From positions 1-60,096 of the forward strand of contig JAJRZK010000030.1 in assembly GCA_024275315.1 (NCBI GenBank): DNA of 60,096 nt. Direction: 5' to 3'. A program made the position numbers and the translations under genes. Below are positions 1 to 60,096 of the stretch, one piece after another. The first letter of the stretch is position 1; each line of letters starts with the position of its first letter. The notes below the pieces were generated by a model that did not search any database, was not told the origin of the DNA, and saw nothing but the letters and a program-made list of their open reading frames with translations. Source of the DNA: Nitrospirota bacterium. GTDB lineage: Bacteria > Nitrospinota_A > UBA7883.

Positions 1-181
1 CACGGCGTTTTACCGTATCGCCAAGAAGACCCTGCTCGTACGTACGCTTCCATCGGCCCAGAACCGCCCCGTTGACGCCAAGGTCTCGCGCCGCATCCGC
101 GATCGACAAACCCTGCTCCGTCACAAGCTTCACCGCCTCAATCTTGAACTCGTCGCTGAATCGACGCCGTTTCTTCTCCAT
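1..181 (-). CDS. IS3-family transposase OrfA, N-terminal part
   Basis: About 60 residues are visible before the window edge. They begin MEKKRRRFSDEFKIEAVKLV, followed by a helix-turn-helix (IADAARDLGV...LGRWKRTYEQG), the usual N-terminal HTH_Tnp_1 fold of IS3/IS911 OrfA proteins that bind the element ends. The ATG at 179-181 is preceded by a strong ribosome binding site (AGGAGGG) five bases upstream. The catalytic OrfB (DDE) part would lie to the left, outside the window. The family is sure from the HTH pattern plus the terminal repeat; whether the element is intact cannot be seen. Confidence 0.8.
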   Translation of the reverse strand, partial: MEKKRRRFSDEFKIEAVKLVTEQGLSIADAARDLGVNGAVLGRWKRTYEQGLLGDTVKRR

Positions 182-221
182 CTTCTCCCTCCTTGAAAAA
201 CAAATCCCATACTAAACAATC

Positions 222-246
222 TGTCCGTCAATTCGGGGGAAGTTCA
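222..246. repeat. Terminal inverted repeat of the IS3-family element
   Basis: This 25-base end is read on the minus strand as TGAACTTCCCCC followed by GAATTGACGGACA. Its first three bases, TGA, are in frame with the neighbouring radical SAM gene and form that gene's stop codon. Only one copy is in the window, so the match to the other end is not tested. Confidence 0.65.
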
Positions 247-1695
247 GGTCATCGCTTTGTCGCCCTTGTTCAACCACGATTTGAACTGGTTCCTGGCTTT
301 CCACAACCCGCCTACATGGCGCAATATCATTACCAGATTATGCGGATACCTTAGCAGGGTCGGAACAAGGGAACGAAAATACCATTTGTAACTGCCATAA
401 AAAGATATAACCAGCTTTGTGTAGAGCCTGTCCATTTCTTCCCAACTTTCAAACCCGTTGGGCTTGAAAACAAAGTTGAGGCAGTTCATTTTCCGCCAGT
501 CGTCTGCGAACACACCATGCTCTTCCAAACCGTTACGGACAGGGGAGCCTGGAAACGGGGCGAATTTCGACACGTTCAACTCGTCTAAGTCAAGCCGGCC
601 GATAAAGTCGATCGTGTTTTTCACCGTTTCGGGATTCTCGCCCGGAAGGCCCATGATAAAAAGACCTTTGGCCCTGATGCCCGCCTGTTTTATCATCCGG
701 ACAGTCTCTTCTATCTCTCCGAGCGTAAGGTTCATTTTGTGCCTGTTTAACAGCTCCTGGGCACCGGATTCTATGCCCAGGCTCACACCGAAACAGCCGC
801 CTTTTTTCAGGGTGGATAAAAGCTCCCTGTCCACATGGCCTATCCGCACCGCGCAATTGAAGGAAAACGGCAATCCGGAATGGGCCAGCTTGTCGCAAAG
901 CTCCATCACCCGTTTTCGTTTTAAAGTAAACAGGTCGTCATACAGATTGAAGTGCCGGATTCCGTATTTTTCAAAAAGGGTGGTCATATGATCGATGATG
1001 TAATCGGCGCTGTTGTAACGAAAACTCCTGCCATACACCGATCTGTCGCAAAAATCGCACGTGTAAGGGCACCCCCTGCTCGATATCAGGGGCGCGCCGC
1101 GGGAAGTGGGGGTGTTAAGCAGTGGCAAAGCGTACTCGCCGGGGAACCCGTCCAGAAGATGATACGCAGGCAAGGGCAAGTCGTCCATGGTCACAAACTC
1201 CTCCGGTGGAGCGCTATATTTCACCTCGGCGCCGTCGCGATACACAAGACCTGGAATCGAGCCTGGTTTATCGCCTGAGATCAGTTTTAACAACGGTATC
1301 TCTCCTTCGCCGATCACGGCAAAATCGATATTCGGATATTCGGTCAAAGCGGCCGTCCCTACGGATGAAACATGGACACCGCCGAAAACGATCCTGATTC
1401 CAGGATCGAGTTTTTTTATCATGCAGGCTTTTTCATATCCATCCAGAAAGCTCGACGTGGTGGCTGTAAAACCGACAATATCGGGTTTCCACGCGATTAT
1501 CTTCTCCAGTTCCCTGGCCCCCGCTTTAGAACCTGCGACAAGCATATCCAGGAGCCTGACTTGCGCCCCCTGTTTTTCCGCGACAGCGGCCAGCGACAGC
1601 AGGCCTATGGGCGGCATACGGTTCAAAGCCGTGGTGACATCATCCTGGCCAGGTATCCAGTTCGACCCTTCGGGGTGGACCAACGCTATTTTCAT
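244..1695 (-). CDS. B12-binding domain radical SAM protein
   Basis: This 483-residue protein has an N-terminal cobalamin-binding-like Rossmann domain (about residues 1-150) and then a radical SAM domain with the cluster motif C209-x3-C213-x2-C216 (CPYTCDFCD). Family members use a [4Fe-4S] cluster and S-adenosylmethionine, often with cobalamin, for methylations or ring and chain modifications of lipids and natural products. It is the last gene of the minus-strand lipid operon, and its ATG overlaps the glycosyltransferase stop (ATGA at 1692-1695). Its own stop codon lies inside the IS terminal repeat, so a short native C-terminus may have been lost. The substrate is not predictable; modification of the operon's lipid is an inference. 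Confidence 0.85.
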   Translation of the reverse strand: MKIALVHPEGSNWIPGQDDVTTALNRMPPIGLLSLAAVAEKQGAQVRLLDMLVAGSKAGARELEKIIAWKPDIVGFTATTSSFLDGYEKACMIKKLDPGIRIVFGGVHVSSVGTAALTEYPNIDFAVIGEGEIPLLKLISGDKPGSIPGLVYRDGAEVKYSAPPEEFVTMDDLPLPAYHLLDGFPGEYALPLLNTPTSRGAPLISSRGCPYTCDFCDRSVYGRSFRYNSADYIIDHMTTLFEKYGIRHFNLYDDLFTLKRKRVMELCDKLAHSGLPFSFNCAVRIGHVDRELLSTLKKGGCFGVSLGIESGAQELLNRHKMNLTLGEIEETVRMIKQAGIRAKGLFIMGLPGENPETVKNTIDFIGRLDLDELNVSKFAPFPGSPVRNGLEEHGVFADDWRKMNCLNFVFKPNGFESWEEMDRLYTKLVISFYGSYKWYFRSLVPTLLRYPHNLVMILRHVGGLWKARNQFKSWLNKGDKAMT

Positions 1696-2456
1696 CTATC
1701 CATTTTTTGCGCCAGGGACCTGTATAATCCCCCAAGGTAAAGCCCGCGGCGCAACAGCTTTCCCGCCACCATCAAGGTGATCTTTGCAATATCGATCACG
1801 GGCCTGAAATGGCTGGGTCTTGCGTTGTTGTCATATATGGCGTTTATGGGAATCGACACCACATTGAAACCGTTTCTGCCGGCTTCTATCAGGATTTCGC
1901 TTTCGAACACAAACCCCCCGCCGGGACAAGTGTCTGCGTTGACACGGGAGAAAAGCTCCGCCGGATAGAGCCGAAACCCGGACTGGCTGTCATTCAGCGG
2001 CATTCCGGCCGCCCATGCTATCCAGAAATTGGCGAACCTGTTGGCGTAATATCTGGTTTTGGGAATATCCCCGGCGTGTTGAAGCCTGGAGCCGATAATT
2101 ATTCTGCCGCGATACTTAACTGACGCTTCTGCAAATCTGGGAATATCGTCGGGCAAATGCTGTCCGTCCCCGTCGAGCGTAATGATCTTTTCCGCGCCTT
2201 TTGCCAGGGCATGCTCTATTCCTCGCCACACCGTGGCGGCCTTGCCAAGGTTCGCTTTGTTGCGGAGCAGTGTCACACCATCCACGTCATCGAGCTGGTT
2301 TACAGTTTTATCGCGGGAGCAATCGTCGACAACTATCACCAGTGGGCAATGGCGCAAGGCTTCACTGGCGACTTTCCGGATGGAATTCTCCTCGTTATAC
2401 GCAGGAATGACAACCGCGATTTTCTCCGTTTGGACATCATTTGCATTTAGCGCCAT
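1692..2456 (-). CDS. Family 2 glycosyltransferase (DPM1/polyprenyl-phosphate type)
   Basis: This 254-residue single-domain glycosyltransferase has the GT-A start motif VVIPAYNEE (residues 15-23), VVDDCSRD for nucleotide binding, and the metal-binding LDGDGQH with Asp95 and Asp97. The form resembles dolichyl- or undecaprenyl-phosphate sugar transferases but lacks the C-terminal membrane helices some of them carry. It lies between the chain-length-factor-like gene (27 bases away) and the radical SAM gene (4-base overlap), so it may add a sugar to the lipid made by this operon. Glycosyltransferases occur as accessory genes in aryl-polyene-type clusters. Donor and acceptor are unknown. Confidence 0.85.
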   Translation of the reverse strand: MALNANDVQTEKIAVVIPAYNEENSIRKVASEALRHCPLVIVVDDCSRDKTVNQLDDVDGVTLLRNKANLGKAATVWRGIEHALAKGAEKIITLDGDGQHLPDDIPRFAEASVKYRGRIIIGSRLQHAGDIPKTRYYANRFANFWIAWAAGMPLNDSQSGFRLYPAELFSRVNADTCPGGGFVFESEILIEAGRNGFNVVSIPINAIYDNNARPSHFRPVIDIAKITLMVAGKLLRRGLYLGGLYRSLAQKMDR

Positions 2457-2483
2457 GTTATAACCAAAACCTGGTGCGTTATT

Positions 2484-3284
2484 TCATGGGAGGGGTTCGA
2501 TATCAAGCCTGAGCAACGACCCCTTTGAATATTCAACAAAAACCTTTCCAGCGCGTTTGTTGGCCAAAGCGTGGCAAAGCGGCAAACTTCGCGCCGCGGG
2601 GTTGCCGGCCCGCAAAGCTTCAAGCCCTGGATCATCCATCTCACTTGGCCGGTTCCCTGTTTTTGGCGCCACGCCGATCTCCACCCCGGCGACGCTGGCC
2701 TCGCTTCTGGTTTTGGACAGGGAAAAACTGACGGCGAACGCCGCGGTAAATGGCATGGCGTAATGAAGCGGTTTGGGCGATGGAATGTCATACGCCACCA
2801 GGAGTATCCTATCCGCTTCGACGGCGAGTTGCGCCGCCGATTCCATAAACGCCGAGCCGAAGGTGCTCTCGTTGCAGGCTATGCTGGCGCTGGCCTCCAT
2901 GCATCCGGCCCCGATAAGCCAGTATCCCACAGGCGCGTTGTGCACCGAGTTGTGAAACGCGGTGGGCGACACCACCCTGCCAGGTTTTGATAGGGAGTTG
3001 AAAAGACTGTGTATCACCAGGCCGTCGCCCAGGCATGAAGCGAATACAGTTGGAAGGGACTCCATTTTCACCCCGGAACTGTCTACCGCCTCCCTGGCCG
3101 CCTGTATCGCCAGCCGGACACTCTTGACGCTTCTTCTGCGTTCGTTGGGCGGCAAAATATCAGGCGCCACGTATTCAGGCTCCGATGGTGTATAGCCTTT
3201 TCCGCCCGTCAACACCGAAACAGCCTCTTTCCAGCTTGCCATGCCGCTGCCTGTGATCCCGATTCCATCGATGTACAGCGTCAT
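2484..3284 (-). CDS. Beta-ketoacyl synthase-like protein (Ketoacyl-synt_2, chain-length-factor type)
   Basis: This 266-residue short ketosynthase-fold protein is much shorter than the roughly 400 residues of a full KS. It keeps the nucleophile-elbow region with a cysteine (SIACNES, Cys137) but has no HGT or GH segment, so both active-site histidines are missing. This matches the family paired with a full KS in aryl-polyene clusters (ApeC-like), where it acts as a partner or chain-length factor. Its ATG overlaps the upstream KS stop by one base (TAATG), suggesting coupled translation and a heterodimer. The role in setting chain length is inferred from the family and pairing. Confidence 0.75.
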   Translation of the reverse strand: MTLYIDGIGITGSGMASWKEAVSVLTGGKGYTPSEPEYVAPDILPPNERRRSVKSVRLAIQAAREAVDSSGVKMESLPTVFASCLGDGLVIHSLFNSLSKPGRVVSPTAFHNSVHNAPVGYWLIGAGCMEASASIACNESTFGSAFMESAAQLAVEADRILLVAYDIPSPKPLHYAMPFTAAFAVSFSLSKTRSEASVAGVEIGVAPKTGNRPSEMDDPGLEALRAGNPAARSLPLCHALANKRAGKVFVEYSKGSLLRLDIEPLP

Positions 3285-4477
3285 TACCGGCCCAGCTCCA
3301 GCACAAGGCTACAGTTGTTCCCCCCGAACCCGAACGAGTTGACCAACACCCTGGATACATCAGCTCTTGTTGTTGAACCGGCCACGTTGCATTTTATGTC
3401 AGGATCGAGCTCTTTTAGGTTCAGACAGCCAGGTATCATCCCGGCCCTGATACAGATGGCGGAGATGATCGCCTCTAAGACACCCGCCGCCCCTAAAGCG
3501 TGACCAGTCCATCCCTTGGTGGAGCTGCAGGGGGTGGAACCAAAAATCCTGGTTATGGCCCTGGCCTCGATCAGGTCATTGGCGATGGTGGCGGTCCCGT
3601 GCATGTTGATGTAGTCTATGTCATTTGCAGACGATTCGGACATCTTAAGAGCCTTTCTCATCGCCATCTCTGCGCCCGCGCCTTCAGGATGAGGGGAGGA
3701 CATATGGTACGCGTCGCTGCTTTCTCCATATCCGGACAGCCAAACCTCCTTGTCTGCGTTTTCCACGTTTTCCGGTTTTTCCAGCAGGACGAACCCCGCC
3801 GCCTCGCCCAGGGACAGGCCGTCACGGTCTTTGTCGCAGGGCTTGCAAGGCGTGGGGGAAACCACGTTTAGCGACGTAAACCCGTACAGTGTGGTCATGC
3901 ACAGGGTATCTACACCACCGACAACAGCCGCGTCGGCAAATCCGGCTTCGATATGACGGGCGGCGGCGGCAAACGCCTTTGCGCTTGAGGAGCACGCTGT
4001 CGAAAGCGCGAAGGCGGGGCCTGTAAGGTCAAAATAGCCGGAGACATAATCTACGGCAGAATAGAAACAGTGGGTGTAGTACAGTTTCTCTCTGAAATGA
4101 TCTATTACAGATTCGTCCTCCAGGGAGGGCGACATGTATCCATATTCCGTCTCCAGCAGGCCGGAGGTACTCGTGCCGATTACAAGTGAGATTCTGTCCG
4201 GACCATACTTGTCGATCGCTTTGAACACCGTCTTCTCGAACCCGTCCTGCGTCAGGCACGCCTGGACAAGCCGGTTGCTTCTGCTGTCAAACCTGCCCTC
4301 GGTGGTTGGCTGATCCAGCCCTTTTATCCACCCCGCATGTGTCTGTATATCCTTGGCGAACTCGACCTTTAGAGGGGCCAGACCCGTTTTTTCATTCCAT
4401 AGCGCCTCTTCGAGGGCGGCCACCCCTTTTCCCACGGAGCTTATGGCCGAATAGTCGCTCAATACTAATGGTTTCAC
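3284..4477 (-). CDS. Beta-ketoacyl-ACP synthase (FabB/FabF-like ketosynthase)
   Basis: A full-length ketosynthase of 397 residues. The catalytic triad is complete: Cys162 in STACSSS, His293 in NMHGTATIAND and His326 in KGWTGHALGAAG. It should extend an acyl chain on an acyl carrier protein by decarboxylative condensation. I chose the GTG at 4475-4477 because family homology begins at VKPLVLSDYSAISS; an open frame continues upstream to 4513 without homology. The gene is followed at once by the short KS-like partner. A gap of about 110 bases separates it from the exporter gene, the widest in this operon, so an internal promoter is possible. No dedicated carrier protein gene is visible. Confidence 0.85.
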   Translation of the reverse strand: MKPLVLSDYSAISSVGKGVAALEEALWNEKTGLAPLKVEFAKDIQTHAGWIKGLDQPTTEGRFDSRSNRLVQACLTQDGFEKTVFKAIDKYGPDRISLVIGTSTSGLLETEYGYMSPSLEDESVIDHFREKLYYTHCFYSAVDYVSGYFDLTGPAFALSTACSSSAKAFAAAARHIEAGFADAAVVGGVDTLCMTTLYGFTSLNVVSPTPCKPCDKDRDGLSLGEAAGFVLLEKPENVENADKEVWLSGYGESSDAYHMSSPHPEGAGAEMAMRKALKMSESSANDIDYINMHGTATIANDLIEARAITRIFGSTPCSSTKGWTGHALGAAGVLEAIISAICIRAGMIPGCLNLKELDPDIKCNVAGSTTRADVSRVLVNSFGFGGNNCSLVLELGR

Positions 4478-4588
4478 AATCCACCAATTTACTATAACTG
4501 CGCTATTGCACATCTATTTATCGATAGCTATAGATACTGCAAGTGCTTGATAATAACCAATATAACACAAAGCCGACATTGAAATATC

Positions 4589-6919
4589 TTACGGTGACCG
4601 TTGTGGAGCGGTTTTTTTCATGGCCAGTCCAAACAAAAAACAAAGCGCCGATCCCATGAACACTGTCGAACCGATGGTGTTCAACACGAACAGGCTCGAC
4701 ATGGCCAGCGCACCAAATACCATGATTGTCGATACGTTACATATCCATGTCGACATGACCGACCGAACCTTTTCCTCTTCAGAACTAAAATCACGGTTCA
4801 GAAAAAGCGCGTAATCGATGCCAAGACCGGCCACCAGAAGAAGAGAGACAAAATGAAATATGGACAATCCCCCATCCCAAAGAGACATTGCATAAGCCGT
4901 GATCATGACGGGACCGGCCACCGTGATGACAACACGCCCGACATCGGTGATGGATCGGAGACTGGCCGACAGCACCGCAAGAATCGCCAACGTTCCCAAC
5001 ATGCAGGCCGCAAGAGCTTCATTACGATATTTCCCGACCCGTCTGGTCGATTCCCGTTTTAGGTTTATATATCGAATTCCCGTTTTTGATGCGGCTCCGG
5101 CCAGTTTTATCAAGGAGCTTTCGTTTCTGACATCACGCAGAGGTATCAACGCTGTCCATTTTCCATCGCTGTTTTTCAGGAGCGGCGCTATTCTCATCCA
5201 GATTGCGGTTCCGCGCAGGTCCTCAATACCCACCGGCGGAGCCGTTGCGGCCCGGGTCACATCCCGGATGAACGGCTCGAAAGCGTCTTTCTCGAATGGC
5301 AAATCCCTGATAGCGGCGGTCAGGTTATCCCGCAGTCGCCGCTCGTCAGGTATCATCGCCTGGCGAAGCGTCTGGGCGCTTGCGCTCGGCAGGTATCTGG
5401 CCGCCATATCGTACCCGCCCAGTGACCCGTCGCTAACCAGTTTATCCAATCCGGCCGCCAATGACTCGCAGGATCGAAGCGCACTCTCTGGATCCCTGGC
5501 GGTAACGGTTATAAACTTAAACGCGTCCGGCGCGTTCATTTCGGATCGTAACATGGTGTCCATCTCCCGCATTTTTGCGGGGACGGGGTTGAGCTTCGAC
5601 AGGTCGTCATTCCAGCCAGATCTGGCGCCGAGGGTTATCAAAACAGCGCAGATAATGGCAGTCGCCACCATAGCTGGTGTCAATGGGCGAAGCAACCTGG
5701 TAAATGTCTCCACGCCGGCGGCCCCGGATGAAAGACTGGGAATAGAGAAGCCGTCGGCGATGGTCATAGGCAACACCCACCTGGACGCCGCCGCGGCGGA
5801 TAATACACCGAACACGGAAAACAGACCGAGCTGGCGCAACCCGGAAAAATCAGAAAACACCATAGCGCAGTAACCGATGGATGTTGTCAACGCGCTAAGC
5901 GCCAGGGTCGGCCCGATTCGTCTCCATACCGCTCCGGCTGGTTCGTTTCTTTTTTTATGCGACAAAACATGAATGGGGTAATCCACCCCTACGCCGATAA
6001 TGGTGGCTCCGAAAGCGATCGTAATCCCGTGAACATACCCGAACACCAGTTGCGTGGCTCCTATGGCCACCACGACACCGGTAAGCATAGGGAGCGCCGC
6101 GAGAACTACAGAAAAAACGGAACGGAACACGGCCAGAAGAAATGTTATGGCCAGAAAGGTGGCCGCCAACGTCATCCTGCCTGCCTCGGCCCTGACGATG
6201 GCTCGGGATTTCACGGCAAAAACACCGGTACCGGATAGCTCAATTTCCAGATTGCCGGACGAGTTGGCTTCGTCGAAAGTGTTTCGGATCAGCTCTATCA
6301 GTTTATGTTGCCTGTCGATATCAAACGCTGAAGCCCGGGCGCTGGCAATCATCATGGCGCGTTTCCCATCGGGCGAAAACCATACTCCATGCTCGATCCT
6401 CTGGCCGTGGTCTCCTCTCATTCTTTCTATAATCGCCCTGAACTCCGCCGTGGGATCAGAGGTCAGCCTCGCCTTGCCAAACAGACCGGCGAACGAGGAC
6501 AGCTCCTTTAGTCTTTGCGTAAATTCTTTTTTGAGCTGTTCCGCGTCGAATCTGTTTTCACTCATTTGGGGGCTGAGCAGGTATCGGTTCCTGAACAGCA
6601 GCTCCATGCTTGAGTCTTCCCCCATTGAGGATCCGTTCAATACATATTCGAACTTGCCGCTTCGGCGCAGGGCGTTCGCCATCTCCACGCTGGTTTTGGC
6701 CAGCCGTTCGGCCGGGGCGCCTTTAACGCCCACAAGAATCATCCTGGCGGACGATCCTGACGCAAGTTCATCGATAATATTGTTGACGCCGGATTCATCG
6801 TCGCCGTCAAGGAAAAGCGAGAGGTCGGAAACTGTAACAACGGATGAAAACGTATAATAACCGGCCCCGGCGAGGATCAGAAGCCATGTTGCGATCGCGA
6901 TAAGATGGTGGCGTATCAC
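4589..6919 (-). CDS. MMPL/RND-family lipid exporter
   Basis: This 776-residue inner-membrane protein is built as two repeats. Each has an N-terminal helix, a large periplasmic loop, and a block of five helices. Conserved membrane motifs GVGVDYPIH and GLGIDYALF carry the Asp-Tyr pair thought to serve proton coupling in MMPL/RND transporters. Related exporters (ApeK-like) occur in aryl-polyene and flexirubin clusters and are thought to carry the finished lipid toward the outer membrane. The start overlaps the stop of the LolA-like gene (ATGA at 6916-6919). The length fits the family. The exported substrate is inferred from context. Confidence 0.85.
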   Translation of the reverse strand: MIRHHLIAIATWLLILAGAGYYTFSSVVTVSDLSLFLDGDDESGVNNIIDELASGSSARMILVGVKGAPAERLAKTSVEMANALRRSGKFEYVLNGSSMGEDSSMELLFRNRYLLSPQMSENRFDAEQLKKEFTQRLKELSSFAGLFGKARLTSDPTAEFRAIIERMRGDHGQRIEHGVWFSPDGKRAMMIASARASAFDIDRQHKLIELIRNTFDEANSSGNLEIELSGTGVFAVKSRAIVRAEAGRMTLAATFLAITFLLAVFRSVFSVVLAALPMLTGVVVAIGATQLVFGYVHGITIAFGATIIGVGVDYPIHVLSHKKRNEPAGAVWRRIGPTLALSALTTSIGYCAMVFSDFSGLRQLGLFSVFGVLSAAAASRWVLPMTIADGFSIPSLSSGAAGVETFTRLLRPLTPAMVATAIICAVLITLGARSGWNDDLSKLNPVPAKMREMDTMLRSEMNAPDAFKFITVTARDPESALRSCESLAAGLDKLVSDGSLGGYDMAARYLPSASAQTLRQAMIPDERRLRDNLTAAIRDLPFEKDAFEPFIRDVTRAATAPPVGIEDLRGTAIWMRIAPLLKNSDGKWTALIPLRDVRNESSLIKLAGAASKTGIRYINLKRESTRRVGKYRNEALAACMLGTLAILAVLSASLRSITDVGRVVITVAGPVMITAYAMSLWDGGLSIFHFVSLLLVAGLGIDYALFLNRDFSSEEEKVRSVMSTWICNVSTIMVFGALAMSSLFVLNTIGSTVFMGSALCFLFGLAMKKTAPQRSP

Positions 6920-7536
6920 TGATTATCCGTGATGGTTATAGACATCAGCGACGTATCCCCCGACGGATCGGTTGTTTTTATTTGTGTGATCCGGTTGTCG
7001 CTTCCCGATATCTCGATGGTTTTAATCACTTTTTTCATCCGCTTTGTTCTTGGTTCAAGAACCATGGTCCAATTCTTTCCTCTGTGAAAACCGATCTTGT
7101 AAAAACGTTCCAGCGTGTCGATATCCCCGGCCAGCGTCGCCCGAACACTCTCCACAAAACCCCACAATATGATGTCCCGTTTCAGCGAGAAGGTTTTTGT
7201 TCTGTTTTTGTTTGTGTCGGCCACGGTTACTTTTTCACCATCAACTACGTAACGCTCATCAACCGGATCACCAACCTGCTTTTCCAGGTACGAAGGCGCG
7301 ATATATTTCAACAGACCGTAAGTCGTGATCGGTTTTGCAAGAACAGACATCTGTTTGGTTTCGGTAAACTTGGCCTCTATCCGCCGCACACTGGCCAGTC
7401 GAACCATCAACGCCGCCAGTTCCGGATCACGTTTAGTGGAACCATCTTCCGCCCCCTGTCCCGGCACAGGCGCATGGACGATACAAAACAGCGCGATCGT
7501 CATTGCGAGAAAGGGTCTTGGCCTGATGTGCCTCAA
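6916..7536 (-). CDS. LolA-like outer-membrane lipoprotein carrier-related protein
   Basis: A predicted periplasmic protein of about 206 residues with a signal peptide (Arg-rich start, FLAMTIALFCIVHA core, likely cleavage near GQGA). It then has a LolA-type fold: ASVRRIEAKFTETKQ, YLEKQVGDPVDERYVVDGE and a beta-rich C-terminus. LolA-like proteins next to MMPL exporters in polyene clusters (ApeL-like) are thought to ferry a hydrophobic product across the periplasm. I favour the TTG at 7534-7536, one base after the acyltransferase stop, because it gives a complete signal peptide. An ATG at 7501-7503 would remove the charged start. A longer frame running into the acyltransferase gene is unlikely. 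Confidence 0.72.
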   Translation of the reverse strand: MRHIRPRPFLAMTIALFCIVHAPVPGQGAEDGSTKRDPELAALMVRLASVRRIEAKFTETKQMSVLAKPITTYGLLKYIAPSYLEKQVGDPVDERYVVDGEKVTVADTNKNRTKTFSLKRDIILWGFVESVRATLAGDIDTLERFYKIGFHRGKNWTMVLEPRTKRMKKVIKTIEISGSDNRITQIKTTDPSGDTSLMSITITDNQ

Positions 7537-7537
7537 C

Positions 7538-8443
7538 CTAGTCCCGCTCCCAGAATTCGTAGAAGTTAAACCAGTTATATGGCTCTTTCCGGCAGTAATA
7601 CTCCAGCCTGGACGAATATTTCTGGGTGAGCGCGTCAAGGTCGGCTTGTCTGTTTTTTTTGCTCAGCTCCACTTTTTCTGAAAATCGTTCCACGTGTATT
7701 TCATACCGGTTGCCCCCGCAATACAGGCCGAAAAACAGCACAACAGGAGCCTGGACCACACCTGCCAGTATCATCGGAGCCTGGGGGAAAAAGGCGCGCC
7801 CACCAAGAAACTCGCACATGGAGACCTTTTCGGATCTCATGGTCCTGTCGCCCAAAACGCCGACAATCTCTCCTTTTTCTATCCTCTCCCTGGCCACCAG
7901 CAGGGCGTCCGGCCGGCCGGTGTTTATTATCCGTCGAGCTAATTCGGGATTGATCGATTTTAGCACTTCGCTTATTTTCCGGGAGTTGTCCTCATACATC
8001 AGGATGTTGATAGGTGTTTTTGTTTTTTTCGCCCCTATGGCGCGCAGGATTTCAAAACTGCCAAGGTGGGAGCCGAGAAGGAAAAAACCCTTTCCCGTGT
8101 TCATGTAATGGAGCAGTATGTCCAGACCGAATATTTCTATATCCAGCAGATCATGACGATCGGTGAGCATGTATACCCTGTCAAGAATTGTCGCGGCGAA
8201 TGTGTGATAGTGTTTGTAGACCTCGTACATTGTGGATGGCCGGCCGAATATCCTTGCAAGGTAATTTCCGGAATGTGTGCGGGTGGCCCTGGAGAACAAA
8301 AGAAAATACAGGCAGATCGGATACAGCAACGCCCTCCCGGTTGGACGCCCGATCCTGCTCGCTATCCAGGCTATCAGGTTAAGCGAAAATTTGGAGCCTC
8401 GCTCCGACTGGTTCAGCCATCCATCTTTTGCGAATTCAGCCAT
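7538..8443 (-). CDS. LpxL/HtrB-family acyltransferase
   Basis: This roughly 301-residue member of the lysophospholipid/lipid A late acyltransferase family has an N-terminal hydrophobic segment (residues 38-50) and the catalytic H-x4-E motif as His126-LGSF-Glu131. Such enzymes act on the cytoplasmic face of the inner membrane. In aryl-polyene clusters related acyltransferases help attach the polyene chain to a lipid anchor, which is the likely role here. The start at 8441-8443 (MAEFAKDG) overlaps the AMP-ligase stop by eight bases. The frame is open further upstream but would lie wholly within the ligase gene. Confidence 0.82.
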   Translation of the reverse strand: MAEFAKDGWLNQSERGSKFSLNLIAWIASRIGRPTGRALLYPICLYFLLFSRATRTHSGNYLARIFGRPSTMYEVYKHYHTFAATILDRVYMLTDRHDLLDIEIFGLDILLHYMNTGKGFFLLGSHLGSFEILRAIGAKKTKTPINILMYEDNSRKISEVLKSINPELARRIINTGRPDALLVARERIEKGEIVGVLGDRTMRSEKVSMCEFLGGRAFFPQAPMILAGVVQAPVVLFFGLYCGGNRYEIHVERFSEKVELSKKNRQADLDALTQKYSSRLEYYCRKEPYNWFNFYEFWERD

Positions 8444-9812
8444 GGTCACCGTTTGAAATTTTTCCGCCCATTTGCTTTTTCGCCAATTCGATAAGTTCAG
8501 CGTGAGGGATTTTACCCGTGTCGTTTCTCGGGAGGGAGTCGACCATGACAATCGGCCGTGGTATGAACGCCGGATCGACGCTTTTACCCAGCTCGGCGAT
8601 AATCATGCTTTCGCTCATTGCAGGAGCCGCCACAACCGCCGCCAGCCGCGCTGTTTTTCCGTCTGTGGCACGTTCCGGCATAAAGAAAACACCATCCTCA
8701 ACCCCTTCTATCTGGTTGAGCTTTATGTTCAGGTCCCCCAGGGACCCCCTCTTGCCCGCGACATTTATCATGTCGCTACTTCTGCCGAGCAGTATGAACT
8801 GATCCTGGCCTGCAAGCTCCAGGTCATCGGCGATGACGCCCGGAATGTCTATATGACCTCCACGAGCCTCGAATCCTTTGTCGGTCTTGCAAATCTTTAC
8901 ACCATCAAAAGTTTTCCATAAATCCGTTTCCACCGTGCGCCTGGTTGCGATGGATCCGGCCTCGGTACAGCCGAATATTTCCATAACCCTGGTTTTCAAC
9001 ACCTCCTCCGCCTGCGCCGCCAGTTCTCTTGATAACGGAGCCGTGGCGGAGATTACCAGCTCGGTCTCCGGCAGGGCGATTTTGTCCCTGACCAGAGCCC
9101 GCAGATGAACCGGTGTTGTCACAAGTGTTCTTGGTTCCGGGCAGATTGAAAGGGCGCGCAGGATATCCTCCGGGAAAAACGAGCTACCTGTGTAAAAGGC
9201 TCCGCCGTTACGAAGCGGATTCATGATCGAGGTTTCAAATCCATACATGTGCTGTTGCGGGACGGTCGCCACGACGCTGTACGGGGACCCAATACCCAAC
9301 CTTCGGCCGGCCAATTGCGCGTTCTTAACCAGCGAACCCCAGCTTTTCATATGCCGGGTGGGAGAGCCGGTGGAGCCGGATGTAAACACTATTACGGCGA
9401 CCTGCTCCAACGGAAATTCCGGCGAGGCGGGCGCTCCGCCGGTCTCATTGGTCTCCCAACGGTCCAGTATAAGCGTATTGATGGCAATCGGTGGTTTTTG
9501 CGTGTCCGCCAGGCAAAAAACACCCGGGTACTCATCCCTTATGCGGCCAAGCGTCTCCGGCGCCGTGGTGTGCGGCATCAAGGTCACCTGACGGCGCATC
9601 ATCGCCGCGCCGAACCCGACCATGAACGCATACCTGTCCTTGCACAGGTTTATGACATATCCGCCATCCGGCATCCTTGAGGCCAGCTTGTCCAGGTCAT
9701 GGAGACACCTGTGTGCTGTGACAGGCCCGCCAGCGCCGATGGAAACGGGCCAGGCGCCGCTTCGACGCCCCAGCAACGACGCCGTATCAGTCGATGACGT
9801 AATGGTGTCCAC
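8436..9812 (-). CDS. AMP-binding acyl/aryl ligase (adenylate-forming)
   Basis: This 458-residue adenylate-forming enzyme is shorter than most acyl-CoA synthetases. It shows the phosphate loop FTSGSTGSP (143-151), the A5 core FGCTEAGS, the A8 hinge LGRSSDMINVAGKRGS and a C-terminal GKIPHAEL carrying the A10 lysine. It would activate an acyl or aryl starter to the AMP ester for transfer to CoA or a carrier protein. As first gene of the operon it matches the ApeH-type ligase of aryl-polyene clusters. The start is GTG (9810-9812) with GGAT about seven bases upstream. The transferred acid is unknown. Confidence 0.85.
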   Translation of the reverse strand: MDTITSSTDTASLLGRRSGAWPVSIGAGGPVTAHRCLHDLDKLASRMPDGGYVINLCKDRYAFMVGFGAAMMRRQVTLMPHTTAPETLGRIRDEYPGVFCLADTQKPPIAINTLILDRWETNETGGAPASPEFPLEQVAVIVFTSGSTGSPTRHMKSWGSLVKNAQLAGRRLGIGSPYSVVATVPQQHMYGFETSIMNPLRNGGAFYTGSSFFPEDILRALSICPEPRTLVTTPVHLRALVRDKIALPETELVISATAPLSRELAAQAEEVLKTRVMEIFGCTEAGSIATRRTVETDLWKTFDGVKICKTDKGFEARGGHIDIPGVIADDLELAGQDQFILLGRSSDMINVAGKRGSLGDLNIKLNQIEGVEDGVFFMPERATDGKTARLAAVVAAPAMSESMIIAELGKSVDPAFIPRPIVMVDSLPRNDTGKIPHAELIELAKKQMGGKISNGDHG

Positions 9813-9847
9813 GAATATCCAAGAAAGGTTTCATTGATTAAGCGCCC

Positions 9848-9856
9848 ATTATATCA
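9848..9856 (-). promoter_or_regulatory. Candidate extended -10 promoter for the lipid operon
   Basis: On the minus strand the sequence reads TGATATAAT: a perfect TATAAT with the TG of an extended -10. Transcription would begin near 9841, about 30 bases before the AMP-ligase GTG. The -35 region is poor, as expected where an extended -10 is used. It is the only good promoter-like site in the 179-base gap upstream of the operon. Confidence 0.5.
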
Positions 9857-9991
9857 GACAAAAATCGATACGGCACGGAGCCCTGATTGACGGGTGCGGT
9901 TTTATGCTGGCAAAGGAAGGCTCGCCTCCCAAGAGGAGACACAGGTGGAAAGATTAACGGTTTCGAGTGAAAAAAACAGTTGAAGCAATAA

Positions 9992-10435
9992 TTATTTTGA
10001 CACCCAGACAAGCTTGTTCAGCACCCAGCCTTCGTCGCCATCCTCGTCTTTCACCTTGTACCAGGAGCCTTTGTTGCCAGTGACTTTAAACCGGTAACCC
10101 TCCTCAACCGAAAAGATGATGGGGTTTTTTGTGCCGGGCCCCTTGCGGATGTTCGCTTTTTTCTTTATGACGATAGCCGCAGACCCTTTGCCGATAACCT
10201 CCTGGCTGACCCACGCCACGTCTCCGTCCATATCCCGCACGGCGTACCACCTCTTGTACTTCGCAAGGTATTCCAGCGGGGTGAATTTGGGAGATTCCCA
10301 TAACACCTGGTATTGCGTCCCCGGGCCGGATCGGAACCTGGCTTTGGGACCTTTCACAAAAATCTTTTCGGCGAAAGCCTGGCTCGACAGCAATGACACC
10401 GCCACAACTACCGCTACAAAAATCGCTTTTGGCAT
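9992..10435 (-). CDS. Secreted protein with two bacterial SH3 domains
   Basis: This 147-residue protein has a clear signal peptide (MPKAIFVAVVVAVSLLSSQA, cleavage after AFA) and two SH3b-type repeats. Each repeat contains the RxGPGT loop (RFRSGPGTQYQVL and NIRKGPGTKNPII) and a W-Y/W-V strand (RWYAVRDMDGDVAWV; SWYKVKDEDGDEGWV). Such proteins are periplasmic and often bind peptidoglycan or other wall components. It lies nine bases downstream of the PSP1 gene and is probably co-transcribed with it, although its function looks unrelated. No enzymatic domain is present. Confidence 0.85.
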   Translation of the reverse strand: MPKAIFVAVVVAVSLLSSQAFAEKIFVKGPKARFRSGPGTQYQVLWESPKFTPLEYLAKYKRWYAVRDMDGDVAWVSQEVIGKGSAAIVIKKKANIRKGPGTKNPIIFSVEEGYRFKVTGNKGSWYKVKDEDGDEGWVLNKLVWVSK

Positions 10436-10444
10436 ATCCGCCTG

Positions 10445-11731
10445 TCACTCCGTTTTTTCGCCTGGAGGTTTTCTGCGCCCGGATCTTTTACGCACGGGAC
10501 GCAATCTCCTGCCATGACGTTTGGTTTCTGGGGGCGTCGGCCCGGCTGAAGGTGGTGTGGTTTGCCTGGATCCATGCACGGACCCTGTCCCCGGAACGGC
10601 GGTTGGTTTGGTTGGTTCGGTTTTTTGTTTTCGGGATGTTTCGGCTCTTCTTCTTTTTCTTTGCTTGTCCTGTTGTTTTGGATGTGGCGAGCCTGCAGAG
10701 TCGGTGTGCGTTCCAGTTTTTCTCTCGCCCTTTTTTTCAAGATGGGGTTTGGCGGCGTTATTTCCCCTCTCCTGTTTCATTTGCGCCGCTTGTTGTTTTG
10801 CGCTTTTTGCCGCCTGTCCGTGGAGCGCGATAAGCTCCGATGCGGTAAAATCCTCCTTGACTCCGTCCTCGAATATCAGCCCCACCTGCTCGGACAGCAG
10901 ATTCAGGTGACACACTTTCCCCACCCTTCCATCCGGTGTTCTGGCCATCTTTCCTATGTTTGGGGTTTTCTTTAGCATATGTTTATATGTGTCGTGCTCG
11001 TAAGAGAGACAGCACATCAGCCTGCCGCAAACACCGGAAATCTTTTCCGGGCTCAATGACAGGGATTGATCTTTCGCCATTCTTATCGACACCGGAGAAA
11101 AGTCGGTAAGGAATTTCGAACAACAAAGCTCTTGGCCGCACGGCCCGCAGCCGCCCAGTATCCTGGCCTCGTCCCGCACACCTATCTGGCGCATTTCAAC
11201 CTTGACACGGGTATAGTTGGAAAGCTCCTTGATAAGCTCCCGAAAGTCGACACGGTTTTCCGCTGTAAAATAGAAAACCGCCTTTTTTTCGTCGAACGAG
11301 TAGTGGACCCTGGTAAGGCTCATTTTGAGGTCGTGCCATAATATGCGTTCACGGCAATACACCATGGCGTTTTTTTCATTGCGGGCGTTGGCCTGCGCAT
11401 GTTTGAGATCCTCTTCGTTAGCGCACCGGACCACCCTGCCTATCGGCTTGCTTCCGGGGCAACGGCACGCCAGAGGGTGGCGGGCGACAGCCACAGATCC
11501 GAATTCGAACTGGTTGTTGTCGTCCACCACGCAAGGTTCCCCAACCTTGGGATTGATGTCCGGGCAGTAATAATCCTTTATTTTGCCACCCGAGCTCAAC
11601 AGGACGCTCACCACCATTTTCGTTTCCGAATGATCCTTGTTGTCGCCTGCGGCGCAACAGTTTTTCCCGTTTTCAAACTCCAGTGAGGCGGAGCCGTTCC
11701 CGGTTTGAGCGGAGTGTTCCATCTCGGCCAT
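10445..11731 (-). CDS. PSP1-domain (YaaT/RicT-like) protein
   Basis: A 428-residue protein with a PSP1 C-terminal-type domain in its first half and a cysteine-rich block (C195, C198, C203, C204, then C235, C240, C241; motifs CGPCGQELCC and CGRLMCC). In Bacillus the homologue YaaT (RicT) carries Fe-S clusters within the Ric complex that affects RNA maturation. The last 120 or so residues are a basic, Lys/Arg/Pro-rich tail that looks disordered and may bind nucleic acid. It follows holB and tmk, the same neighbourhood as in Firmicutes. The start has a good site, AAGGAT, six bases upstream. Confidence 0.82.
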   Translation of the reverse strand: MAEMEHSAQTGNGSASLEFENGKNCCAAGDNKDHSETKMVVSVLLSSGGKIKDYYCPDINPKVGEPCVVDDNNQFEFGSVAVARHPLACRCPGSKPIGRVVRCANEEDLKHAQANARNEKNAMVYCRERILWHDLKMSLTRVHYSFDEKKAVFYFTAENRVDFRELIKELSNYTRVKVEMRQIGVRDEARILGGCGPCGQELCCSKFLTDFSPVSIRMAKDQSLSLSPEKISGVCGRLMCCLSYEHDTYKHMLKKTPNIGKMARTPDGRVGKVCHLNLLSEQVGLIFEDGVKEDFTASELIALHGQAAKSAKQQAAQMKQERGNNAAKPHLEKKGERKTGTHTDSAGSPHPKQQDKQRKRRRAETSRKQKTEPTKPTAVPGTGSVHGSRQTTPPSAGPTPPETKRHGRRLRPVRKRSGRRKPPGEKTE

Positions 11732-11734
11732 TTG

Positions 11735-12739
11735 TCAATCCTTAAGCTCCAGCAGGAGCAGGCTTAGCGCCAGAAGGGGGCTGATGTTCCTCCTCCTGGC
11801 CAGTGTCATGTCGTTGATAAGATCGAATGCGCGTCCAAGGTTTCTTTCCGAAAACTTTTCCGCGGCCGCCTTCAGCTCTGCGGCCAGATCCATGTTTAAC
11901 AAGTTATCATATTTCGCCCCTGTTTTAACAGCCAGCATGTCGCGAACAAGCTCGCGTAAGCAATCGAGCAGGAGATCTGTTTTATTTTTATTGGCGGCCT
12001 TGTCGAACTTGCTGGCCACTTTGTAGACGTTGGCCACAGGGTTTTGGCTGGCGTGCGACAATAAGCCCATGGCTTCAGAGCGGGTTTCCACGTTTTCTTC
12101 TATTGCATCGGAATCGACCATGCCCGGAGACCCCTTGCTGACCGCCGCAACCACCCTGGCGCGATCCATTTTCATACCTCGCTTGTCGACAAGGTAACCT
12201 ACCATTTCATCATACGCCACCGGGCCGAACCGCACCGTCCGGCACCTGGAAACGATGGTGGGCAGGAGGGCGTTGAGGTTTACCGCCGTTAATATTATGA
12301 CGGTGTCGCCGGGAGGTTCTTCCAGTGTTTTCAAAAAAGCATTGGAGGCGGGTTTGTTCATCATGTCAGCTCCGTCCATGATGGCCACCTTGAGCCTGGC
12401 TTCAAAAGGCTTGTACGCAAGCCTGCCGATCAGGTTGCGGATATGGCTTATATCTATTTCCTGCTTTGTTTTTCTGTCACGGATTTCCGGTTTTACCATG
12501 TAGAGGTCCGGCATGGAGCCGCTGGCGATTTTCCTGCAGGGTCCGCATACGCCGCAGGCGTTTCCATCCACGGCGGCGTCACAAAAAAGCGCGGTGGCCC
12601 AAGCCAGCGCTGTTGACGCCTTGCCCACCCCCTCCGGTCCGGTAAAAAGATACGCGCCGATGGGTTTGCCGGAGCGGCCGCTGGATTTGAGGGTTTTAAC
12701 AGCGGTGTTTTGCCCGATTATATCGTCGAGTTTCAGCAT
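11735..12739 (-). CDS. holB: DNA polymerase III delta-prime subunit
   Basis: This 334-residue AAA+ clamp-loader subunit has a P-loop-like GPEGVGKAS (34-42), the four-cysteine zinc module (C53, C62, C65, C68; ACGVCGPC) and the IVSRCR motif that supplies the arginine finger in clamp loaders. It would act with the tau and delta subunits to load the sliding clamp. Length is normal. The start overlaps the end of tmk by a few bases, so the two are co-translated, and PSP1 follows four bases downstream. The C-terminal collar region is less conserved, as usual. Confidence 0.9.
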   Translation of the reverse strand: MLKLDDIIGQNTAVKTLKSSGRSGKPIGAYLFTGPEGVGKASTALAWATALFCDAAVDGNACGVCGPCRKIASGSMPDLYMVKPEIRDRKTKQEIDISHIRNLIGRLAYKPFEARLKVAIMDGADMMNKPASNAFLKTLEEPPGDTVIILTAVNLNALLPTIVSRCRTVRFGPVAYDEMVGYLVDKRGMKMDRARVVAAVSKGSPGMVDSDAIEENVETRSEAMGLLSHASQNPVANVYKVASKFDKAANKNKTDLLLDCLRELVRDMLAVKTGAKYDNLLNMDLAAELKAAAEKFSERNLGRAFDLINDMTLARRRNISPLLALSLLLLELKD

Positions 12740-13386
12740 GGATTAGATAATTCCGGCAGGATATCTTCCAGGGCGCCCGCCACGGCTTCGCTTACTTCTT
12801 CAAGGGAGCCCTCCGCGTTTACTATTTTTACCCTGTCCGGGTTTGACTCCGCGATTTTCAGAAACCCGTTTCGCACACGTCTATGGAACTCCAGCCCTTC
12901 GTCTTCGAACCTGGTGTCCGTGGAGCCTTTGAACATGATTCGATCCAACGCCCTGTTCAACCCCGCCCCGGCCGGCAAGTCGAGGATGATGGTTCTGTCC
13001 GGCCAAACGCCGTTGCGCATTATTTTTGCCATGGTATCGATAATCTCCATGTCCACTCCGCGCCCGTATCCCTGGTAGGCTGTTGTGGAATCGGCGAACC
13101 GGTCGCACACGATTGTCTGTCCCTGTTCAAGGGCCGGGGTGATAACGTTTTTCACCAGTTCGCGGCGCGCGGCCCAGAACAGCAGAAGCTCCGTAAGCGG
13201 ATCGAGGTCGCCTGTTTCCGGGTTGAGCAGAATTTTGCGGACATGCTGGCCCACAGGTGTTCCGCCAGGTTCACGAACACAGAGTGTCGGAACACCCCTG
13301 TCTTCGAGCTTTTTTTTCAACATGGCCACCTGGGTGCTTTTCCCCGATCCTTCTATCCCCTCAAAAGTGATAAAATATCCGCGCAA
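12733..13386 (-). CDS. tmk: Thymidylate kinase
   Basis: This 217-residue kinase phosphorylates dTMP to dTDP. The P-loop FEGIEGSGKSTQ, the TMP-binding REPGGTP and the DRFADSTTAYQG segment are all present, as is the expected length. It is first in the tmk-holB-PSP1-SH3 string on the minus strand. The 97-base gap to the divergent beta-propeller gene should hold its promoter, but no strong site stands out. Confidence 0.93.
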   Translation of the reverse strand: MRGYFITFEGIEGSGKSTQVAMLKKKLEDRGVPTLCVREPGGTPVGQHVRKILLNPETGDLDPLTELLLFWAARRELVKNVITPALEQGQTIVCDRFADSTTAYQGYGRGVDMEIIDTMAKIMRNGVWPDRTIILDLPAGAGLNRALDRIMFKGSTDTRFEDEGLEFHRRVRNGFLKIAESNPDRVKIVNAEGSLEEVSEAVAGALEDILPELSNPC

Positions 13387-13483
13387 TCTCTTTTAGCTCC
13401 ATGAAATAAATTACAGTTTACTAGGATGACAGGTTCAATATCAAGGCGGCCGTGCGCGGGCTTGACATACAATCCGGAGGTGT

Positions 13484-14401
13484 ATGAGCTACGAGCTTAA
13501 AGTCCGAAGAGTATGGACCTATGATCACGGCAGATCGGTGGACCATCTTGCTCTCGCATCGGAGTCGGGCGACGTCCTTGTATGTGACCATGGAGGCAGG
13601 CTGGCTTTTCTGGACAAGGCGGGGCGGCTGATATGGGAAGACAATCACGGTTACGCCCCTCTTGGAGCGGAAGTGACAGATTCCGGTGAGACGGTGTTTA
13701 TTCTCACCACCAGGGGATATCTGGCGCGGGTTTCCCGCGACATGGTTGTCGACTGGGAGTTCTGGGTCGATAAAAATCCGACTGCGCTGGCCATCAGGTC
13801 ACGCGGGCAGACGGTGGCCGTGGGTAGCCTGAAGGCGCGGATTCATATCATTAACAGTGTGGGCAAAAGATTGCGGCTGATGCACACTCCGGAGCCTGTT
13901 GTGCACCTTCAGTTTTCAAGCAGGGACGGCGGGCTGGTCGCGGCCAGTGTTCGGGGGTGGGTGGGGTTGTACAATGCGAAATATAACGCGACCGGTCAAT
14001 TTGATCTGGACCAGGGTGTGGCGGAGATGGAGGTGACCCGGATGGGGCGCAAAATATTCCTTCCCGCCAGGGAAGAGGGGTTGCACGTCATCGAGGTGAA
14101 CAACAGCCAGTTGGCGACATATGATCCAGGTTTTTCCGTCTGTAACGTTGGCATAAACAGCAAGGGCGACATGATTGTGGCGGTGGGGCTCGATGGGAGC
14201 GTTGCGTTGATGGATAGCGATGGAAAAAAGCTATGGTACACTAAGACCGGCTATTCCTGGGAGAACTGCAAAATGAACGCGAAAGGCGACCGGTTTATTC
14301 TCACTTCGGACAAAGGGAACGTCGCTTGTTATGAAGTTGGTGACGGCCAGCGTGAAGATGGCGCAAACGCAAAAAGCTACTTTGACTACCTGGAAATATG
14401 A
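13484..14401 (+). CDS. Cytoplasmic beta-propeller (WD40/PQQ-like repeat) protein
   Basis: This 305-residue protein has no signal peptide. It is made of about seven repeats of 40 residues with patterns such as DVLVCDHGGRLAFLDKAGRLIWE, VALMDSDGKKLWY and FILTSDKGNVACYEV, typical of WD40/quinoprotein-like propellers that serve as protein-binding platforms. No catalytic residues are recognisable. GGAGG lies just upstream of the ATG with unusually short spacing. The next gene, a Ycf46-like AAA ATPase, starts 51 bases downstream on the same strand, so the two may work together. Function is unknown. Confidence 0.75.
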   Translation: MSYELKVRRVWTYDHGRSVDHLALASESGDVLVCDHGGRLAFLDKAGRLIWEDNHGYAPLGAEVTDSGETVFILTTRGYLARVSRDMVVDWEFWVDKNPTALAIRSRGQTVAVGSLKARIHIINSVGKRLRLMHTPEPVVHLQFSSRDGGLVAASVRGWVGLYNAKYNATGQFDLDQGVAEMEVTRMGRKIFLPAREEGLHVIEVNNSQLATYDPGFSVCNVGINSKGDMIVAVGLDGSVALMDSDGKKLWYTKTGYSWENCKMNAKGDRFILTSDKGNVACYEVGDGQREDGANAKSYFDYLEI

Positions 14402-14452
14402 CAGGTTCCATCTGGTTTGTGGAATTGATAACTGTTTTTGTGTGTCTGCAAT

Positions 14453-15934
14453 ATGGCCGATATATATGACGAACTGAAGCTTCTTATACGCGCCCGCTAC
14501 CCGATCATATATCTGTTGACCTACGAGGAAGACAGAGCCGAGGCGCTGTTGCGCAAGATATCGTCCGATCTGAACAAGAAGCTGATCACCTGGTCCGCAA
14601 GCGCCTCAAGGTCCGGATCGACACCCAATCAGAATGCCGCCGCCATTCTGGACAAGGCCATTTCGTCCGCCGATCCGGAGATATATATGCTCCGGGATTT
14701 TCATCCTTATCTGGACAACGAAATAGTGATAAGGAAAATGCGGGACACCGTAGCTGAATTCGCCAAGAGCCACAAAACGTTGATAATCGTTTCACCCACG
14801 CTGAAAATACCACCGGAACTGGAAAAGGAGATCACGATTGTCGATTTGCCGTTGCCGGGACGAAAGGATATCCGATCGCTTCTGACCGAGACGCTGGCCT
14901 TTGCAGAGCGCAGTTCCAGACTCACGGTGTCTCTTAGCGAGGAGGAGAAAAACTCCGTTACCGACGCGGCTCTGGGGCTGACGTTATCCCAGGCGCGGCG
15001 GATTTTTTCCAAGGCGTTGCTGGATAATTACGTGTTTGACGGGGACGATGTGAACCTGATACTTTTCGAGAAGAAACAGCTCATAAGAAAATCCGGCTCC
15101 CTTGAATATTACGACGCCAAGGATACGATATCCGAAGTGGGAGGGATGAATTCGCTGAAAGAATGGCTGGTGGACAGACGCGAGTCGTATTCCGAAAGAG
15201 CCAGGACCTATGGACTTCCTTTGCCCAAGGGGTTGTTGCTTCTCGGGGTGCAGGGGTGCGGCAAGAGCCTGACATCCAAGGCGGTGGCCAATCTCTGGAA
15301 CCAGCCGCTGTTGCGTCTTGACATGGGGAAGATATTCTCCTCATTTATCGGCTCGTCCGAAGAGAACATGCGCAAAGCCATCGCCACGGCGGAGTCGCTT
15401 GCGCCGGTTATCCTGTGGATCGACGAGATTGAAAAGGGTTTTAGCGGCATTAAATCATCCGGAGCCACGGACGCCGGTGTCACCTCACGTATATTCGGAA
15501 CCTTTCTTACATGGATGCAGGAGAAAACAAAAGCGGTGTTCGTGATCGCCACGGCCAACTCCATATCCGATCTGCCGCCGGAGCTTTTGCGGAAAGGGAG
15601 GTTTGACGAGATATTTTTCATCGACCTGCCGAAAAAGGCCGAACGGGCCGAAATCTTTCGGATCCACATTCACAAACGGGGCAGGAAACCTTCCGACTAT
15701 AAAATCGACGAGTTTGTTGAAAATTCGGAAGGGTTCTCCGGCGCGGAGATCGAGATGGCGGTGGTGGAGGGGATGTACGCCGGGTTTGGGCGGAAGCGGG
15801 AGTTTACGACCGAGGATATCCTGGCCGCCTTGAGGGCCAGCGTGCCATTGTCGCGTACGATGTTCGAGGAGATCGAATCGCTCAGGAGCTGGGCGGCCCA
15901 GCGAGCCCGGATGGCCTGCGATAATGGCGGCTGA
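14453..15934 (+). CDS. Ycf46-like AAA+ ATPase
   Basis: A 493-residue protein with an N-terminal domain (about 1-215; MADIYDELKLLIRARYPIIYL) and a C-terminal AAA+ module. The module has Walker A GVQGCGKS (265-272), Walker B LWIDEIEK (about 321-328) and a second region of homology with Arg residues (LLRKGRFDEIFF). The family is named after the plastid Ycf46 protein; cyanobacterial members are linked to inorganic carbon use, but the role elsewhere is unclear. I use the ATG at 14453, since the homology begins there; a TTG five codons upstream is possible. It ends 23 bases from the convergent diguanylate cyclase gene. Confidence 0.85.
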   Translation: MADIYDELKLLIRARYPIIYLLTYEEDRAEALLRKISSDLNKKLITWSASASRSGSTPNQNAAAILDKAISSADPEIYMLRDFHPYLDNEIVIRKMRDTVAEFAKSHKTLIIVSPTLKIPPELEKEITIVDLPLPGRKDIRSLLTETLAFAERSSRLTVSLSEEEKNSVTDAALGLTLSQARRIFSKALLDNYVFDGDDVNLILFEKKQLIRKSGSLEYYDAKDTISEVGGMNSLKEWLVDRRESYSERARTYGLPLPKGLLLLGVQGCGKSLTSKAVANLWNQPLLRLDMGKIFSSFIGSSEENMRKAIATAESLAPVILWIDEIEKGFSGIKSSGATDAGVTSRIFGTFLTWMQEKTKAVFVIATANSISDLPPELLRKGRFDEIFFIDLPKKAERAEIFRIHIHKRGRKPSDYKIDEFVENSEGFSGAEIEMAVVEGMYAGFGRKREFTTEDILAALRASVPLSRTMFEEIESLRSWAAQRARMACDNGG

Positions 15935-15957
15935 AAAGATTCCGCCACATAAAGAAT

Positions 15958-17007
15958 TTAGCTGGCTTGCCCCGGCGGCAGGTTTTTCACTATCACACGG
16001 TTGCGTCCATCTTTTTTCGCGTTGTACAGCGCTTCGTCCGCGAATTTGATGAGATGTTCAGGGTCCATGCCGTTGTCCGGGACCGTTGTGCTGACACCAA
16101 AACTGGCGGTCACGAAATCGCTCGCGCTGGAGTATGCGTGAATTATTTCCCTGTTCTCCAGGCCCAGCCGCAATGATTTGGCCAGTTTTACCGCACCTTT
16201 CGATTTTGTGTTGGGCAAAATAATCACGAACTCCTCTCCGCCGAATCTGGCGAAAAAGTCGGTGGGTCTTTTGACGAAACCGGTGATTGTAAGAGCCACC
16301 TGCCTGAGGCACTCGTCACCGGCCAGGTGGCCGTAATTGTCGTTGTAGAGCTTGAAGAAATCGATATCGAGCAAAATCAGGGATATAGGTTGTTTTTCCC
16401 TTTTCGCCCGGTTCCATTCCCTTTCGTAGGTTTCATCGAAAAAACGGCGGTTGGAGATGCCGGTCAATCCGTCTATAGAAGAGATTATCTTCATCTTTTC
16501 GGCCATTTTTTCCGCAGTTTTCACGGCTTGCATCAACTTGTCTTCGACGCGTTTTCGCTCTTCAACCTCACGCAGGGCACGGTCCCGCATCTCTTTGTAT
16601 CCCCGGATTCGATGGCTCAGGTCTGTTACGTCTTGCACAGTGAACAGGGCGAAGTATGTGCTATCGGGGCCGGGCATGGGGGTTACTATCGTGTGTTGCA
16701 CGCAATACTCGTCATCCTTGTGGATTATGGGGATTATGTGTTTGTTAAGTTGTGAAGAAAACACTATCGGCAATCCGTTTCTGAAAACCCCTTCGATCCG
16801 CTTGACATATTGTTTGTTTTTGAACATGGGAGCGTAGAGGCTAAATTTTTTCCCTATGGTCGACGACCTGGGGATTTGCGACCACTCTTCCAGACGTCGG
16901 TTCCAGTGGACGATGTTATGGTCACAGTCGATCACGAAAGCCGCTATCGGCAGAAGATCAAGTAACCTGAATTCTTTTTCCAACAGGTTTTGAGCCATTG
17001 TTTCCAT
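15958..17007 (-). CDS. PAS-GGDEF diguanylate cyclase
   Basis: This 349-residue soluble protein has an N-terminal PAS domain (about 12-130), a coiled linker (138-175) and a GGDEF domain. The catalytic signature is GGEEF (256-260), and an inhibitory RxxD site (RPTD, 247-250) lies five residues before it, so product inhibition by c-di-GMP is likely. It should make c-di-GMP from two GTP in response to a signal at the PAS domain. The gene follows the CheC-like phosphatase by five bases, in a unit with a single-domain receiver, so it is probably the output arm of that small signalling set. Confidence 0.9.
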   Translation of the reverse strand: METMAQNLLEKEFRLLDLLPIAAFVIDCDHNIVHWNRRLEEWSQIPRSSTIGKKFSLYAPMFKNKQYVKRIEGVFRNGLPIVFSSQLNKHIIPIIHKDDEYCVQHTIVTPMPGPDSTYFALFTVQDVTDLSHRIRGYKEMRDRALREVEERKRVEDKLMQAVKTAEKMAEKMKIISSIDGLTGISNRRFFDETYEREWNRAKREKQPISLILLDIDFFKLYNDNYGHLAGDECLRQVALTITGFVKRPTDFFARFGGEEFVIILPNTKSKGAVKLAKSLRLGLENREIIHAYSSASDFVTASFGVSTTVPDNGMDPEHLIKFADEALYNAKKDGRNRVIVKNLPPGQAS

Positions 17008-17012
17008 GGGTT

Positions 17013-17606
17013 TTATTCCATGTCGTCGATAATGGACAGAAGAGTGTCCAGCGAGTTCATCTCGAACAGGAGCAGAATGTCCCCCGAAATGTCGTGCTCC
17101 TCAACGGAAAATAGAGCCTCCGCGATGATTATGGTCAATGAAAAATCCTGCCTTCTCGAAAGTAAGCCTGAAGCGCTGGTTTCGCTGTATTTTGGTATGG
17201 AATAGGTTATGTGTGTTTCTACCATGTTGCTGATGGACCCCATGACACCGTTTAAAACGATGTTACCGACTTCGTTTAACGTTTCGGCCCTCAAGGCGTC
17301 CATGTCAAGCGAGCCTATCCGCTCACCGGAAAGGAGCGAGACGAGATTTGACGCGCTGTCGGGCGGAAACACAAGAGAAGCTATACCCGACACCGATCCG
17401 CTAAATGGCATTTGGACTGACACCAGCTTGTCACTGTTGAACTTTGCCAGGTAACCGGCCAACTCGTCACGGTCCAGGACATGTACGATGGGCACCTGGA
17501 GCGTGACATGGCTACCAAGCATTTCGTTGAGTATGTTGCCGGCCTGGCCGACGCCGATATTTATTATCTCTGTCAGGGTGTCGACATGGTCGGGGGAAAG
17601 CTTCAT
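17013..17606 (-). CDS. CheC-family protein phosphatase
   Basis: This 197-residue protein has two copies of the CheC active-site pattern (acidic-x3-E-x2-N, then 22 residues, then P). The first is DTLTEIIN...P, the second ETLNEVGN...P. Both keep Glu and Asn, so both sites could hydrolyse phospho-aspartate. CheC/CheX enzymes dephosphorylate CheY-type receivers, and a single-domain receiver gene lies 16 bases upstream, the natural partner. No other chemotaxis gene (cheA, cheW, mcp) is in the window. Confidence 0.83.
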   Translation of the reverse strand: MKLSPDHVDTLTEIINIGVGQAGNILNEMLGSHVTLQVPIVHVLDRDELAGYLAKFNSDKLVSVQMPFSGSVSGIASLVFPPDSASNLVSLLSGERIGSLDMDALRAETLNEVGNIVLNGVMGSISNMVETHITYSIPKYSETSASGLLSRRQDFSLTIIIAEALFSVEEHDISGDILLLFEMNSLDTLLSIIDDME

Positions 17607-17622
17607 GATATAAGCCGGACGA

Positions 17623-17988
17623 TCACGGAACGTAGCATTTTACAATATTGAGGAGGTTATCCAGCGATGGACCCTTGATGGGTTTGTTGACAAAACCGAC
17701 GGCTCCCAGGTTCATGCATTTTTTCTTGGTGGTTTCCTGGATGTCTGCGGTAACCATGATTACAGGCGCCTTGTTCCCCCGCGCGCGGAGTTCCTGCAAG
17801 GCGCTTACCCCGTCCAGGTCCGGCATCAGGATGTCCATTAGTATGCACGAAGGCTTGTTTGTCACGGCCTTGTCGATACCATCCTTGCCGTTGGTAGCTT
17901 CCAGTGTTTCGTAACCAGCCTTGGTCAACGCTCCTGTCAGGACTTTACGCTGAAACGACGAGTCGTCAACGATGAGAACCAGCGCCAA
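17623..17988 (-). CDS. Single-domain response regulator (CheY-like)
   Basis: A stand-alone receiver of 121 residues with the acidic pair D8-D9, phospho-acceptor D52 (ILMDILMPD), the conserved Thr in VTAD and Lys in NKPI. It has no output domain, so it acts by binding partners. I place the start at TTG 17986-17988, which has a perfect GGAGG five bases upstream and gives the standard MALVLIVDD beginning. The frame is open six codons further, but those codons overlap the binding site. It heads the receiver / CheC / diguanylate cyclase unit. Confidence 0.85.
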   Translation of the reverse strand: MALVLIVDDSSFQRKVLTGALTKAGYETLEATNGKDGIDKAVTNKPSCILMDILMPDLDGVSALQELRARGNKAPVIMVTADIQETTKKKCMNLGAVGFVNKPIKGPSLDNLLNIVKCYVP

Positions 17989-18077
17989 TTTTGCCTCCAA
18001 TAACACTCTTTAGCCGAAGCCACAGTCTATTAGGTGTGTGTATTACGTACAAGGGAAAAATTGTAAACAGGCGCATT

Positions 18078-18929
18078 TTAGCCGAATTTGTCCAACTTGT
18101 GAATTCTGAGCTCCGGATTGTCATATTCAGGCGCTATATCTTTCAAAATCCTGCCGTCGCCCGGCACTATCAAATCCGGAACAATATCAACCATGGGCAT
18201 GAAGACAAATTGTTGGGTGAGCAGTTGCGGGTGGGGAAGACATTCCCCTCCGTCGATCTTCCCGAAGACATCCCCGTACATCAGCAAGTCGATATCTATG
18301 GGTCTCGGGGCGAACTTGTCTTCTGTTCTTTTTCTGCCGACTATTTTTTCTATAAGAGCGATTTCGCCCCGCAGACCGAATATGTCTTTTTCTGTTCTTA
18401 TTTCCACTGCCATGTTGTGGTAATCAGGCTGTTTTTCCTTCACCCCCCACGCTTCAGACACATATACGGGGGAAAGCTTCAGAACATCGAACCGTGATCT
18501 TAAAAGGTCGAGCGCCCTGGATATGTGACGCTCCGGGTCTATGTTGCCCCCTATACCCAAAAACATCCTGCGTCCCAGGTTTTCCCTGATGATCCGGACT
18601 GATATGTTCCGCGAATTCCTGATGGCGCCTGGCTTGGAAACGGTTACCTGCGCCCGCATTACTCCTTTATGGCCCAGGCACAACGCCGCGATACGCTCTG
18701 CCATGGTCTCGATAAGAAAAAAGTCGCTGGGCTCTACGAGCTTTAGTATGTCCTTGGTGATGGATTTGTAGTTTACGGTAAGATCGATATTATCACTGAT
18801 GGCGGCAAGCGCCAGGTCGCAGTCCAGCTCCAGGCTGATCTGAACCTTCTGCCTGGTCTTTCTCTCCCAATCGAAAATTCCTATTACGCAGTCTATTTCA
18901 AGACAATCGAGAATAATTTTGTCTGCCAT
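18078..18929 (-). CDS. folK: Fused dihydroneopterin aldolase - HPPK (FolB-FolK)
   Basis: A single chain of about 283 residues joins two folate enzymes. Residues 1-115 are FolB-like (GIFDWERKTRQ, ETMAERIA, VTVSKPGAI with the catalytic Lys). The rest is 6-hydroxymethyl-7,8-dihydropterin pyrophosphokinase (MFLGIGGNIDPERHI, KFAPRPIDIDLLMYGD with its metal-binding Asp pair). Together they convert dihydroneopterin to the diphosphate needed for dihydropteroate synthesis. I use the ATG at 18927-18929; a GTG four codons upstream is also possible. Such fusions occur in scattered bacteria and fungi. Confidence 0.88.
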   Translation of the reverse strand: MADKIILDCLEIDCVIGIFDWERKTRQKVQISLELDCDLALAAISDNIDLTVNYKSITKDILKLVEPSDFFLIETMAERIAALCLGHKGVMRAQVTVSKPGAIRNSRNISVRIIRENLGRRMFLGIGGNIDPERHISRALDLLRSRFDVLKLSPVYVSEAWGVKEKQPDYHNMAVEIRTEKDIFGLRGEIALIEKIVGRKRTEDKFAPRPIDIDLLMYGDVFGKIDGGECLPHPQLLTQQFVFMPMVDIVPDLIVPGDGRILKDIAPEYDNPELRIHKLDKFG

Positions 18930-19091
18930 GGTTTTCGTCACTTAAGGTATGTTAATAATCACATGAAACTCGATGAGGAGCCGAACGCCACATCGCCATT
19001 ATGATATCATCAGAAATAGCTCAGTTCGACCAAGGTACATGATCTATTATCTGAAAGTCGCCGCGTTTCGTTTAGTAACCATTATGGCCGA

Positions 19092-19838
19092 ATGGTAACA
19101 TATATTATGGTCTCTCTGAACGCCGAGCTGAAATCGCTTATAAGAAACCTGGGCGCCGATCTGGTAGGGTTTGGCGACATTTCCAAAGGCGAAGAGCGCA
19201 AATTGCTTGCCAGTGAACTTGCGCATTTCACCGTAGCGATCTCCATGGCCGTCAGGCTCCAGCCCTATCCAAATCACAGGACACATAAGAAACAAAGAGA
19301 CGACCATCAAAAAACCATCGATAACATGCGGGAGAATGAAGATGTAATTCAACGACTTAATATGATATTGAAGAAAACCACGCAAAAACTGAAATCCTAT
19401 GGATACAAATATTTCGCTATTCCGCCGGTCCACAGCGCAAACGATCAAAGGTTCATCATGGCCTTGTACAACATGTTCCCGCACCGCACGGCGGCCACAC
19501 TGGCCGGTTTGGGATGGATCGGGAAAAACGGTATGCTGATAAACGGACAATATGGCCCGAATCTTGTCTGGGCTACAATATTGACCAACGCTCCGATCAT
19601 CACGGCCAGCCCGCAACTGGTCAGTCTTTGCGCCCGTTGCGACATATGCCAGAAGGCGTGCCCGGTGGGGGCTATAAAGGGGATAAACTGGAGCAGGGAC
19701 ATAGGAAACGACGAAGTGATAGATATTCGGGAGTGCGAAAAATATATGGAAACGAACAAAGCGAGGTTCGGCAGGCCGGTTTGCGGGATTTGCTTTATGG
19801 CGTGCCCTCTGGGCGCTAAAACAACACGTTCCGAATAA
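19092..19838 (+). CDS. Epoxyqueuosine reductase-like Fe-S protein
   Basis: This 248-residue protein resembles the Fe-S and N-terminal parts of QueG. It carries a first cluster motif CARCDICQKACP (C-x2-C-x2-C-x3-CP) and a second CGICFMACP near the C-terminus, both for [4Fe-4S] clusters. It is much shorter than true QueG (about 370 residues) and lacks its C-terminal extension, so tRNA modification is unlikely. Its place directly ahead of two MtaA-type methyltransferases, a corrinoid protein and a reactivase suggests electron delivery to a corrinoid; that is inference. No clear ribosome binding site marks the start; ATG 19107 is an alternative. Confidence 0.7.
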   Translation: MVTYIMVSLNAELKSLIRNLGADLVGFGDISKGEERKLLASELAHFTVAISMAVRLQPYPNHRTHKKQRDDHQKTIDNMRENEDVIQRLNMILKKTTQKLKSYGYKYFAIPPVHSANDQRFIMALYNMFPHRTAATLAGLGWIGKNGMLINGQYGPNLVWATILTNAPIITASPQLVSLCARCDICQKACPVGAIKGINWSRDIGNDEVIDIRECEKYMETNKARFGRPVCGICFMACPLGAKTTRSE

Positions 19839-19885
19839 GGTTTTACAATCACAACATCTGATTCTTATATACGAAAGGGATGATA

Positions 19886-20914
19886 ATGAACCCAAAACAG
19901 ACTGTTTTCAGTGCGATGGAAATGAACAAGCCACCCCGAGTTCCCGTCGCGCCGTTTGGTTGCGGAGTGTGGACAATCCATCGGTCGGGTACGACGTTTA
20001 AGACTCTTTCACAAGACCCGGAATTGATGGCCAAAACAAACCTGGAGATATATAAACAGTTCAAGCCGGACATCGTATACGTCGGTTCCGGCTATAACAA
20101 CCTGCACGCCGCCGCCCTGGGGGGGACCATAAAATACAGGGAGATAGGAGCGCCGGACCTGGAAGAGCCGTATATAAGCGACTTGTCGGACATAGACAAG
20201 CTGGATATAGGAAAAATACCGGACGACCCCGTCATACAGACCATCTGGGAAGCGGCCCGCATCGTGAAAAAAGAAATCGGCGATGAAGCGGTTGTCACCG
20301 TGACCGCGTGGGGGCCGTTCACACTCGCCGCCCAGCTCGTCGGTGTGGAAAAAATGATGAGAGCGACGTTCAAAAACAAGGAGTTGGTAAACGCCTCCTG
20401 CGATTTTGCCGTTAAAATGATACAAGCTATTTTCGGCCCGCTGGTGGATGACAAAACCATAGAACTGATTTCCATGGCCGACCCCACCGCGTCCGGCGAC
20501 CTGATATCCCGCAAACAGTTTGAAAAATTTGCATTGCCCTACATCCAGCAGATGACATCCTGGTCGAAATCGAAAGGCTCCAAATCGCTGTTGCATATCT
20601 GCGGCGATACGAATAATCGGCTGGACCTGTTGGGAGAGACCGGAGCCGACTGCATCAGCCTGGACCACAAGGTGGACCTTGCAAAAGCCAAATCCGAGAT
20701 CGGGAACAAAATATGCATAGCAGGTAATGTGAACCCTGTCCATGTTCTCGATCGGGGGAGCCTGGACGAGGTGAGGCGAGTTGTGGGCGAATGTCTTCAC
20801 GCGGGCGCCGAGGGAGGCGGGTTCATACTTATGCCAGGTTGTGATCATCCGCCCACGGTACCGGATGAGAACCTGAAGGTTTTTTACGACATGGCAAAAC
20901 AATATACGCGGTAG
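19886..20914 (+). CDS. Uroporphyrinogen decarboxylase-family methyltransferase (MtaA/CmuA-like), copy 1
   Basis: A 342-residue UroD-fold TIM barrel with the zinc-type ligands of cobalamin methyltransferases: His237-x-Cys239 (LLHICG) and Cys319 (MPGCDHPP). The family segment ADPTASGDLISRKQFEKF is also present. MtaA, MtbA and CmuA use this site to activate a thiol for methyl transfer to or from a corrinoid protein. I chose the second ATG because AAAGGG lies six bases upstream; the first ATG (19880) overlaps that site. It is adjacent to a second UroD-like gene and a corrinoid protein. True heme enzyme function is ruled out by the Cys ligands and context. Confidence 0.8.
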   Translation: MNPKQTVFSAMEMNKPPRVPVAPFGCGVWTIHRSGTTFKTLSQDPELMAKTNLEIYKQFKPDIVYVGSGYNNLHAAALGGTIKYREIGAPDLEEPYISDLSDIDKLDIGKIPDDPVIQTIWEAARIVKKEIGDEAVVTVTAWGPFTLAAQLVGVEKMMRATFKNKELVNASCDFAVKMIQAIFGPLVDDKTIELISMADPTASGDLISRKQFEKFALPYIQQMTSWSKSKGSKSLLHICGDTNNRLDLLGETGADCISLDHKVDLAKAKSEIGNKICIAGNVNPVHVLDRGSLDEVRRVVGECLHAGAEGGGFILMPGCDHPPTVPDENLKVFYDMAKQYTR

Positions 20915-20955
20915 TTGCGGAACTGCCGGAAAACAAAGCATAGGAGAAGCGATAG

Positions 20956-21987
20956 ATGACACACTCAACTTCAAGGGACAGAGTGCTTGGCATGTTAAGG
21001 GGGGAGAAGGTCCATCCTGTGCCCTGCTTTTCAGGGGTTGGCAACGTGACCACCAAAGGGCTGGACAAGCTCGGCTACCGTTTCGCCGACGTTCACAACG
21101 ACGCGAAGATGATGGCCGAAGCGGCGGTGACAAGCTGGGAGCTGTACGGTTACGAGTGTGTCGTGGTTCCCTTTGATCTTTGTATGGAGGCGGAGGCGCT
21201 GGGGTGCGCCATGAACCCGTACACCGAGACTGACGAGCTGTTATACCCGACCATCAAGGAAAAAAGCAAGCTGACCACGGAACAGATCAGGGAAGCGGCC
21301 AACCCCAGCCTGGTGACGAAAGGCAGGATTCCGTTGATAAAAGAGGCCGCCAGGATTGCCCGGGAAAAGGTTGGCGACCAGGTGGCGATAGGCTCATACA
21401 CCCTGGGTCCGTTCACGCTCGGTGGCCAGATCGGCGAGCTGGAGCCGCTACTGAAAAACGCGTTTAAAAAACCGGACGAGATGCTCGACTATCTGGACGC
21501 GTTGGCCGACGTTATAACAATCATCGGCAAGGAGCTGATGGAATCTGACGTGGACTTTATCTCCGTTCGTGAGATGGGCGCAACCACCGACGTCCTTTCG
21601 CCGCGGGTGTTCAGGAAGATCATCTGCGGTCCTTTGAAGAAAATCGCCAAGAGCCTGCCTTCTCCGAACATACTGCACATTTGCGGAATGGTCACGCCCA
21701 TTTTGCAGGATATGGTCGATTGCGGGTATGACGCCATCTCCATAGACTCCAAGACACCACTTAAAGAGGCGCGTGAAAAGCTGGGACCGGACGTGGTTAT
21801 CTGCGGGAACATAAACCCGTTTTCCACGCTGAACACCGGAGAGCCGCAAGAGGCGTATAACATCGCCGCGCAATGTGTGAAAGATGGCGCAAGTGGTGTT
21901 CACCCTGGGTGCGACATATGGCCCACGGCCAAACCGGAGAATATCGAAGCGATGATTAACGCGAGCAAGGAAACGGCGGTGGAATAA
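20956..21987 (+). CDS. Uroporphyrinogen decarboxylase-family methyltransferase (MtaA/CmuA-like), copy 2
   Basis: A second UroD-fold protein of 343 residues, clearly diverged from the first but with the same ligand set: His241-x-Cys243 (LHICG) and Cys319 (HPGCD). It begins MTHSTSRDRVLGMLRGEKVH, a typical N-terminus for the family. Two such proteins side by side suggest that one loads the corrinoid protein from a methylated substrate and the other unloads it onto a C1 carrier, as in two-methyltransferase systems. Which does which cannot be read from the sequence. It starts 41 bases after copy 1, with GGAG ten bases upstream of the ATG. Confidence 0.8.
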   Translation: MTHSTSRDRVLGMLRGEKVHPVPCFSGVGNVTTKGLDKLGYRFADVHNDAKMMAEAAVTSWELYGYECVVVPFDLCMEAEALGCAMNPYTETDELLYPTIKEKSKLTTEQIREAANPSLVTKGRIPLIKEAARIAREKVGDQVAIGSYTLGPFTLGGQIGELEPLLKNAFKKPDEMLDYLDALADVITIIGKELMESDVDFISVREMGATTDVLSPRVFRKIICGPLKKIAKSLPSPNILHICGMVTPILQDMVDCGYDAISIDSKTPLKEAREKLGPDVVICGNINPFSTLNTGEPQEAYNIAAQCVKDGASGVHPGCDIWPTAKPENIEAMINASKETAVE

Positions 21988-22004
21988 AATAACAAGATAA
22001 TGGG

Positions 22005-22077
22005 ATTGTTCATAAAGGTGACCCAACGCAGTGCCACGACTAGCAGTTTCAGTCTTGGAGGGCGCCTGGTGAACAGT
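22005..22077 (+). promoter_or_regulatory. Candidate structured leader before the corrinoid protein gene
   Basis: The 125-base gap here can fold. ATTGTTCA (22005-22012) pairs with TGAACAGT (22070-22077), AGG pairs with CCT inside it (22016-22018 with 22065-22067), and a small inner hairpin joins GACT (22038) to AGTC (22051). It does not show the cobalamin riboswitch core by eye. It could be a processing or regulatory element that sets corrinoid protein levels; this rests on pairing only. Confidence 0.25.
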
Positions 22078-22112
22078 CCCGATAAAAACTAACAAAAACA
22101 TTGGAGAAATCA

Positions 22113-22784
22113 ATGGACGCGGCCAAGAAAGAGGAATTACTTAAAAGACTGTCCCAAGGTGTGGTGGAGTTTGAGGATGACGAGGTAAAAGAGGCGGCGG
22201 AGGAATGGGTCGCCACCGGTGAGGACACGTATGACGCCATCTTTGACGGGCTGGTTACCGGCATGGAGGAGGTTGGCAGGCTGTTTTCGGCCCAGGAATA
22301 TTTCGTTCCGGAGATGCTCATGGCGGCGGATTCGCTTTATATCGGACTGGATATTCTAAAACCCCACATGAAGCAACGCGACACAAACGTGAAAGGGACA
22401 GTGGTTATCGGCACCGTGCAGGGAGACGTGCATGATATAGGAAAGAACATAGTAAAAATGATGTTCGACGTGGCCGGGTTCGATGTGTATGATCTCGGGC
22501 GCGACGTGCCGCTGGAGGATTTTCTCAAAAAGCAGTTGGAGACAAAGTCCGATATCGTCTGTCTTTCGGCCATGATGACCACCACGATGATGGGCATGCC
22601 GAAAGTTATCGAGATGATAAAGGAGAAGAATCCGAACTGCAAGATACTGATAGGCGGCGCACCCATCACCGATGATGTTGCGGGCAAATTCGGAGCCGAC
22701 GGAACCGCAAAGGACGCGTCCAACGCGCTCGAAGAGGCGGTCAAAATGGTCGTGGCGCTAAAAGACCTTCAAAAAAACAGCTAA
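22113..22784 (+). CDS. Corrinoid (cobalamin-binding) methyltransferase protein, MtaC/MtbC-like
   Basis: This 223-residue protein has a helical cap domain (about 1-90) and a cobalamin-binding Rossmann domain with the D-x-H-x2-G motif (D105-V-H107-D-I-G110), the histidine that serves as lower cobalt ligand. Later SAMMTTTM and LIGGAPITDD are the remaining cofactor-binding loops. It carries the methyl group between two methyltransferases. The ATG at 22113 has GGAG seven bases upstream; a TTG four codons upstream overlaps that site. Its neighbours are two UroD-type methyltransferases before it and a reactivase after it, a complete transfer set apart from a substrate-specific MtaB/MttB-type enzyme. 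Confidence 0.9.
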   Translation: MDAAKKEELLKRLSQGVVEFEDDEVKEAAEEWVATGEDTYDAIFDGLVTGMEEVGRLFSAQEYFVPEMLMAADSLYIGLDILKPHMKQRDTNVKGTVVIGTVQGDVHDIGKNIVKMMFDVAGFDVYDLGRDVPLEDFLKKQLETKSDIVCLSAMMTTTMMGMPKVIEMIKEKNPNCKILIGGAPITDDVAGKFGADGTAKDASNALEEAVKMVVALKDLQKNS

Positions 22785-22817
22785 AAACCCAGTATTAACA
22801 GGTCATACGTAGTAACC

Positions 22818-24797
22818 ATGAGCGAGCATACAGTTATTTTTCAGCCTTCGGGCAGGAGAGGCAAGATCAAGGAAGGTGAAACTCTGCTGGAGGCGGCCCG
22901 GTCCCTCGGTGTGGAGATAGAATCGATATGCGGAGAGAAGAAAACCTGCGGCAAATGCAAAGTGCAGGTGGAAGAGGGGTTTTTCGAAAAATACGGGGTC
23001 GATTCCAAAATGTCGAACCTGACAGGCTGGACACCTGATGAGGACAGGATGCTGAGCTCGGCCGAAAAAGAGAACAAATATCGGTTGTCATGTCTGGCGC
23101 ATGTGCAGGGGGAGTTGCTGGTTTTTGTGCCGGAGGAGTCCCGGGGTGGCCAGCAGGTTGTTCGCAAGAAAGCAGGCAAGCTCAAATACAAGCCCGATCC
23201 GGCGCTGGAGATCTTTTACATAGAAATGTCCGCTCCATCCCTGCATGACCCGGAGGATGATTTTTTGCGGGTAGCCAAGGCTTTGAAGGAGAAGCATGGG
23301 CGTGAAGTCGGGAAAATTGATATCTATTGCCTCAAAACCATGGCGGACACCCTGCGAAAAGCCAAGTGGAAGGTTACCGTTTTCGTATGGAACGACCAGG
23401 TGGTGCGGGTGGTCCCCGGCGAGGTGGAGAAATATTACGGCATAGCGGTGGATATCGGAACCACCACGGTGGCCGCTTATCTTACCGACATGAAAACCGG
23501 CAGGGCCGTCGCCGTCGATTCGAAGATGAACCCGCAGGTTATCTACGGCGAGGATGTCATGAGCCGCATCACTTACGCCATGCAGAACCCGGGTGTGGGG
23601 CTGGAGAAAATGAACGCCGCCATATTAAAAGCGTTAAACGAGCTTATCGGATCGCTGGTCGAGGAAATCGGCGTCACGAGAGACGACATCCTGGAGATGA
23701 CGCTTGTGTGCAACACCGCCATGCACCACATCCTGCTGGGGTTGAATCCGGAGCATGTTGGTGTGGCCCCGTTTCCCACCGCGATGGCGCCTGCGATGGA
23801 TATAAAGGCCCGTGACATGGGGCTTGACATAAACAAGTCCGGCAACATCCATATCCTGGCTAACGAAGCCGGGTTCGTGGGGGCCGACAACTGCGGTGTG
23901 CTTATCGCCGAGGAGCCGTACAACTCCGAGGAGACCGTGCTGGTCATAGATATAGGCACGAACGGAGAGCTGTTGTGCGGGTCGAAAAAGCTGGGGGTGG
24001 TCTCCTGCTCTGTCGCTACGGGTCCCGCTCTTGAGGGCGCCCAGATAAAGTTCGGCATGAGGGCGGCCCCGGGCGCCATTGAAAAAGTGGAAATAGACTC
24101 CGAAACCCTGGAGCCGCGCTACAAGGTGATAGGCAAAACGGATTGGCACACGCATATTCATGAGATCGACGCAAAAGGGATTTGCGGGTCGGGGATCATC
24201 GATGTGGTGGCGGAGCTTTTCCGCACCGGCATTATCGACAGGGGCGGCAGGTTCTCCAAACACGCGCCCACAAAACGCCTGGTCAAAGACCCGGACACCG
24301 GCCAGATGGAGTATATCCTGGCATACGAGCCGGAAACTTCCATCGGGAAGAATATTTCCATAACCCAGGGTGACGTAAGGGCGATTCAGCTGGCCAAGGG
24401 GTCGATCTACTCGGGGGCGGTGATCATGATGAAACGCCTGGGAATAGACAAGCTCGACAAGGTTATCCTGGCTGGCGCGTTCGGATCGCATTTGAACCAG
24501 TTTTCATGCATGTTCATGGGGATGTTTCCCGATGTGGACATCAAGAACGTCTACGCTGTCGGCAACGCCGCCGGTGATGGGGCCCGGCTTGTGCTGATCA
24601 ACAGGGACAAAAGGCGGGAAGCGGACGAGATGGCCAGGAAGGTGGAGTATCTCGAGCTTACGGTTTATGAGAATTTTGAAAGAGTGTTCATGGAAGCGAT
24701 GCAGTTTCCCCATATGACAGACTCTTTCCCGTCCATCCAGCATGTTCTCGACGAAATCCCGAACTGGAAAAAGATAGCCAAGGAGAAAAACGCGTGA
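22818..24797 (+). CDS. Corrinoid-activating ASKHA/ferredoxin protein (RACo-like)
   Basis: A 659-residue protein with an N-terminal [2Fe-2S] ferredoxin domain (C38-x5-C44-x2-C47, then C92), a middle linker domain and a C-terminal ASKHA ATPase-like domain. The ASKHA domain has phosphate loops IAVDIGTTTVAAY (about 209-221) and VIDIGTNGELLCG. RACo proteins reduce inactive Co(II) to Co(I) on corrinoid proteins, driven by ATP. Its position 33 bases after the corrinoid protein gene fits that role. The length matches the family (about 600-650). Confidence 0.88.
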   Translation: MSEHTVIFQPSGRRGKIKEGETLLEAARSLGVEIESICGEKKTCGKCKVQVEEGFFEKYGVDSKMSNLTGWTPDEDRMLSSAEKENKYRLSCLAHVQGELLVFVPEESRGGQQVVRKKAGKLKYKPDPALEIFYIEMSAPSLHDPEDDFLRVAKALKEKHGREVGKIDIYCLKTMADTLRKAKWKVTVFVWNDQVVRVVPGEVEKYYGIAVDIGTTTVAAYLTDMKTGRAVAVDSKMNPQVIYGEDVMSRITYAMQNPGVGLEKMNAAILKALNELIGSLVEEIGVTRDDILEMTLVCNTAMHHILLGLNPEHVGVAPFPTAMAPAMDIKARDMGLDINKSGNIHILANEAGFVGADNCGVLIAEEPYNSEETVLVIDIGTNGELLCGSKKLGVVSCSVATGPALEGAQIKFGMRAAPGAIEKVEIDSETLEPRYKVIGKTDWHTHIHEIDAKGICGSGIIDVVAELFRTGIIDRGGRFSKHAPTKRLVKDPDTGQMEYILAYEPETSIGKNISITQGDVRAIQLAKGSIYSGAVIMMKRLGIDKLDKVILAGAFGSHLNQFSCMFMGMFPDVDIKNVYAVGNAAGDGARLVLINRDKRREADEMARKVEYLELTVYENFERVFMEAMQFPHMTDSFPSIQHVLDEIPNWKKIAKEKNA

Positions 24798-24846
24798 TGG
24801 GAAACACCGATCCGTTCAGAAAATATGACCTGGTGAGGAAAAACAG

Positions 24847-25857
24847 ATGAAAAAACTTGGAGTGTGCGTGGTGGGGCTCGGTTTCGTGGGCGGGCAGGCT
24901 CATGTCCCTTCCATAAACAAGATCAAAAACGCCGATTTGATCGCCGTATGCGACATGAACGACAAGCTGGCGTCGAAATACGCCACGAAATACGGCTGTC
25001 GCAAATACCTTTCCACCGATGAAGCGCTCGCCGACCCCGGCATAGAAGCGGCGATCATAGCCGTGCCGACCCCGTTCCATCTGAGTGTGGCGCTCGAGTT
25101 TATCAACGCCGGAAAACATATCCTGCTGGAGATGCCCCTAGGCGTGAACATGGAGCAGACCGGGGAGGTGATAAGGGCCGCGGAGAAGGCGGGGGTGACG
25201 TTGATGCCGAGCCTCAACTTTCGGTTCGCCCCCATCTATACCCGTATCAAGGAGATGATCGGGAAGGAAAATGTCCTGGGCGAAGGTCCCGTGGCGATTC
25301 ATTACCGTGAATATATTTCCGCCAACCTCCTAGCGGCCCAGTGGCCTCCCGGTTCGTGGGCGTGGGACAAGGAAAAGTCCGGAGGACCCCTGTTTACCCT
25401 GTCGGTCTGGTCGATCGATCTTTTCAGATGGTTGCTCGGCTCCGACCTCAAGCAACTCCACGCGGTGGCCGAAAACCACAAGTTGCCCAAGTATGGAGGC
25501 ACACACGGATATACCGGCTACGCAGTCGCAGAGTTTGCTTGCGGGACAATAGCCTCGATGCAATATTCCGGTGGTGTCAGCGCCGGCCAGACGATGGTGT
25601 CGATGGAGCTTATCGGAGAGAACACCAATATCCTCACCGCCGTGGATACGCACACAATCAGGCTTAACACCGACGACCCGTTCGAGACAGTCTACAAGGT
25701 GGACGTGTCCGGGCCGAAAATGTGGGGACACTACCAGGAGGACGAGCATTTCGTAAACAGTGTCCTGGAAGGCAAGACACCCGATATTACCCCCGAAGAC
25801 GGCATGATAGCCACCGAGGCCGGTGTAAGGATCGCTTCGATGTACAGGAGTTTGTAG
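24847..25857 (+). CDS. Gfo/Idh/MocA-family oxidoreductase
   Basis: This 336-residue NAD(P)-dependent oxidoreductase has the Rossmann motif VVGLGFVGG (G10-x-G12-x2-G15) and the family segment LLEMPLGVN. The usual catalytic Lys of EKP is replaced by Met-Pro here, so the chemistry may differ. The C-terminal alpha/beta domain is complete. Family substrates are mostly sugars, inositols and sugar acids. It is 49 bases downstream of the reactivase gene and may act on the product left after demethylation, for instance a methoxylated polyol; that link is speculative. Confidence 0.8.
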   Translation: MKKLGVCVVGLGFVGGQAHVPSINKIKNADLIAVCDMNDKLASKYATKYGCRKYLSTDEALADPGIEAAIIAVPTPFHLSVALEFINAGKHILLEMPLGVNMEQTGEVIRAAEKAGVTLMPSLNFRFAPIYTRIKEMIGKENVLGEGPVAIHYREYISANLLAAQWPPGSWAWDKEKSGGPLFTLSVWSIDLFRWLLGSDLKQLHAVAENHKLPKYGGTHGYTGYAVAEFACGTIASMQYSGGVSAGQTMVSMELIGENTNILTAVDTHTIRLNTDDPFETVYKVDVSGPKMWGHYQEDEHFVNSVLEGKTPDITPEDGMIATEAGVRIASMYRSL

Positions 25858-25885
25858 CCGGACAAAAAGCGTGTCCGAAGGAGAA

Positions 25886-25954
25886 ATGAACGCCCGTTAT
25901 ACGGTCCTGTGGTATTCTCGGTATGAGTTCTACCTGAAAGCGCAAAGGAGGTAA
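25886..25954 (+). CDS. Possible 22-residue leader peptide coupled to the peroxiredoxin gene
   Basis: A short frame, MNARYTVLWYSRYEFYLKAQ followed by RR and a stop, lies in the gap before the peroxiredoxin gene. Its TAA overlaps the next start (TAATG), and AGGAG stands before its ATG with very short spacing. A small hairpin (CGGACA/TGTCCG, 25860-25878) precedes it. The peptide is rich in aromatic residues. The coupling geometry is suggestive, but chance is possible. Confidence 0.25.
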   Translation: MNARYTVLWYSRYEFYLKAQRR

Positions 25955-26616
25955 TGTTGGACACACACGACAGTCTGCAACATCAGCTTGATGACACAAG
26001 GGAAAAATTCCTGGACCAGATTCCCGAGGGCGTCAAGAAAAAGCTCTTTGAAAACCTGCGGGAAATGGAGTCTTCCGCACTGCTTGACGATGTCATCAAG
26101 CAGGGGGATACGGCGCCCGATTTTACCCTGCCGGACGCCCACGGCGACAAGTTTAGTCTGAGCGACACGCTTTGCAAGGGGCCCATGGTGCTGAGCTTTT
26201 ACAGGGGTGAATGGTGTCCCTATTGCACTCTGGAACACAAGGTGATGGAGCGGATTTATCCTGAAATAAAGATGATGGGGGCTTCGCTGGCGGCTATTTC
26301 CCCGCAAACCATCGAACATACCTTGTCCACTGCGCAAAATTGGAAAATCTCGTTCGACATGCTGAGCGACGAGGGAAATATCGTCGCCAGGGAGTATGGC
26401 CTGGTGTTTACGGTGGATGAAGCCATCAGGGAAGTGTACAGGGATTTCGGGATAAACATCCCCGAGTACAACGGGGATGTGTCATACAAGTTACCCGTGC
26501 CTGCCATTTACATCATCGATAAGTCCGGCGTGGTGCGAAGCGCTTTTGTGAATGTTGATTATACGCTACGCATGGAGCCGGAGGATATATTGACCCAGCT
26601 TGCACAGATTGTATAA
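25954..26616 (+). CDS. Peroxiredoxin-like protein (AhpC/TSA superfamily)
   Basis: This 220-residue thioredoxin-fold protein has an N-terminal helical extension (about 1-45), then the peroxiredoxin core GDTAPDFTLPDAHG and the motif GEWCPYC (C88, C91). The first Cys is in the peroxidatic position, and a CxxC pair of this kind is usual for the Prx-like subfamily. It probably reduces peroxides or alkyl hydroperoxides, which would help protect oxygen-sensitive corrinoid and Fe-S proteins encoded before it. AGGAGG is only two bases before the ATG; a TTG at 25957 has a better spacing, so the start may be one codon later. Confidence 0.82.
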   Translation: MLDTHDSLQHQLDDTREKFLDQIPEGVKKKLFENLREMESSALLDDVIKQGDTAPDFTLPDAHGDKFSLSDTLCKGPMVLSFYRGEWCPYCTLEHKVMERIYPEIKMMGASLAAISPQTIEHTLSTAQNWKISFDMLSDEGNIVAREYGLVFTVDEAIREVYRDFGINIPEYNGDVSYKLPVPAIYIIDKSGVVRSAFVNVDYTLRMEPEDILTQLAQIV

Positions 26617-26644
26617 ACAACGCCCAGACATGCAACCACCCCCC

Positions 26645-27544
26645 ATGAGCGAATCGAATGTCAATGGTGTAGAAATAGAGGACACCTTCGCCGAGGCGTT
26701 CGGGATGAAATATTCCAGAATCCTCGTAACCGCCCGAGACAAAACCTGGCTCGACACCGTATGCTGTAGCGCCACCGGTTTTGCCACATCCGTTATCGGC
26801 TGCGGCGTGGAGGCGGGCGTGGAGGGATACACAGACGACACTCCCGACAAGAGACCGGGAGCTTTTTTGCTGTTTTTTGCAATGGGAAAAAAAGCGCTGG
26901 AAGAGCAGTTGGTGACCAGGATAGGCCAGGCGATCATGACATGTCCCACAACAGCGGTGTTCAATGCGACAGAGTCGGATACCATGATGGATATCGGGGC
27001 GAAACTCAGGTATTTCGGGGATGGATACCAGGCGTCGAAAGTGGTCACCGGCAGACGGTACTGGCGCATACCGGTCATGGACGGCGAATTCGTGGTGGAA
27101 GAAAGCTTCGGCAGGCGTGACGGTGTGGGTGGGGGTAATTTTATAATCATGGCCGAATCTTCCGGCGCCGCTCTTGAATCGGCCCGGGCGGCTGTAGGGG
27201 CCATGGACGCCATGCCGGGAGTGATCATGCCTTTTCCCGGCGGGGTGGCCCGTTCCGGTTCGAAAGTGGGGTCGAGATACGCTTTTCTCAAAGCTTCAAC
27301 GAACTCCGAGTATTGCCCTACGATCCGTCGTCAGGTTGAGGTTTCGATGGTGGGGAAGGGTGTTAACTGTGTTCTGGAAATCGTCATAGACGGGGTCGGC
27401 GAAGAGCCTGTAAAAGCGGCTATGAAAGCGGGGATCCACGCGGCTTGCTCGGTTCCGGGGATAAAAAAGGTCACAGCGGGAAATTATGGAGGAAACCTTG
27501 GATCTTTTAGGTTCGATCTGCATCTAATACTGAAGAAGGCGTAG
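26645..27544 (+). CDS. ftr: Formylmethanofuran-tetrahydromethanopterin formyltransferase
   Basis: A 299-residue protein matching Ftr/FhcD, with the conserved start VNGVEIEDTFAEAFGMKYSR and features such as ATSVIGCGVEAGVE, TCPTTAVFN and a C-terminal GGNLGSFRFDL. It moves a formyl group between methanofuran and tetrahydromethanopterin. Bacteria that carry it use it in the FhcABCD hydrolase complex for formaldehyde oxidation, or in an archaeal-like C1 branch. The FhcA, B and C partners are not in the window. I use the ATG at 26645, since homology begins there; earlier ATGs overlap the peroxiredoxin gene. An intrinsic terminator follows 25 bases after the stop. Confidence 0.9.
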   Translation: MSESNVNGVEIEDTFAEAFGMKYSRILVTARDKTWLDTVCCSATGFATSVIGCGVEAGVEGYTDDTPDKRPGAFLLFFAMGKKALEEQLVTRIGQAIMTCPTTAVFNATESDTMMDIGAKLRYFGDGYQASKVVTGRRYWRIPVMDGEFVVEESFGRRDGVGGGNFIIMAESSGAALESARAAVGAMDAMPGVIMPFPGGVARSGSKVGSRYAFLKASTNSEYCPTIRRQVEVSMVGKGVNCVLEIVIDGVGEEPVKAAMKAGIHAACSVPGIKKVTAGNYGGNLGSFRFDLHLILKKA

Positions 27545-27844
27545 AAAGCTTAACTAAGCCCAATACGGACCGCCCTTACGGTTTCCCTCTACCCCTTCCC
27601 CCCGGCATTCCGTAAGGACGGTTCGGTTTTTTTTCTGACGTGGGGTTGGCTATTTCCTAATTCCTTGTAAAATATGAATATAAAAAGTTTCCGCCTGCCA
27701 GATGCCGTGTGTGGCCGCCTGCAAATTGAAAAATATCCACCTGTTACCATGTGGATTGGGATACATCACCGATAGCGGAAATCAGATAAAACCTTTTGGC
27801 TCCGGCCGGTTTTCCTTTACCATCAACATGAGTAAATAGAAATC
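27545..27844. other. 300-base intergenic region with a terminator and a weak promoter
   Basis: The first part is the intrinsic terminator of the upstream gene string. After it a possible promoter (TTGGCT at 27646-27651, 16 bases, TAAAAT at 27668-27673) lies about 170 bases before the AddB-like gene. No gene, tRNA or repeat was found. Confidence 0.45.
27569..27634 (+). terminator. Rho-independent terminator after ftr
   Basis: ACCGCCCTTACGG (27569-27581) pairs with CCGTAAGGACGGT (27610-27622) with one mismatch, enclosing a pyrimidine-rich loop. TCGG and then eight T residues (27627-27634) follow. It closes the C1-related gene string. Confidence 0.85.
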
Positions 27845-30800
27845 ATGACCGGTGATGAAAAAAACGCCGCAACAAAAAAGAATATGACCAGCGCCAAGCC
27901 AGAGTTGACCCTTTATCCCACCTACCAGAGGCTTTCCGAAGCCATAGACCGCCTGGTGAGAGATGATCGGGACCGTGTCGCGATAAGCCCCGGGATGATG
28001 ACGATGGACCAATTCGAGAGAAAGCTCCAGGTGGAGTTGACAGGTCCCGCCAACACCGTAAGCGATTTTGGAAGGTCGATACTCATAAACAGGGTTGTCG
28101 ACAATCGCTATAAAAAAAACGCCTCGGGCGGGCTTTTCTCTCGTGTCAGGGGGTTTGCGGGGTTTTTAGAGTCGGTGCTGGCATTTTTCGACGAGTTGGG
28201 AGCGGGACTTGTGGACTGGAAGACGTTGGAAAAGATCAAGGGGTACGCGCCGGGAAAAGAGAGGGAAATAGCCGCCATATACCGCGATTACTGTGAAGAG
28301 CTCGCAAGAAAGGGGCTTCGCGATTCCGGGTTTATGCGCAGAGAGATCATAGAAGCGCTGGACGGAGATTGGACATCTCCCACCCTGTCGAGATTCGGGT
28401 CGATCCGCACCGAGGATATCTATCAATTCACCCCCTACAGGTTCGAGCTGTTCAGGAAGCTGGCGCGTACGATACCTGTGACCATCGTAATGCCCGCTCC
28501 GGACACGCGCAAGCGGGCCTTCGGGTTTGTCAACGCGAACCTGGACAAGTTTGAAGCGCTCGGGGACAAGGAGGGAAAGCTGGATATACGGTTTTCCGAT
28601 CCTGTGACCGGGCCGTTGTCGTTTCTTGGCGAGAAGATTTTCGACCTGGACCAGGGCGGTTCCGGGGTGGACGGTCCGGAATCCATGCCTGTCACCATAA
28701 TGAGCTGTTCGAGCAGGTATCGCGAAATAGAAGAGGTCGGCTCCTCGATCTTGCGTGAGCGGGAAAGGCGAGACCTGCGATGGAGTGATTTCGCTGTAGT
28801 GTTTCGCGATTTGCGCCGTTACGGCGCCATACTCGAGGATGTGTTCAACCGTTATTCAATCCCGTTTTTTTTCAAGCGGGGCCTTGGCCTGGGACTCAAT
28901 CCGCTGGTGAGGTCGGTAACGTCGGTGTTCACGGCGATAGATTCGGGCTATTGCCGCGACGACATTATCAGGATAGTCAGCTCGCCATATTTCGCCCGGT
29001 TTTCAAAAATCGACGCAGACCTGGCCCAGCGGCTCTATTTGACAGCCGGGATAATTGACGGTTCTCCCCCGGCGTGGAAAAACAAGATGAAAAAAGCCGT
29101 GACCTCCATGAAAGGAAAAGAAAAAAAGGAGGCTGGCAGGACATCAAGTATTACATTACGACTTCTCGACAGGCTCGAAAAACTTAAAATCCAGGACCGG
29201 CCGGACAGGTTTTTCGATAGTTTTCACGATATTCTCGCATGGCTCATGATCGATCCGGAGCCTGAAGAGGCGGGAAAGATCACGGAATCGATACGGTTTC
29301 GGGACCATAACGCCTATATGCAACTGCTGGAGACAATCGCCCAGGCCAGCCGGTCCGCCGCCCTGTTCGAGGCCGAATCATCGCCTGTCGGGTATGACAG
29401 GTTGCGCGCCATGTTGCAAAACCAAATCGAAAAACGATCCGTGCCGGAGCCGGGCACGGTAAACCGGAACCGCGTCCAGGCGCTGAACATTCATGATATA
29501 CCCGGCCTCAGGTTTGACACGGTGTTTGTTTGCGGGTTGCATGACGGCGAGTTTCCGTTGCGCAGTCAGTCCCGCTCGATCCTTACGGAAGACGAGCGAG
29601 TCAGGTTTAACGAACGGCACAAGCAGATTGTTGCGGATGGATCTCCGGAAACCTCCAGAGGCAGAAGAGTGTTCGACAGCGCCCAGGAAAAGTGGAGCGA
29701 GGAATCGCTTCTTTTCTTTCACTCCATAACCGCCGCCCGTGAAAACCTCACACTTTCGTATAGCCTGGTCGACCTCGATTCAAGCTCCTTGGGCAGGTCG
29801 CAGTTTATCGACGACACGTTGGAGACCCTTACCGGCGGGGCCGGCGTCAGGGAAAGGGAAAAGCTTGTAACACCCACGATGAATCTTGCCATATCAAAAG
29901 ATGTGGATGAATTCGATGACCCCGAAGAGACGCTGACCAGATTGTTGCTGGATATTTTTACGAAACAAAACGATGAAGATGCGGTTTTGGCGCGGGCCGC
30001 CAGGGTTTACCGCAGTGGCGCGGCGAAATGGAAACGGTTTAATAACCTTTTGTCGCTGGCCTCGATGGAAAGACGGAGAGACAGGTTTTTCAAAACCCCG
30101 GATTACGACGCAAGGCTGAAACTTGCGGATCAATATCTGGGGCTGTTAAGCGCGGAGCGGGAGCGTATCGTCGATATCATAGGCTCCGGCGGCCGGGTCG
30201 GATATTCCCCTACGTCGCTGGAAAAATACGGCCAGTGCCCGTTCCGCTATTTCGCATCGGCCATCCTGGGCCTTGCGCCGGAGGATGAGCCGTCGATGGA
30301 AGCCTCGGCGAAGGATACGGGCTCTATGGTGCATGAGATCGCGGAGCGGTTTTACCACTCCCTTATTCGCTCCGGCGCGTTGCCGGTGCGTGGAAGCGAA
30401 AAGGAGAAAAAGAAGCTGGGCGAAACCGCCCGTGAAGTGTTCAAAAAATACGAAACCACCGGCAAGCTGGGCGACCCGCTGATCTGGGACGCGGAAAAGG
30501 AGAAAATCCTTTACATGCTCGACAGGTGGCTGGAAGGGGAGGTCGAAGAACAGGAACAACGCGGATATGTCCCCGTTGGTGTGGAGATAAATTTCTCGTT
30601 TGACGGAAAATCCAATACACCGCTTCTTATAAACCTGCCAGGCTCCACAGACGAAAGGTACCTGAAAGGGATAATCGACAGAATCGACATCAATAAAAAA
30701 GAGAAAGCGGTTCGCATAATCGACTATAAGCTGAGCTCGGCCAGGGGTAAGTATATGGAAATGCTGAAAGATGAAAACCTGGGCCAATGGTCGTTCCAGG

Positions 30801-31156
30801 CGCCTGTATACGCGTTGCTGGCCAGGGATTATGTCTTGAAAACCGGACTGATGGACGCTGTAACCCACGCCGGAGGGGGGTATCGGCTGTTCAAGATAGG
30901 GGCGGCCAAGAAGGGATATTGCCTCTATGGAGGTGGCGGCCGGGGGCGAAAGGAGGCGCCCGCCTATTACATTTTCGATTGGTCGGATGATGGAGGATCG
31001 GAACCCCGGGTGAATTTCGAACGGGCCGTATCTGGTGTCATAGAGCGGATAGAAAGCGGCGAATTCGTTGTGTGGCCCAGGAATTGCCAATTTTGCGATT
31101 TCTCCGGCCTGTGCCGTTATATAGCCACACCCATGACCGATGGCGGAGAGGATTGA
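27845..31156 (+). CDS. AddB-like PD-(D/E)XK nuclease, helicase-inactive subunit
   Basis: This 1103-residue protein resembles AddB/RexB, the partner of AddA in double-strand break end processing. The C-terminal nuclease region has YSPTSLEKYGQCPFRYF, then LKGIIDRIDIN and VRIIDYKLSS (the D...DYK nuclease core), then NCQFCDFSGLC. The first Cys with the last three could bind the [4Fe-4S] cluster seen in AddB. No P-loop is visible near the N-terminus, so ATP hydrolysis by this subunit is unlikely, unlike Bacillus AddB. It is followed within two bases by the AddA-like gene. A C-terminal nuclease is therefore present in both subunits. Confidence 0.82.
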   Translation: MTGDEKNAATKKNMTSAKPELTLYPTYQRLSEAIDRLVRDDRDRVAISPGMMTMDQFERKLQVELTGPANTVSDFGRSILINRVVDNRYKKNASGGLFSRVRGFAGFLESVLAFFDELGAGLVDWKTLEKIKGYAPGKEREIAAIYRDYCEELARKGLRDSGFMRREIIEALDGDWTSPTLSRFGSIRTEDIYQFTPYRFELFRKLARTIPVTIVMPAPDTRKRAFGFVNANLDKFEALGDKEGKLDIRFSDPVTGPLSFLGEKIFDLDQGGSGVDGPESMPVTIMSCSSRYREIEEVGSSILRERERRDLRWSDFAVVFRDLRRYGAILEDVFNRYSIPFFFKRGLGLGLNPLVRSVTSVFTAIDSGYCRDDIIRIVSSPYFARFSKIDADLAQRLYLTAGIIDGSPPAWKNKMKKAVTSMKGKEKKEAGRTSSITLRLLDRLEKLKIQDRPDRFFDSFHDILAWLMIDPEPEEAGKITESIRFRDHNAYMQLLETIAQASRSAALFEAESSPVGYDRLRAMLQNQIEKRSVPEPGTVNRNRVQALNIHDIPGLRFDTVFVCGLHDGEFPLRSQSRSILTEDERVRFNERHKQIVADGSPETSRGRRVFDSAQEKWSEESLLFFHSITAARENLTLSYSLVDLDSSSLGRSQFIDDTLETLTGGAGVREREKLVTPTMNLAISKDVDEFDDPEETLTRLLLDIFTKQNDEDAVLARAARVYRSGAAKWKRFNNLLSLASMERRRDRFFKTPDYDARLKLADQYLGLLSAERERIVDIIGSGGRVGYSPTSLEKYGQCPFRYFASAILGLAPEDEPSMEASAKDTGSMVHEIAERFYHSLIRSGALPVRGSEKEKKKLGETAREVFKKYETTGKLGDPLIWDAEKEKILYMLDRWLEGEVEEQEQRGYVPVGVEINFSFDGKSNTPLLINLPGSTDERYLKGIIDRIDINKKEKAVRIIDYKLSSARGKYMEMLKDENLGQWSFQAPVYALLARDYVLKTGLMDAVTHAGGGYRLFKIGAAKKGYCLYGGGGRGRKEAPAYYIFDWSDDGGSEPRVNFERAVSGVIERIESGEFVVWPRNCQFCDFSGLCRYIATPMTDGGED

Positions 31157-31158
31157 CA

Positions 31159-34100
31159 GTGGACGACGTGATCGGCGCTATAGAAGCCTGCGACAAGGAT
31201 ATAGTGGTGCGGGCCGGGGCGGGGTCTGGCAAGACGACCGCTCTTGTGCGTAAATATATAACCGAGCTTAACAAGCGGCGTGATGACGGATACGCGAGGG
31301 TGGACCAGCTGGCCGCCATCACGTTCACCGAAAAAGCCGCCGCGGAGATGAGCGGCAGGGTTCGGGAAAAACTGACGGAGCTTATCGAGGAGCTTAAACG
31401 CAAAACTTCCATAAAAGGATCGTCCGCCAGCCTGGATCAATGCAAGCGCGAACGTGGAGAAGACGAAAAACTTCTGGCGCACCTTATCGAGCAGAGGCAG
31501 ACTCTCAACAGCGCCTATATCTCCACCATTCATTCGTTTTGCGCAAGGTTGCTGTGGGAAAACCCGCTGGTGGCGGGGGTGGACCCGGCGTTCAGGGTCA
31601 TCGACGAGATGGAATCCGCAGAGTTGATGGAAGCCTCGGCGCAAACGGTGATAATGCGCAGGTTGCGTTCCGGTGTTGCGAATGTAAAAAAACTTGTACG
31701 TGACTTCGGTTTCGGGTCGGGGGGGCCGTACGCGAAAGGATTAAAGGATTATATTCTCTGGATGATCCCCCTGGTAAGGGCGGCGAACATGTCTCCAGCC
31801 AAACTGGCGTGGCTACACAAACAAAAGCTTGAATCGCTCGAGGCGGGGCGCGAAGCCGCCATCAGCGAGCTGCGAAAGCTTGCCGTGAACCTGTGCGGTT
31901 ACCGGGAGGCTTCCAAGGAATACAAGACCGGAACGGCGCTGGTGGAACGCGGAGATCTGGAAAGCGAGTCTGTCGATGTATCCGTCGCCGTGGCTGGCGA
32001 GATGCTGGAGCTGGCGGAAGATTTCCTTGTCAGGGTCGGCGCCCGCAAGTCGGTCAAGGAGGGTAAGCGGACCGACGAGCAGGCTCGGCGCGCGCGTGAT
32101 CTGGTCAACCATGTTTACGGCGCGATTATCGAGCGCGAGCTGGCGCGGGACATGGGGGCTATGGTGTCGCTGCTAAACGATATAATGGACGAATACAGCC
32201 GTGAGAAACACCGGCGATCGGCCATTGATTATGAAGACCTGGAGGAGAAAGCCAGGGACCTGCTGAAAAACTCCCCGACAATATTGCAGGCGTACAAATC
32301 CCGTTTTGTCCGCGTGTTGATCGACGAGTTCCAGGACACCAACGAATTGCAACGGGAAATCGTGACAACCCTGGCGGCTCCCGGGGAGGGCAGGCTCTTT
32401 ATAGTGGGAGATGTGAAACAGTCCATATACGGGTTTCGGGGAGCCGATGTCGATGTTTTCATGCGTGTGGCTGAGGATGTGGTCGCAAACGGGGGGGAAG
32501 AGTTTATCCTGCGGCATAGCGGCCGCTCTGTTCCGGAGCTGACCGATTTTTCCAACAGGTTTTTCGCCACGTTGATGGACGGGTTGTCGGGCGGGTTTTT
32601 GTTCGATCCTGAAAAGGATTCGCTCGAACCCGACCGGGACAGCCTGGGCGACGGCGTATGTGTGGACAGGATAATAACCAGACCCGGCGTTGGCGCCGAC
32701 CAGAGCAGGGGGATGGAGGCTGCGGCGCTGGCGGAATATATCATAAACGCTGTGGGCGCGGTGAAAGTTGCGGATATGGATGACGGAGCGGTACGTGGCG
32801 CAAAGTATGGGGACATGGTGATTTTGCTGCGGACGCTTTCCAGCCATAAAATATACGAAACCGCACTGCGCCGTGAAGGAATACCCTATCAGGTGGTAAA
32901 AGGGAGAGGGTTTTTCGACTCCCAGGAGATAAGGGATTTTGTCAACCTGCTGGTGTTTCTCGATTTTTCATCCGACAAGCTCGCCCTCGTATCCACTCTT
33001 CGGTCGCCGCTTGTGGGGTTAAGCGATTATTGTCTCATGCGCCTGTGCGCCCCCGGTGTTTTGAGCTATGTCCTTCATGGCGCCAAGGCGCCCTCCTGCA
33101 TCTCCGGTCCGGACATGCGGCGGCTTGAGGATTTTGCGTGGAGGGTAAAGAGGTGGAGGCGGATACGTGGCCGGGTGATGATATCCGAACTGCTGGAAAT
33201 GATCTTGTCCGAGACAGGATATGGCCCGGTGATGATGAGTCGTCAAAATGGGGAGCAGACGCTCGCCAACATCCATAAGCTAATTGAGCTTGCGCGTGTT
33301 TTCGAGGCCGACGGGTCGCGCGGGCTGAAAAACTTCATAACGAGGCTCAAAACATTGCTGTCTGAAAAATCAAAAGAACCCGACGCCGATATAACCGGCG
33401 GTGGCGATGTTGTCAGGATCATGACAGTGCACCAAAGCAAGGGGCTGGAGTTTCCGCTGGTGTTCATCGCGGATCTGGGATTTGACCCACCAAGCCACAC
33501 AGGTAACCTGGCGTTTCACCCCGGCAAGGGGCTGGGGCTGAAATCGTATGATATTCAGGGCGGCAAGTGGTATGCGGGGCCGATGTATAACGACACACGC
33601 AAAGAAGAGGCCAAAGCGCGTAGCGAGGAGATCAAGCGACTCCTTTATGTGGCCGTCACCAGGGCCCGGGACCGGTTGATATTAAGCGGTCCCGGCGAAG
33701 GAAAGGGCCAGTGGAGACGATTTGTGGATGACTCCATCGCTGATGCCGGGCTGGTTGTCAACAGCGTCACCGTGGACAATATGCCTGTTGGCTCCGACGT
33801 GGAGCGCGAGGAGGATCCGCCTGTTGTTAAGCGGATCATCGAAGGGTTCGCGCCCGAAGATGGCATGGAGGAGCCTTTTTCATTGCAATCCGGGCTGAAA
33901 CCCTCGTTGCAGATCAGCGTTACCGACATGGTTACTTTCAGCAGGTGCCCCAGGCTCTATTACTACAGGCGAGTCATGGAACTGCCATTGGTTTCCCCGG
34001 AAACAGCGCTGGAAAAGACGGGGAAAAGGTTTGGCTCCATAAAGTACGGATCCCGTGTTCACGAATTGCTGGAGGCGGCGCCGATGGGCAGGGGCGTTGC

Positions 34101-34716
34101 GGATGACGCGATTGAATCCACCGCCCGGGTTTTACTGCCGGACATGCCCGATGACATGCGGACCGGGACGGTGGGGTTGATCAGGCGGGTGTTCAGCATG
34201 CCACCACTATCCCGGCTTGGGCGGGTGGACCCGGGAGATATCTGGCGGGAGGCGCCTGTTGCGCACAGGATCGTGGGGAAAGACATCGACATCACTCTGC
34301 ATGGCGCAACGGACTTAGTCTGGGTAGACCGGGATGGATATCACCTTGTAGACTACAAATATTCCACCAGACCCAAAGATGAACGGAGCCACATTTTCCA
34401 ATTAAAACTCTACGCCCACGCTTTCCTGCAGGCGTACGGTATGGATAGCATTCAAACGGCGGTTGTATATATCAGGGAAAAATCGACACCGATAACTCCC
34501 ATCAGGTTTTTGTCCATTGATTCGGCCGGGATTCGGGACCATATACTGACAAGCGCCGCCAGGCTCTCCGGGCTTGAGGGACGGCCGGAGACGGACTGGC
34601 CGTTACGGGACAAAAATGAGTGTAAAAGCGTTGGCTGTTTTTTTGTCGACAGGTGTCACGGCAAATCCGCTATCGGCCGCAAACCACGGCGCAAAGCGGA
34701 ACCGGCGGGAAAGTGA
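31159..34716 (+). CDS. addA: AddA-like UvrD-family helicase-nuclease
   Basis: A 1185-residue superfamily 1 helicase with Walker A VRAGAGSGKTTALV near the N-terminus, DEFQDT (motif II), VGDVKQSIYGFRGAD (motif III), HQSKGLEFPLVF (motif V) and YVAVTRARDRLIL (motif VI). The C-terminal part holds the PD-(D/E)XK nuclease (GATDLVWVDRDGYHLVDYKYS). It unwinds and trims broken DNA ends for recombination with the AddB-like partner. The start is GTG at 31159-31161, two bases after the partner's stop, with GAGAGGA upstream. A strong hairpin covers its stop codon. Confidence 0.9.
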   Translation: MDDVIGAIEACDKDIVVRAGAGSGKTTALVRKYITELNKRRDDGYARVDQLAAITFTEKAAAEMSGRVREKLTELIEELKRKTSIKGSSASLDQCKRERGEDEKLLAHLIEQRQTLNSAYISTIHSFCARLLWENPLVAGVDPAFRVIDEMESAELMEASAQTVIMRRLRSGVANVKKLVRDFGFGSGGPYAKGLKDYILWMIPLVRAANMSPAKLAWLHKQKLESLEAGREAAISELRKLAVNLCGYREASKEYKTGTALVERGDLESESVDVSVAVAGEMLELAEDFLVRVGARKSVKEGKRTDEQARRARDLVNHVYGAIIERELARDMGAMVSLLNDIMDEYSREKHRRSAIDYEDLEEKARDLLKNSPTILQAYKSRFVRVLIDEFQDTNELQREIVTTLAAPGEGRLFIVGDVKQSIYGFRGADVDVFMRVAEDVVANGGEEFILRHSGRSVPELTDFSNRFFATLMDGLSGGFLFDPEKDSLEPDRDSLGDGVCVDRIITRPGVGADQSRGMEAAALAEYIINAVGAVKVADMDDGAVRGAKYGDMVILLRTLSSHKIYETALRREGIPYQVVKGRGFFDSQEIRDFVNLLVFLDFSSDKLALVSTLRSPLVGLSDYCLMRLCAPGVLSYVLHGAKAPSCISGPDMRRLEDFAWRVKRWRRIRGRVMISELLEMILSETGYGPVMMSRQNGEQTLANIHKLIELARVFEADGSRGLKNFITRLKTLLSEKSKEPDADITGGGDVVRIMTVHQSKGLEFPLVFIADLGFDPPSHTGNLAFHPGKGLGLKSYDIQGGKWYAGPMYNDTRKEEAKARSEEIKRLLYVAVTRARDRLILSGPGEGKGQWRRFVDDSIADAGLVVNSVTVDNMPVGSDVEREEDPPVVKRIIEGFAPEDGMEEPFSLQSGLKPSLQISVTDMVTFSRCPRLYYYRRVMELPLVSPETALEKTGKRFGSIKYGSRVHELLEAAPMGRGVADDAIESTARVLLPDMPDDMRTGTVGLIRRVFSMPPLSRLGRVDPGDIWREAPVAHRIVGKDIDITLHGATDLVWVDRDGYHLVDYKYSTRPKDERSHIFQLKLYAHAFLQAYGMDSIQTAVVYIREKSTPITPIRFLSIDSAGIRDHILTSAARLSGLEGRPETDWPLRDKNECKSVGCFFVDRCHGKSAIGRKPRRKAEPAGK

Positions 34717-34737
34717 GCTGACAACCTTCCCGCCGGT
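34701..34737. terminator. Bidirectional hairpin between convergent genes
   Basis: ACCGGCGGGAA (34701-34711) pairs perfectly with TTCCCGCCGGT (34727-34737) around a 15-base loop. It spans the end of the helicase gene and lies just past the convergent unknown gene. No long T tract follows on either strand, so it may act as an mRNA end stabiliser or weak terminator for both. Confidence 0.5.
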
Positions 34738-34744
34738 CAGGATA

Positions 34745-35731
34745 TCACGCGGTCACGTCGATTGATTTGACTTCTTTTTTCGCAGTCGAATCCTTCGAAT
34801 CAACCGGGCCTCCTTTTTTGACCTGGTTGCCATTGTCGCTCTTGCTGTCGAACACGTCGACCACTTTTACCTTCTGGCTCTCATACGATTCTTTAGCGGT
34901 GACGTGATCTGTTTGGCCAATTGTGCTTTGCGCCTTGTCCCCCAGGAAAATGTCCTCGTGTGCCTGTACGGTCTCGCCGGTTTTTTTGCCGGCTTTGTCT
35001 CCGAGAAACTCGGGCTCGCTCTTGGATGTTTCGCTGCCTTTTTTACCGAGGAATTCAACCTTTGGTTCCTGGCTTTTGCCTTTGCCGCCCAGGAAATCGA
35101 CCTCAGCCACGGAGCCGTCGCCTTTTTCGCCGAGGAACTGCACGTCCGGTTTGTCTTTTCGGGTGTCGGAATTAAGCAGATATTTGTTAAAACCCTCGCG
35201 GGTTTTGGAAACATTCTGCTCGAACGCGATCTGGCTGGTGACGGATACGAATTTGGTGGCCGCAAAATCGTACGGCTCCCTGGAAAAACCGATCCTGGGC
35301 CTTCCATACGAGTCGTACTGCTGGGTGAAATGAATCTCCTTGTGGTTGACCTGCCTTCCCTCCTCCTGGGTGGCGATGACCTGTTGCTGTTTTTCGGGTG
35401 TCAAGTCCACTTCCATTTTGACATACCCGCCGGGAGCCCCTTGCCAGGCGGCGGCGCTGAACCGCGCGGTGAGCCCGTTTTTCCCCAGGCTTGCCCGGGA
35501 TATATTGCCCCCGGTCACATCGGGTTTGATCATCTTTCCGGAGCCTGGAAGGGGCAAGGCTCCACCATCCCCACCGCCGGTGGTGAGCTTGAAGGATACA
35601 CGTTTGTGCGGTTTCGGGATAAATATGGCCTGCTCGGCCACTGATGGCGCTACTTTGTGTTTCCTCGATATGTACGCGCCCGGACTTGGCGAGCCAACTC
35701 CGATCTTGGTGTTTGTCAGTCCTAAACTCAT
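34745..35731 (-). CDS. Unknown protein with five FLGxK repeats
   Basis: A 328-residue protein I do not recognise. The first half contains a glycine-rich part and possible beta strands (SFKLTTGGGDGG, HKEIHFTQQYDSYGRPRIGF). The second half carries a run of short imperfect repeats built on FLG-x-K: VQFLGEKGDG, VDFLGGKGKS, VEFLGKKGSE, PEFLGDKAGK and IFLGDKAQS, followed by a charged, probably disordered tail. No signal peptide or membrane segment is seen. The ATG at 35729-35731 has GAGGAGGA seven bases upstream, so expression looks real. It is the only gene between the convergent hairpin and the hflC terminator, so it has its own transcript. Confidence 0.7.
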   Translation of the reverse strand: MSLGLTNTKIGVGSPSPGAYISRKHKVAPSVAEQAIFIPKPHKRVSFKLTTGGGDGGALPLPGSGKMIKPDVTGGNISRASLGKNGLTARFSAAAWQGAPGGYVKMEVDLTPEKQQQVIATQEEGRQVNHKEIHFTQQYDSYGRPRIGFSREPYDFAATKFVSVTSQIAFEQNVSKTREGFNKYLLNSDTRKDKPDVQFLGEKGDGSVAEVDFLGGKGKSQEPKVEFLGKKGSETSKSEPEFLGDKAGKKTGETVQAHEDIFLGDKAQSTIGQTDHVTAKESYESQKVKVVDVFDSKSDNGNQVKKGGPVDSKDSTAKKEVKSIDVTA

Positions 35732-36031
35732 GGCACATTCCTCCTCAACATCCTTGTTGCGCCTTTCCACTCTGCCATTTGAGGAAAGGCAGGCTCTTTT
35801 TCATCCATTGAGCCGTTTTTACTTCCTTCTCGTCATGCAGCGGGTATGCGCCCGCCTTCTAAATACTTTACGGATAGAAGCGCGGCAATCTTTAACACAA
35901 AGGCCAAAATTGGGGAAAGTTTTGAAAAACAAGCGTTTTTACGGGTTGTCCAGACGCTTGCCAATAAAGGACAGGCATGAATGGTTACGTTGTGTGATCT
36001 GGCGGTTCAGATCCTCCGCCGATATATGGCG
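35732..36031. other. Intergenic region between hflC and the repeat protein gene
   Basis: This 300-base stretch contains the terminator of the hflK-hflC unit (35925-35960) and must hold the promoter of the downstream repeat protein gene on the minus strand. No good -10/-35 pair or sigma54 site is obvious, and no gene is seen. Confidence 0.4.
35925..35960 (-). terminator. Rho-independent terminator after hflC
   Basis: On the minus strand CAAGCGT pairs with ACGCTTG (7 bp, loop of 17) and is followed directly by five T residues. It lies about 70 bases downstream of the hflC stop and would end the hflK-hflC transcript. Confidence 0.7.
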
Positions 36032-36904
36032 TTACTGTTCCCTGAGATATTTCAGAAATGGGGAATCCTCGGAGAGCACCATGGTGCTGTTTGTGGTCAG
36101 CGCTTTCTTGTAAGCCTCCAGCGACCTCAGGAAAGAGTAAAATTCCGGATTTTTCCCGAAAGCGTCAGCGGTGATCTTGATCGATTTCGCGTCGCCCTCG
36201 CCCCGTATTTCCTGCTCTTTTCTGTACGCCTCGGCCAGGAGTATGACTTTTTCCTTGTCTGTGTTTGCCCTGATTTTCTGGGCCTCCTCGCTACCCTCGG
36301 AACGGAACTGGCGCGCTATACGTTTTCTCTCTTCGCGCATACGGTTAAAAACCGCCTGCTGATTCTCCGGCGGCAGGTCCGCCCTTTTTATCCGGACATC
36401 GACGATCTCCACACCCATATTGAGCTCCTTGACTTTTTCGTTCGATCGCTGGGTGACCTCCGCCATCAAGCTGGAACGTTTGGTGGAGACTATCTCATAC
36501 AGGTCGCTGGAGCCGAAATCCTGGCGAAGCTCGGAATAGATGATGTCACGAAGCCTGTCCCTGGCTACGGCTTCGGTTTTGGCGCGTTTATAGAACTGTT
36601 CAGGGTCTATGATCCGCCACTTGGCGAAGTTGTCTATTACAAGCGTTCTTTTATCGCGGGTGACTATCTCCGTGGGCTGGACGTCGTGATCCAGCAGGCG
36701 GTTGTCGTAATATATGATTTGCTCGATAAACGGAGTCTTGTAATGAAACCCGGGGTTTTGTACTGTCCGTTTGAACCTGCCGAACTGGGTGACTACGGCC
36801 TGCTCGTTTTCGTTGATTATAAAAAAGGTCTCCTGTAGCAGAAGAAACCCCACAAGACCCACCACAACTACCACCGGAAGAACGAAATTGGCTGCTTTGT
36901 TCAT
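36032..36904 (-). CDS. hflC: HflC, membrane protease regulator subunit
   Basis: This 290-residue protein has one N-terminal transmembrane helix (FVLPVVVVVGLVGFLLL) and an SPFH/band-7 domain (INENEQAVVTQFGRFKRTV...GFHYKTPF), then a helical region rich in Glu/Lys/Arg. With HflK it forms a large periplasmic cage around the FtsH protease and restrains its activity. Length fits the family. It starts four bases after hflK stops and is followed by a terminator. Confidence 0.9.
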   Translation of the reverse strand: MNKAANFVLPVVVVVGLVGFLLLQETFFIINENEQAVVTQFGRFKRTVQNPGFHYKTPFIEQIIYYDNRLLDHDVQPTEIVTRDKRTLVIDNFAKWRIIDPEQFYKRAKTEAVARDRLRDIIYSELRQDFGSSDLYEIVSTKRSSLMAEVTQRSNEKVKELNMGVEIVDVRIKRADLPPENQQAVFNRMREERKRIARQFRSEGSEEAQKIRANTDKEKVILLAEAYRKEQEIRGEGDAKSIKITADAFGKNPEFYSFLRSLEAYKKALTTNSTMVLSEDSPFLKYLREQ

Positions 36905-36908
36905 GGCG

Positions 36909-37973
36909 TTATTGTACCTTTTTCCCTTCGGGCTTGTTCCGATCCCCGATTCTCAGAAGCGGGAGGATGGATTTCAAGGCGTTATCGTCGATGATGGTCT
37001 TATCCACCTGGGCCAGGACTTCCTCCATGGTTTCGATATAAAGCCGTTTCCTGGTTATGTCCGGAGCTTTTTCATATTCTTTCAACCTGGCCTCGAACCG
37101 GTTCGCGTCACCCTGTGAGATCTTTATCTTTTCCTCTCTGTAGGCTTCCGCCTTGGCGATTATCTGCGCCGCCTTGCCGCGAGTCTCCGGGATAATGGAA
37201 TTGTAATACCCCTCCGCCTCCCGGATAAGCCTGTTCTTGTCCTCCTCGGCGTTGTTAACGTCACGGAACGAGTCCCGGACCTCGCTGGGAGGATGAACGT
37301 CCTGCAACTGCACGAGGTTGATGGTCAGCCCCGAGCTGTACCTGTCGAGTATTCTCTGCATCAGGCTGTGGATTTCCTGTTGCACCTTGCTTTTGCCAAT
37401 GGTGAGAATGTCGTCGATTTGGTTGTTTCCGACAACTTCGCGCAGGGCGGCTTCGGCGACATTTTTCACGGTTTCGTAAAGACCCCTGTCCAGCAATGCG
37501 CGGGACGTATCGGCTACCTTGAAGAGGAACTGGGCGGGGTCTTTTATCTGGTATTGCACCGACATGTGGATATCGATCATGTTCGCTCCTTCGGTAAGCA
37601 TCAGCGACTCTTTCATGAGCGATTGGCGTGACATCCTGCTCGAGCCGGTCCTGAAACCGATCTCGACCCGCTTGATCTCCTCTACTTTTACCTTTATGAC
37701 CTTGCCAAAAGGTGGTGGCACGTTCCAGTGAAGACCGGGGGGTGTCGTCTTGGCGTGTTTGCCGAGGATCAGGACAACACCCTGCTCCTGAAGCTCCACC
37801 TTGTACACCCCCCCCACAAGAAGCCAGAGGGCTATTAACAGCGGGACAGCGAACAGGATATGGCCCGGCTTGAGCGCGGGCGGCTTGAACCTGCCCAGGT
37901 CTATATCCGGTATCTTGTCAAATCCGCCGGAGCTTCCGCCCCTGCCACGAGATCTCTTGTCGTCCCAACCCAT
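36909..37973 (-). CDS. hflK: HflK, membrane protease regulator subunit
   Basis: A 354-residue SPFH protein with a Gly/Arg-rich cytoplasmic start (MGWDDKRSRGRGGSSGGFD), one transmembrane helix (ILFAVPLLIALWLLVGGVY), the band-7 domain (VVLILGKHAKTTPPGLHWNVP) and a long helical region. It pairs with HflC. I place the start at ATG 37971-37973, since the glycine-rich beginning is typical of HflK; a frame open 20 codons further upstream looks non-coding. Transcription of the hflKC unit begins in the gap next to accA. Confidence 0.9.
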   Translation of the reverse strand: MGWDDKRSRGRGGSSGGFDKIPDIDLGRFKPPALKPGHILFAVPLLIALWLLVGGVYKVELQEQGVVLILGKHAKTTPPGLHWNVPPPFGKVIKVKVEEIKRVEIGFRTGSSRMSRQSLMKESLMLTEGANMIDIHMSVQYQIKDPAQFLFKVADTSRALLDRGLYETVKNVAEAALREVVGNNQIDDILTIGKSKVQQEIHSLMQRILDRYSSGLTINLVQLQDVHPPSEVRDSFRDVNNAEEDKNRLIREAEGYYNSIIPETRGKAAQIIAKAEAYREEKIKISQGDANRFEARLKEYEKAPDITRKRLYIETMEEVLAQVDKTIIDDNALKSILPLLRIGDRNKPEGKKVQ

Positions 37974-38213
37974 AATATTGTTTTTCCAATTCCAGCAAAA
38001 GCGCAGTATAGCTCCTGGAACAACAAAGCGCAATATGATTAAAATGGTTAATGCGGATCAGGGACCGATAATCAGCGTGCTGTGAAACAGCGCCCTTACA
38101 ACATGATCGTATATAGGCGCGCTTGTTGGATGACGCGCTTGCCGGAACGCCCCCCCACCGGAGGGGTGAAATTCTGGTACAATATAAATTTGTGTGTATA
38201 AACAGGTGGTGTA

Positions 38214-39167
38214 ATGGCGGTTAATTATCTTGATTTCGAAGAGCCCATCGTCGATCTGGAGGCCAAGATCGACGAATTGCGGGAGTTGTCCGGCAAAGAC
38301 GGTGTGGATTTTACCTCTGAAATTAAAAAACTGCATCGCAAGGTCAACAGGTTGCGCAAGGATACGTTCTCCAAACTGACCCCATGGCAACGAACCAGGC
38401 TGGCCCGTCATCAGCTCCGCCCTTACGCTTTGGACTACATAAATCATATGACAACCGGGTTTGTCGAGCTTCATGGCGACAGGCTTTTTGGTGACGGTGT
38501 CTCGATCGTGGGAGGTTTCGCCAGGTTCGAGGGCCAGAGCGTTATGGTGATCGGCCAGCAGAAAGGGCGTGACCTCAAGGAAAGGTCGTTTCGCAACTTC
38601 GGCATGGCGCACCCCGAGGGATACCGCAAGGCGGTGCGTCTGATGAAACTGGCGGAAAAATTCAACCGTCCCATAATAACTCTCCTGGACACGCCAGGGG
38701 CGTATCCGGGTGTCGGGGCGGAGGAGAGGGGCCAATCCGAAGCCATAGCCCGGTCCATGATGGAGATGGCCGTGTTGCGGGTTCCGGTTATATGCGTGGT
38801 CATAGGAGAAGGAGGTTCCGGCGGAGCTTTAGCGCTGGGGGTGGGCAACAGGATGCTGATGATGGAAAATGCCGTCTATTCCGTCATAACTCCGGAGGGA
38901 TGCGCGGCGATACTCTGGAAAAGCTGTGACAAGCTCGAGGAGGCCTCTGAAGCGCTTCGACTCACCGCCCGGGATCTGCTGGGGTTCGGGCTCATCGATG
39001 AAATTGTCAAGGAACCTCTGGGCGGCGCCCACAGGGACCCGGTCGCTACCGCTTCGATATTGCGAAGAGCGATCCGGCGAAACCTGGAGCATTTCAGGGA
39101 CCTTTCCCCCGAAGCGATTGTAAGCCACAGGGAGAAAAAGTTTCGTGAGATGGGCGTATTCGCCTGA
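38214..39167 (+). CDS. accA: Acetyl-CoA carboxylase carboxyltransferase subunit alpha
   Basis: This 317-residue protein catalyses, with AccD, carboxyl transfer from biotin to acetyl-CoA, giving malonyl-CoA for fatty acid synthesis. The conserved N-terminal helix ([20 protein letters not shown]), [22 protein letters not shown] and [15 protein letters not shown] segments are all present, and the length is normal. AccD is not nearby. GGTGG lies just before the ATG. leuC follows 90 bases downstream on the same strand. Confidence 0.95.
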
Positions 39168-39257
39168 GCCGCTCCGAATTTTTCATTGATTTTCAAGGTC
39201 TCATGAGTGACCATCTATATTTTTGCGTTTTCCAGGATCAGGTTGGAGATATAGACC

Positions 39258-40538
39258 ATGGGGATGACGATAACCGAAAAGATATTCGCCGCCCACTCCG
39301 GGCTTGAAAAAGTCGAGCCGGGTGAGTTGATAACCTGCGATGTGGACATCGCCCTGGGCAACGACATCACCGCTCCGCTGGCGATAAAGGCTTTCGAGCA
39401 GGCGGGCGCGGACCAGGTGTTCGACAAGGAGCGGGTGGCGCTGGTTCCGGATCATTTCGCCCCGAACAAGGATATCGCCTCGGCCACCCAGGCCAAGATC
39501 ATGCGGCGGTTCGCCAAGGACAAGGGTATCCGTAACTACTTCGAGGTGGGCAGGATGGGTATCGAGCACGCCCTGTTGCCCGAGAAGGGGTTGACTTTGC
39601 CGGGCGATATTATAATAGGAGCGGACAGCCACACATGCACATATGGGGCGTTGGGGGCCTTTTCCACAGGTATAGGGTCCACAGACCTGGCGGCGACCAT
39701 GATAACGGGCAAGATCTGGTTCAAGACCCCCGAGACCATGAAATTCGTTTTCAACGGTCGAAAAAAGAACAGGTGGATAACGGGCAAGGACCTGATCCTC
39801 TACACTATAGGCAAGATCGGCGTCTCCGGGGCGCTTTACCGGGCCATGGAGTTTACCGGCCCTATGATAGACGATGCGACCATGGACGACCGGTTCGCCC
39901 TGGCGAACATGGCTGTCGAGGCGGGCGCCAAAAACGGCATCATGAAAGCCGACGACAAGACGATCCGGTTTATAAAGTCGCAGGAGTCGCAACCGACCCG
40001 GGAGTGGACCATTTACGAATCCGACGACGACGCCAGGTATCACAGTGTGCATGAATACGACGGCGACGACATCGAACTGCAGGTGGCGTTTCCTCATCTG
40101 CCGGAGAACACGAGGCCGGTGGGGGAGGCGAAGGATATCAGGCTCGACCAGGTGGTTGTCGGGTCATGCACAAACGGCAGATACGCTGATTTGGAGGTTG
40201 TGGCGGGTCTGCTTAAGGGGAACAAGGTCGCCGACGGGCTGAGGATGATAATCATTCCAGCGACCCAGCTTATTTACAAACAGGCGATGAAAAACGGCCT
40301 GCTCGACATCTTCATCGACGCCGGAGCTGCGGTCTCCACGCCCACATGCGGGCCCTGTCTGGGCGGACATATGGGTATATTGGCCGAGGGCGAAAAATGC
40401 CTCGCCACGACCAACAGAAACTTTGTCGGCAGGATGGGGCATCCGGGTTCTGAGGTGTATCTGGCCTCTCCCGCCGTCGCCGCCGCCAGCGCGGTGACCG
40501 GGGTTATAACAGACCCTGAAGACGTGGCGGGGGAATGA
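39258..40538 (+). CDS. leuC: 3-isopropylmalate dehydratase large subunit
   Basis: A 426-residue aconitase-superfamily protein, the short form seen in archaea and many anaerobes rather than the 466-residue enterobacterial type. Cluster cysteines lie in VVGSCTNGR and [10 protein letters not shown], and the substrate region [23 protein letters not shown] is conserved. With LeuD it isomerises 2-isopropylmalate to 3-isopropylmalate in leucine synthesis. Close relatives act on homoaconitate or citramalate, and sequence reading does not fully separate them; the adjacent small subunit supports a dehydratase of this type. Confidence 0.85.
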
Positions 40539-40623
40539 GCGCTATAGAAACGCCGGTTGACGATTCCGAAGCCGGATTTACGATTAATGGAGTGCTTTTT
40601 TCAAAACCAGAAGGACATGGCCG

Positions 40624-41118
40624 ATGAAAATAAGTGGTAAAACCTGGAAGTTCGGGGACAACATAGACACCGACGTGATCATACCCGCGCGGTATTTGAA
40701 CACCATCGATCCGAAAGAGCTTGCAAGCCACTGCATGGAGGACGCCGATCCCGCATTCGCCAACAATGTCGGGCAGGGCGATATAATCGTTGGCGGGGCG
40801 AATTTCGGTTGCGGATCGTCCAGGGAGCACGCTCCCATCGCAATAAAGGCCGCGGGTGTGTCTTGTGTGGTGGCGGAGTATTTTGCGCGGATATTCTATC
40901 GCAACTCTTTTAACATGGGGCTACCGATCATGGAATGCCCCGATGCGGCCAGGGAAGCCGATACGGGGGACACCTTGTCTGTCGACCTGGCCACGGGTGT
41001 GATTGTCAACGAGACCAAGGGCAAGACCTACCAGGCCGGAGCAGTGCCCCCTTTCATGCAGGAGCTTATAGACGCTGGCGGGCTGATGGCCTACACGGTG
41101 AAAAACGCGGCCGGCTGA
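40624..41118 (+). CDS. leuD: 3-isopropylmalate dehydratase small subunit
   Basis: This 164-residue swivel domain begins [21 protein letters not shown] and carries [15 protein letters not shown] and [17 protein letters not shown], the standard substrate-binding segments. It completes the LeuC active site. The gap of 85 bases to leuC has no gene. leuB is not in the window. It ends 65 bases from the convergent ETF-QO gene. Confidence 0.9.
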
Positions 41119-41183
41119 GGTTTTTCCCACGCCGTCGGCTCCATATCCGCCGCAAAACAAAAGAGCTTTGCGGTGATTCCTGT

Positions 41184-42890
41184 CTACATTCCGGAAAAGT
41201 CGGGGCCGTATCCGTGTAACGCCGCCTTGACCCTCAGATTCTCGAACGGGCAGACTATCTCGCAGGTGGTGCACTGCACACAGTTTTCCAGGGCCATCGC
41301 GTGGCGCCGTTTTCCGTCTATTTCCAGGGTCTGGTGCACTTCGGCCGTACAATCGCCGACGCACGGAGTGTCTTTCCCCGCGGCGTCGAATTTTTCGATG
41401 CAATCCACGCACACGTTCGCGTCGAACTCTTCTATGTGGTTGTTGTCCTCCTCGTAATGGGTATGGGCGTAGAAGACGACATCGGCGGTTGAATATATGA
41501 CGCTCTGGTCGAACCCTTCAGGCATGGCACTTGTTTCACTGTAGTTCGGGTTGATATGGGTTCTGTCGGGCCTGTAAATGGCCGGGCCCTTGTCTGAAGG
41601 GGACTCTACCATTTTCCTCGCCCCCAAAAGCCTCAGGGAGCCTAGCGGATCAGACAGGCCGAATTGCGCCCCGGCCCAGACGGGGCCTTTGCCTGAGTCG
41701 ATCGATTTGACCATGTCCGGTATCATCTTTCCGAGGATTTCGGGATAGTCATCGAACACCCGTTTGAAGTAGCGAGCGTCTCTGAGCTCTTCGCCCACCC
41801 ATCCGCACATCAGGCGGGGTTGAAAGCTGTTGAGCGTACCTTGGGTGAAGTCGTCTTTTTCTATCGCCTCCCATACCGAGGAAGCGGCCACGTATCCGCT
41901 TTCCATGGCCTTGTCCACGCCGGAGAAACGCTTTACGTCCAGCGTGCCAAGCGCATCACCGACCAGCATCGCCCCATCTACCGCGAACTTGTCCGGCAAC
42001 GAATAATAGCCACCCTCCGGCAATATCGAGGCTCCGTACTTAAGCAGTTTCCCGCCCCGGATCATCTCCTGGACGTATGGATGTTTTTTCAGGTCCTGCA
42101 ACACCTGGGGAGGGCGCATGTTCGGGTTGGCGGAGTCGCAGGCCATGACCATGCCGATGACAAGCTGGTTGTTTTTGCAGCCATATATAAAACCACCGCC
42201 GAGATGCCCCGGCGCCAGGGGATATCCCAGGATATGCCAGACTTTTCCTTCAAAGCTTTTTTCCGTGCTCCATACTTCTTTTACGCCCACCGAGTAAACC
42301 TGCGGATTTTTCCTGAGGTTGTATTTTGAAACCAGGTCTCTGGATATAAACCCCTTGTCGCCGAAGACAGTCACTTTGGCGTGGCATATGTCCCGAACCC
42401 CGTTATCGGAGTTGTCCACCTTCACCCCGATCACCCGGTCGCCTTCGAAAACAATGGATTGCGCGGCGAATCCGGGAAACATATCCACGATCACGCCATT
42501 TTTTTCAGCCGCTCTTTTTTGCAGTTCTTCAGCCATGTATGACGCCATGTCGGATATGCAGAGGATCGCGTACCCCTCTTTTTTGAAATATGAAGGCGTT
42601 AACAGCCTCGGAATATTCTCCCATCGGCGTATACCGACCATGCTCAGATAACTGTCCGAGCAGATACCCTGCAACGGAAACCCACCCTTGTCCCAGTCCG
42701 GGAAAAGCTTTTTTATGACCCTGGGGTTGGATACCGCGCCGGACAGCAGGTGTCCGCCGATTTGTTTCGCCTTTTCAAATATGGCGATGCGCACAGGCCG
42801 TGAAGCCAGTTCGACCAGCCTGTGGGCCAGGGCCAGGTTTGAAGGGCTGGCCCCGATCAGTGACACATCGTATTCTATACGCTCAGACAA
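41184..42890 (-). CDS. Electron transfer flavoprotein-quinone oxidoreductase
   Basis: A 568-residue protein that fuses an FAD-binding domain, a quinone/membrane-associated region and a C-terminal ferredoxin domain (ENCVQCTTCEIVCPFENLRV, one [4Fe-4S] cluster). It passes electrons from ETF to the quinone pool. The dinucleotide motif near the N-terminus is GASPSN (13-18) where GxGxxG is usual; the rest of the fold, including GDALGTLDVKRFSGVDKAM, is well kept. The start is TTG at 42888-42890 with GGAGGT six bases upstream. It is last of the etfB-etfA-ETFQO set. Confidence 0.87.
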   Translation of the reverse strand: MSERIEYDVSLIGASPSNLALAHRLVELASRPVRIAIFEKAKQIGGHLLSGAVSNPRVIKKLFPDWDKGGFPLQGICSDSYLSMVGIRRWENIPRLLTPSYFKKEGYAILCISDMASYMAEELQKRAAEKNGVIVDMFPGFAAQSIVFEGDRVIGVKVDNSDNGVRDICHAKVTVFGDKGFISRDLVSKYNLRKNPQVYSVGVKEVWSTEKSFEGKVWHILGYPLAPGHLGGGFIYGCKNNQLVIGMVMACDSANPNMRPPQVLQDLKKHPYVQEMIRGGKLLKYGASILPEGGYYSLPDKFAVDGAMLVGDALGTLDVKRFSGVDKAMESGYVAASSVWEAIEKDDFTQGTLNSFQPRLMCGWVGEELRDARYFKRVFDDYPEILGKMIPDMVKSIDSGKGPVWAGAQFGLSDPLGSLRLLGARKMVESPSDKGPAIYRPDRTHINPNYSETSAMPEGFDQSVIYSTADVVFYAHTHYEEDNNHIEEFDANVCVDCIEKFDAAGKDTPCVGDCTAEVHQTLEIDGKRRHAMALENCVQCTTCEIVCPFENLRVKAALHGYGPDFSGM

Positions 42891-42967
42891 TTACATACCT
42901 CCATCAAAACAGGCTGTGGGCTATGCCGTGGTTTTTCTCGGGTCTGCCCGGTTTTACCCTGCAAAAA

Positions 42968-44020
42968 TCAATTTGACATCGATTGCTTGAGATGTTCCTT
43001 AAGCAACGGGGCGACCTCGTAGAGATCCCCTACGATACCATAATGGGCGAATTGGAAAATCGGGGCCGTTTCGTCCTTATTGACAGCGATTATTGTTGCG
43101 CTGTTGCTCATCCCCACGCGGTGTTGTATGGCTCCGGATATCCCGAGGGCGATATAAAGCGCGGGACGGACGGTTTTGCCTGTCTGTCCCACCTGGTGCG
43201 AATAGGGAATCCATCCGGAATCGACTGCCTTGCGTGACGAGCCAACAGCCGACTCGCCGAAAATCGAAGCCAGGTCGCGCACCAGGTCAAATCCTTCGGG
43301 ACCGCCAAGGCCGAATCCTCCGCTTACTATCACTTTGGCCTTGAGAAGATCCAGCGCGTCGGACACTTCCCGGGCTGTTTCTATCACTCTGACCCGGAAA
43401 TCGGTTTCTTCAAATTTCGCTGTCACGCGGATGATTTTGCCGGTCCTTGTGGTGTCTGTCTTGAACGGGACCAGCGCACCCGTTCTGGCGGTTGCCATCT
43501 GCGGGTTTTTCCAGGGGCCTATGATCCTGGCTTTGAGGCTTTCACCGAAACTGGGCCGGATCGAATAGAGGCAATTGTGGTATGTTCCCACTTTTGTGGG
43601 ATCGGCTTTGCCCTTGTGCACATAATCGCCGATATCCAGGTCGGTGCAATCGGCTGTAAGGCCGGTTTCAAAATACGAGGCTATCCTCGGCGCCAGGTCG
43701 CGGCCCAGGGTGGTGGCGCCACAAAGCACGATATGGGGCGGCCGCTCCAGCGACTCCAGCACCGCTATCGCCGCACGCCGGTATGGAAGGGTGGAGTATT
43801 CCTTCAACTCCGGCTGGTCCACGACGTAGACTTTGTCAGCGCCATTATAGATCAGTGTCTGTGGGATCTCCCCCAGCTCGTGACCCATCACTATGGCCAG
43901 CACCTTTACGCCAAGCTTTTCCGCCAGATCGTTGGCGGCTCCAAGCAATTCAAACGTCACCGGGCGCAGGTCGTTTTGTATCTGGTCGGCTATCACCGCG
44001 ACATCGCCGTATTTACTCAC
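42968..44020 (-). CDS. etfA: Electron transfer flavoprotein alpha subunit
   Basis: This 350-residue protein has the FAD-binding C-terminal domain with the signature VDSGWIPYSHQVGQTGKTV and ALGISGAIQHRVGM. It holds the FAD that collects electrons from acyl-CoA or other dehydrogenases. The ATG overlaps the etfB stop (ATGA), and ETF-QO follows 77 bases after its stop. No extra ferredoxin domain is present at the N-terminus, so this looks like a non-bifurcating ETF, though the question needs detailed alignment. Confidence 0.92.
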   Translation of the reverse strand: MSKYGDVAVIADQIQNDLRPVTFELLGAANDLAEKLGVKVLAIVMGHELGEIPQTLIYNGADKVYVVDQPELKEYSTLPYRRAAIAVLESLERPPHIVLCGATTLGRDLAPRIASYFETGLTADCTDLDIGDYVHKGKADPTKVGTYHNCLYSIRPSFGESLKARIIGPWKNPQMATARTGALVPFKTDTTRTGKIIRVTAKFEETDFRVRVIETAREVSDALDLLKAKVIVSGGFGLGGPEGFDLVRDLASIFGESAVGSSRKAVDSGWIPYSHQVGQTGKTVRPALYIALGISGAIQHRVGMSNSATIIAVNKDETAPIFQFAHYGIVGDLYEVAPLLKEHLKQSMSN

Positions 44021-44862
44021 AGCACATACTCCTCTATCCCCCGTTCATCCTCGGAGAGAGATTCTATCAGCGTTTCGACCCCGTGTTTTGCGGAATCACC
44101 CTGGAACATCTTGCACGAACCCCCTTTTTCCCCCAGTTTCCATGTCTTGCCCACAACCGTCGGCGATCCCATCAGCCCCACCCTGGCCGGATCGGCGCCT
44201 ATGTTGTCCAGGGTTATGGTCATCACGGTTTTGGCGAGGGTTTGCTTGTCGCGCAAAAGCTCCCTGGTCCTGTAGACGTTGTAGAATCTTTTGTGCTCGA
44301 GCCTGGAGGCGGAGTTCGCTATTGTGATCAGCGCAGGAATATCGACCTCGAGCCGTTGAATTCCGCCATCGATGATCCTCGACGCCCGGATGGTCCTGCC
44401 TTCTATGCTCATTTTTTCGCAATATGTCACCTGTGGGAAATCGAGCCGTTCGGCAATTTGCGGTCCGACCTGGGCGGTGTCGCCATCGGTGGTCTGGAGC
44501 CCGGTGAAGACGATGTCGACGTTCCCTATAAACTCGATGGTCTTAAAAAGCGCGAAAGCGGTGGCCAGGGTGTCCGAGGCGGCGAGACGGCGGTCGCTGA
44601 GCAGGTATCCTTTGTCCGCCCCGTATTCACACGCTTCGTGAAGAATCGCCAGGGCAGGTGGCGGCCCCATCGACACGACGATGATTTCCCCTCCATGGGC
44701 GTTTCTGGTTTCGATGGCTTTTTGCAGGGCGAACTGGTCGAAAGGATTCATCATTTTCCTTGCCCGGACCCTGTCCACGGTTCCGTCGGGGTTGACACCG
44801 GCGGCGCTGCTGGTGTCCGGCACCTGCTTTATCAGAACCACTATCTTCAATCCGTCACTCAT
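44017..44862 (-). CDS. etfB: Electron transfer flavoprotein beta subunit
   Basis: A 281-residue ETF beta subunit beginning LKIVVLIKQVPDTSS, with the conserved DQFALQKAIE region and GLQTTDGDTAQVGPQIAERL for AMP/partner binding. It heads the etfB-etfA-ETF-QO operon. I use the ATG at 44860-44862; the frame is open 28 codons upstream, but those codons have no family similarity. The donor dehydrogenase is not in the window. Confidence 0.92.
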   Translation of the reverse strand: MSDGLKIVVLIKQVPDTSSAAGVNPDGTVDRVRARKMMNPFDQFALQKAIETRNAHGGEIIVVSMGPPPALAILHEACEYGADKGYLLSDRRLAASDTLATAFALFKTIEFIGNVDIVFTGLQTTDGDTAQVGPQIAERLDFPQVTYCEKMSIEGRTIRASRIIDGGIQRLEVDIPALITIANSASRLEHKRFYNVYRTRELLRDKQTLAKTVMTITLDNIGADPARVGLMGSPTVVGKTWKLGEKGGSCKMFQGDSAKHGVETLIESLSEDERGIEEYVL

Positions 44863-45075
44863 ATGCAAAATATATCCTAATTTGACAGGGTCTATGGTCT
44901 GCTCTGATTGCGGCCAATCCATGCAGAGTTGCGGATAATGCCACAAGAAAAGGACATTTTAAAGTGAAAATTGGTTTTTATCATTATGACGGATATCATA
45001 TCGGGCTATGAGCGCATATGAACAAGTTGCAAGTTGATTCATTGATGGTAACAAAGGCGCCGAAATTCGGCTATT

Positions 45076-45744
45076 ATGCCTGTTTTGGTGTATAAAGCAT
45101 TATGGTACGGTATTGGCCCTTTTGAAACCTTAAACGTGAAAACATTTCATATCGACCTTGAAAACCCGTCCTACAAGCTCCTGCGCGAAGCGGCCGGCCT
45201 GACCCTTGCCGGGGCGGTTATGGTTTATCCCACCGACACCATCTACGGGCTGGGGTGCGATATATACTCCAGAGACGCTATTCACAGAATATATACCATA
45301 AAAAAGAGGGATCCGAACAAGCCGTTTTCCTTTATATGCGAGAATATCTCCCAGATAAGCGAGTTTGCTTTCGTAAGCAACTGGGCGTATAAACTTATCC
45401 GGCGATGCCTGCCCGGGCCATACACTTTTATCCTGGACGCCCGCAAAACAAGTATACCAAAAAAGATGCTGGGCAAACGTAACACGGTCGGGGTGCGTAT
45501 ACCCGATAACCGGGTTTGCAGCAGGCTCATACAGATGATCGGCCATCCCATAATCTCCACATCGGTGAACCTGGCGGGAGGCGAGCCGCTAACGGATCCG
45601 GCCGCTCTTTCCAACGATTTTTCCGGCAAAATAGACATTATAATCTCGATCGGACCGATGGTGTCGGACCCGTCTACGGTGATAGATGTGACCGGCGCGG
45701 AACCGGTGGTCATCAGGCCGGGCAAGGGGCCGGTCCCCTGGTGA
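45076..45744 (+). CDS. Sua5/YciO/YrdC-family protein (threonylcarbamoyl-AMP synthase-like)
   Basis: A 222-residue protein with the YrdC fold: VMVYPTDTIYGLGCDI, the KKRDPNKPFSF motif and HPIISTSVNLAGGEP. TsaC/Sua5 members make threonylcarbamoyl-AMP for the t6A modification of ANN-decoding tRNAs. The YciO branch has a less certain role and cannot be excluded by eye. The start is unclear: the family begins near VKTFHIDLENPSYK, and a GTG at 45136 is a good alternative to the ATG used. It overlaps or abuts the next gene (GTGA at 45741-45744). Confidence 0.8.
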   Translation: MPVLVYKALWYGIGPFETLNVKTFHIDLENPSYKLLREAAGLTLAGAVMVYPTDTIYGLGCDIYSRDAIHRIYTIKKRDPNKPFSFICENISQISEFAFVSNWAYKLIRRCLPGPYTFILDARKTSIPKKMLGKRNTVGVRIPDNRVCSRLIQMIGHPIISTSVNLAGGEPLTDPAALSNDFSGKIDIIISIGPMVSDPSTVIDVTGAEPVVIRPGKGPVPW

Positions 45745-45923
45745 GCTTTGCAGGCGGAAGGCTTTACGAGGACATGAGGTCAGATAAGCGCAAAGACGTG
45801 GATCTGCCTTTGCCTGCCAACGTGACCGAAAACGAGCTTTACAGTTTCTTGCTGTCTGTGCGGGTGGAAGGAGCCGATGCGGATGAATTAATGGAATATT
45901 GCCGCAGGGATTACGTGCGATTT
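45741..45923 (+). pseudogene. N-terminal fragment of the downstream methyltransferase, other frame
   Basis: This frame begins at a GTG overlapping the YrdC stop (or ATG 45774) and gives MRSDKRKDVDLPLP, then ENELYSFLLSVRVEGADADE and LMEYCRRDYVRF. It reads as the missing beginning of the methyltransferase encoded from 45924 in the next frame. The join lies between 45921 and 45926, where one base seems lost (or two gained). It could be a true disruption or a sequencing error. Confidence 0.55.
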
Positions 45924-46690
45924 GGCAGACCTGGAGCCTGGTCCGGGAACGGCGGGGACAATGCCTGGAGCTTGGTTCGGCTCCATATTTCACCACGATG
46001 CTACTGAAGCGGTTTACGGGCATGGAAGTGTTTTCGGCGAATTATTTTGGGTTTGACGGCCACAGGAAAGCGCAACAGAGCCTCACATGCAAGATGGCGG
46101 GGGAGAACGAGGAAACGCGGATCACGATACCTTACGATGAGTTTAATGTTGAAAAAGACCGCTTCCCTTATGAAGATGAAAGTTTCGACGTGGTGCTGTT
46201 TTGCGAGACCATAGAACACCTGATGTCTGATCCCGTACACGCGTTGCGCCAGATATGGAGAATCCTCAAAGAGGACGGAACCCTGGTGGTGACCACCCCC
46301 AACGCAAACAGGACGGAGAATGTTTATCGAATGTTGGCGGGCAATAATATTTACGATCAATATTCCGGTTACGGGCCCTACGGGCGGCACAACCGGGAAT
46401 ACAATATCAGGGAGCTAAAGCGACTGCTTGACCACTGCGGATTTGATGTCACCAGGTGTTTCACTGCGGATGTTGAAAAGAACAGCTCAAACAAAGTTGC
46501 GCTTTTCGGTGTAAATATCATGTTGAAAATCCAGAAACTGATTCTTCTGATCACCAGGGGGAGGCAGGTCGAGTTTGGGCAATACATATACTCCGTTTCG
46601 CAAAAGAAAAAGGAGGCGTCCGACAAAAAACCCTCTTTTCTTTACAGGAGTTATCCCGCCGGGGAAATGGAAACGGTGGATCTCCTGTAA
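45899..46690 (+). CDS. Class I SAM-dependent methyltransferase (probably frameshifted at its 5' end)
   Basis: About 255 residues of a class I methyltransferase: the SAM-binding loop LELGSAPYFT, the post-II acidic stretch DRFPYEDESFDVVLFCETIEHL, then LRQIWRILKEDGTLVVTTPN and a C-terminal hydrophobic helix (LILLI). Similar proteins are linked to lipopolysaccharide or other surface sugar methylation. The reading frame has only a TTG near its 5' end and no ribosome binding site. Plausible N-terminal sequence continues in another frame upstream, so the real gene likely spans 45741-46690 with a frameshift near 45924. A membrane helix near the C-terminus suggests a membrane-associated substrate. Confidence 0.7.
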   Translation: MPQGLRAIWQTWSLVRERRGQCLELGSAPYFTTMLLKRFTGMEVFSANYFGFDGHRKAQQSLTCKMAGENEETRITIPYDEFNVEKDRFPYEDESFDVVLFCETIEHLMSDPVHALRQIWRILKEDGTLVVTTPNANRTENVYRMLAGNNIYDQYSGYGPYGRHNREYNIRELKRLLDHCGFDVTRCFTADVEKNSSNKVALFGVNIMLKIQKLILLITRGRQVEFGQYIYSVSQKKKEASDKKPSFLYRSYPAGEMETVDLL

Positions 46691-46843
46691 AAGCTGGATA
46701 ACCGGCCCGAAAAGGACTCTCCGATGAACAGCGACAGGCGAGGCGACACATCCAGCATACCCCAACCCGGAAAGTCCCGGTCAGGCGAGCGCGACGGCTT
46801 GGGCGTTTTTCTGGTGATGTTCTGGTGAAGGCGATGATGATTA

Positions 46844-46874
46844 TTGGTACAATCACATAAAGTTTAATTATAAT
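46844..46874 (+). promoter_or_regulatory. Candidate promoter upstream of thrS
   Basis: TTGGTA (46844-46849) and a perfect TATAAT (46869-46874) are separated by 19 bases, in an AT-rich stretch 38 bases before the thrS ATG. No T-box or hairpin leader is apparent in the short untranslated region. Confidence 0.45.
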
Positions 46875-46911
46875 GCCGGTTTTCAAGTTTTTTTAACGGA
46901 GCGATCCATAT

Positions 46912-48666
46912 ATGACAGATATCCACGCGATGCGTCACTCGGCGGCCCACGTCATGGCCGAAGCGATAAAGCGCCTCTATCCGGACGCCCAGTTCGCCTA
47001 TGGTCCGGAGACGGACGAAGGGTTTTATTACGACGTGAAAATCCCCGGCGGTTCCCTGCACGAAGACGACCTGCCCAGGATCGAGAAGATCATGAAGCAA
47101 ATCATCAAGGGAAAACACGAGTTCGTGCGGGAGGAAATATCACGAGAAGACGCTCTCAAGCTTTTTGAAAACCAGAAATACAAAACGTTGACAATCGAAA
47201 ACCAGCTTAAGGACGAGGCGACGGTATCCACATACCGGCAGGGAGATTTTGTCGATCTTTGCCGGGGTCCGCACGTGGCCAACACCAGGGAGATAAAAGC
47301 GTTCAAGGTAGATCGCATAGCGGGGGCGTATTGGCTGGGCGATTCGAAAAACGAGCCGCTCCAGCGGGTGTACGGGCTCTGTTTCGAAACCAGGGACGAG
47401 TTGAAAGATTACGTCAGGAGGCTCGAGGAGGCTAAAAAACGTGACCATCGCATCATCGGCAAGCGGCTGAAACTGTTTTCGTGGCACGAAGAAGGTCCCG
47501 GGTTCCCTTTCATGCTTCCAGCCGGCCGGACGATATTCAACCTCTTGGTGGATTACAGCAGAAAGAAAAACGAAGAGCGCGGATACGTGGAGATACACAC
47601 CCCGCACATGCTTATCGAGGACCTCTGGAGGATATCGGGGCATACCGATTATTACCGGGAGAACATGTATTTTTCCACCGTGGACGACCGCCAATTCGCC
47701 ATAAAGCCGATGAACTGCCCCGGCGGGGTGTTGGTGTACAAGGAGGAACTCAGGTCATACCGCGACCTGCCGATGAGAGTCGCCGAGTTCGGCCTGGTCC
47801 ACCGCCACGAGTTGTCCGGCGTGTTGCACGGCCTGTTCCGGGTGCGGGCGTTCACCCAGGACGACGCGCATATATATTGCGGCGTCGACGATCTGACCGG
47901 GGAGATCATCGATATCGTCGATTACACCATCGAGGTATACCGGGATTTCGGGTTCGGCGAGTATGTAATCTATATCGCCACCCGTCCCGAAAAAGCGATC
48001 GGGGAGCCGGAGGAGTGGGACAGGGCGACACGGATATTGAGAGAAGCTCTGGATCGCAAGGGGCTGGAGTACAAGATCAAGGAGGGCGAGGGGGCGTTTT
48101 ACGGGCCGAAAATAGAGTTTAACGTAAAAGACTGCATCGGCCGCCAATGGCAACTTGGAACCGTGCAGGTCGACTTTTTTCTGCCGGGCCGGTTCGGGAT
48201 GGAATACATAGGTGACGACGGGGCCACGCATACGCCCGTAATGGTGCATCGGGCTATTTTCGGGTCGCTGGAGAGGTTTATCGGCATTCTCATCGAGCAG
48301 ACCATGGGCGCTTTTCCCGTGTGGATCGCCCCTGTGCAGGCCGCTGTTTTGCCCATCACCGATGTTCAGAACGGATACGCCGAATCGGTCTTTGAAAAGC
48401 TCAAAAGGGAAGGTGTGCGGGTGGAAGCGGACTTAAGCTCTGAACGGCTCCAGAAAAAAATCCGCAACGCCCAGCTGCGAAAAATTCCGTATATGCTGGT
48501 GGCTGGCGCGAAAGAGGCCGAAACCGGACAGGTGGCGGTTCGCCTTCGGACAGGCGAAGACCTGGGTGCGATGCCGCTTGACGATTTTATCAATTCAATG
48601 CGACAGGTCGCCCTGCCGGGGGTTGACGACCTGTGGCGGAGTGGAAAGGGGGGATCAGATGGCTAA
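46912..48666 (+). CDS. thrS: Threonyl-tRNA synthetase lacking the TGS domain
   Basis: This 584-residue class II synthetase charges tRNA-Thr. The editing domain is present at the very N-terminus ([14 protein letters not shown] with H-x3-H, and [10 protein letters not shown]), followed by the catalytic core (motif 2 [24 protein letters not shown], zinc ligands in NCPGG, DDAHI and MVHRAI) and the anticodon-binding domain. The usual 60-residue TGS domain in front of the editing domain is missing. The ATG has GGAG eleven bases upstream and no open frame with TGS similarity precedes it. Its end overlaps the yajQ start by eight bases. Confidence 0.95.
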
Positions 48667-49156
48667 GGACGCCACTTTCGACATAGTGTCCAATGTGGAT
48701 ATGGCAGAGGTGCGCAACGCGGTCAACCAGGCGGTGGCCGAAATAAAGCAGAGGTACGATTTCAAGGGCTCGAAAGCGGAGATCAACCTGGATGCCAAAA
48801 AAATGACCATAACGTTGCTCGGAGACAGCGAACCACAGCTCAAAACCATAATAGATATACTCCAGAGCAAGCTTATCAGGCGAAACGTGCCGATCAAGGC
48901 CATGATATATGGGAATCCGGAACATGGAGCGGGCGGCATGGCCAGGCAGGTTATCACTCTTCAACAGGGGATACCCACAGATAAAGCCAAGGATATCGTA
49001 AAGCTCATCAAGGGGATGAAACTCAAGGTGCAGGCTTCCATACAGGAGGACCAGGTGCGGGTGACCGGAAAAAAACGGGACGACCTGCAAGCTGTGATAT
49101 CGATGTTGAAAGAGAAGGAGTTCGACTTCGACATGCAATTTGTCAATTACAGGTAA
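48659..49156 (+). CDS. yajQ: YajQ-family nucleotide-binding protein
   Basis: A 165-residue protein with the YajQ pattern: [32 protein letters not shown], and [22 protein letters not shown]. Some YajQ proteins bind cyclic di-GMP and act as effectors; others bind nucleic acid. The PAS-GGDEF enzyme elsewhere in the window makes a c-di-GMP role plausible. The ATG overlaps the thrS end and has a G-rich site (AAAGGGGGG) just upstream, so the two genes are co-expressed. Confidence 0.92.
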
Positions 49157-49172
49157 CAGGGGATACGAGACA

Positions 49173-49535
49173 ATGAGATCGATTTTTCTGGTTATGATGA
49201 TCCTGGTGTTCGCGCCTGTGGCGGTGTGGTCCCATCCCGGCCGGCTCGACGGTAAAGGTGGGCATTATAACAAAAGAACGGGCAGATACCATTACCACAA
49301 GTCAAACCCCAGGCCGAAAAAAGCTGGCTCCGTATATTATAGGTGGATAGACGGGGCAGGTGTTGTCCACTATGCCGTGGGGCTTGCCGGCGTGCCTGCG
49401 AAGTTTCGCAAACGGGCGGTAAAGTATACCGGGCCGCTTTATAAATGGGTGGACAGGAAAGGGCGGGCGCATTACGTTAAATCCCATAAGAAAGTTCCGA
49501 AAGCCCATCGCGCCCGCGCTGTCCGGGTCAGGTAA
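49173..49535 (+). CDS. Small secreted protein with YHYH motif and DUF4124-like repeats
   Basis: This 120-residue protein has a signal peptide (MRSIFLVMMILVFAPVAVWS), a histidine-rich segment (HPGRLDGKGGHYNKRTGRYHYHKS) and two short repeats, YYRWIDGAGVVHYAV and LYKWVDRKGRAHYVKS, like the DUF4124 W-D-x-G-x-x-H-Y motif. It is strongly basic at the C-terminus. The histidines might bind a metal. It is likely periplasmic. Function is unknown; the gene starts 17 bases after yajQ. Confidence 0.7.
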   Translation: MRSIFLVMMILVFAPVAVWSHPGRLDGKGGHYNKRTGRYHYHKSNPRPKKAGSVYYRWIDGAGVVHYAVGLAGVPAKFRKRAVKYTGPLYKWVDRKGRAHYVKSHKKVPKAHRARAVRVR

Positions 49536-49597
49536 CGCTCAGGCGGGTGTGGGCCATTCGTTGATTATATCTTTGTAGTCAACCGCAGGGAGCGGCT

Positions 49598-50380
49598 GTG
49601 AGAATCTACTGTGTAGACGCTTTTACGGACAAGCCGTTTGCAGGAGCCCCTGCGGCCGTGGTGGCGCTTTCCGTGGAAAAACCGGACGGGTGGATGCAGG
49701 CGCTGGCCATGGAGATGAACCTTTCCGAGACGGCGTTTGTTTTGCCCCGAAACGCCGGCGGATACGGCCTGAGATGGTTTACGCCGACAACAGAGGTGGA
49801 CCTGTGCGGACACGCCACGCTGGCGGCGGCGCATGTGTTGTGGTGTCGCGGGGAGATTTCCGGACGGTCGATCGTCTTTCATACGAGAAGTGGCGAGCTT
49901 ACCGCAAGCAAAACCGGTGACAGTGTGGAGCTTGATTTTCCGCGAATCGATCCGGAGCTGGCTCGTGCGCCAGATGGTCTGCTGGTGGCGCTCGGTGTTG
50001 AAAATCCGGTGGGAACGGTCAGGGCCGGACCCGATTATCTTGTGGAGGTGGAGTCCGAAACTGTCGTCGCCGGGCTCTGTCCTGATATAGCCAAGCTTGC
50101 GGCGATAAATATGCGGGGCTGTATCGTGACCGCCAGAGGGGCGGAATCCGATTTTGTTTCCAGGTTTTTCGCGCCCCCGGTGGGGATAGATGAAGATCCG
50201 GTCACAGGTTCTGCCCATTGCGCGCTTGGGCCATACTGGTCCGCCAAGCTGGGAAAATCGGAATTTTACGCACGGCAACTATCCTTGCGAGGCGGGTCGT
50301 TGCGGCTCCGGCTGGCGGGAGGCCGTGTAATTCTCATCGGCCGCGCCGTGATCGTGTGGGAGGGAAAAATTACGGTGTAA
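49598..50380 (+). CDS. PhzF-family isomerase/epimerase-like protein
   Basis: This 260-residue protein has the two-lobed diaminopimelate-epimerase-like fold of the PhzF family: VDAFTDKPFAGAPAAVV, the catalytic Glu44 in NLSETAFVLP, TEVDLCGHATLAAAH and EDPVTGSAHCALGPYW. PhzF itself isomerises a phenazine precursor, but most family members have unknown substrates. No phenazine genes are near, so that pathway is not implied. The start is GTG with GGGAG five bases upstream. Confidence 0.88.
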   Translation: MRIYCVDAFTDKPFAGAPAAVVALSVEKPDGWMQALAMEMNLSETAFVLPRNAGGYGLRWFTPTTEVDLCGHATLAAAHVLWCRGEISGRSIVFHTRSGELTASKTGDSVELDFPRIDPELARAPDGLLVALGVENPVGTVRAGPDYLVEVESETVVAGLCPDIAKLAAINMRGCIVTARGAESDFVSRFFAPPVGIDEDPVTGSAHCALGPYWSAKLGKSEFYARQLSLRGGSLRLRLAGGRVILIGRAVIVWEGKITV

Positions 50381-50383
50381 TAT

Positions 50384-50410
50384 CGCCGAACCGGCGCAGA
50401 AGGTTTTTTT
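50384..50410 (+). terminator. Possible intrinsic terminator after the PhzF-like gene
   Basis: CGCCG and CGGCG form a 5-bp stem with a 3-base loop (50384-50396), followed after seven bases by seven T residues (50404-50410). The T run overlaps the end of the convergent lectin-like gene. The stem is short, so confidence is limited. Confidence 0.4.
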
Positions 50411-51284
50411 AGTCGAGGGTATCGAATTCCACCACGAACGATTTCAGTTTATAGGCTCCCTGGGTGGATATCCATTCGTTGCCCTGAAAAAAGTTTATCC
50501 TGTCCAGATTTTTCGCGGGACCGGTGACCGGATGTCCTGGGCTCCAGTTTGCGTACTCCACGGGTTCTCCGTCGACCCATTTCCATGGCCCGGCTTCTGT
50601 CGGCCCACCTTCTTTTACACCCCCGATCCATGGCCCCAGCCTGTACTGCCCGTGCTCCGTCCAGAACTCGTCGCGCCCTTCAAACAATTTGAAGACAAAA
50701 TCGTTTTCCGCCACATTAGTGATGGTGGCAAGGTGTCCTCCCATTTTTTTCGCCTCCAGGTAAGCCTCCTCCCACGAGACTTTGCCGGTTTTTAGCGCCA
50801 CTTTATAATAATGCCCGTTGCCACCGGCGGTTTTTGACCAGTAATTGTTGTACAGGCTCTTCCTGAGATGTTCCGCGATTTCCCTGGCGACGCTTTGCAC
50901 CCCCTCCACCGACGCGACCATCTTCGCCGTTTCGCCACTTAGCGCAGGTTCGATGTTTTTCGTCAGCGCCGTGGCCAGCCTGTCCACAGGGGCCACGACC
51001 TTCCACACGGCCACAGTGACCGCCAGCGCAATCGCGATGACGACACCCGCGCCAACCAGGGAAAACGACGCGTCCTGGCGGAGGATTTGGCGTGGCGCTG
51101 GGGGCTTTTCGCCCGCCTCGGCGAATTTTTCAAGCAAGGCCTTTTTTTGTTTTTCCAGCCTGATATAGGCCGAGTCCAGCGAGGTGTCGTTTACGATTAC
51201 GCCAAGCTCCGGTATGGACAGATAGTACTGCCCTTCATGCTCGCGCAGTTCCACCACGTATCCGGGGCTGTTTTTTTCTCCCAT
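50409..51284 (-). CDS. Membrane-anchored protein with C-type lectin-like domain
   Basis: This 291-residue protein has a cytoplasmic N-terminal part (YVVELREHEGQYYLSIPELGV), one membrane helix (FSLVGAGVVIAIALAVTVAVW, about 74-94), a short linker helix and a C-terminal C-type lectin-like domain (SWEEAYLEAKKMGGHLATI, WIGGVKEGGP, WKWVDGEPVEYANWSPGHP, WISTQGAY). Such domains bind sugars or proteins, sometimes with calcium. It would display this domain in the periplasm. It follows the SGNH-like gene by 30 bases, at the end of a minus-strand string headed by a two-component system. Confidence 0.8.
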   Translation of the reverse strand: MGEKNSPGYVVELREHEGQYYLSIPELGVIVNDTSLDSAYIRLEKQKKALLEKFAEAGEKPPAPRQILRQDASFSLVGAGVVIAIALAVTVAVWKVVAPVDRLATALTKNIEPALSGETAKMVASVEGVQSVAREIAEHLRKSLYNNYWSKTAGGNGHYYKVALKTGKVSWEEAYLEAKKMGGHLATITNVAENDFVFKLFEGRDEFWTEHGQYRLGPWIGGVKEGGPTEAGPWKWVDGEPVEYANWSPGHPVTGPAKNLDRINFFQGNEWISTQGAYKLKSFVVEFDTLD

Positions 51285-51314
51285 GCGTATACCTGTTTGT
51301 TGTCGATTGATCGA

Positions 51315-52538
51315 TTATATAAGCCCGTTGCTTTTCAGGTAGCCGAAAAAACCTCGAGCCAGAGCCCGGTTGCCTTTTCTGGAGAAGTGTCCTATGTACA
51401 ACGACCGGATATCACCCTCCGTTTTCGCGCTGGCCATCACGCCGTCGAGACCGTTATAGACATTGTAGCCCATGGTCTTGCAATAATTGATTATGATATC
51501 GAAACTTTCCGGGTTCTTCCCCGTGCCAAACCTGTGCATGCTATCATCTATGGTGGGTATCACCAGTATCACAGGCGTAGAACCCACTGCGGCGGTGTCT
51601 TTTACGAACCTGTCGAACAGTGCGAACATGAGCCTGGAATGCCCGGATTTCCACAGGCTGTTATGGTTTGAAGGGCGTGGCGTGATATCGTCGATCACCT
51701 TGTCGCCGAGCAGTACGCGGACCTGGCTCCAGAAATGTCCGTTAAAAAATATCGACATGTACGGGAAGGACAAGGTCGGGTATCCAGCCTGGTTATACCA
51801 ATAGTCGCCGGCGCCGATTTTCCTGATAAAGTCGGGGTCGCTGAGTTTTTCCAGCTCCCGCTCGTTTCTTACCGGGTTTTCAATAAGTACAAGCTCCCCC
51901 TTCTCAGACAGCGTAAAATGAGGCTTGGTCATCGTTCCGTTGGTTTTGGGAAAATAGAACGGCCTGTACACGTTAAGGGTTCTGCAAATGTTTTCCTGTA
52001 TCAGGGCCAGCGTAACCAGCTTCGTTGTCACCCGGGGCAGGTTACGCCTAAACAGCAGGTACGCCTGGTCTGTCCCGTATCCTCCCACGCCGAAGTTGTA
52101 GATGTTTTTGCCGATCATTTCTGCAAGGTACGTTTGCCATGTTTCAGAATGGGTCACCTGATCGCAATGTGTGTACGAGTCGCCATACACGGCCATTATG
52201 TCCTTGTCGTATTTTACCGGCCTTGGTCGCTCTCCGTATTTCGTGTCGTAACGGTTAACCCATCCGATTTGACGATCGTAATATTTTGACAGCTTCGATG
52301 TCTGCCCCGCTGGAACCACGTAATTGTCGAAATCATAAAAAGTGAACCGGTCGGAGGTGTAATGGAAAAAAAGGGCCGAAAACCCCTCCATGACCGCGAG
52401 GGTGAAAAATATCATCAACGCGTAAAAAGCCGCTTTGCGCAGACGCGCGCGCCAGTGGTTGAAGGCGATACGCAGTCCCAGCTTTCGTTTCCACAACCAT
52501 TGGACGGTTTTGAGCCGGTATATTTCAAGCTTGTTCAC
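51315..52538 (-). CDS. Membrane-anchored SGNH hydrolase-like protein
   Basis: This 407-residue protein has a basic N-terminal tail, one transmembrane helix (FYALMIFFTLAVMEGFSALFF) and a periplasmic SGNH-like domain: VYGDSYTH (catalytic-type Ser block I), FGVGGYGTDQ (block II), LIQENICRT (block III, Asn) and GHFSRKGNRALA (block V, His). Such proteins act as esterases or as O-acetylation partners for exopolysaccharide or wall sugars. The start is GTG at 52536-52538. Its neighbours are a lectin-like protein downstream and a kinase/regulator pair upstream, so regulated surface-sugar modification is a reasonable guess. Confidence 0.75.
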   Translation of the reverse strand: MNKLEIYRLKTVQWLWKRKLGLRIAFNHWRARLRKAAFYALMIFFTLAVMEGFSALFFHYTSDRFTFYDFDNYVVPAGQTSKLSKYYDRQIGWVNRYDTKYGERPRPVKYDKDIMAVYGDSYTHCDQVTHSETWQTYLAEMIGKNIYNFGVGGYGTDQAYLLFRRNLPRVTTKLVTLALIQENICRTLNVYRPFYFPKTNGTMTKPHFTLSEKGELVLIENPVRNERELEKLSDPDFIRKIGAGDYWYNQAGYPTLSFPYMSIFFNGHFWSQVRVLLGDKVIDDITPRPSNHNSLWKSGHSRLMFALFDRFVKDTAAVGSTPVILVIPTIDDSMHRFGTGKNPESFDIIINYCKTMGYNVYNGLDGVMASAKTEGDIRSLYIGHFSRKGNRALARGFFGYLKSNGLI

Positions 52539-52612
52539 GCTGGCGTCAACCTCGGGAAAAAAGGCGGAGTATCACCCCGGCTACGGGGTATGGCGGGAGA
52601 TGATTGAAAAAC

Positions 52613-54010
52613 TCATCCGGGCGTGTCTTCCGGCCGGGATTTTTTTATGTCAATCCCGAGTTTTTTTATCTTGTACCATATGCTTCGTTCCGTTATTCCC
52701 AGCTCCGTTGCGGCCCGGTTCTGTTTCCAGGCGCATCTTTCCAGGGCCGCGATTATGATCCGCCTCTCGTAATCGTTGACCAGGCTATCCATGTTCCTTC
52801 CGGTGACAGGGGGGACGCTCGATGACTCTCCCGCGCCGTCCAGGACGTATGAGGGCAGGTGATCGGTTGTCACCGTATCTGAATCGCACATGACCACGGC
52901 CCGCTCCACGATGTTCTCCAGTTCCCGAACGTTGCCCGGCCAATGGTACGATAACAACTTGTCAACCGCCTCGGTGGATATTTTCTTTGTCGCAAGGCTG
53001 TTTTCCCCGCAATATTTTTCCAGAAAATGATCAATCAGTTGCGGAATGTCCTGCTGGCGGTCGGCCAGCCTCGGTAACGGTATCACCAGCACGTTGAGCC
53101 GGTAATAAAGGTCTTGCCTGAATTTTTTCTCTTCCACCGCCTTGTTCAGGTCGATATTGGTGGCGGCGATGATCCTGATATCCACCCTTTTAGGGACGTT
53201 GCTTCCCACCCGCTCGATCTCCCTTTCCTGCAAGGCCCGCAGCACTTTGGCCTGGGTGTTTTGGGCCATGTCGCCTATTTCGTCCAGAAACAGCGTCCCC
53301 CCGTCGGCCGCCTCGAACTTGCCCATCCTGGCGTTAACACCGGTGGCGACGTTTTTTTCTATTCCGAAAAGCTCCGATTCCAGCAGTGATTCGGCCAGGG
53401 CAGAGCAGTTTACGCGGATAAAGGGGCCGTTGGCCCTGTCGGAGTTGAAATGGATCGCCTTTGCGATAAGCTCCTTTCCGGACCCGGTATCTCCGGTGAT
53501 AAGAATATTGGACCGGACATTGGAGGCTCTCATGGTAAGGTCGAACACCTCCATCATCCGGCCGCAATTGCCTATGATGTGGTCGAACCTGTATTTGTCT
53601 TTCAAATCGAGCTTGAGCCGCTGGTTTTCCTTTTCCAGTTTTCTGTTTTTCAGCGCGTTGCCGAGGTTGATGTAAATCTCGTCCGGGTCCACAGGCTTTA
53701 TCAGGAAATTAAAAGCGCCTTCCCTGATCGTCTCCACGGCGATCTTGATGTCCCGCGAAGCGGTCAGGATTATCACCGGCAGGCTGGGGTCCACCTGGTG
53801 CAGGGCTTTCATCATTTCCAGGCCGGTGATGTCTGGCATGAAATAGTCGATGAACGCCGCGGAAAACTCGCCCTTGCCCATCTCCTCCATCGCGTCGCGG
53901 AAAGTAAGGCATGTGGTCACGTCATGCTTTTTCAGCAGCAGGAATTGCTCCACCATCTTGAGTGTGTTCAGGTCGTCGTCGACCACCAGTATTCGCCCTT
54001 TGTCAGCCAT
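52613..54010 (-). CDS. NtrC-family response regulator with altered GAFTGA loop
   Basis: A 465-residue regulator with a receiver domain (phospho-acceptor D55, Thr in LTAS, Lys in IKPV), an AAA+ domain (Walker A GDTGSGKE 173-180, Walker B LFLDEIGD) and a C-terminal Fis-type helix-turn-helix (CAWKQNRAATELGITERSIW). The L1 loop that normally reads GAFTGA is NVATGV (220-225), so only T and G remain. GAFTGA is needed for contact with sigma54, so it may work differently or with a non-standard sigma contact. It starts 11 bases after the sensor kinase gene, its likely partner. Confidence 0.9.
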   Translation of the reverse strand: MADKGRILVVDDDLNTLKMVEQFLLLKKHDVTTCLTFRDAMEEMGKGEFSAAFIDYFMPDITGLEMMKALHQVDPSLPVIILTASRDIKIAVETIREGAFNFLIKPVDPDEIYINLGNALKNRKLEKENQRLKLDLKDKYRFDHIIGNCGRMMEVFDLTMRASNVRSNILITGDTGSGKELIAKAIHFNSDRANGPFIRVNCSALAESLLESELFGIEKNVATGVNARMGKFEAADGGTLFLDEIGDMAQNTQAKVLRALQEREIERVGSNVPKRVDIRIIAATNIDLNKAVEEKKFRQDLYYRLNVLVIPLPRLADRQQDIPQLIDHFLEKYCGENSLATKKISTEAVDKLLSYHWPGNVRELENIVERAVVMCDSDTVTTDHLPSYVLDGAGESSSVPPVTGRNMDSLVNDYERRIIIAALERCAWKQNRAATELGITERSIWYKIKKLGIDIKKSRPEDTPG

Positions 54011-54021
54011 TTTCCCCCTGT

Positions 54022-55848
54022 CTATATCACCGATTGCCTGGCCTGCCCGGAGCTGGGCCTGTCAGCCAGTGTTCTGGGCCACGAAAACTCTATGGAAAAC
54101 CCGGCCCCCGTGTCTGATTCTATATGTATTGTCCCGTCATGCAACTGAATGATCTTTTTTACCGATGGCAACCCCAGGCCCACGCCCTTTTTTTTCGTTC
54201 CAGCCTGGTAAAACTCGTCGAAAAGCTGGTCGCACAGCTCGCAAGCCACTCCGTCGCCGTTGTCTTTTACCCTGCACGTTATCCTGGAGTCGGATCCCTC
54301 GATATCTATTTTTATTTCCGACCTGGCGTGTTTGACAGCGTTGCCTATGCAGTTAATAAACACCCGCTCCATCTGGCCCTTGTCCATGTCCGCCATTATC
54401 GGATCCGGCCGGTCGATTCCGTTTATGGTGATCGGCCGGCCGTTTACGAACGTCGATATTTTCCGCATCTCAAGCTCTGGCAGGTATACCCTCACCGCGG
54501 AATCAAGGGGGGCGTACGCGTCGCACCGGGATATGTCCAGGGCCAGCTTGCCGGAATTGATCTTTGCGTATACCAGTATGTCCTCAGCGAAACGGGTGAT
54601 TTTATCTGTCGCGGCGATAATGTTGTCTGCAAGGTTGCGTTTCGACTCTTCCGGAGTCTCCGGCGGAAGCGACTTGAATATTTTCACAAACCCCGCCACC
54701 GGGCTTATCAACGACAGGAGGTCATGAGTAAGCGAAAAATAGAGCCGTTCTTTTTCCGCCTCACGGGCTATTACATCCTTGAACAGGCGCGCGTTTTCCA
54801 CCGCCACGGCGCACTGGTTGGCGACGGCGCCGATCAACGTCACCGAATCCTGGTCATACAGCCCCGTTTTGCTGTAACTCTGCACGGACACAACCCCGAC
54901 TATCTTGTCCTTGTATATCATCGGCGCCCCAAGCCACGATTTGGCAGGCCGGCCTCCATGCCTGATGCCAAGCCTGGCGCATTCGGCCACGGTGTCGTGG
55001 GTCATCAGCAACGGGCGCCTGTTTTTTATTATCCAACTGTTGATACCATCGGAAATGGGGTACACCTCCGGACGATCCAGGCCGGACCCGCTGGCGAAAT
55101 AGCTGGCCAAAAAGGATAGCTCCCGCCTGGTTTCGTCGTAGAGTATCACATTGACCTCGTCGGTCTCCAGCACGCTTCCAAGCTTCGAGACGATCTCGCG
55201 GACCATGTCTTTTAGGGTCAGCTTTGACGTTATCAGCCTGCCGATGGTATTGACGGTCTCCATATCGGCGCTACGCTGACGCTCCTTTTTGTCGCTCCAT
55301 ACCCGGTCTATCGTATCGCCTATGCTTGCGCAAACAAGACCGATCAACTTTATGGCTTCCCGGGAGGGGGCTGTTTTTCGTGGCGACGCGGCGAAAAAAA
55401 TTCCGCGGTTTTTCCCGTCAACCCTGATGGGGGCGCACACCACCTGCGACAGTCCGGCCTCGTCGCACTCGGGCCGCTTAAAGTCTCCGGATACGACCAC
55501 CACACCGGTGTCGCCCACCGCGTCGGTGTCGCCCACCACGTCGGTGTCGCCCACCACGTCAGTGTTGCCCACTGCGCCGGCGCCGCCGGAAAGCGCCTCT
55601 TTGCAAACGCAGTCCGGGGCGGCCAAACCCTCAAAGCAGAGGATGCACCCGCCGTTTCCAACTTCCGCCACGAGATCTATCTTGCCGACGCCCGCCTCTA
55701 TCCGGATCAGCCCGCATGGCAACCCGATAAAATCCAGCGTTTTGGACAGGATGTTTTCGAGAGCGCCGTTCAACGATTGTTCCGAGCGCACCCTATTGAG
55801 TGAGGAGGCTATCTCCCAATAAACGCCGAGCCTCTCATTGCCGGTCAC
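54022..55848 (-). CDS. GAF-domain sensor histidine kinase
   Basis: A 608-residue soluble kinase with two GAF domains (about 10-190 and 205-355), a dimerisation region with the likely phospho-acceptor His375 (FSLTHDLLSLISPV), and an HATPase domain (VFINCIGNAVKHA, DNGDGV, KKGVGLGLPSVKKI). The first GAF carries a cysteine group (C68, C71, C80, C82) followed by an insert of four tandem VGDTD-type repeats. The cysteines could bind a cluster or metal and sense redox state; this is inference. It likely phosphorylates the regulator encoded 11 bases downstream. Confidence 0.88.
   Translation of the reverse strand: MTGNERLGVYWEIASSLNRVRSEQSLNGALENILSKTLDFIGLPCGLIRIEAGVGKIDLVAEVGNGGCILCFEGLAAPDCVCKEALSGGAGAVGNTDVVGDTDVVGDTDAVGDTGVVVVSGDFKRPECDEAGLSQVVCAPIRVDGKNRGIFFAASPRKTAPSREAIKLIGLVCASIGDTIDRVWSDKKERQRSADMETVNTIGRLITSKLTLKDMVREIVSKLGSVLETDEVNVILYDETRRELSFLASYFASGSGLDRPEVYPISDGINSWIIKNRRPLLMTHDTVAECARLGIRHGGRPAKSWLGAPMIYKDKIVGVVSVQSYSKTGLYDQDSVTLIGAVANQCAVAVENARLFKDVIAREAEKERLYFSLTHDLLSLISPVAGFVKIFKSLPPETPEESKRNLADNIIAATDKITRFAEDILVYAKINSGKLALDISRCDAYAPLDSAVRVYLPELEMRKISTFVNGRPITINGIDRPDPIMADMDKGQMERVFINCIGNAVKHARSEIKIDIEGSDSRITCRVKDNGDGVACELCDQLFDEFYQAGTKKKGVGLGLPSVKKIIQLHDGTIHIESDTGAGFSIEFSWPRTLADRPSSGQARQSVI
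55507..55578. repeat. Four tandem copies of an 18-base repeat inside the kinase gene
   Basis: Units start at 55507, 55525, 55543 and 55561 and read GGTGTCGCCCACCRCGTC; the last has several changes. In protein they encode the six-residue repeat VGDTD-V/A in the loop after the GAF cysteines. An 18-base unit keeps the frame, so copy number can change without breaking the kinase. Confidence 0.85.
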
Positions 55849-55925
55849 TTGCGATAGCTCCCCTTGAAACGGTCGAAAATTTTCGAGTCATTATACCAGT
55901 CATTGATCCTGCGGATCGCTCTGTG

Positions 55926-56657
55926 TTAAAGGTCCGTCTCGGTCTCTGACCGATGGACCGTGGTGGATTGATGGAAAACAGCGTCGAGAAACCCGGCCAT
56001 AGCATTGGAAGCTGTTTTAGCGGCGCTTACGAAAGTCTCCCTGGCGGCCTGGTCAGCCCATTCAAACCCTCCATCGCTTTTTGGACGCATGGATCCAAGA
56101 TCGAAATCTGCGTCATCGGATATGGACCGGGCAACGCTGACTTTGACACCGCGCCGCTTTGCCACCGCGGCGATTGCGTGCGACTCCATATCCACGCATA
56201 TGACACCGGCTTTTTTAAGCCCGATTTTATCTGCAACGCCGTACGGGCGGTTCACCTGCGCCAGTAATCCGCCATGTGCGGCTTCAGGAAAGCCGCCACC
56301 ATTTACCGCCAGCGGGTCGAGCGGGAGCTTCTCCTCCAGGTCTTCAACGCTCGCCACCTTGTCCGGTATCACGATTGTCCCAACGGCCAGGTTGGCCGCC
56401 ACCGCTCCGGCCAGGCCGAATACCAATATTCTGGTCACTTCAAAAATATCAAGAACAGACTCCACGGCATCCGCCGCCCTTTTCGATCCGAGACCGGTTT
56501 GTAGAACTATAACGCGGCTGGCGTGCCATGACCCCATGTATAACTTTCGTCCCGGCCCGGAAATCGAGCTTTCGGTCCTGATTTTCTCCAAAACAGGAGC
56601 CAATTCCACAGGAAGAGCGGCGGAGAGCAGAATATATTTAAATTGACGCTGATTCAT
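55926..56657 (-). CDS. Nucleoside phosphorylase/nucleosidase-family protein
   Basis: This 243-residue member of the PNP/UDP phosphorylase fold has a purine-site segment VICVDMESHAIAAVA and a downstream RSISDDAD carrying the catalytic Asp. It resembles methylthioadenosine/S-adenosylhomocysteine nucleosidase and futalosine hydrolase; which one cannot be decided by eye. Hopanoid-associated and other unassigned branches also exist. It is transcribed alone and divergently from the acidic zinc-ribbon gene, with a 78-base AT-rich gap holding the opposite promoter. Confidence 0.78.
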   Translation of the reverse strand: MNQRQFKYILLSAALPVELAPVLEKIRTESSISGPGRKLYMGSWHASRVIVLQTGLGSKRAADAVESVLDIFEVTRILVFGLAGAVAANLAVGTIVIPDKVASVEDLEEKLPLDPLAVNGGGFPEAAHGGLLAQVNRPYGVADKIGLKKAGVICVDMESHAIAAVAKRRGVKVSVARSISDDADFDLGSMRPKSDGGFEWADQAARETFVSAAKTASNAMAGFLDAVFHQSTTVHRSETETDL

Positions 56658-56658
56658 A

Positions 56659-56687
56659 TTGACAGTTTAGTGTTATTTATATGATAA
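56659..56687 (+). promoter_or_regulatory. Sigma70-type promoter for the acidic zinc-ribbon gene
   Basis: A perfect -35 TTGACA (56659-56664), 17-base spacer and -10 TGATAA (56682-56687) lie 48 bases before the ATG at 56736. It is the best sigma70 match I noticed in the window. Confidence 0.65.
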
Positions 56688-56735
56688 TTTATCCATAATA
56701 CTATGCCAATTTAAATTTTCGGGGTTGGGAAAAAT

Positions 56736-57695
56736 ATGAAATGCCCTCATTGCAGTTATGTCAGCTTTGATTCTCTGGACACATGCCGGAAATGTTCCAA
56801 GGACCTTACCGCGCACAAATCAAGGCACGGGATAGATTTTGTTGAGCCGATATCCCTTGGCATCCTGACTTTTGTAGACACATCGTCAACCTCGGATTCA
56901 CAAGAGACAACAGGGGGTATGTCTTTTGATGGCGGAGATATGCTTGTTGAATCGAGCGATTCGTTTGGCGAAAGCGATGACAATATTTCCATCGATTTTG
57001 GAACGGACACTTCGGATGAAGGAGAAGATGTGTCTGTCGATATTGGTGACGACATTTCCGACGACGGGGAGGAATCTGTGGCCGTGGATTTTGACGGCGA
57101 CGCTTTCGGGGATGTGGAAACGGAGGAGGAAAGCTCGTCCGAAGACAGTGTTGGTGTGGATTTCGAGACGGACGGTTCGGCCGGGGAAATGGAGTTTGAG
57201 GTTGAGCAAAGCTCCGACGACGAAATAGCCATCGATGATTCATCGATAGAACTGGACACGGGCGAGGTGGAAACCGAACCCCAGGATAGCTTTGACATAA
57301 CCGACGATTCGGAGCCGTTGGCCTCGGACAGCGGGTTCAGCCTCGGCCTTGGCGAGGACCTTGGCGCAGAAGAGGGGCTTGATTTCGGCACGCTTGATGA
57401 GGACAGCGCCCTTTCCATCACAGACGACGACAGCGCCTCATCTGTTGAGGTGGACTCAGGGTTGGCAACGGAAGAAAGCGAAAGCGATGCGGGGATTGAG
57501 ATTGAGGCGGACGCCGGCCTGGTTGTCGAAGATGGGAGCGATGAAGATGGTGGAACCGGCGAAGGTGACGATTTCGCCGATATAGACCTTTCGCTGGACG
57601 ACAAGGACCTGTTTGGCGAGGATGACACCGATTCAGATATTGACATCGATCTGGGAGATCTTGATCTGCAGATTGGTGATGACGATTTAACATGA
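56736..57695 (+). CDS. Acidic low-complexity protein with N-terminal zinc ribbon
   Basis: A 319-residue protein with a short zinc ribbon (MKCPHCSYVSFDSLDTCRKC; four Cys in two CxxC pairs), a basic stretch (KSRHGIDF) and then about 260 residues made almost only of Asp, Glu, Ser, Gly and hydrophobic residues in patterns such as SVDIGDDISDD and AVDFDGDAFGD. The alternation of acidic and beta-branched residues looks like imperfect repeats of 12-15 residues, probably disordered or calcium-binding. A strong promoter and a G-rich site support expression. It is followed 10 bases later by an RDD membrane protein. Function is unknown. Confidence 0.75.
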   Translation: MKCPHCSYVSFDSLDTCRKCSKDLTAHKSRHGIDFVEPISLGILTFVDTSSTSDSQETTGGMSFDGGDMLVESSDSFGESDDNISIDFGTDTSDEGEDVSVDIGDDISDDGEESVAVDFDGDAFGDVETEEESSSEDSVGVDFETDGSAGEMEFEVEQSSDDEIAIDDSSIELDTGEVETEPQDSFDITDDSEPLASDSGFSLGLGEDLGAEEGLDFGTLDEDSALSITDDDSASSVEVDSGLATEESESDAGIEIEADAGLVVEDGSDEDGGTGEGDDFADIDLSLDDKDLFGEDDTDSDIDIDLGDLDLQIGDDDLT

Positions 57696-57705
57696 TCAAA
57701 GCTAG

Positions 57706-58212
57706 GTGACCCTGTCGACGTCCATCGAAAGGCCTGATCTTGAAAACCGCCCGGCCCCGTCGGCTTCTCCGCATCCCCCACCGGAGTATAAATACGCTTC
57801 GTTTATCCGCCGGTTTCTGGCTTATCTGATCGACAATACAATCATAGCCATATACACGCTGACGATTGCAAAAGCGGGTATGTTGTATCACGGCTTGGAA
57901 ATTTCAGACCTGGATCCGGACAGACTCGGGACTTTTCTCGTGATGATATGGCTATTGCAAACCATCACCTTTCTGGCCTATTTTACGACCCTGACGGCCA
58001 CTGGCGGGACCATAGGAAAAAGGCTTGCCGGGATCCGGGTTGTGGCGCTGGGTGGCGCCGGGATCTCCTACGGTCGTTCGTTTGTCCGTTGCCTCGGATA
58101 TTATGTAAGCTCCATCATCGTGTACCTGGGGTTCCTGCTGGCGCTGCTGAATTCCAGGCGCCAGGCCCTTCACGACAAGGTGGCTGGAACGGTTGTAGTG
58201 GAAATCGGATAG
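57706..58212 (+). CDS. RDD-family membrane protein
   Basis: This 168-residue protein has a short Pro-rich cytoplasmic start, then the RDD signature (IRRFLAYLIDNTIIAIY with the Arg and Asp) and three or four membrane helices, ending with RQALHDKVAGTVVV, a second conserved segment. RDD proteins are poorly understood; some act in ion transport. The start is GTG at 57706. It is 10 bases after the acidic protein gene, so the pair is probably co-transcribed, and the acidic protein may be a soluble partner. Confidence 0.8.
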   Translation: MTLSTSIERPDLENRPAPSASPHPPPEYKYASFIRRFLAYLIDNTIIAIYTLTIAKAGMLYHGLEISDLDPDRLGTFLVMIWLLQTITFLAYFTTLTATGGTIGKRLAGIRVVALGGAGISYGRSFVRCLGYYVSSIIVYLGFLLALLNSRRQALHDKVAGTVVVEIG

Positions 58213-58311
58213 CGCCGCCGTTATAATCCCGGAGTTGCACTGATAAAAACATTAATAGAGCAAAGGGCGCCGTGCCGCCTTTCGCAAAATTAAACGGAGA
58301 ATTACGACCTG

Positions 58312-59454
58312 ATGAAAAAACGCTACCTGATATCACCCGGGCCGACCCCGGTCCCCGAAGAAGTCCTGCTCGAAATGGCCAAGCCGATCATGCACCACAG
58401 GACAACACAGTTCTCCTCGATTTTCGCAGAGTGCGCCGAGGGACTGAAGAAGCTGTTCAAAACCAGCCAGCCGGTGATTACCCTCGCCTCGTCCGGCACC
58501 GGAGCGATGGAAAGCGCCATAACCAACATTTTCAAACCCGGCGATACCGTGCTGGTGGTAAACGGAGGCAAGTTTGGCGAGCGGTGGGGCAAGATCGCCC
58601 AGAGCTATGGCCTTAAAGTGGAGTGGATCAACGTGGAATGGGGGCAGGCTGTCGCTGTGGATGCGGTGGAGGAAGCTCTGAAAAAAAACCGGGGAATTTC
58701 GGCGGTGCTCACCCAGGGGTCGGAGACGTCGACCACCGTGGCGCACCCGGTAAAAGAGATCGCCGCGCTTACGGCAGGCGCGGATACGCTTACCATCGTC
58801 GACGGTATTACGTCCGTCGGTGTCGTGGACATGCCGATGGATCAATGGGGGATAGATGTTCTTGTCACCGGGTCGCAAAAGGCGTTGATGCTTCCTCCCG
58901 GGCTGGCCATGATATCTCTTTCGGAAAAGGCCTGGGCGAAAAGTCAGAGTTGCGATATCCCGCATTTCTATTTCGACCTTGCCAAGGAACGGGACAACCT
59001 CGCCAAGGACACGACCGCGTACACGCCGGCGGTGTCGCTTATGATAGGTCTTCGCCAGGTGCTCCGGATGCTTTTTGAGGAGGGGCTGGACAATGTGTAC
59101 AAGCGGCACGACACCCTCGCCAGGGCGGTCCGGTCCGGGACCGCGGCCATGGGGCTAAAACCCCTCGCCCCGCTATCCCCCGCCAACTCCGCCACGGGAG
59201 TGTACACTCCGGAGAGTGTGGATGGCGCGAAGCTGGTAAAGGATCTGCGTGAAAACTATGGGGTCACGTTCGCGGGTGGTCAGGACCATCTGAAGGGCAA
59301 AATAGTGCGTATCGCCCATCTCGGGTATTTTGATTCGTTCGACGTGATAGTGGCCCTTAGTGCGCTTGATATGGCTCTGGCCGGTCAGGGACACACCATG
59401 CAAATGGGCCGGGGTGTGGCCGCGGCTCAGGAGATACTCAGCGAACGATATTAA
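58312..59454 (+). CDS. Class V aminotransferase (serine/alanine-glyoxylate type)
   Basis: This 380-residue PLP enzyme has the start YLISPGPTPVPEEVLLEM, the cofactor loop SSGTGAMESA, the Asp of VDGITSVG and the Schiff-base Lys190 in VTGSQKALMLPPGL. It matches serine-pyruvate/alanine-glyoxylate aminotransferases and the related phosphoserine/hydroxypyruvate route enzymes. It stands directly before serA, an arrangement in which the two supply serine from 3-phosphoglycerate or convert hydroxypyruvate and glyoxylate. The preferred amino donor is not predictable. Confidence 0.88.
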   Translation: MKKRYLISPGPTPVPEEVLLEMAKPIMHHRTTQFSSIFAECAEGLKKLFKTSQPVITLASSGTGAMESAITNIFKPGDTVLVVNGGKFGERWGKIAQSYGLKVEWINVEWGQAVAVDAVEEALKKNRGISAVLTQGSETSTTVAHPVKEIAALTAGADTLTIVDGITSVGVVDMPMDQWGIDVLVTGSQKALMLPPGLAMISLSEKAWAKSQSCDIPHFYFDLAKERDNLAKDTTAYTPAVSLMIGLRQVLRMLFEEGLDNVYKRHDTLARAVRSGTAAMGLKPLAPLSPANSATGVYTPESVDGAKLVKDLRENYGVTFAGGQDHLKGKIVRIAHLGYFDSFDVIVALSALDMALAGQGHTMQMGRGVAAAQEILSERY

Positions 59455-59526
59455 CGGATATGATTTGTGCGGCCGGGCGGGCCTTGTCTTTGGCGTCACG
59501 GTTGAAAAAGTATAGGGGATATAAAG

Positions 59527-60096
59527 ATGACAGTCGCGAAAGTGTTGGTCAGCGATAAACTATCGGAAAACGGCGTGCGGATTTTGCGTGACGCTCCTGG
59601 TATCGAGGTGGATGTCAAGGTCGGGATGAGCCCGGAGGAACTGCTGGAAACCATTCCGGCTTATGACGGCCTGATCATCCGCTCCGCCACCCAGGTGACG
59701 CCGGAAGTTTTGGCGGCCGCGAAAAACCTGAAAGTAATAGGACGCGCCGGGATTGGCGTGGACAATATAGATGTGACAGCCGCCTCGGCCAAGGGTATCG
59801 TTGTGATGAACACCCCGGAGGGAAACATCACAACCACCGCCGAGCACGCCATTTCCATGATGATGGCGATGAGCCGCATGATACCGCAGGCCACCGCGTC
59901 TGTGCGATCCGGGAAATGGGAAAAGAAAAAGTTCATGGGGATGGAGCTTTTCGGGAAGACCCTGGGGGTGGTGGGCATCGGCAGGATCGGCTCCATCGTC
60001 GTCAAGCGCGCCCATGGCCTGGAGATGCGGGTTATAGCGTTCGACCCTTTCATAAGCCATGACGCGGCGGAGAAACTGGGGGTGGAACTGGTGTCC
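59527..60096 (+). CDS. serA: D-3-phosphoglycerate dehydrogenase, N-terminal part (cut by window edge)
   Basis: The first 190 residues of a 2-hydroxyacid dehydrogenase: MTVAKVLVSDKLSENGV, AYDGLIIRSATQVTPEVL, the substrate-site RAGIGVDNIDV and the NAD motif GVVGIGRIGS. This pattern is that of SerA, which oxidises 3-phosphoglycerate in the first step of serine synthesis. The C-terminal regulatory domains (ASB and ACT) lie outside the window. It begins 72 bases after the aminotransferase gene and is likely in one operon with it. Confidence 0.93.
   Translation, partial: MTVAKVLVSDKLSENGVRILRDAPGIEVDVKVGMSPEELLETIPAYDGLIIRSATQVTPEVLAAAKNLKVIGRAGIGVDNIDVTAASAKGIVVMNTPEGNITTTAEHAISMMMAMSRMIPQATASVRSGKWEKKKFMGMELFGKTLGVVGIGRIGSIVVKRAHGLEMRVIAFDPFISHDAAEKLGVELVS

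Follow-up and report, generated by a model that had tools for sequence, protein, structure and literature searches.

In Methanosarcina, UroD-fold zinc methyltransferases work with corrinoid proteins in the methylthiol system MtsA/MtsB and as the SCMTs MtaA and MtbA, with coenzyme M as the destination of the methyl group. The cmu locus of Methylorubrum CM4 holds two UroD-family genes, a corrinoid domain, His-Cys-Cys (HCC) ligands and pterin-linked methyl oxidation, built on a CmuA fusion and a folate route. In the mlp gene clusters (MGCs; type 1 comprises one Mlp2 and one Mlp3) of Kountz and Balskus (PMC10418091), two MtaA-like proteins, a corrinoid protein and RACo are encoded in the same direction with short gaps; the zinc sites are HCC, no pterin methyltransferase lies within 20 kb and the hosts use selenocysteine. 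Further downstream in one-carbon oxidation, bacterial methylotrophs employ an H4MPT/methanofuran pathway (Fae, MtdB, Mch, Fhc), and archaea the formylmethanofuran dehydrogenase Fwd.

We analysed a window of 60,096 nucleotides, a whole contig from what is probably a sulfur-oxidising, uncultured Nitrospinota bacterium. It contains a corrinoid-based methyl-transfer cluster in which two methyltransferases belong to the UroD family (Table 1), as a sequence-only reading had proposed. The six ORFs recognised there are all present on the plus strand with inter-gene gaps of 33–113 bases, and match the 4Fe-4S QueG/RDH-like, URO-D (226 and 220.5 bits), B12-binding, RACo and GFO_IDH_MocA families; since other genomes carry their orthologues in unchanged order, we regard them as real genes. 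The start and gene content of the proposed cluster stand, while its end at 25857 was set too early, as a peroxiredoxin and Ftr continue to 27544. That 19092–27544 forms one operon for methyl-group entry into H4MPT-linked one-carbon oxidation has, in our judgement, an even chance of being correct.

Table 1 Features of the locus.
Feature	Position	Strand	Evidence
Fe-S protein, QueG/reductive-dehalogenase-like	19092..19838	+	Two 4Fe-4S motifs: CARCDICQKACP at residue 180, CGICFMACP at 231
UroD1, URO-D/MtaA-CmuA-family methyltransferase	19880..20914	+	Zinc ligands H239, C241, C321
UroD2, MtaA-like methyltransferase	20956..21987	+	Zinc ligands H241, C243, C319
Corrinoid protein, MtbC/MttC/MtgC type	about 22101..22784	+	Base-off B12 motif DVHDIG at residue 109; alternative start ATG at about 22113
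RACo-type ATP-dependent corrinoid reductive activase	22818..24797	+	N-terminal 2Fe-2S domain
Gfo/Idh/MocA-fold protein	24847..25857	+	NAD motif GLGFVG kept; catalytic residues replaced
Peroxiredoxin (AhpC/TSA)	25954..26616	+	Family match
Ftr/FhcD, formylmethanofuran:tetrahydromethanopterin formyltransferase	26600..27544	+	428 bits, cut-off 297; likely start ATG some 30–45 bases downstream of 26600
Terminator-like hairpin with T tail	27796..27809	+	Sole plus-strand one in 18800–28200, 3' of Ftr; such sites are no commoner here than in shuffles, hence weak evidence

The gene order including Ftr is kept in five genomes of one family: the host's own, G019/L004 (L004 is NC_63_8), G023/L005 (L005 is UBA7883), G020 and G022. 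NC_63_8 and UBA7883 belong to class UBA7883. Orthologues are 67–88% identical (corrinoid protein 86–88%, RACo 75–79%, Gfo/Idh/MocA protein 76–79%), with lower values for the Fe-S protein (46–54% in L004, L045 and L046), which was not seen at the cluster locus of UBA7883 (L005/L052). Consistent with the earlier expectation, the Gfo/Idh/MocA protein is strictly retained in orthologous loci. In G022 a peroxiredoxin (45% identical) likewise stands between Gfo and Ftr, and in G020 and UBA7883 this interval has none. An adjacent transporter, which the sequence-only reading had suggested looking for, is lacking from the conserved neighbourhood, and no donor-identifying substrate gene was found. Around the operon, the only known RNA in the window and in seven related loci is one tRNA; no cobalamin riboswitch occurs there.

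Neither UroD is a HemE: they score 63 and 55 bits with TIGR01464 (cut-off 303), and the HemE clade stands apart (100/100). In a tree that includes MtaA, CmuA, HemE and Acetoanaerobium cluster proteins, UroD2 groups with MtaA (support 98/94) and UroD1 falls outside this clade, weakly joined to Acetoanaerobium cluster proteins (86/78). By the approximately unbiased (AU) test, a single clade holding the two UroDs is not firmly rejected (p 0.07), and neither is a placement of the pair within the MtaA neighbourhood (p 0.21). Identity to M. mazei MtaA is 30.7 and 32.2%. Both proteins stay below the MtaA equivalog NF040654 (UroD1 153 and UroD2 231 bits; cut-off 400); UroD2 is also below the MtbA equivalog cut-off and passes only the broader NCBIfam subfamily PRK06252 (247 versus 244). 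All UroD1 and UroD2 alignment rows covering the site carry the His-Cys-Cys ligands, and both proteins keep the zinc site of S-methyltransferases. The literature links this soft site to S/Se substrates as opposed to O substrates (PMC10418091).

The locus fits the published operational definition of an MGC, with no divergent gene between its members, gaps far within the 2-kb limit and no homologue of tetrahydrofolate methylase closer than 20 kb, the contig reaching 19.1 kb upstream of the cluster and 34 kb beyond it; MtrH lies on contig C17 and Pterin_bind proteins on C20 and C9 only. It differs from MGCs in also encoding Ftr and a Gfo/Idh/MocA protein with altered catalytic residues, in being tied to an H4MPT/methanofuran pathway, and in its host class UBA7883, which has been characterised as sulfur-oxidising and equipped with terminal oxidases, not as obligately anaerobic. 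It departs from the Methanosarcina systems in its two separate UroDs and in a destination that seems to be H4MPT, and from cmu in using H4MPT and in showing no close sequence grouping with it.

The sequence-only reading had noted that MtaB, MttB and MtrH are missing. This is true of the cluster and, for MttB (MTTB-family MT1, PF06253), of all 24 Nitrospinota genomes, which rules out a methylamine/betaine system. The host genome does encode one MtrH, however, and the argument that a UroD must act on the methyl donor for want of MtrH is left unsupported. MtrH, MtdB, Mch and FwdC (formylmethanofuran dehydrogenase) occur in 7/7 family genomes, as do UroD1-type proteins (at least 41% identical), whereas the 17 other Nitrospinota contain no Mch or MtdB, weak or sub-threshold matches to MtrH and FwdC, and UroD1 matches of only ~30% identity; this 7/7 versus 0/17 contrast represents one clade, not independent events. 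An H4MPT biosynthesis gene set adjoins Mch. MtrH is unlinked to the cluster in the genomes seen; in G023 a second MtrH lies some 7 kb from a UroD1 paralogue, whose 588-aa neighbour gave an unusable predicted structure (pLDDT 38). Folate, too, can serve as a substrate for members of the MtrH family. Fae (PF08714) and the acetyl-CoA synthase CdhC/AcsB were each found in 0/24 Nitrospinota genomes, so the pathway is neither the standard formaldehyde route nor acetogenesis.

At the far end of the pathway, the active-site Cys/Sec codon of FwdB is an in-frame TGA in four genomes, among them the host's own, where the gene sits at the end of contig C49. Coding constraint continues downstream of the TGA, a hairpin follows it, and SelB adjoins the Fwd genes in G022. 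The gene order FwdDBAC, the FwdB scores (504.7 bits to TIGR03129, above cut-off; 390 bits to 5t5i_B) and the UHxP motif are shared with archaeal Fwd; the bacterial host and the hairpin after the TGA are not. Together these features point to a catalytic formylmethanofuran dehydrogenase of predicted selenocysteine type. Methylotrophic bacteria share MtdB, Mch, Ftr and the H4MPT synthesis genes with this host, but have Fae, and the Fhc hydrolase complex in place of an archaeal-type FwdB with Sec codon plus FwdD.

The best reading, which we hold to be a balanced proposition, is that methyl groups would pass from a methylated donor via the corrinoid protein and MtrH to H4MPT, and then via Mch, Ftr and Fwd to CO2. 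With their HCC zinc, UroD1 and/or UroD2 would activate a soft nucleophile that carries a methyl group and transfer this group to Co(I) of the corrinoid protein; the likeliest donors are methylated thiols, for instance methanethiol or dimethylsulfide, with RACo, perhaps fed by the Fe-S protein, restoring Co(I). MtrH would hand the methyl group to H4MPT (presumably rather than folate), an enzyme outside Mer and stand-alone MetF would oxidise methyl- to methylene-H4MPT, and MtdB, Mch, the cluster's Ftr and the selenocysteine-type Fwd would carry the carbon to CO2. The genes present, their conservation, the motifs for zinc and corrinoid, the joint occurrence with MtrH/MtdB/Mch/Fwd and the Fwd TGA codon were computed directly; the substrate class, the oxidative direction, the use of H4MPT over folate by MtrH and the flux as a whole we infer. 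Class UBA7883, including NC_63_8 and UBA7883, encodes reverse Dsr, Sqr and Sox (PMC10839748), so that sulfide from S-demethylation could be used. The methyl-to-CO2 pathway is absent from a published survey of the Nitrospinota phylum.

One step lacks an assigned enzyme, namely methyl- to methylene-H4MPT: F420-linked Mer is missing, without even a luciferase-family match at E 0.001, stand-alone MetF is absent from the family, where only ~612-aa frames with an MTHFR domain occur (5/7 genomes), and UBA7883 (99% complete) has no MTHFR at all. The Gfo/Idh/MocA protein (Pfam PF01408 and PF02894 above cut-off; NAD-binding Rossmann and C-terminal domains) is a candidate because no other conserved NAD-type oxidoreductase is encoded together with Ftr, because it has lost sugar-type catalytic residues and retained the NAD site, and because UBA7883 does without Mer and MTHFR. 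Its predicted structure is weak (pLDDT 45), and its Foldseek matches merely repeat the family. A full archaeal-style methyl-to-CO2 pathway in a bacterium, with mlp-type corrinoid feed, a selenocysteine Fwd end and this protein as a new NAD-dependent methyl-H4MPT dehydrogenase replacing Mer/MetF, is a speculative and rather doubtful extension.

Methyl-sulfide or -selenide salvage, as proposed for MGCs, is unlikely. The UroDs would demethylate methyl-selenol or dimethylselenide, or shift a methyl group to another thiol, recovering selenium or methionine, the H4MPT link being secondary. The MGC-like layout, the HCC zinc and a selenocysteine-using host (FwdB TGA; SelB in G022) agree with this, and selenium traits are reported for most organisms with type 1 clusters, with selenide being methylated by ClMlp2 (PMC10418091). 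However, Ftr and the modified Gfo protein belong invariably to the operon, which lacks genes of selenium or methionine metabolism. The cluster also goes together with the H4MPT pathway, and other Nitrospinota, without H4MPT, carry a different UroD-pair cluster (L109, L110).

All steps of the pathway are reversible in archaea, and a reductive, biosynthetic direction is conceivable, though improbable: Fwd, Ftr, Mch and MtdB would reduce CO2 toward methyl-H4MPT, MtrH would load the corrinoid protein and UroD2 would methylate homocysteine or another thiol. UBA7883, lacking both an MTHFR domain and a MetH-type Pterin_bind protein, needs another methyl source for methionine. Yet the host genome, with MetH-like (807-aa Pterin_bind) and MTHFR-domain (612-aa) frames, still keeps the cluster, a single acceptor does not call for two UroDs, and the methylene- to methyl-H4MPT step equally lacks an assigned enzyme.

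Cmu-like dehalogenation of chloromethane or another methyl halide by UroD1 or UroD2 appears more improbable still. CmuA shares the HCC ligands, which therefore do not exclude halomethanes, its locus likewise has two UroD-family genes, and a volatile donor agrees with the missing transporter; haloalkane methyltransferases possibly arose several times within UroD (PMC13222342). The best NCBIfam match of UroD1 is MtaA/CmuA (195 bits), but both UroDs fall below that cut-off, no halide or Cmu-specific gene is present at the locus, and a CmuA-type fusion is rejected, as UroD and corrinoid protein are separate genes here and CmuA occupies its own long branch.

O-demethylation of a sugar, polyol or aromatic compound bearing methoxy groups, in which the Gfo/Idh/MocA protein would oxidise the sugar left after demethylation, is very unlikely. 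The sequence-only reading had hinted at a methoxylated sugar or polyol from this conserved protein, whose nearest structures are sugar or inositol dehydrogenases. The catalytic Lys, Asp and His of such dehydrogenases are replaced by Met, Thr and Trp (EKP to EMP, Asp to Thr, His to Trp) in the window's copy as well as in the four orthologues aligned with it, which takes away the chief argument for the proposal. An MtvB/OdmB/CdmB-type O-demethylase is at odds with the two HCC sites (O-demethylases of this family have carboxylate in place of Cys, or no zinc; PMC10418091, PMC13222342) and with a cluster devoid of MtrH, and the neighbourhood has no sugar transporter.

If the oxidative reading is true, class UBA7883, whose genomes have marked it as sulfur-oxidising, would also use methyl groups, and organosulfur demethylation with both halves oxidised would be possible. 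It would join mlp-type corrinoid clusters of uncertain role with an H4MPT/methanofuran pathway lacking the formaldehyde entry enzyme, two systems usually found apart, and would point to a missing enzyme for methyl-H4MPT oxidation, with the Gfo-fold protein as a named candidate. Furthermore, a predicted selenocysteine formylmethanofuran dehydrogenase in bacteria bears on the archaeal-only view of this molybdenum/tungsten enzyme lineage.

The six genes that the sequence-only reading had grouped form, as it proposed, a co-directional + strand run (19092-25857) with intergenic gaps of 33-113 bases. Pfam and NCBIfam agree on their families: in order, a 4Fe-4S protein resembling QueG and reductive dehalogenases, the URO-D proteins UroD1 and UroD2, a corrinoid protein of two domains, a RACo that includes a 2Fe-2S domain, and a Gfo/Idh/MocA oxidoreductase. 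The boundary placed after the oxidoreductase fell two genes short, as a peroxiredoxin and Ftr (formylmethanofuran:H4MPT formyltransferase) continue the run. The sole + strand terminator-like site in 18800-28200 lies 3' of Ftr at 27796, with such sites occurring no more often than by chance. On the - strand, the window additionally carries B12/radical SAM and glycosyltransferase genes, two ketosynthase genes, and genes for MMPL, LolA-like, AMP-binding and lipid acyltransferase proteins, which together form a cluster for lipid or aryl-polyene-like biosynthesis.

The order UroD1-UroD2-corrinoid protein-RACo-Gfo-Ftr is preserved in NC_groundwater 63_8 (L004), UBA7883 (L005/L052) and two further relatives, G020 and G022. 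The Fe-S protein gene heads this block in all of them except UBA7883. Identities to the window proteins are 86-88% (corrinoid protein), 76-79% (Gfo), 75-79% (RACo), 71-80% (UroD1), 67-74% (UroD2), 65-70% (Ftr) and 46-54% (Fe-S protein). A large exonuclease-helicase-type protein (about 1060-1100 aa) lies beyond Ftr in the window, G020, G022 and UBA7883, folB-hppK flanks the cluster in the window and UBA7883, and no transporter gene occurs within the conserved block. A scan of 84,980 genomes found close UroD1 relatives solely in Nitrospinota. A ~589-aa protein without a Pfam or NCBIfam match adjoins a UroD1 paralogue in three genomes.

UroD1 and UroD2 share 30.7% and 32.2% identity with M. mazei MtaA, respectively, and 27.8% with each other. 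The His, Cys, Cys zinc ligands of MtaA are retained in all UroD1 and UroD2 rows covering the site, and HemE lacks them. In an IQ-TREE phylogeny of 37 sequences, the clade of UroD2 (98/94) also took in MtaA, proteins from other Nitrospinota and a cluster protein of Acetoanaerobium. UroD1 grouped elsewhere, joined by the paralogues of its family at 100/100 and, at weak support (86/78), by proteins of Acetoanaerobium; HemE branched apart from both. Since AU tests firmly rejected neither a single clade for the pair (p = 0.07) nor a placement of the two alongside MtaA (p = 0.21), two distinct lineages are likely, but not proven. The third and last URO-D protein of the same assembly (scored 100% complete) is a UroD-RACo fusion; as none is of the HemE type, haem synthesis may follow a different path.

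The cluster shows all four operational features of mlp gene clusters (Kountz and Balskus, PMC10418091): at least two MtaA-like proteins with a corrinoid and a Ram protein, one direction, short gaps and no pterin methylase within 20 kb. Type 1 clusters are defined as Mlp2 plus Mlp3. Different corrinoid clusters occur in Nitrospinota: one, with a UroD pair, in other members of the phylum that have no H4MPT genes, and another conserved in two Nitrospinota genomes.

The absence of MtrH that the earlier reading had stated holds for the cluster's surroundings, although not for the genome, which encodes MtrH on another contig. Among 24 Nitrospinota genomes searched, Mch, the MtdB N-terminal domain and FwdC above cut-off were each present in 7/7 family members and 0/17 others. 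MtrH was likewise found in all seven; three of the others gave weak matches to a ~809-aa frame also matching Pterin_bind. As one clade is set against the rest, this contrast is one evolutionary event, not many. Mch neighbours RimK-like ATP-grasp, CitG-like, flavoprotein, DUF6513/PterinBD-DUF4346, DUF447 and GHMP-kinase genes, which we take to be H4MPT biosynthesis genes. MttB, CdhC, Fae and Mer were found in none of the 24 genomes, the Mer search being positive in ten control genomes. MTHFR occurred in the family solely inside ~612-aa frames (5/7 genomes), with none in UBA7883 (99% complete).

Features of the cluster, the H4MPT pathway and related loci (C, contigs of the same assembly; L, loci)
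Feature	Location	Strand	Remark
Peroxiredoxin	25954-26616	+	follows Gfo
Ftr	26600-27544	+	428 bits (cut-off 297)
Lipid or aryl-polyene-like cluster	244-9812	-	window
MtrH	C17:33638-34468		same assembly
Mch	C20:100966-101895		same assembly
MtdB	C18 at 81554		same assembly
FwdC	C40:866-1651		same assembly
FwdB with in-frame TGA	L211:664-1989 (C49, same assembly); L100:6605-7942; L102:2718-4016; L101:13171-11882		active-site Cys/Sec codon; SelB nearby in L101
MtdB, second corrinoid protein, AtoS-like histidine kinase, response regulator	L104:9510-13809 (C18, same assembly); L105:5591-9927
Corrinoid protein and UroD(-RACo) with signalling proteins	L051:6880-12893 (C11, same assembly); L114:4332-9323; L115:4372-9521		histidine kinase and response regulator, diguanylate cyclase, or ATP-binding proteins
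Different UroD-pair cluster	L109:7795-15295; L110:1-3877		corrinoid protein, two UroDs; L109 also RACo and hydantoinase-like protein
Another corrinoid cluster	L050:1776-12000; L006		UroD2-like gene, CobW GTPase, ATPase-like gene, VWA-like protein, third UroD type, corrinoid protein, RACo
~589-aa protein	L049:363-2132; L048:1-1449; L004:1027-2793		beside UroD1 paralogue

The second corrinoid protein, histidine kinase and response regulator that come after MtdB are possibly a corrinoid-based sensor system controlling the C1 pathway. The further signalling loci, one of which adjoins formylmethanofuran dehydrogenase B in Azoarcus, are possible methyl-corrinoid chemosensors.

In UBA7883, the FwdB gene is broken by a single TGA at codon 121, which recurs at the same position in G020, G022 and the window's assembly. 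The codon aligns with the Cys of the FwdB 5t5i_B in SVCHGPS; read as Sec, it yields UHxP, a listed selenocysteine FwdB motif (PMC13188914), and brings FwdB to a score of 505 bits (cut-off 328). Codon position 3 changes more than positions 1 and 2 both before and beyond the TGA, so the portion after it is under coding constraint. A similar hairpin follows the TGA in 4/4 genomes and is only suggestive (z-scores -2.7, -1.6 and -0.8 in three tested). SelB (371 bits; cut-off 242) is encoded near FwdB in G022, and FwdA, FwdC and FwdD accompany the gene, the FwdD-like subunit scoring below the curated model's cut-off. This is probably a bacterial selenocysteine formylmethanofuran dehydrogenase; the literature searched contained no earlier report of one, which does not exclude that such a report exists.

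In the best-supported route, UroD1 and UroD2 would transfer methyl groups from the donor to the corrinoid protein, which RACo would keep reduced, the Fe-S protein possibly supplying the electrons; MtrH would pass the methyl groups to H4MPT, and MtdB, Mch, Ftr and Fwd would carry the bound C1 to CO2. The absence of Fae argues for C1 entry at the methyl level, and that of ACS against acetogenesis. Because no enzyme is assigned to methyl-H4MPT oxidation, Gfo is, by elimination, a candidate for this step, albeit a rather improbable one.

The most likely donor is a methylated thiol, given the His-Cys-Cys zinc site, the lack of a transporter, and the reverse Dsr, Sqr and Sox encoded by class UBA7883 (PMC10839748, a survey that nowhere mentions methanopterin). 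Such zinc ligation has been argued to favour sulfur or selenium, and a carboxylate or no ligand to favour oxygen (PMC10418091). Methyl selenide salvage, halomethanes as donors and a reductive direction of the pathway are less likely alternatives. Methoxy sugars, towards which the sugar-type oxidoreductase had seemed to point, are least supported: sugar and inositol dehydrogenases are the closest structures to Gfo and its GLGFVG nucleotide motif is intact, but their EKP, Asp and His are replaced by EMP, Thr and Trp in the window protein and four aligned orthologues, making a standard polyol dehydrogenase unlikely. With a methylated thiol as donor, the sulfur could be oxidised too by the reverse Dsr, Sqr and Sox of the class. 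The cluster is a variant of the mlp gene cluster in an unexpected metabolic setting.
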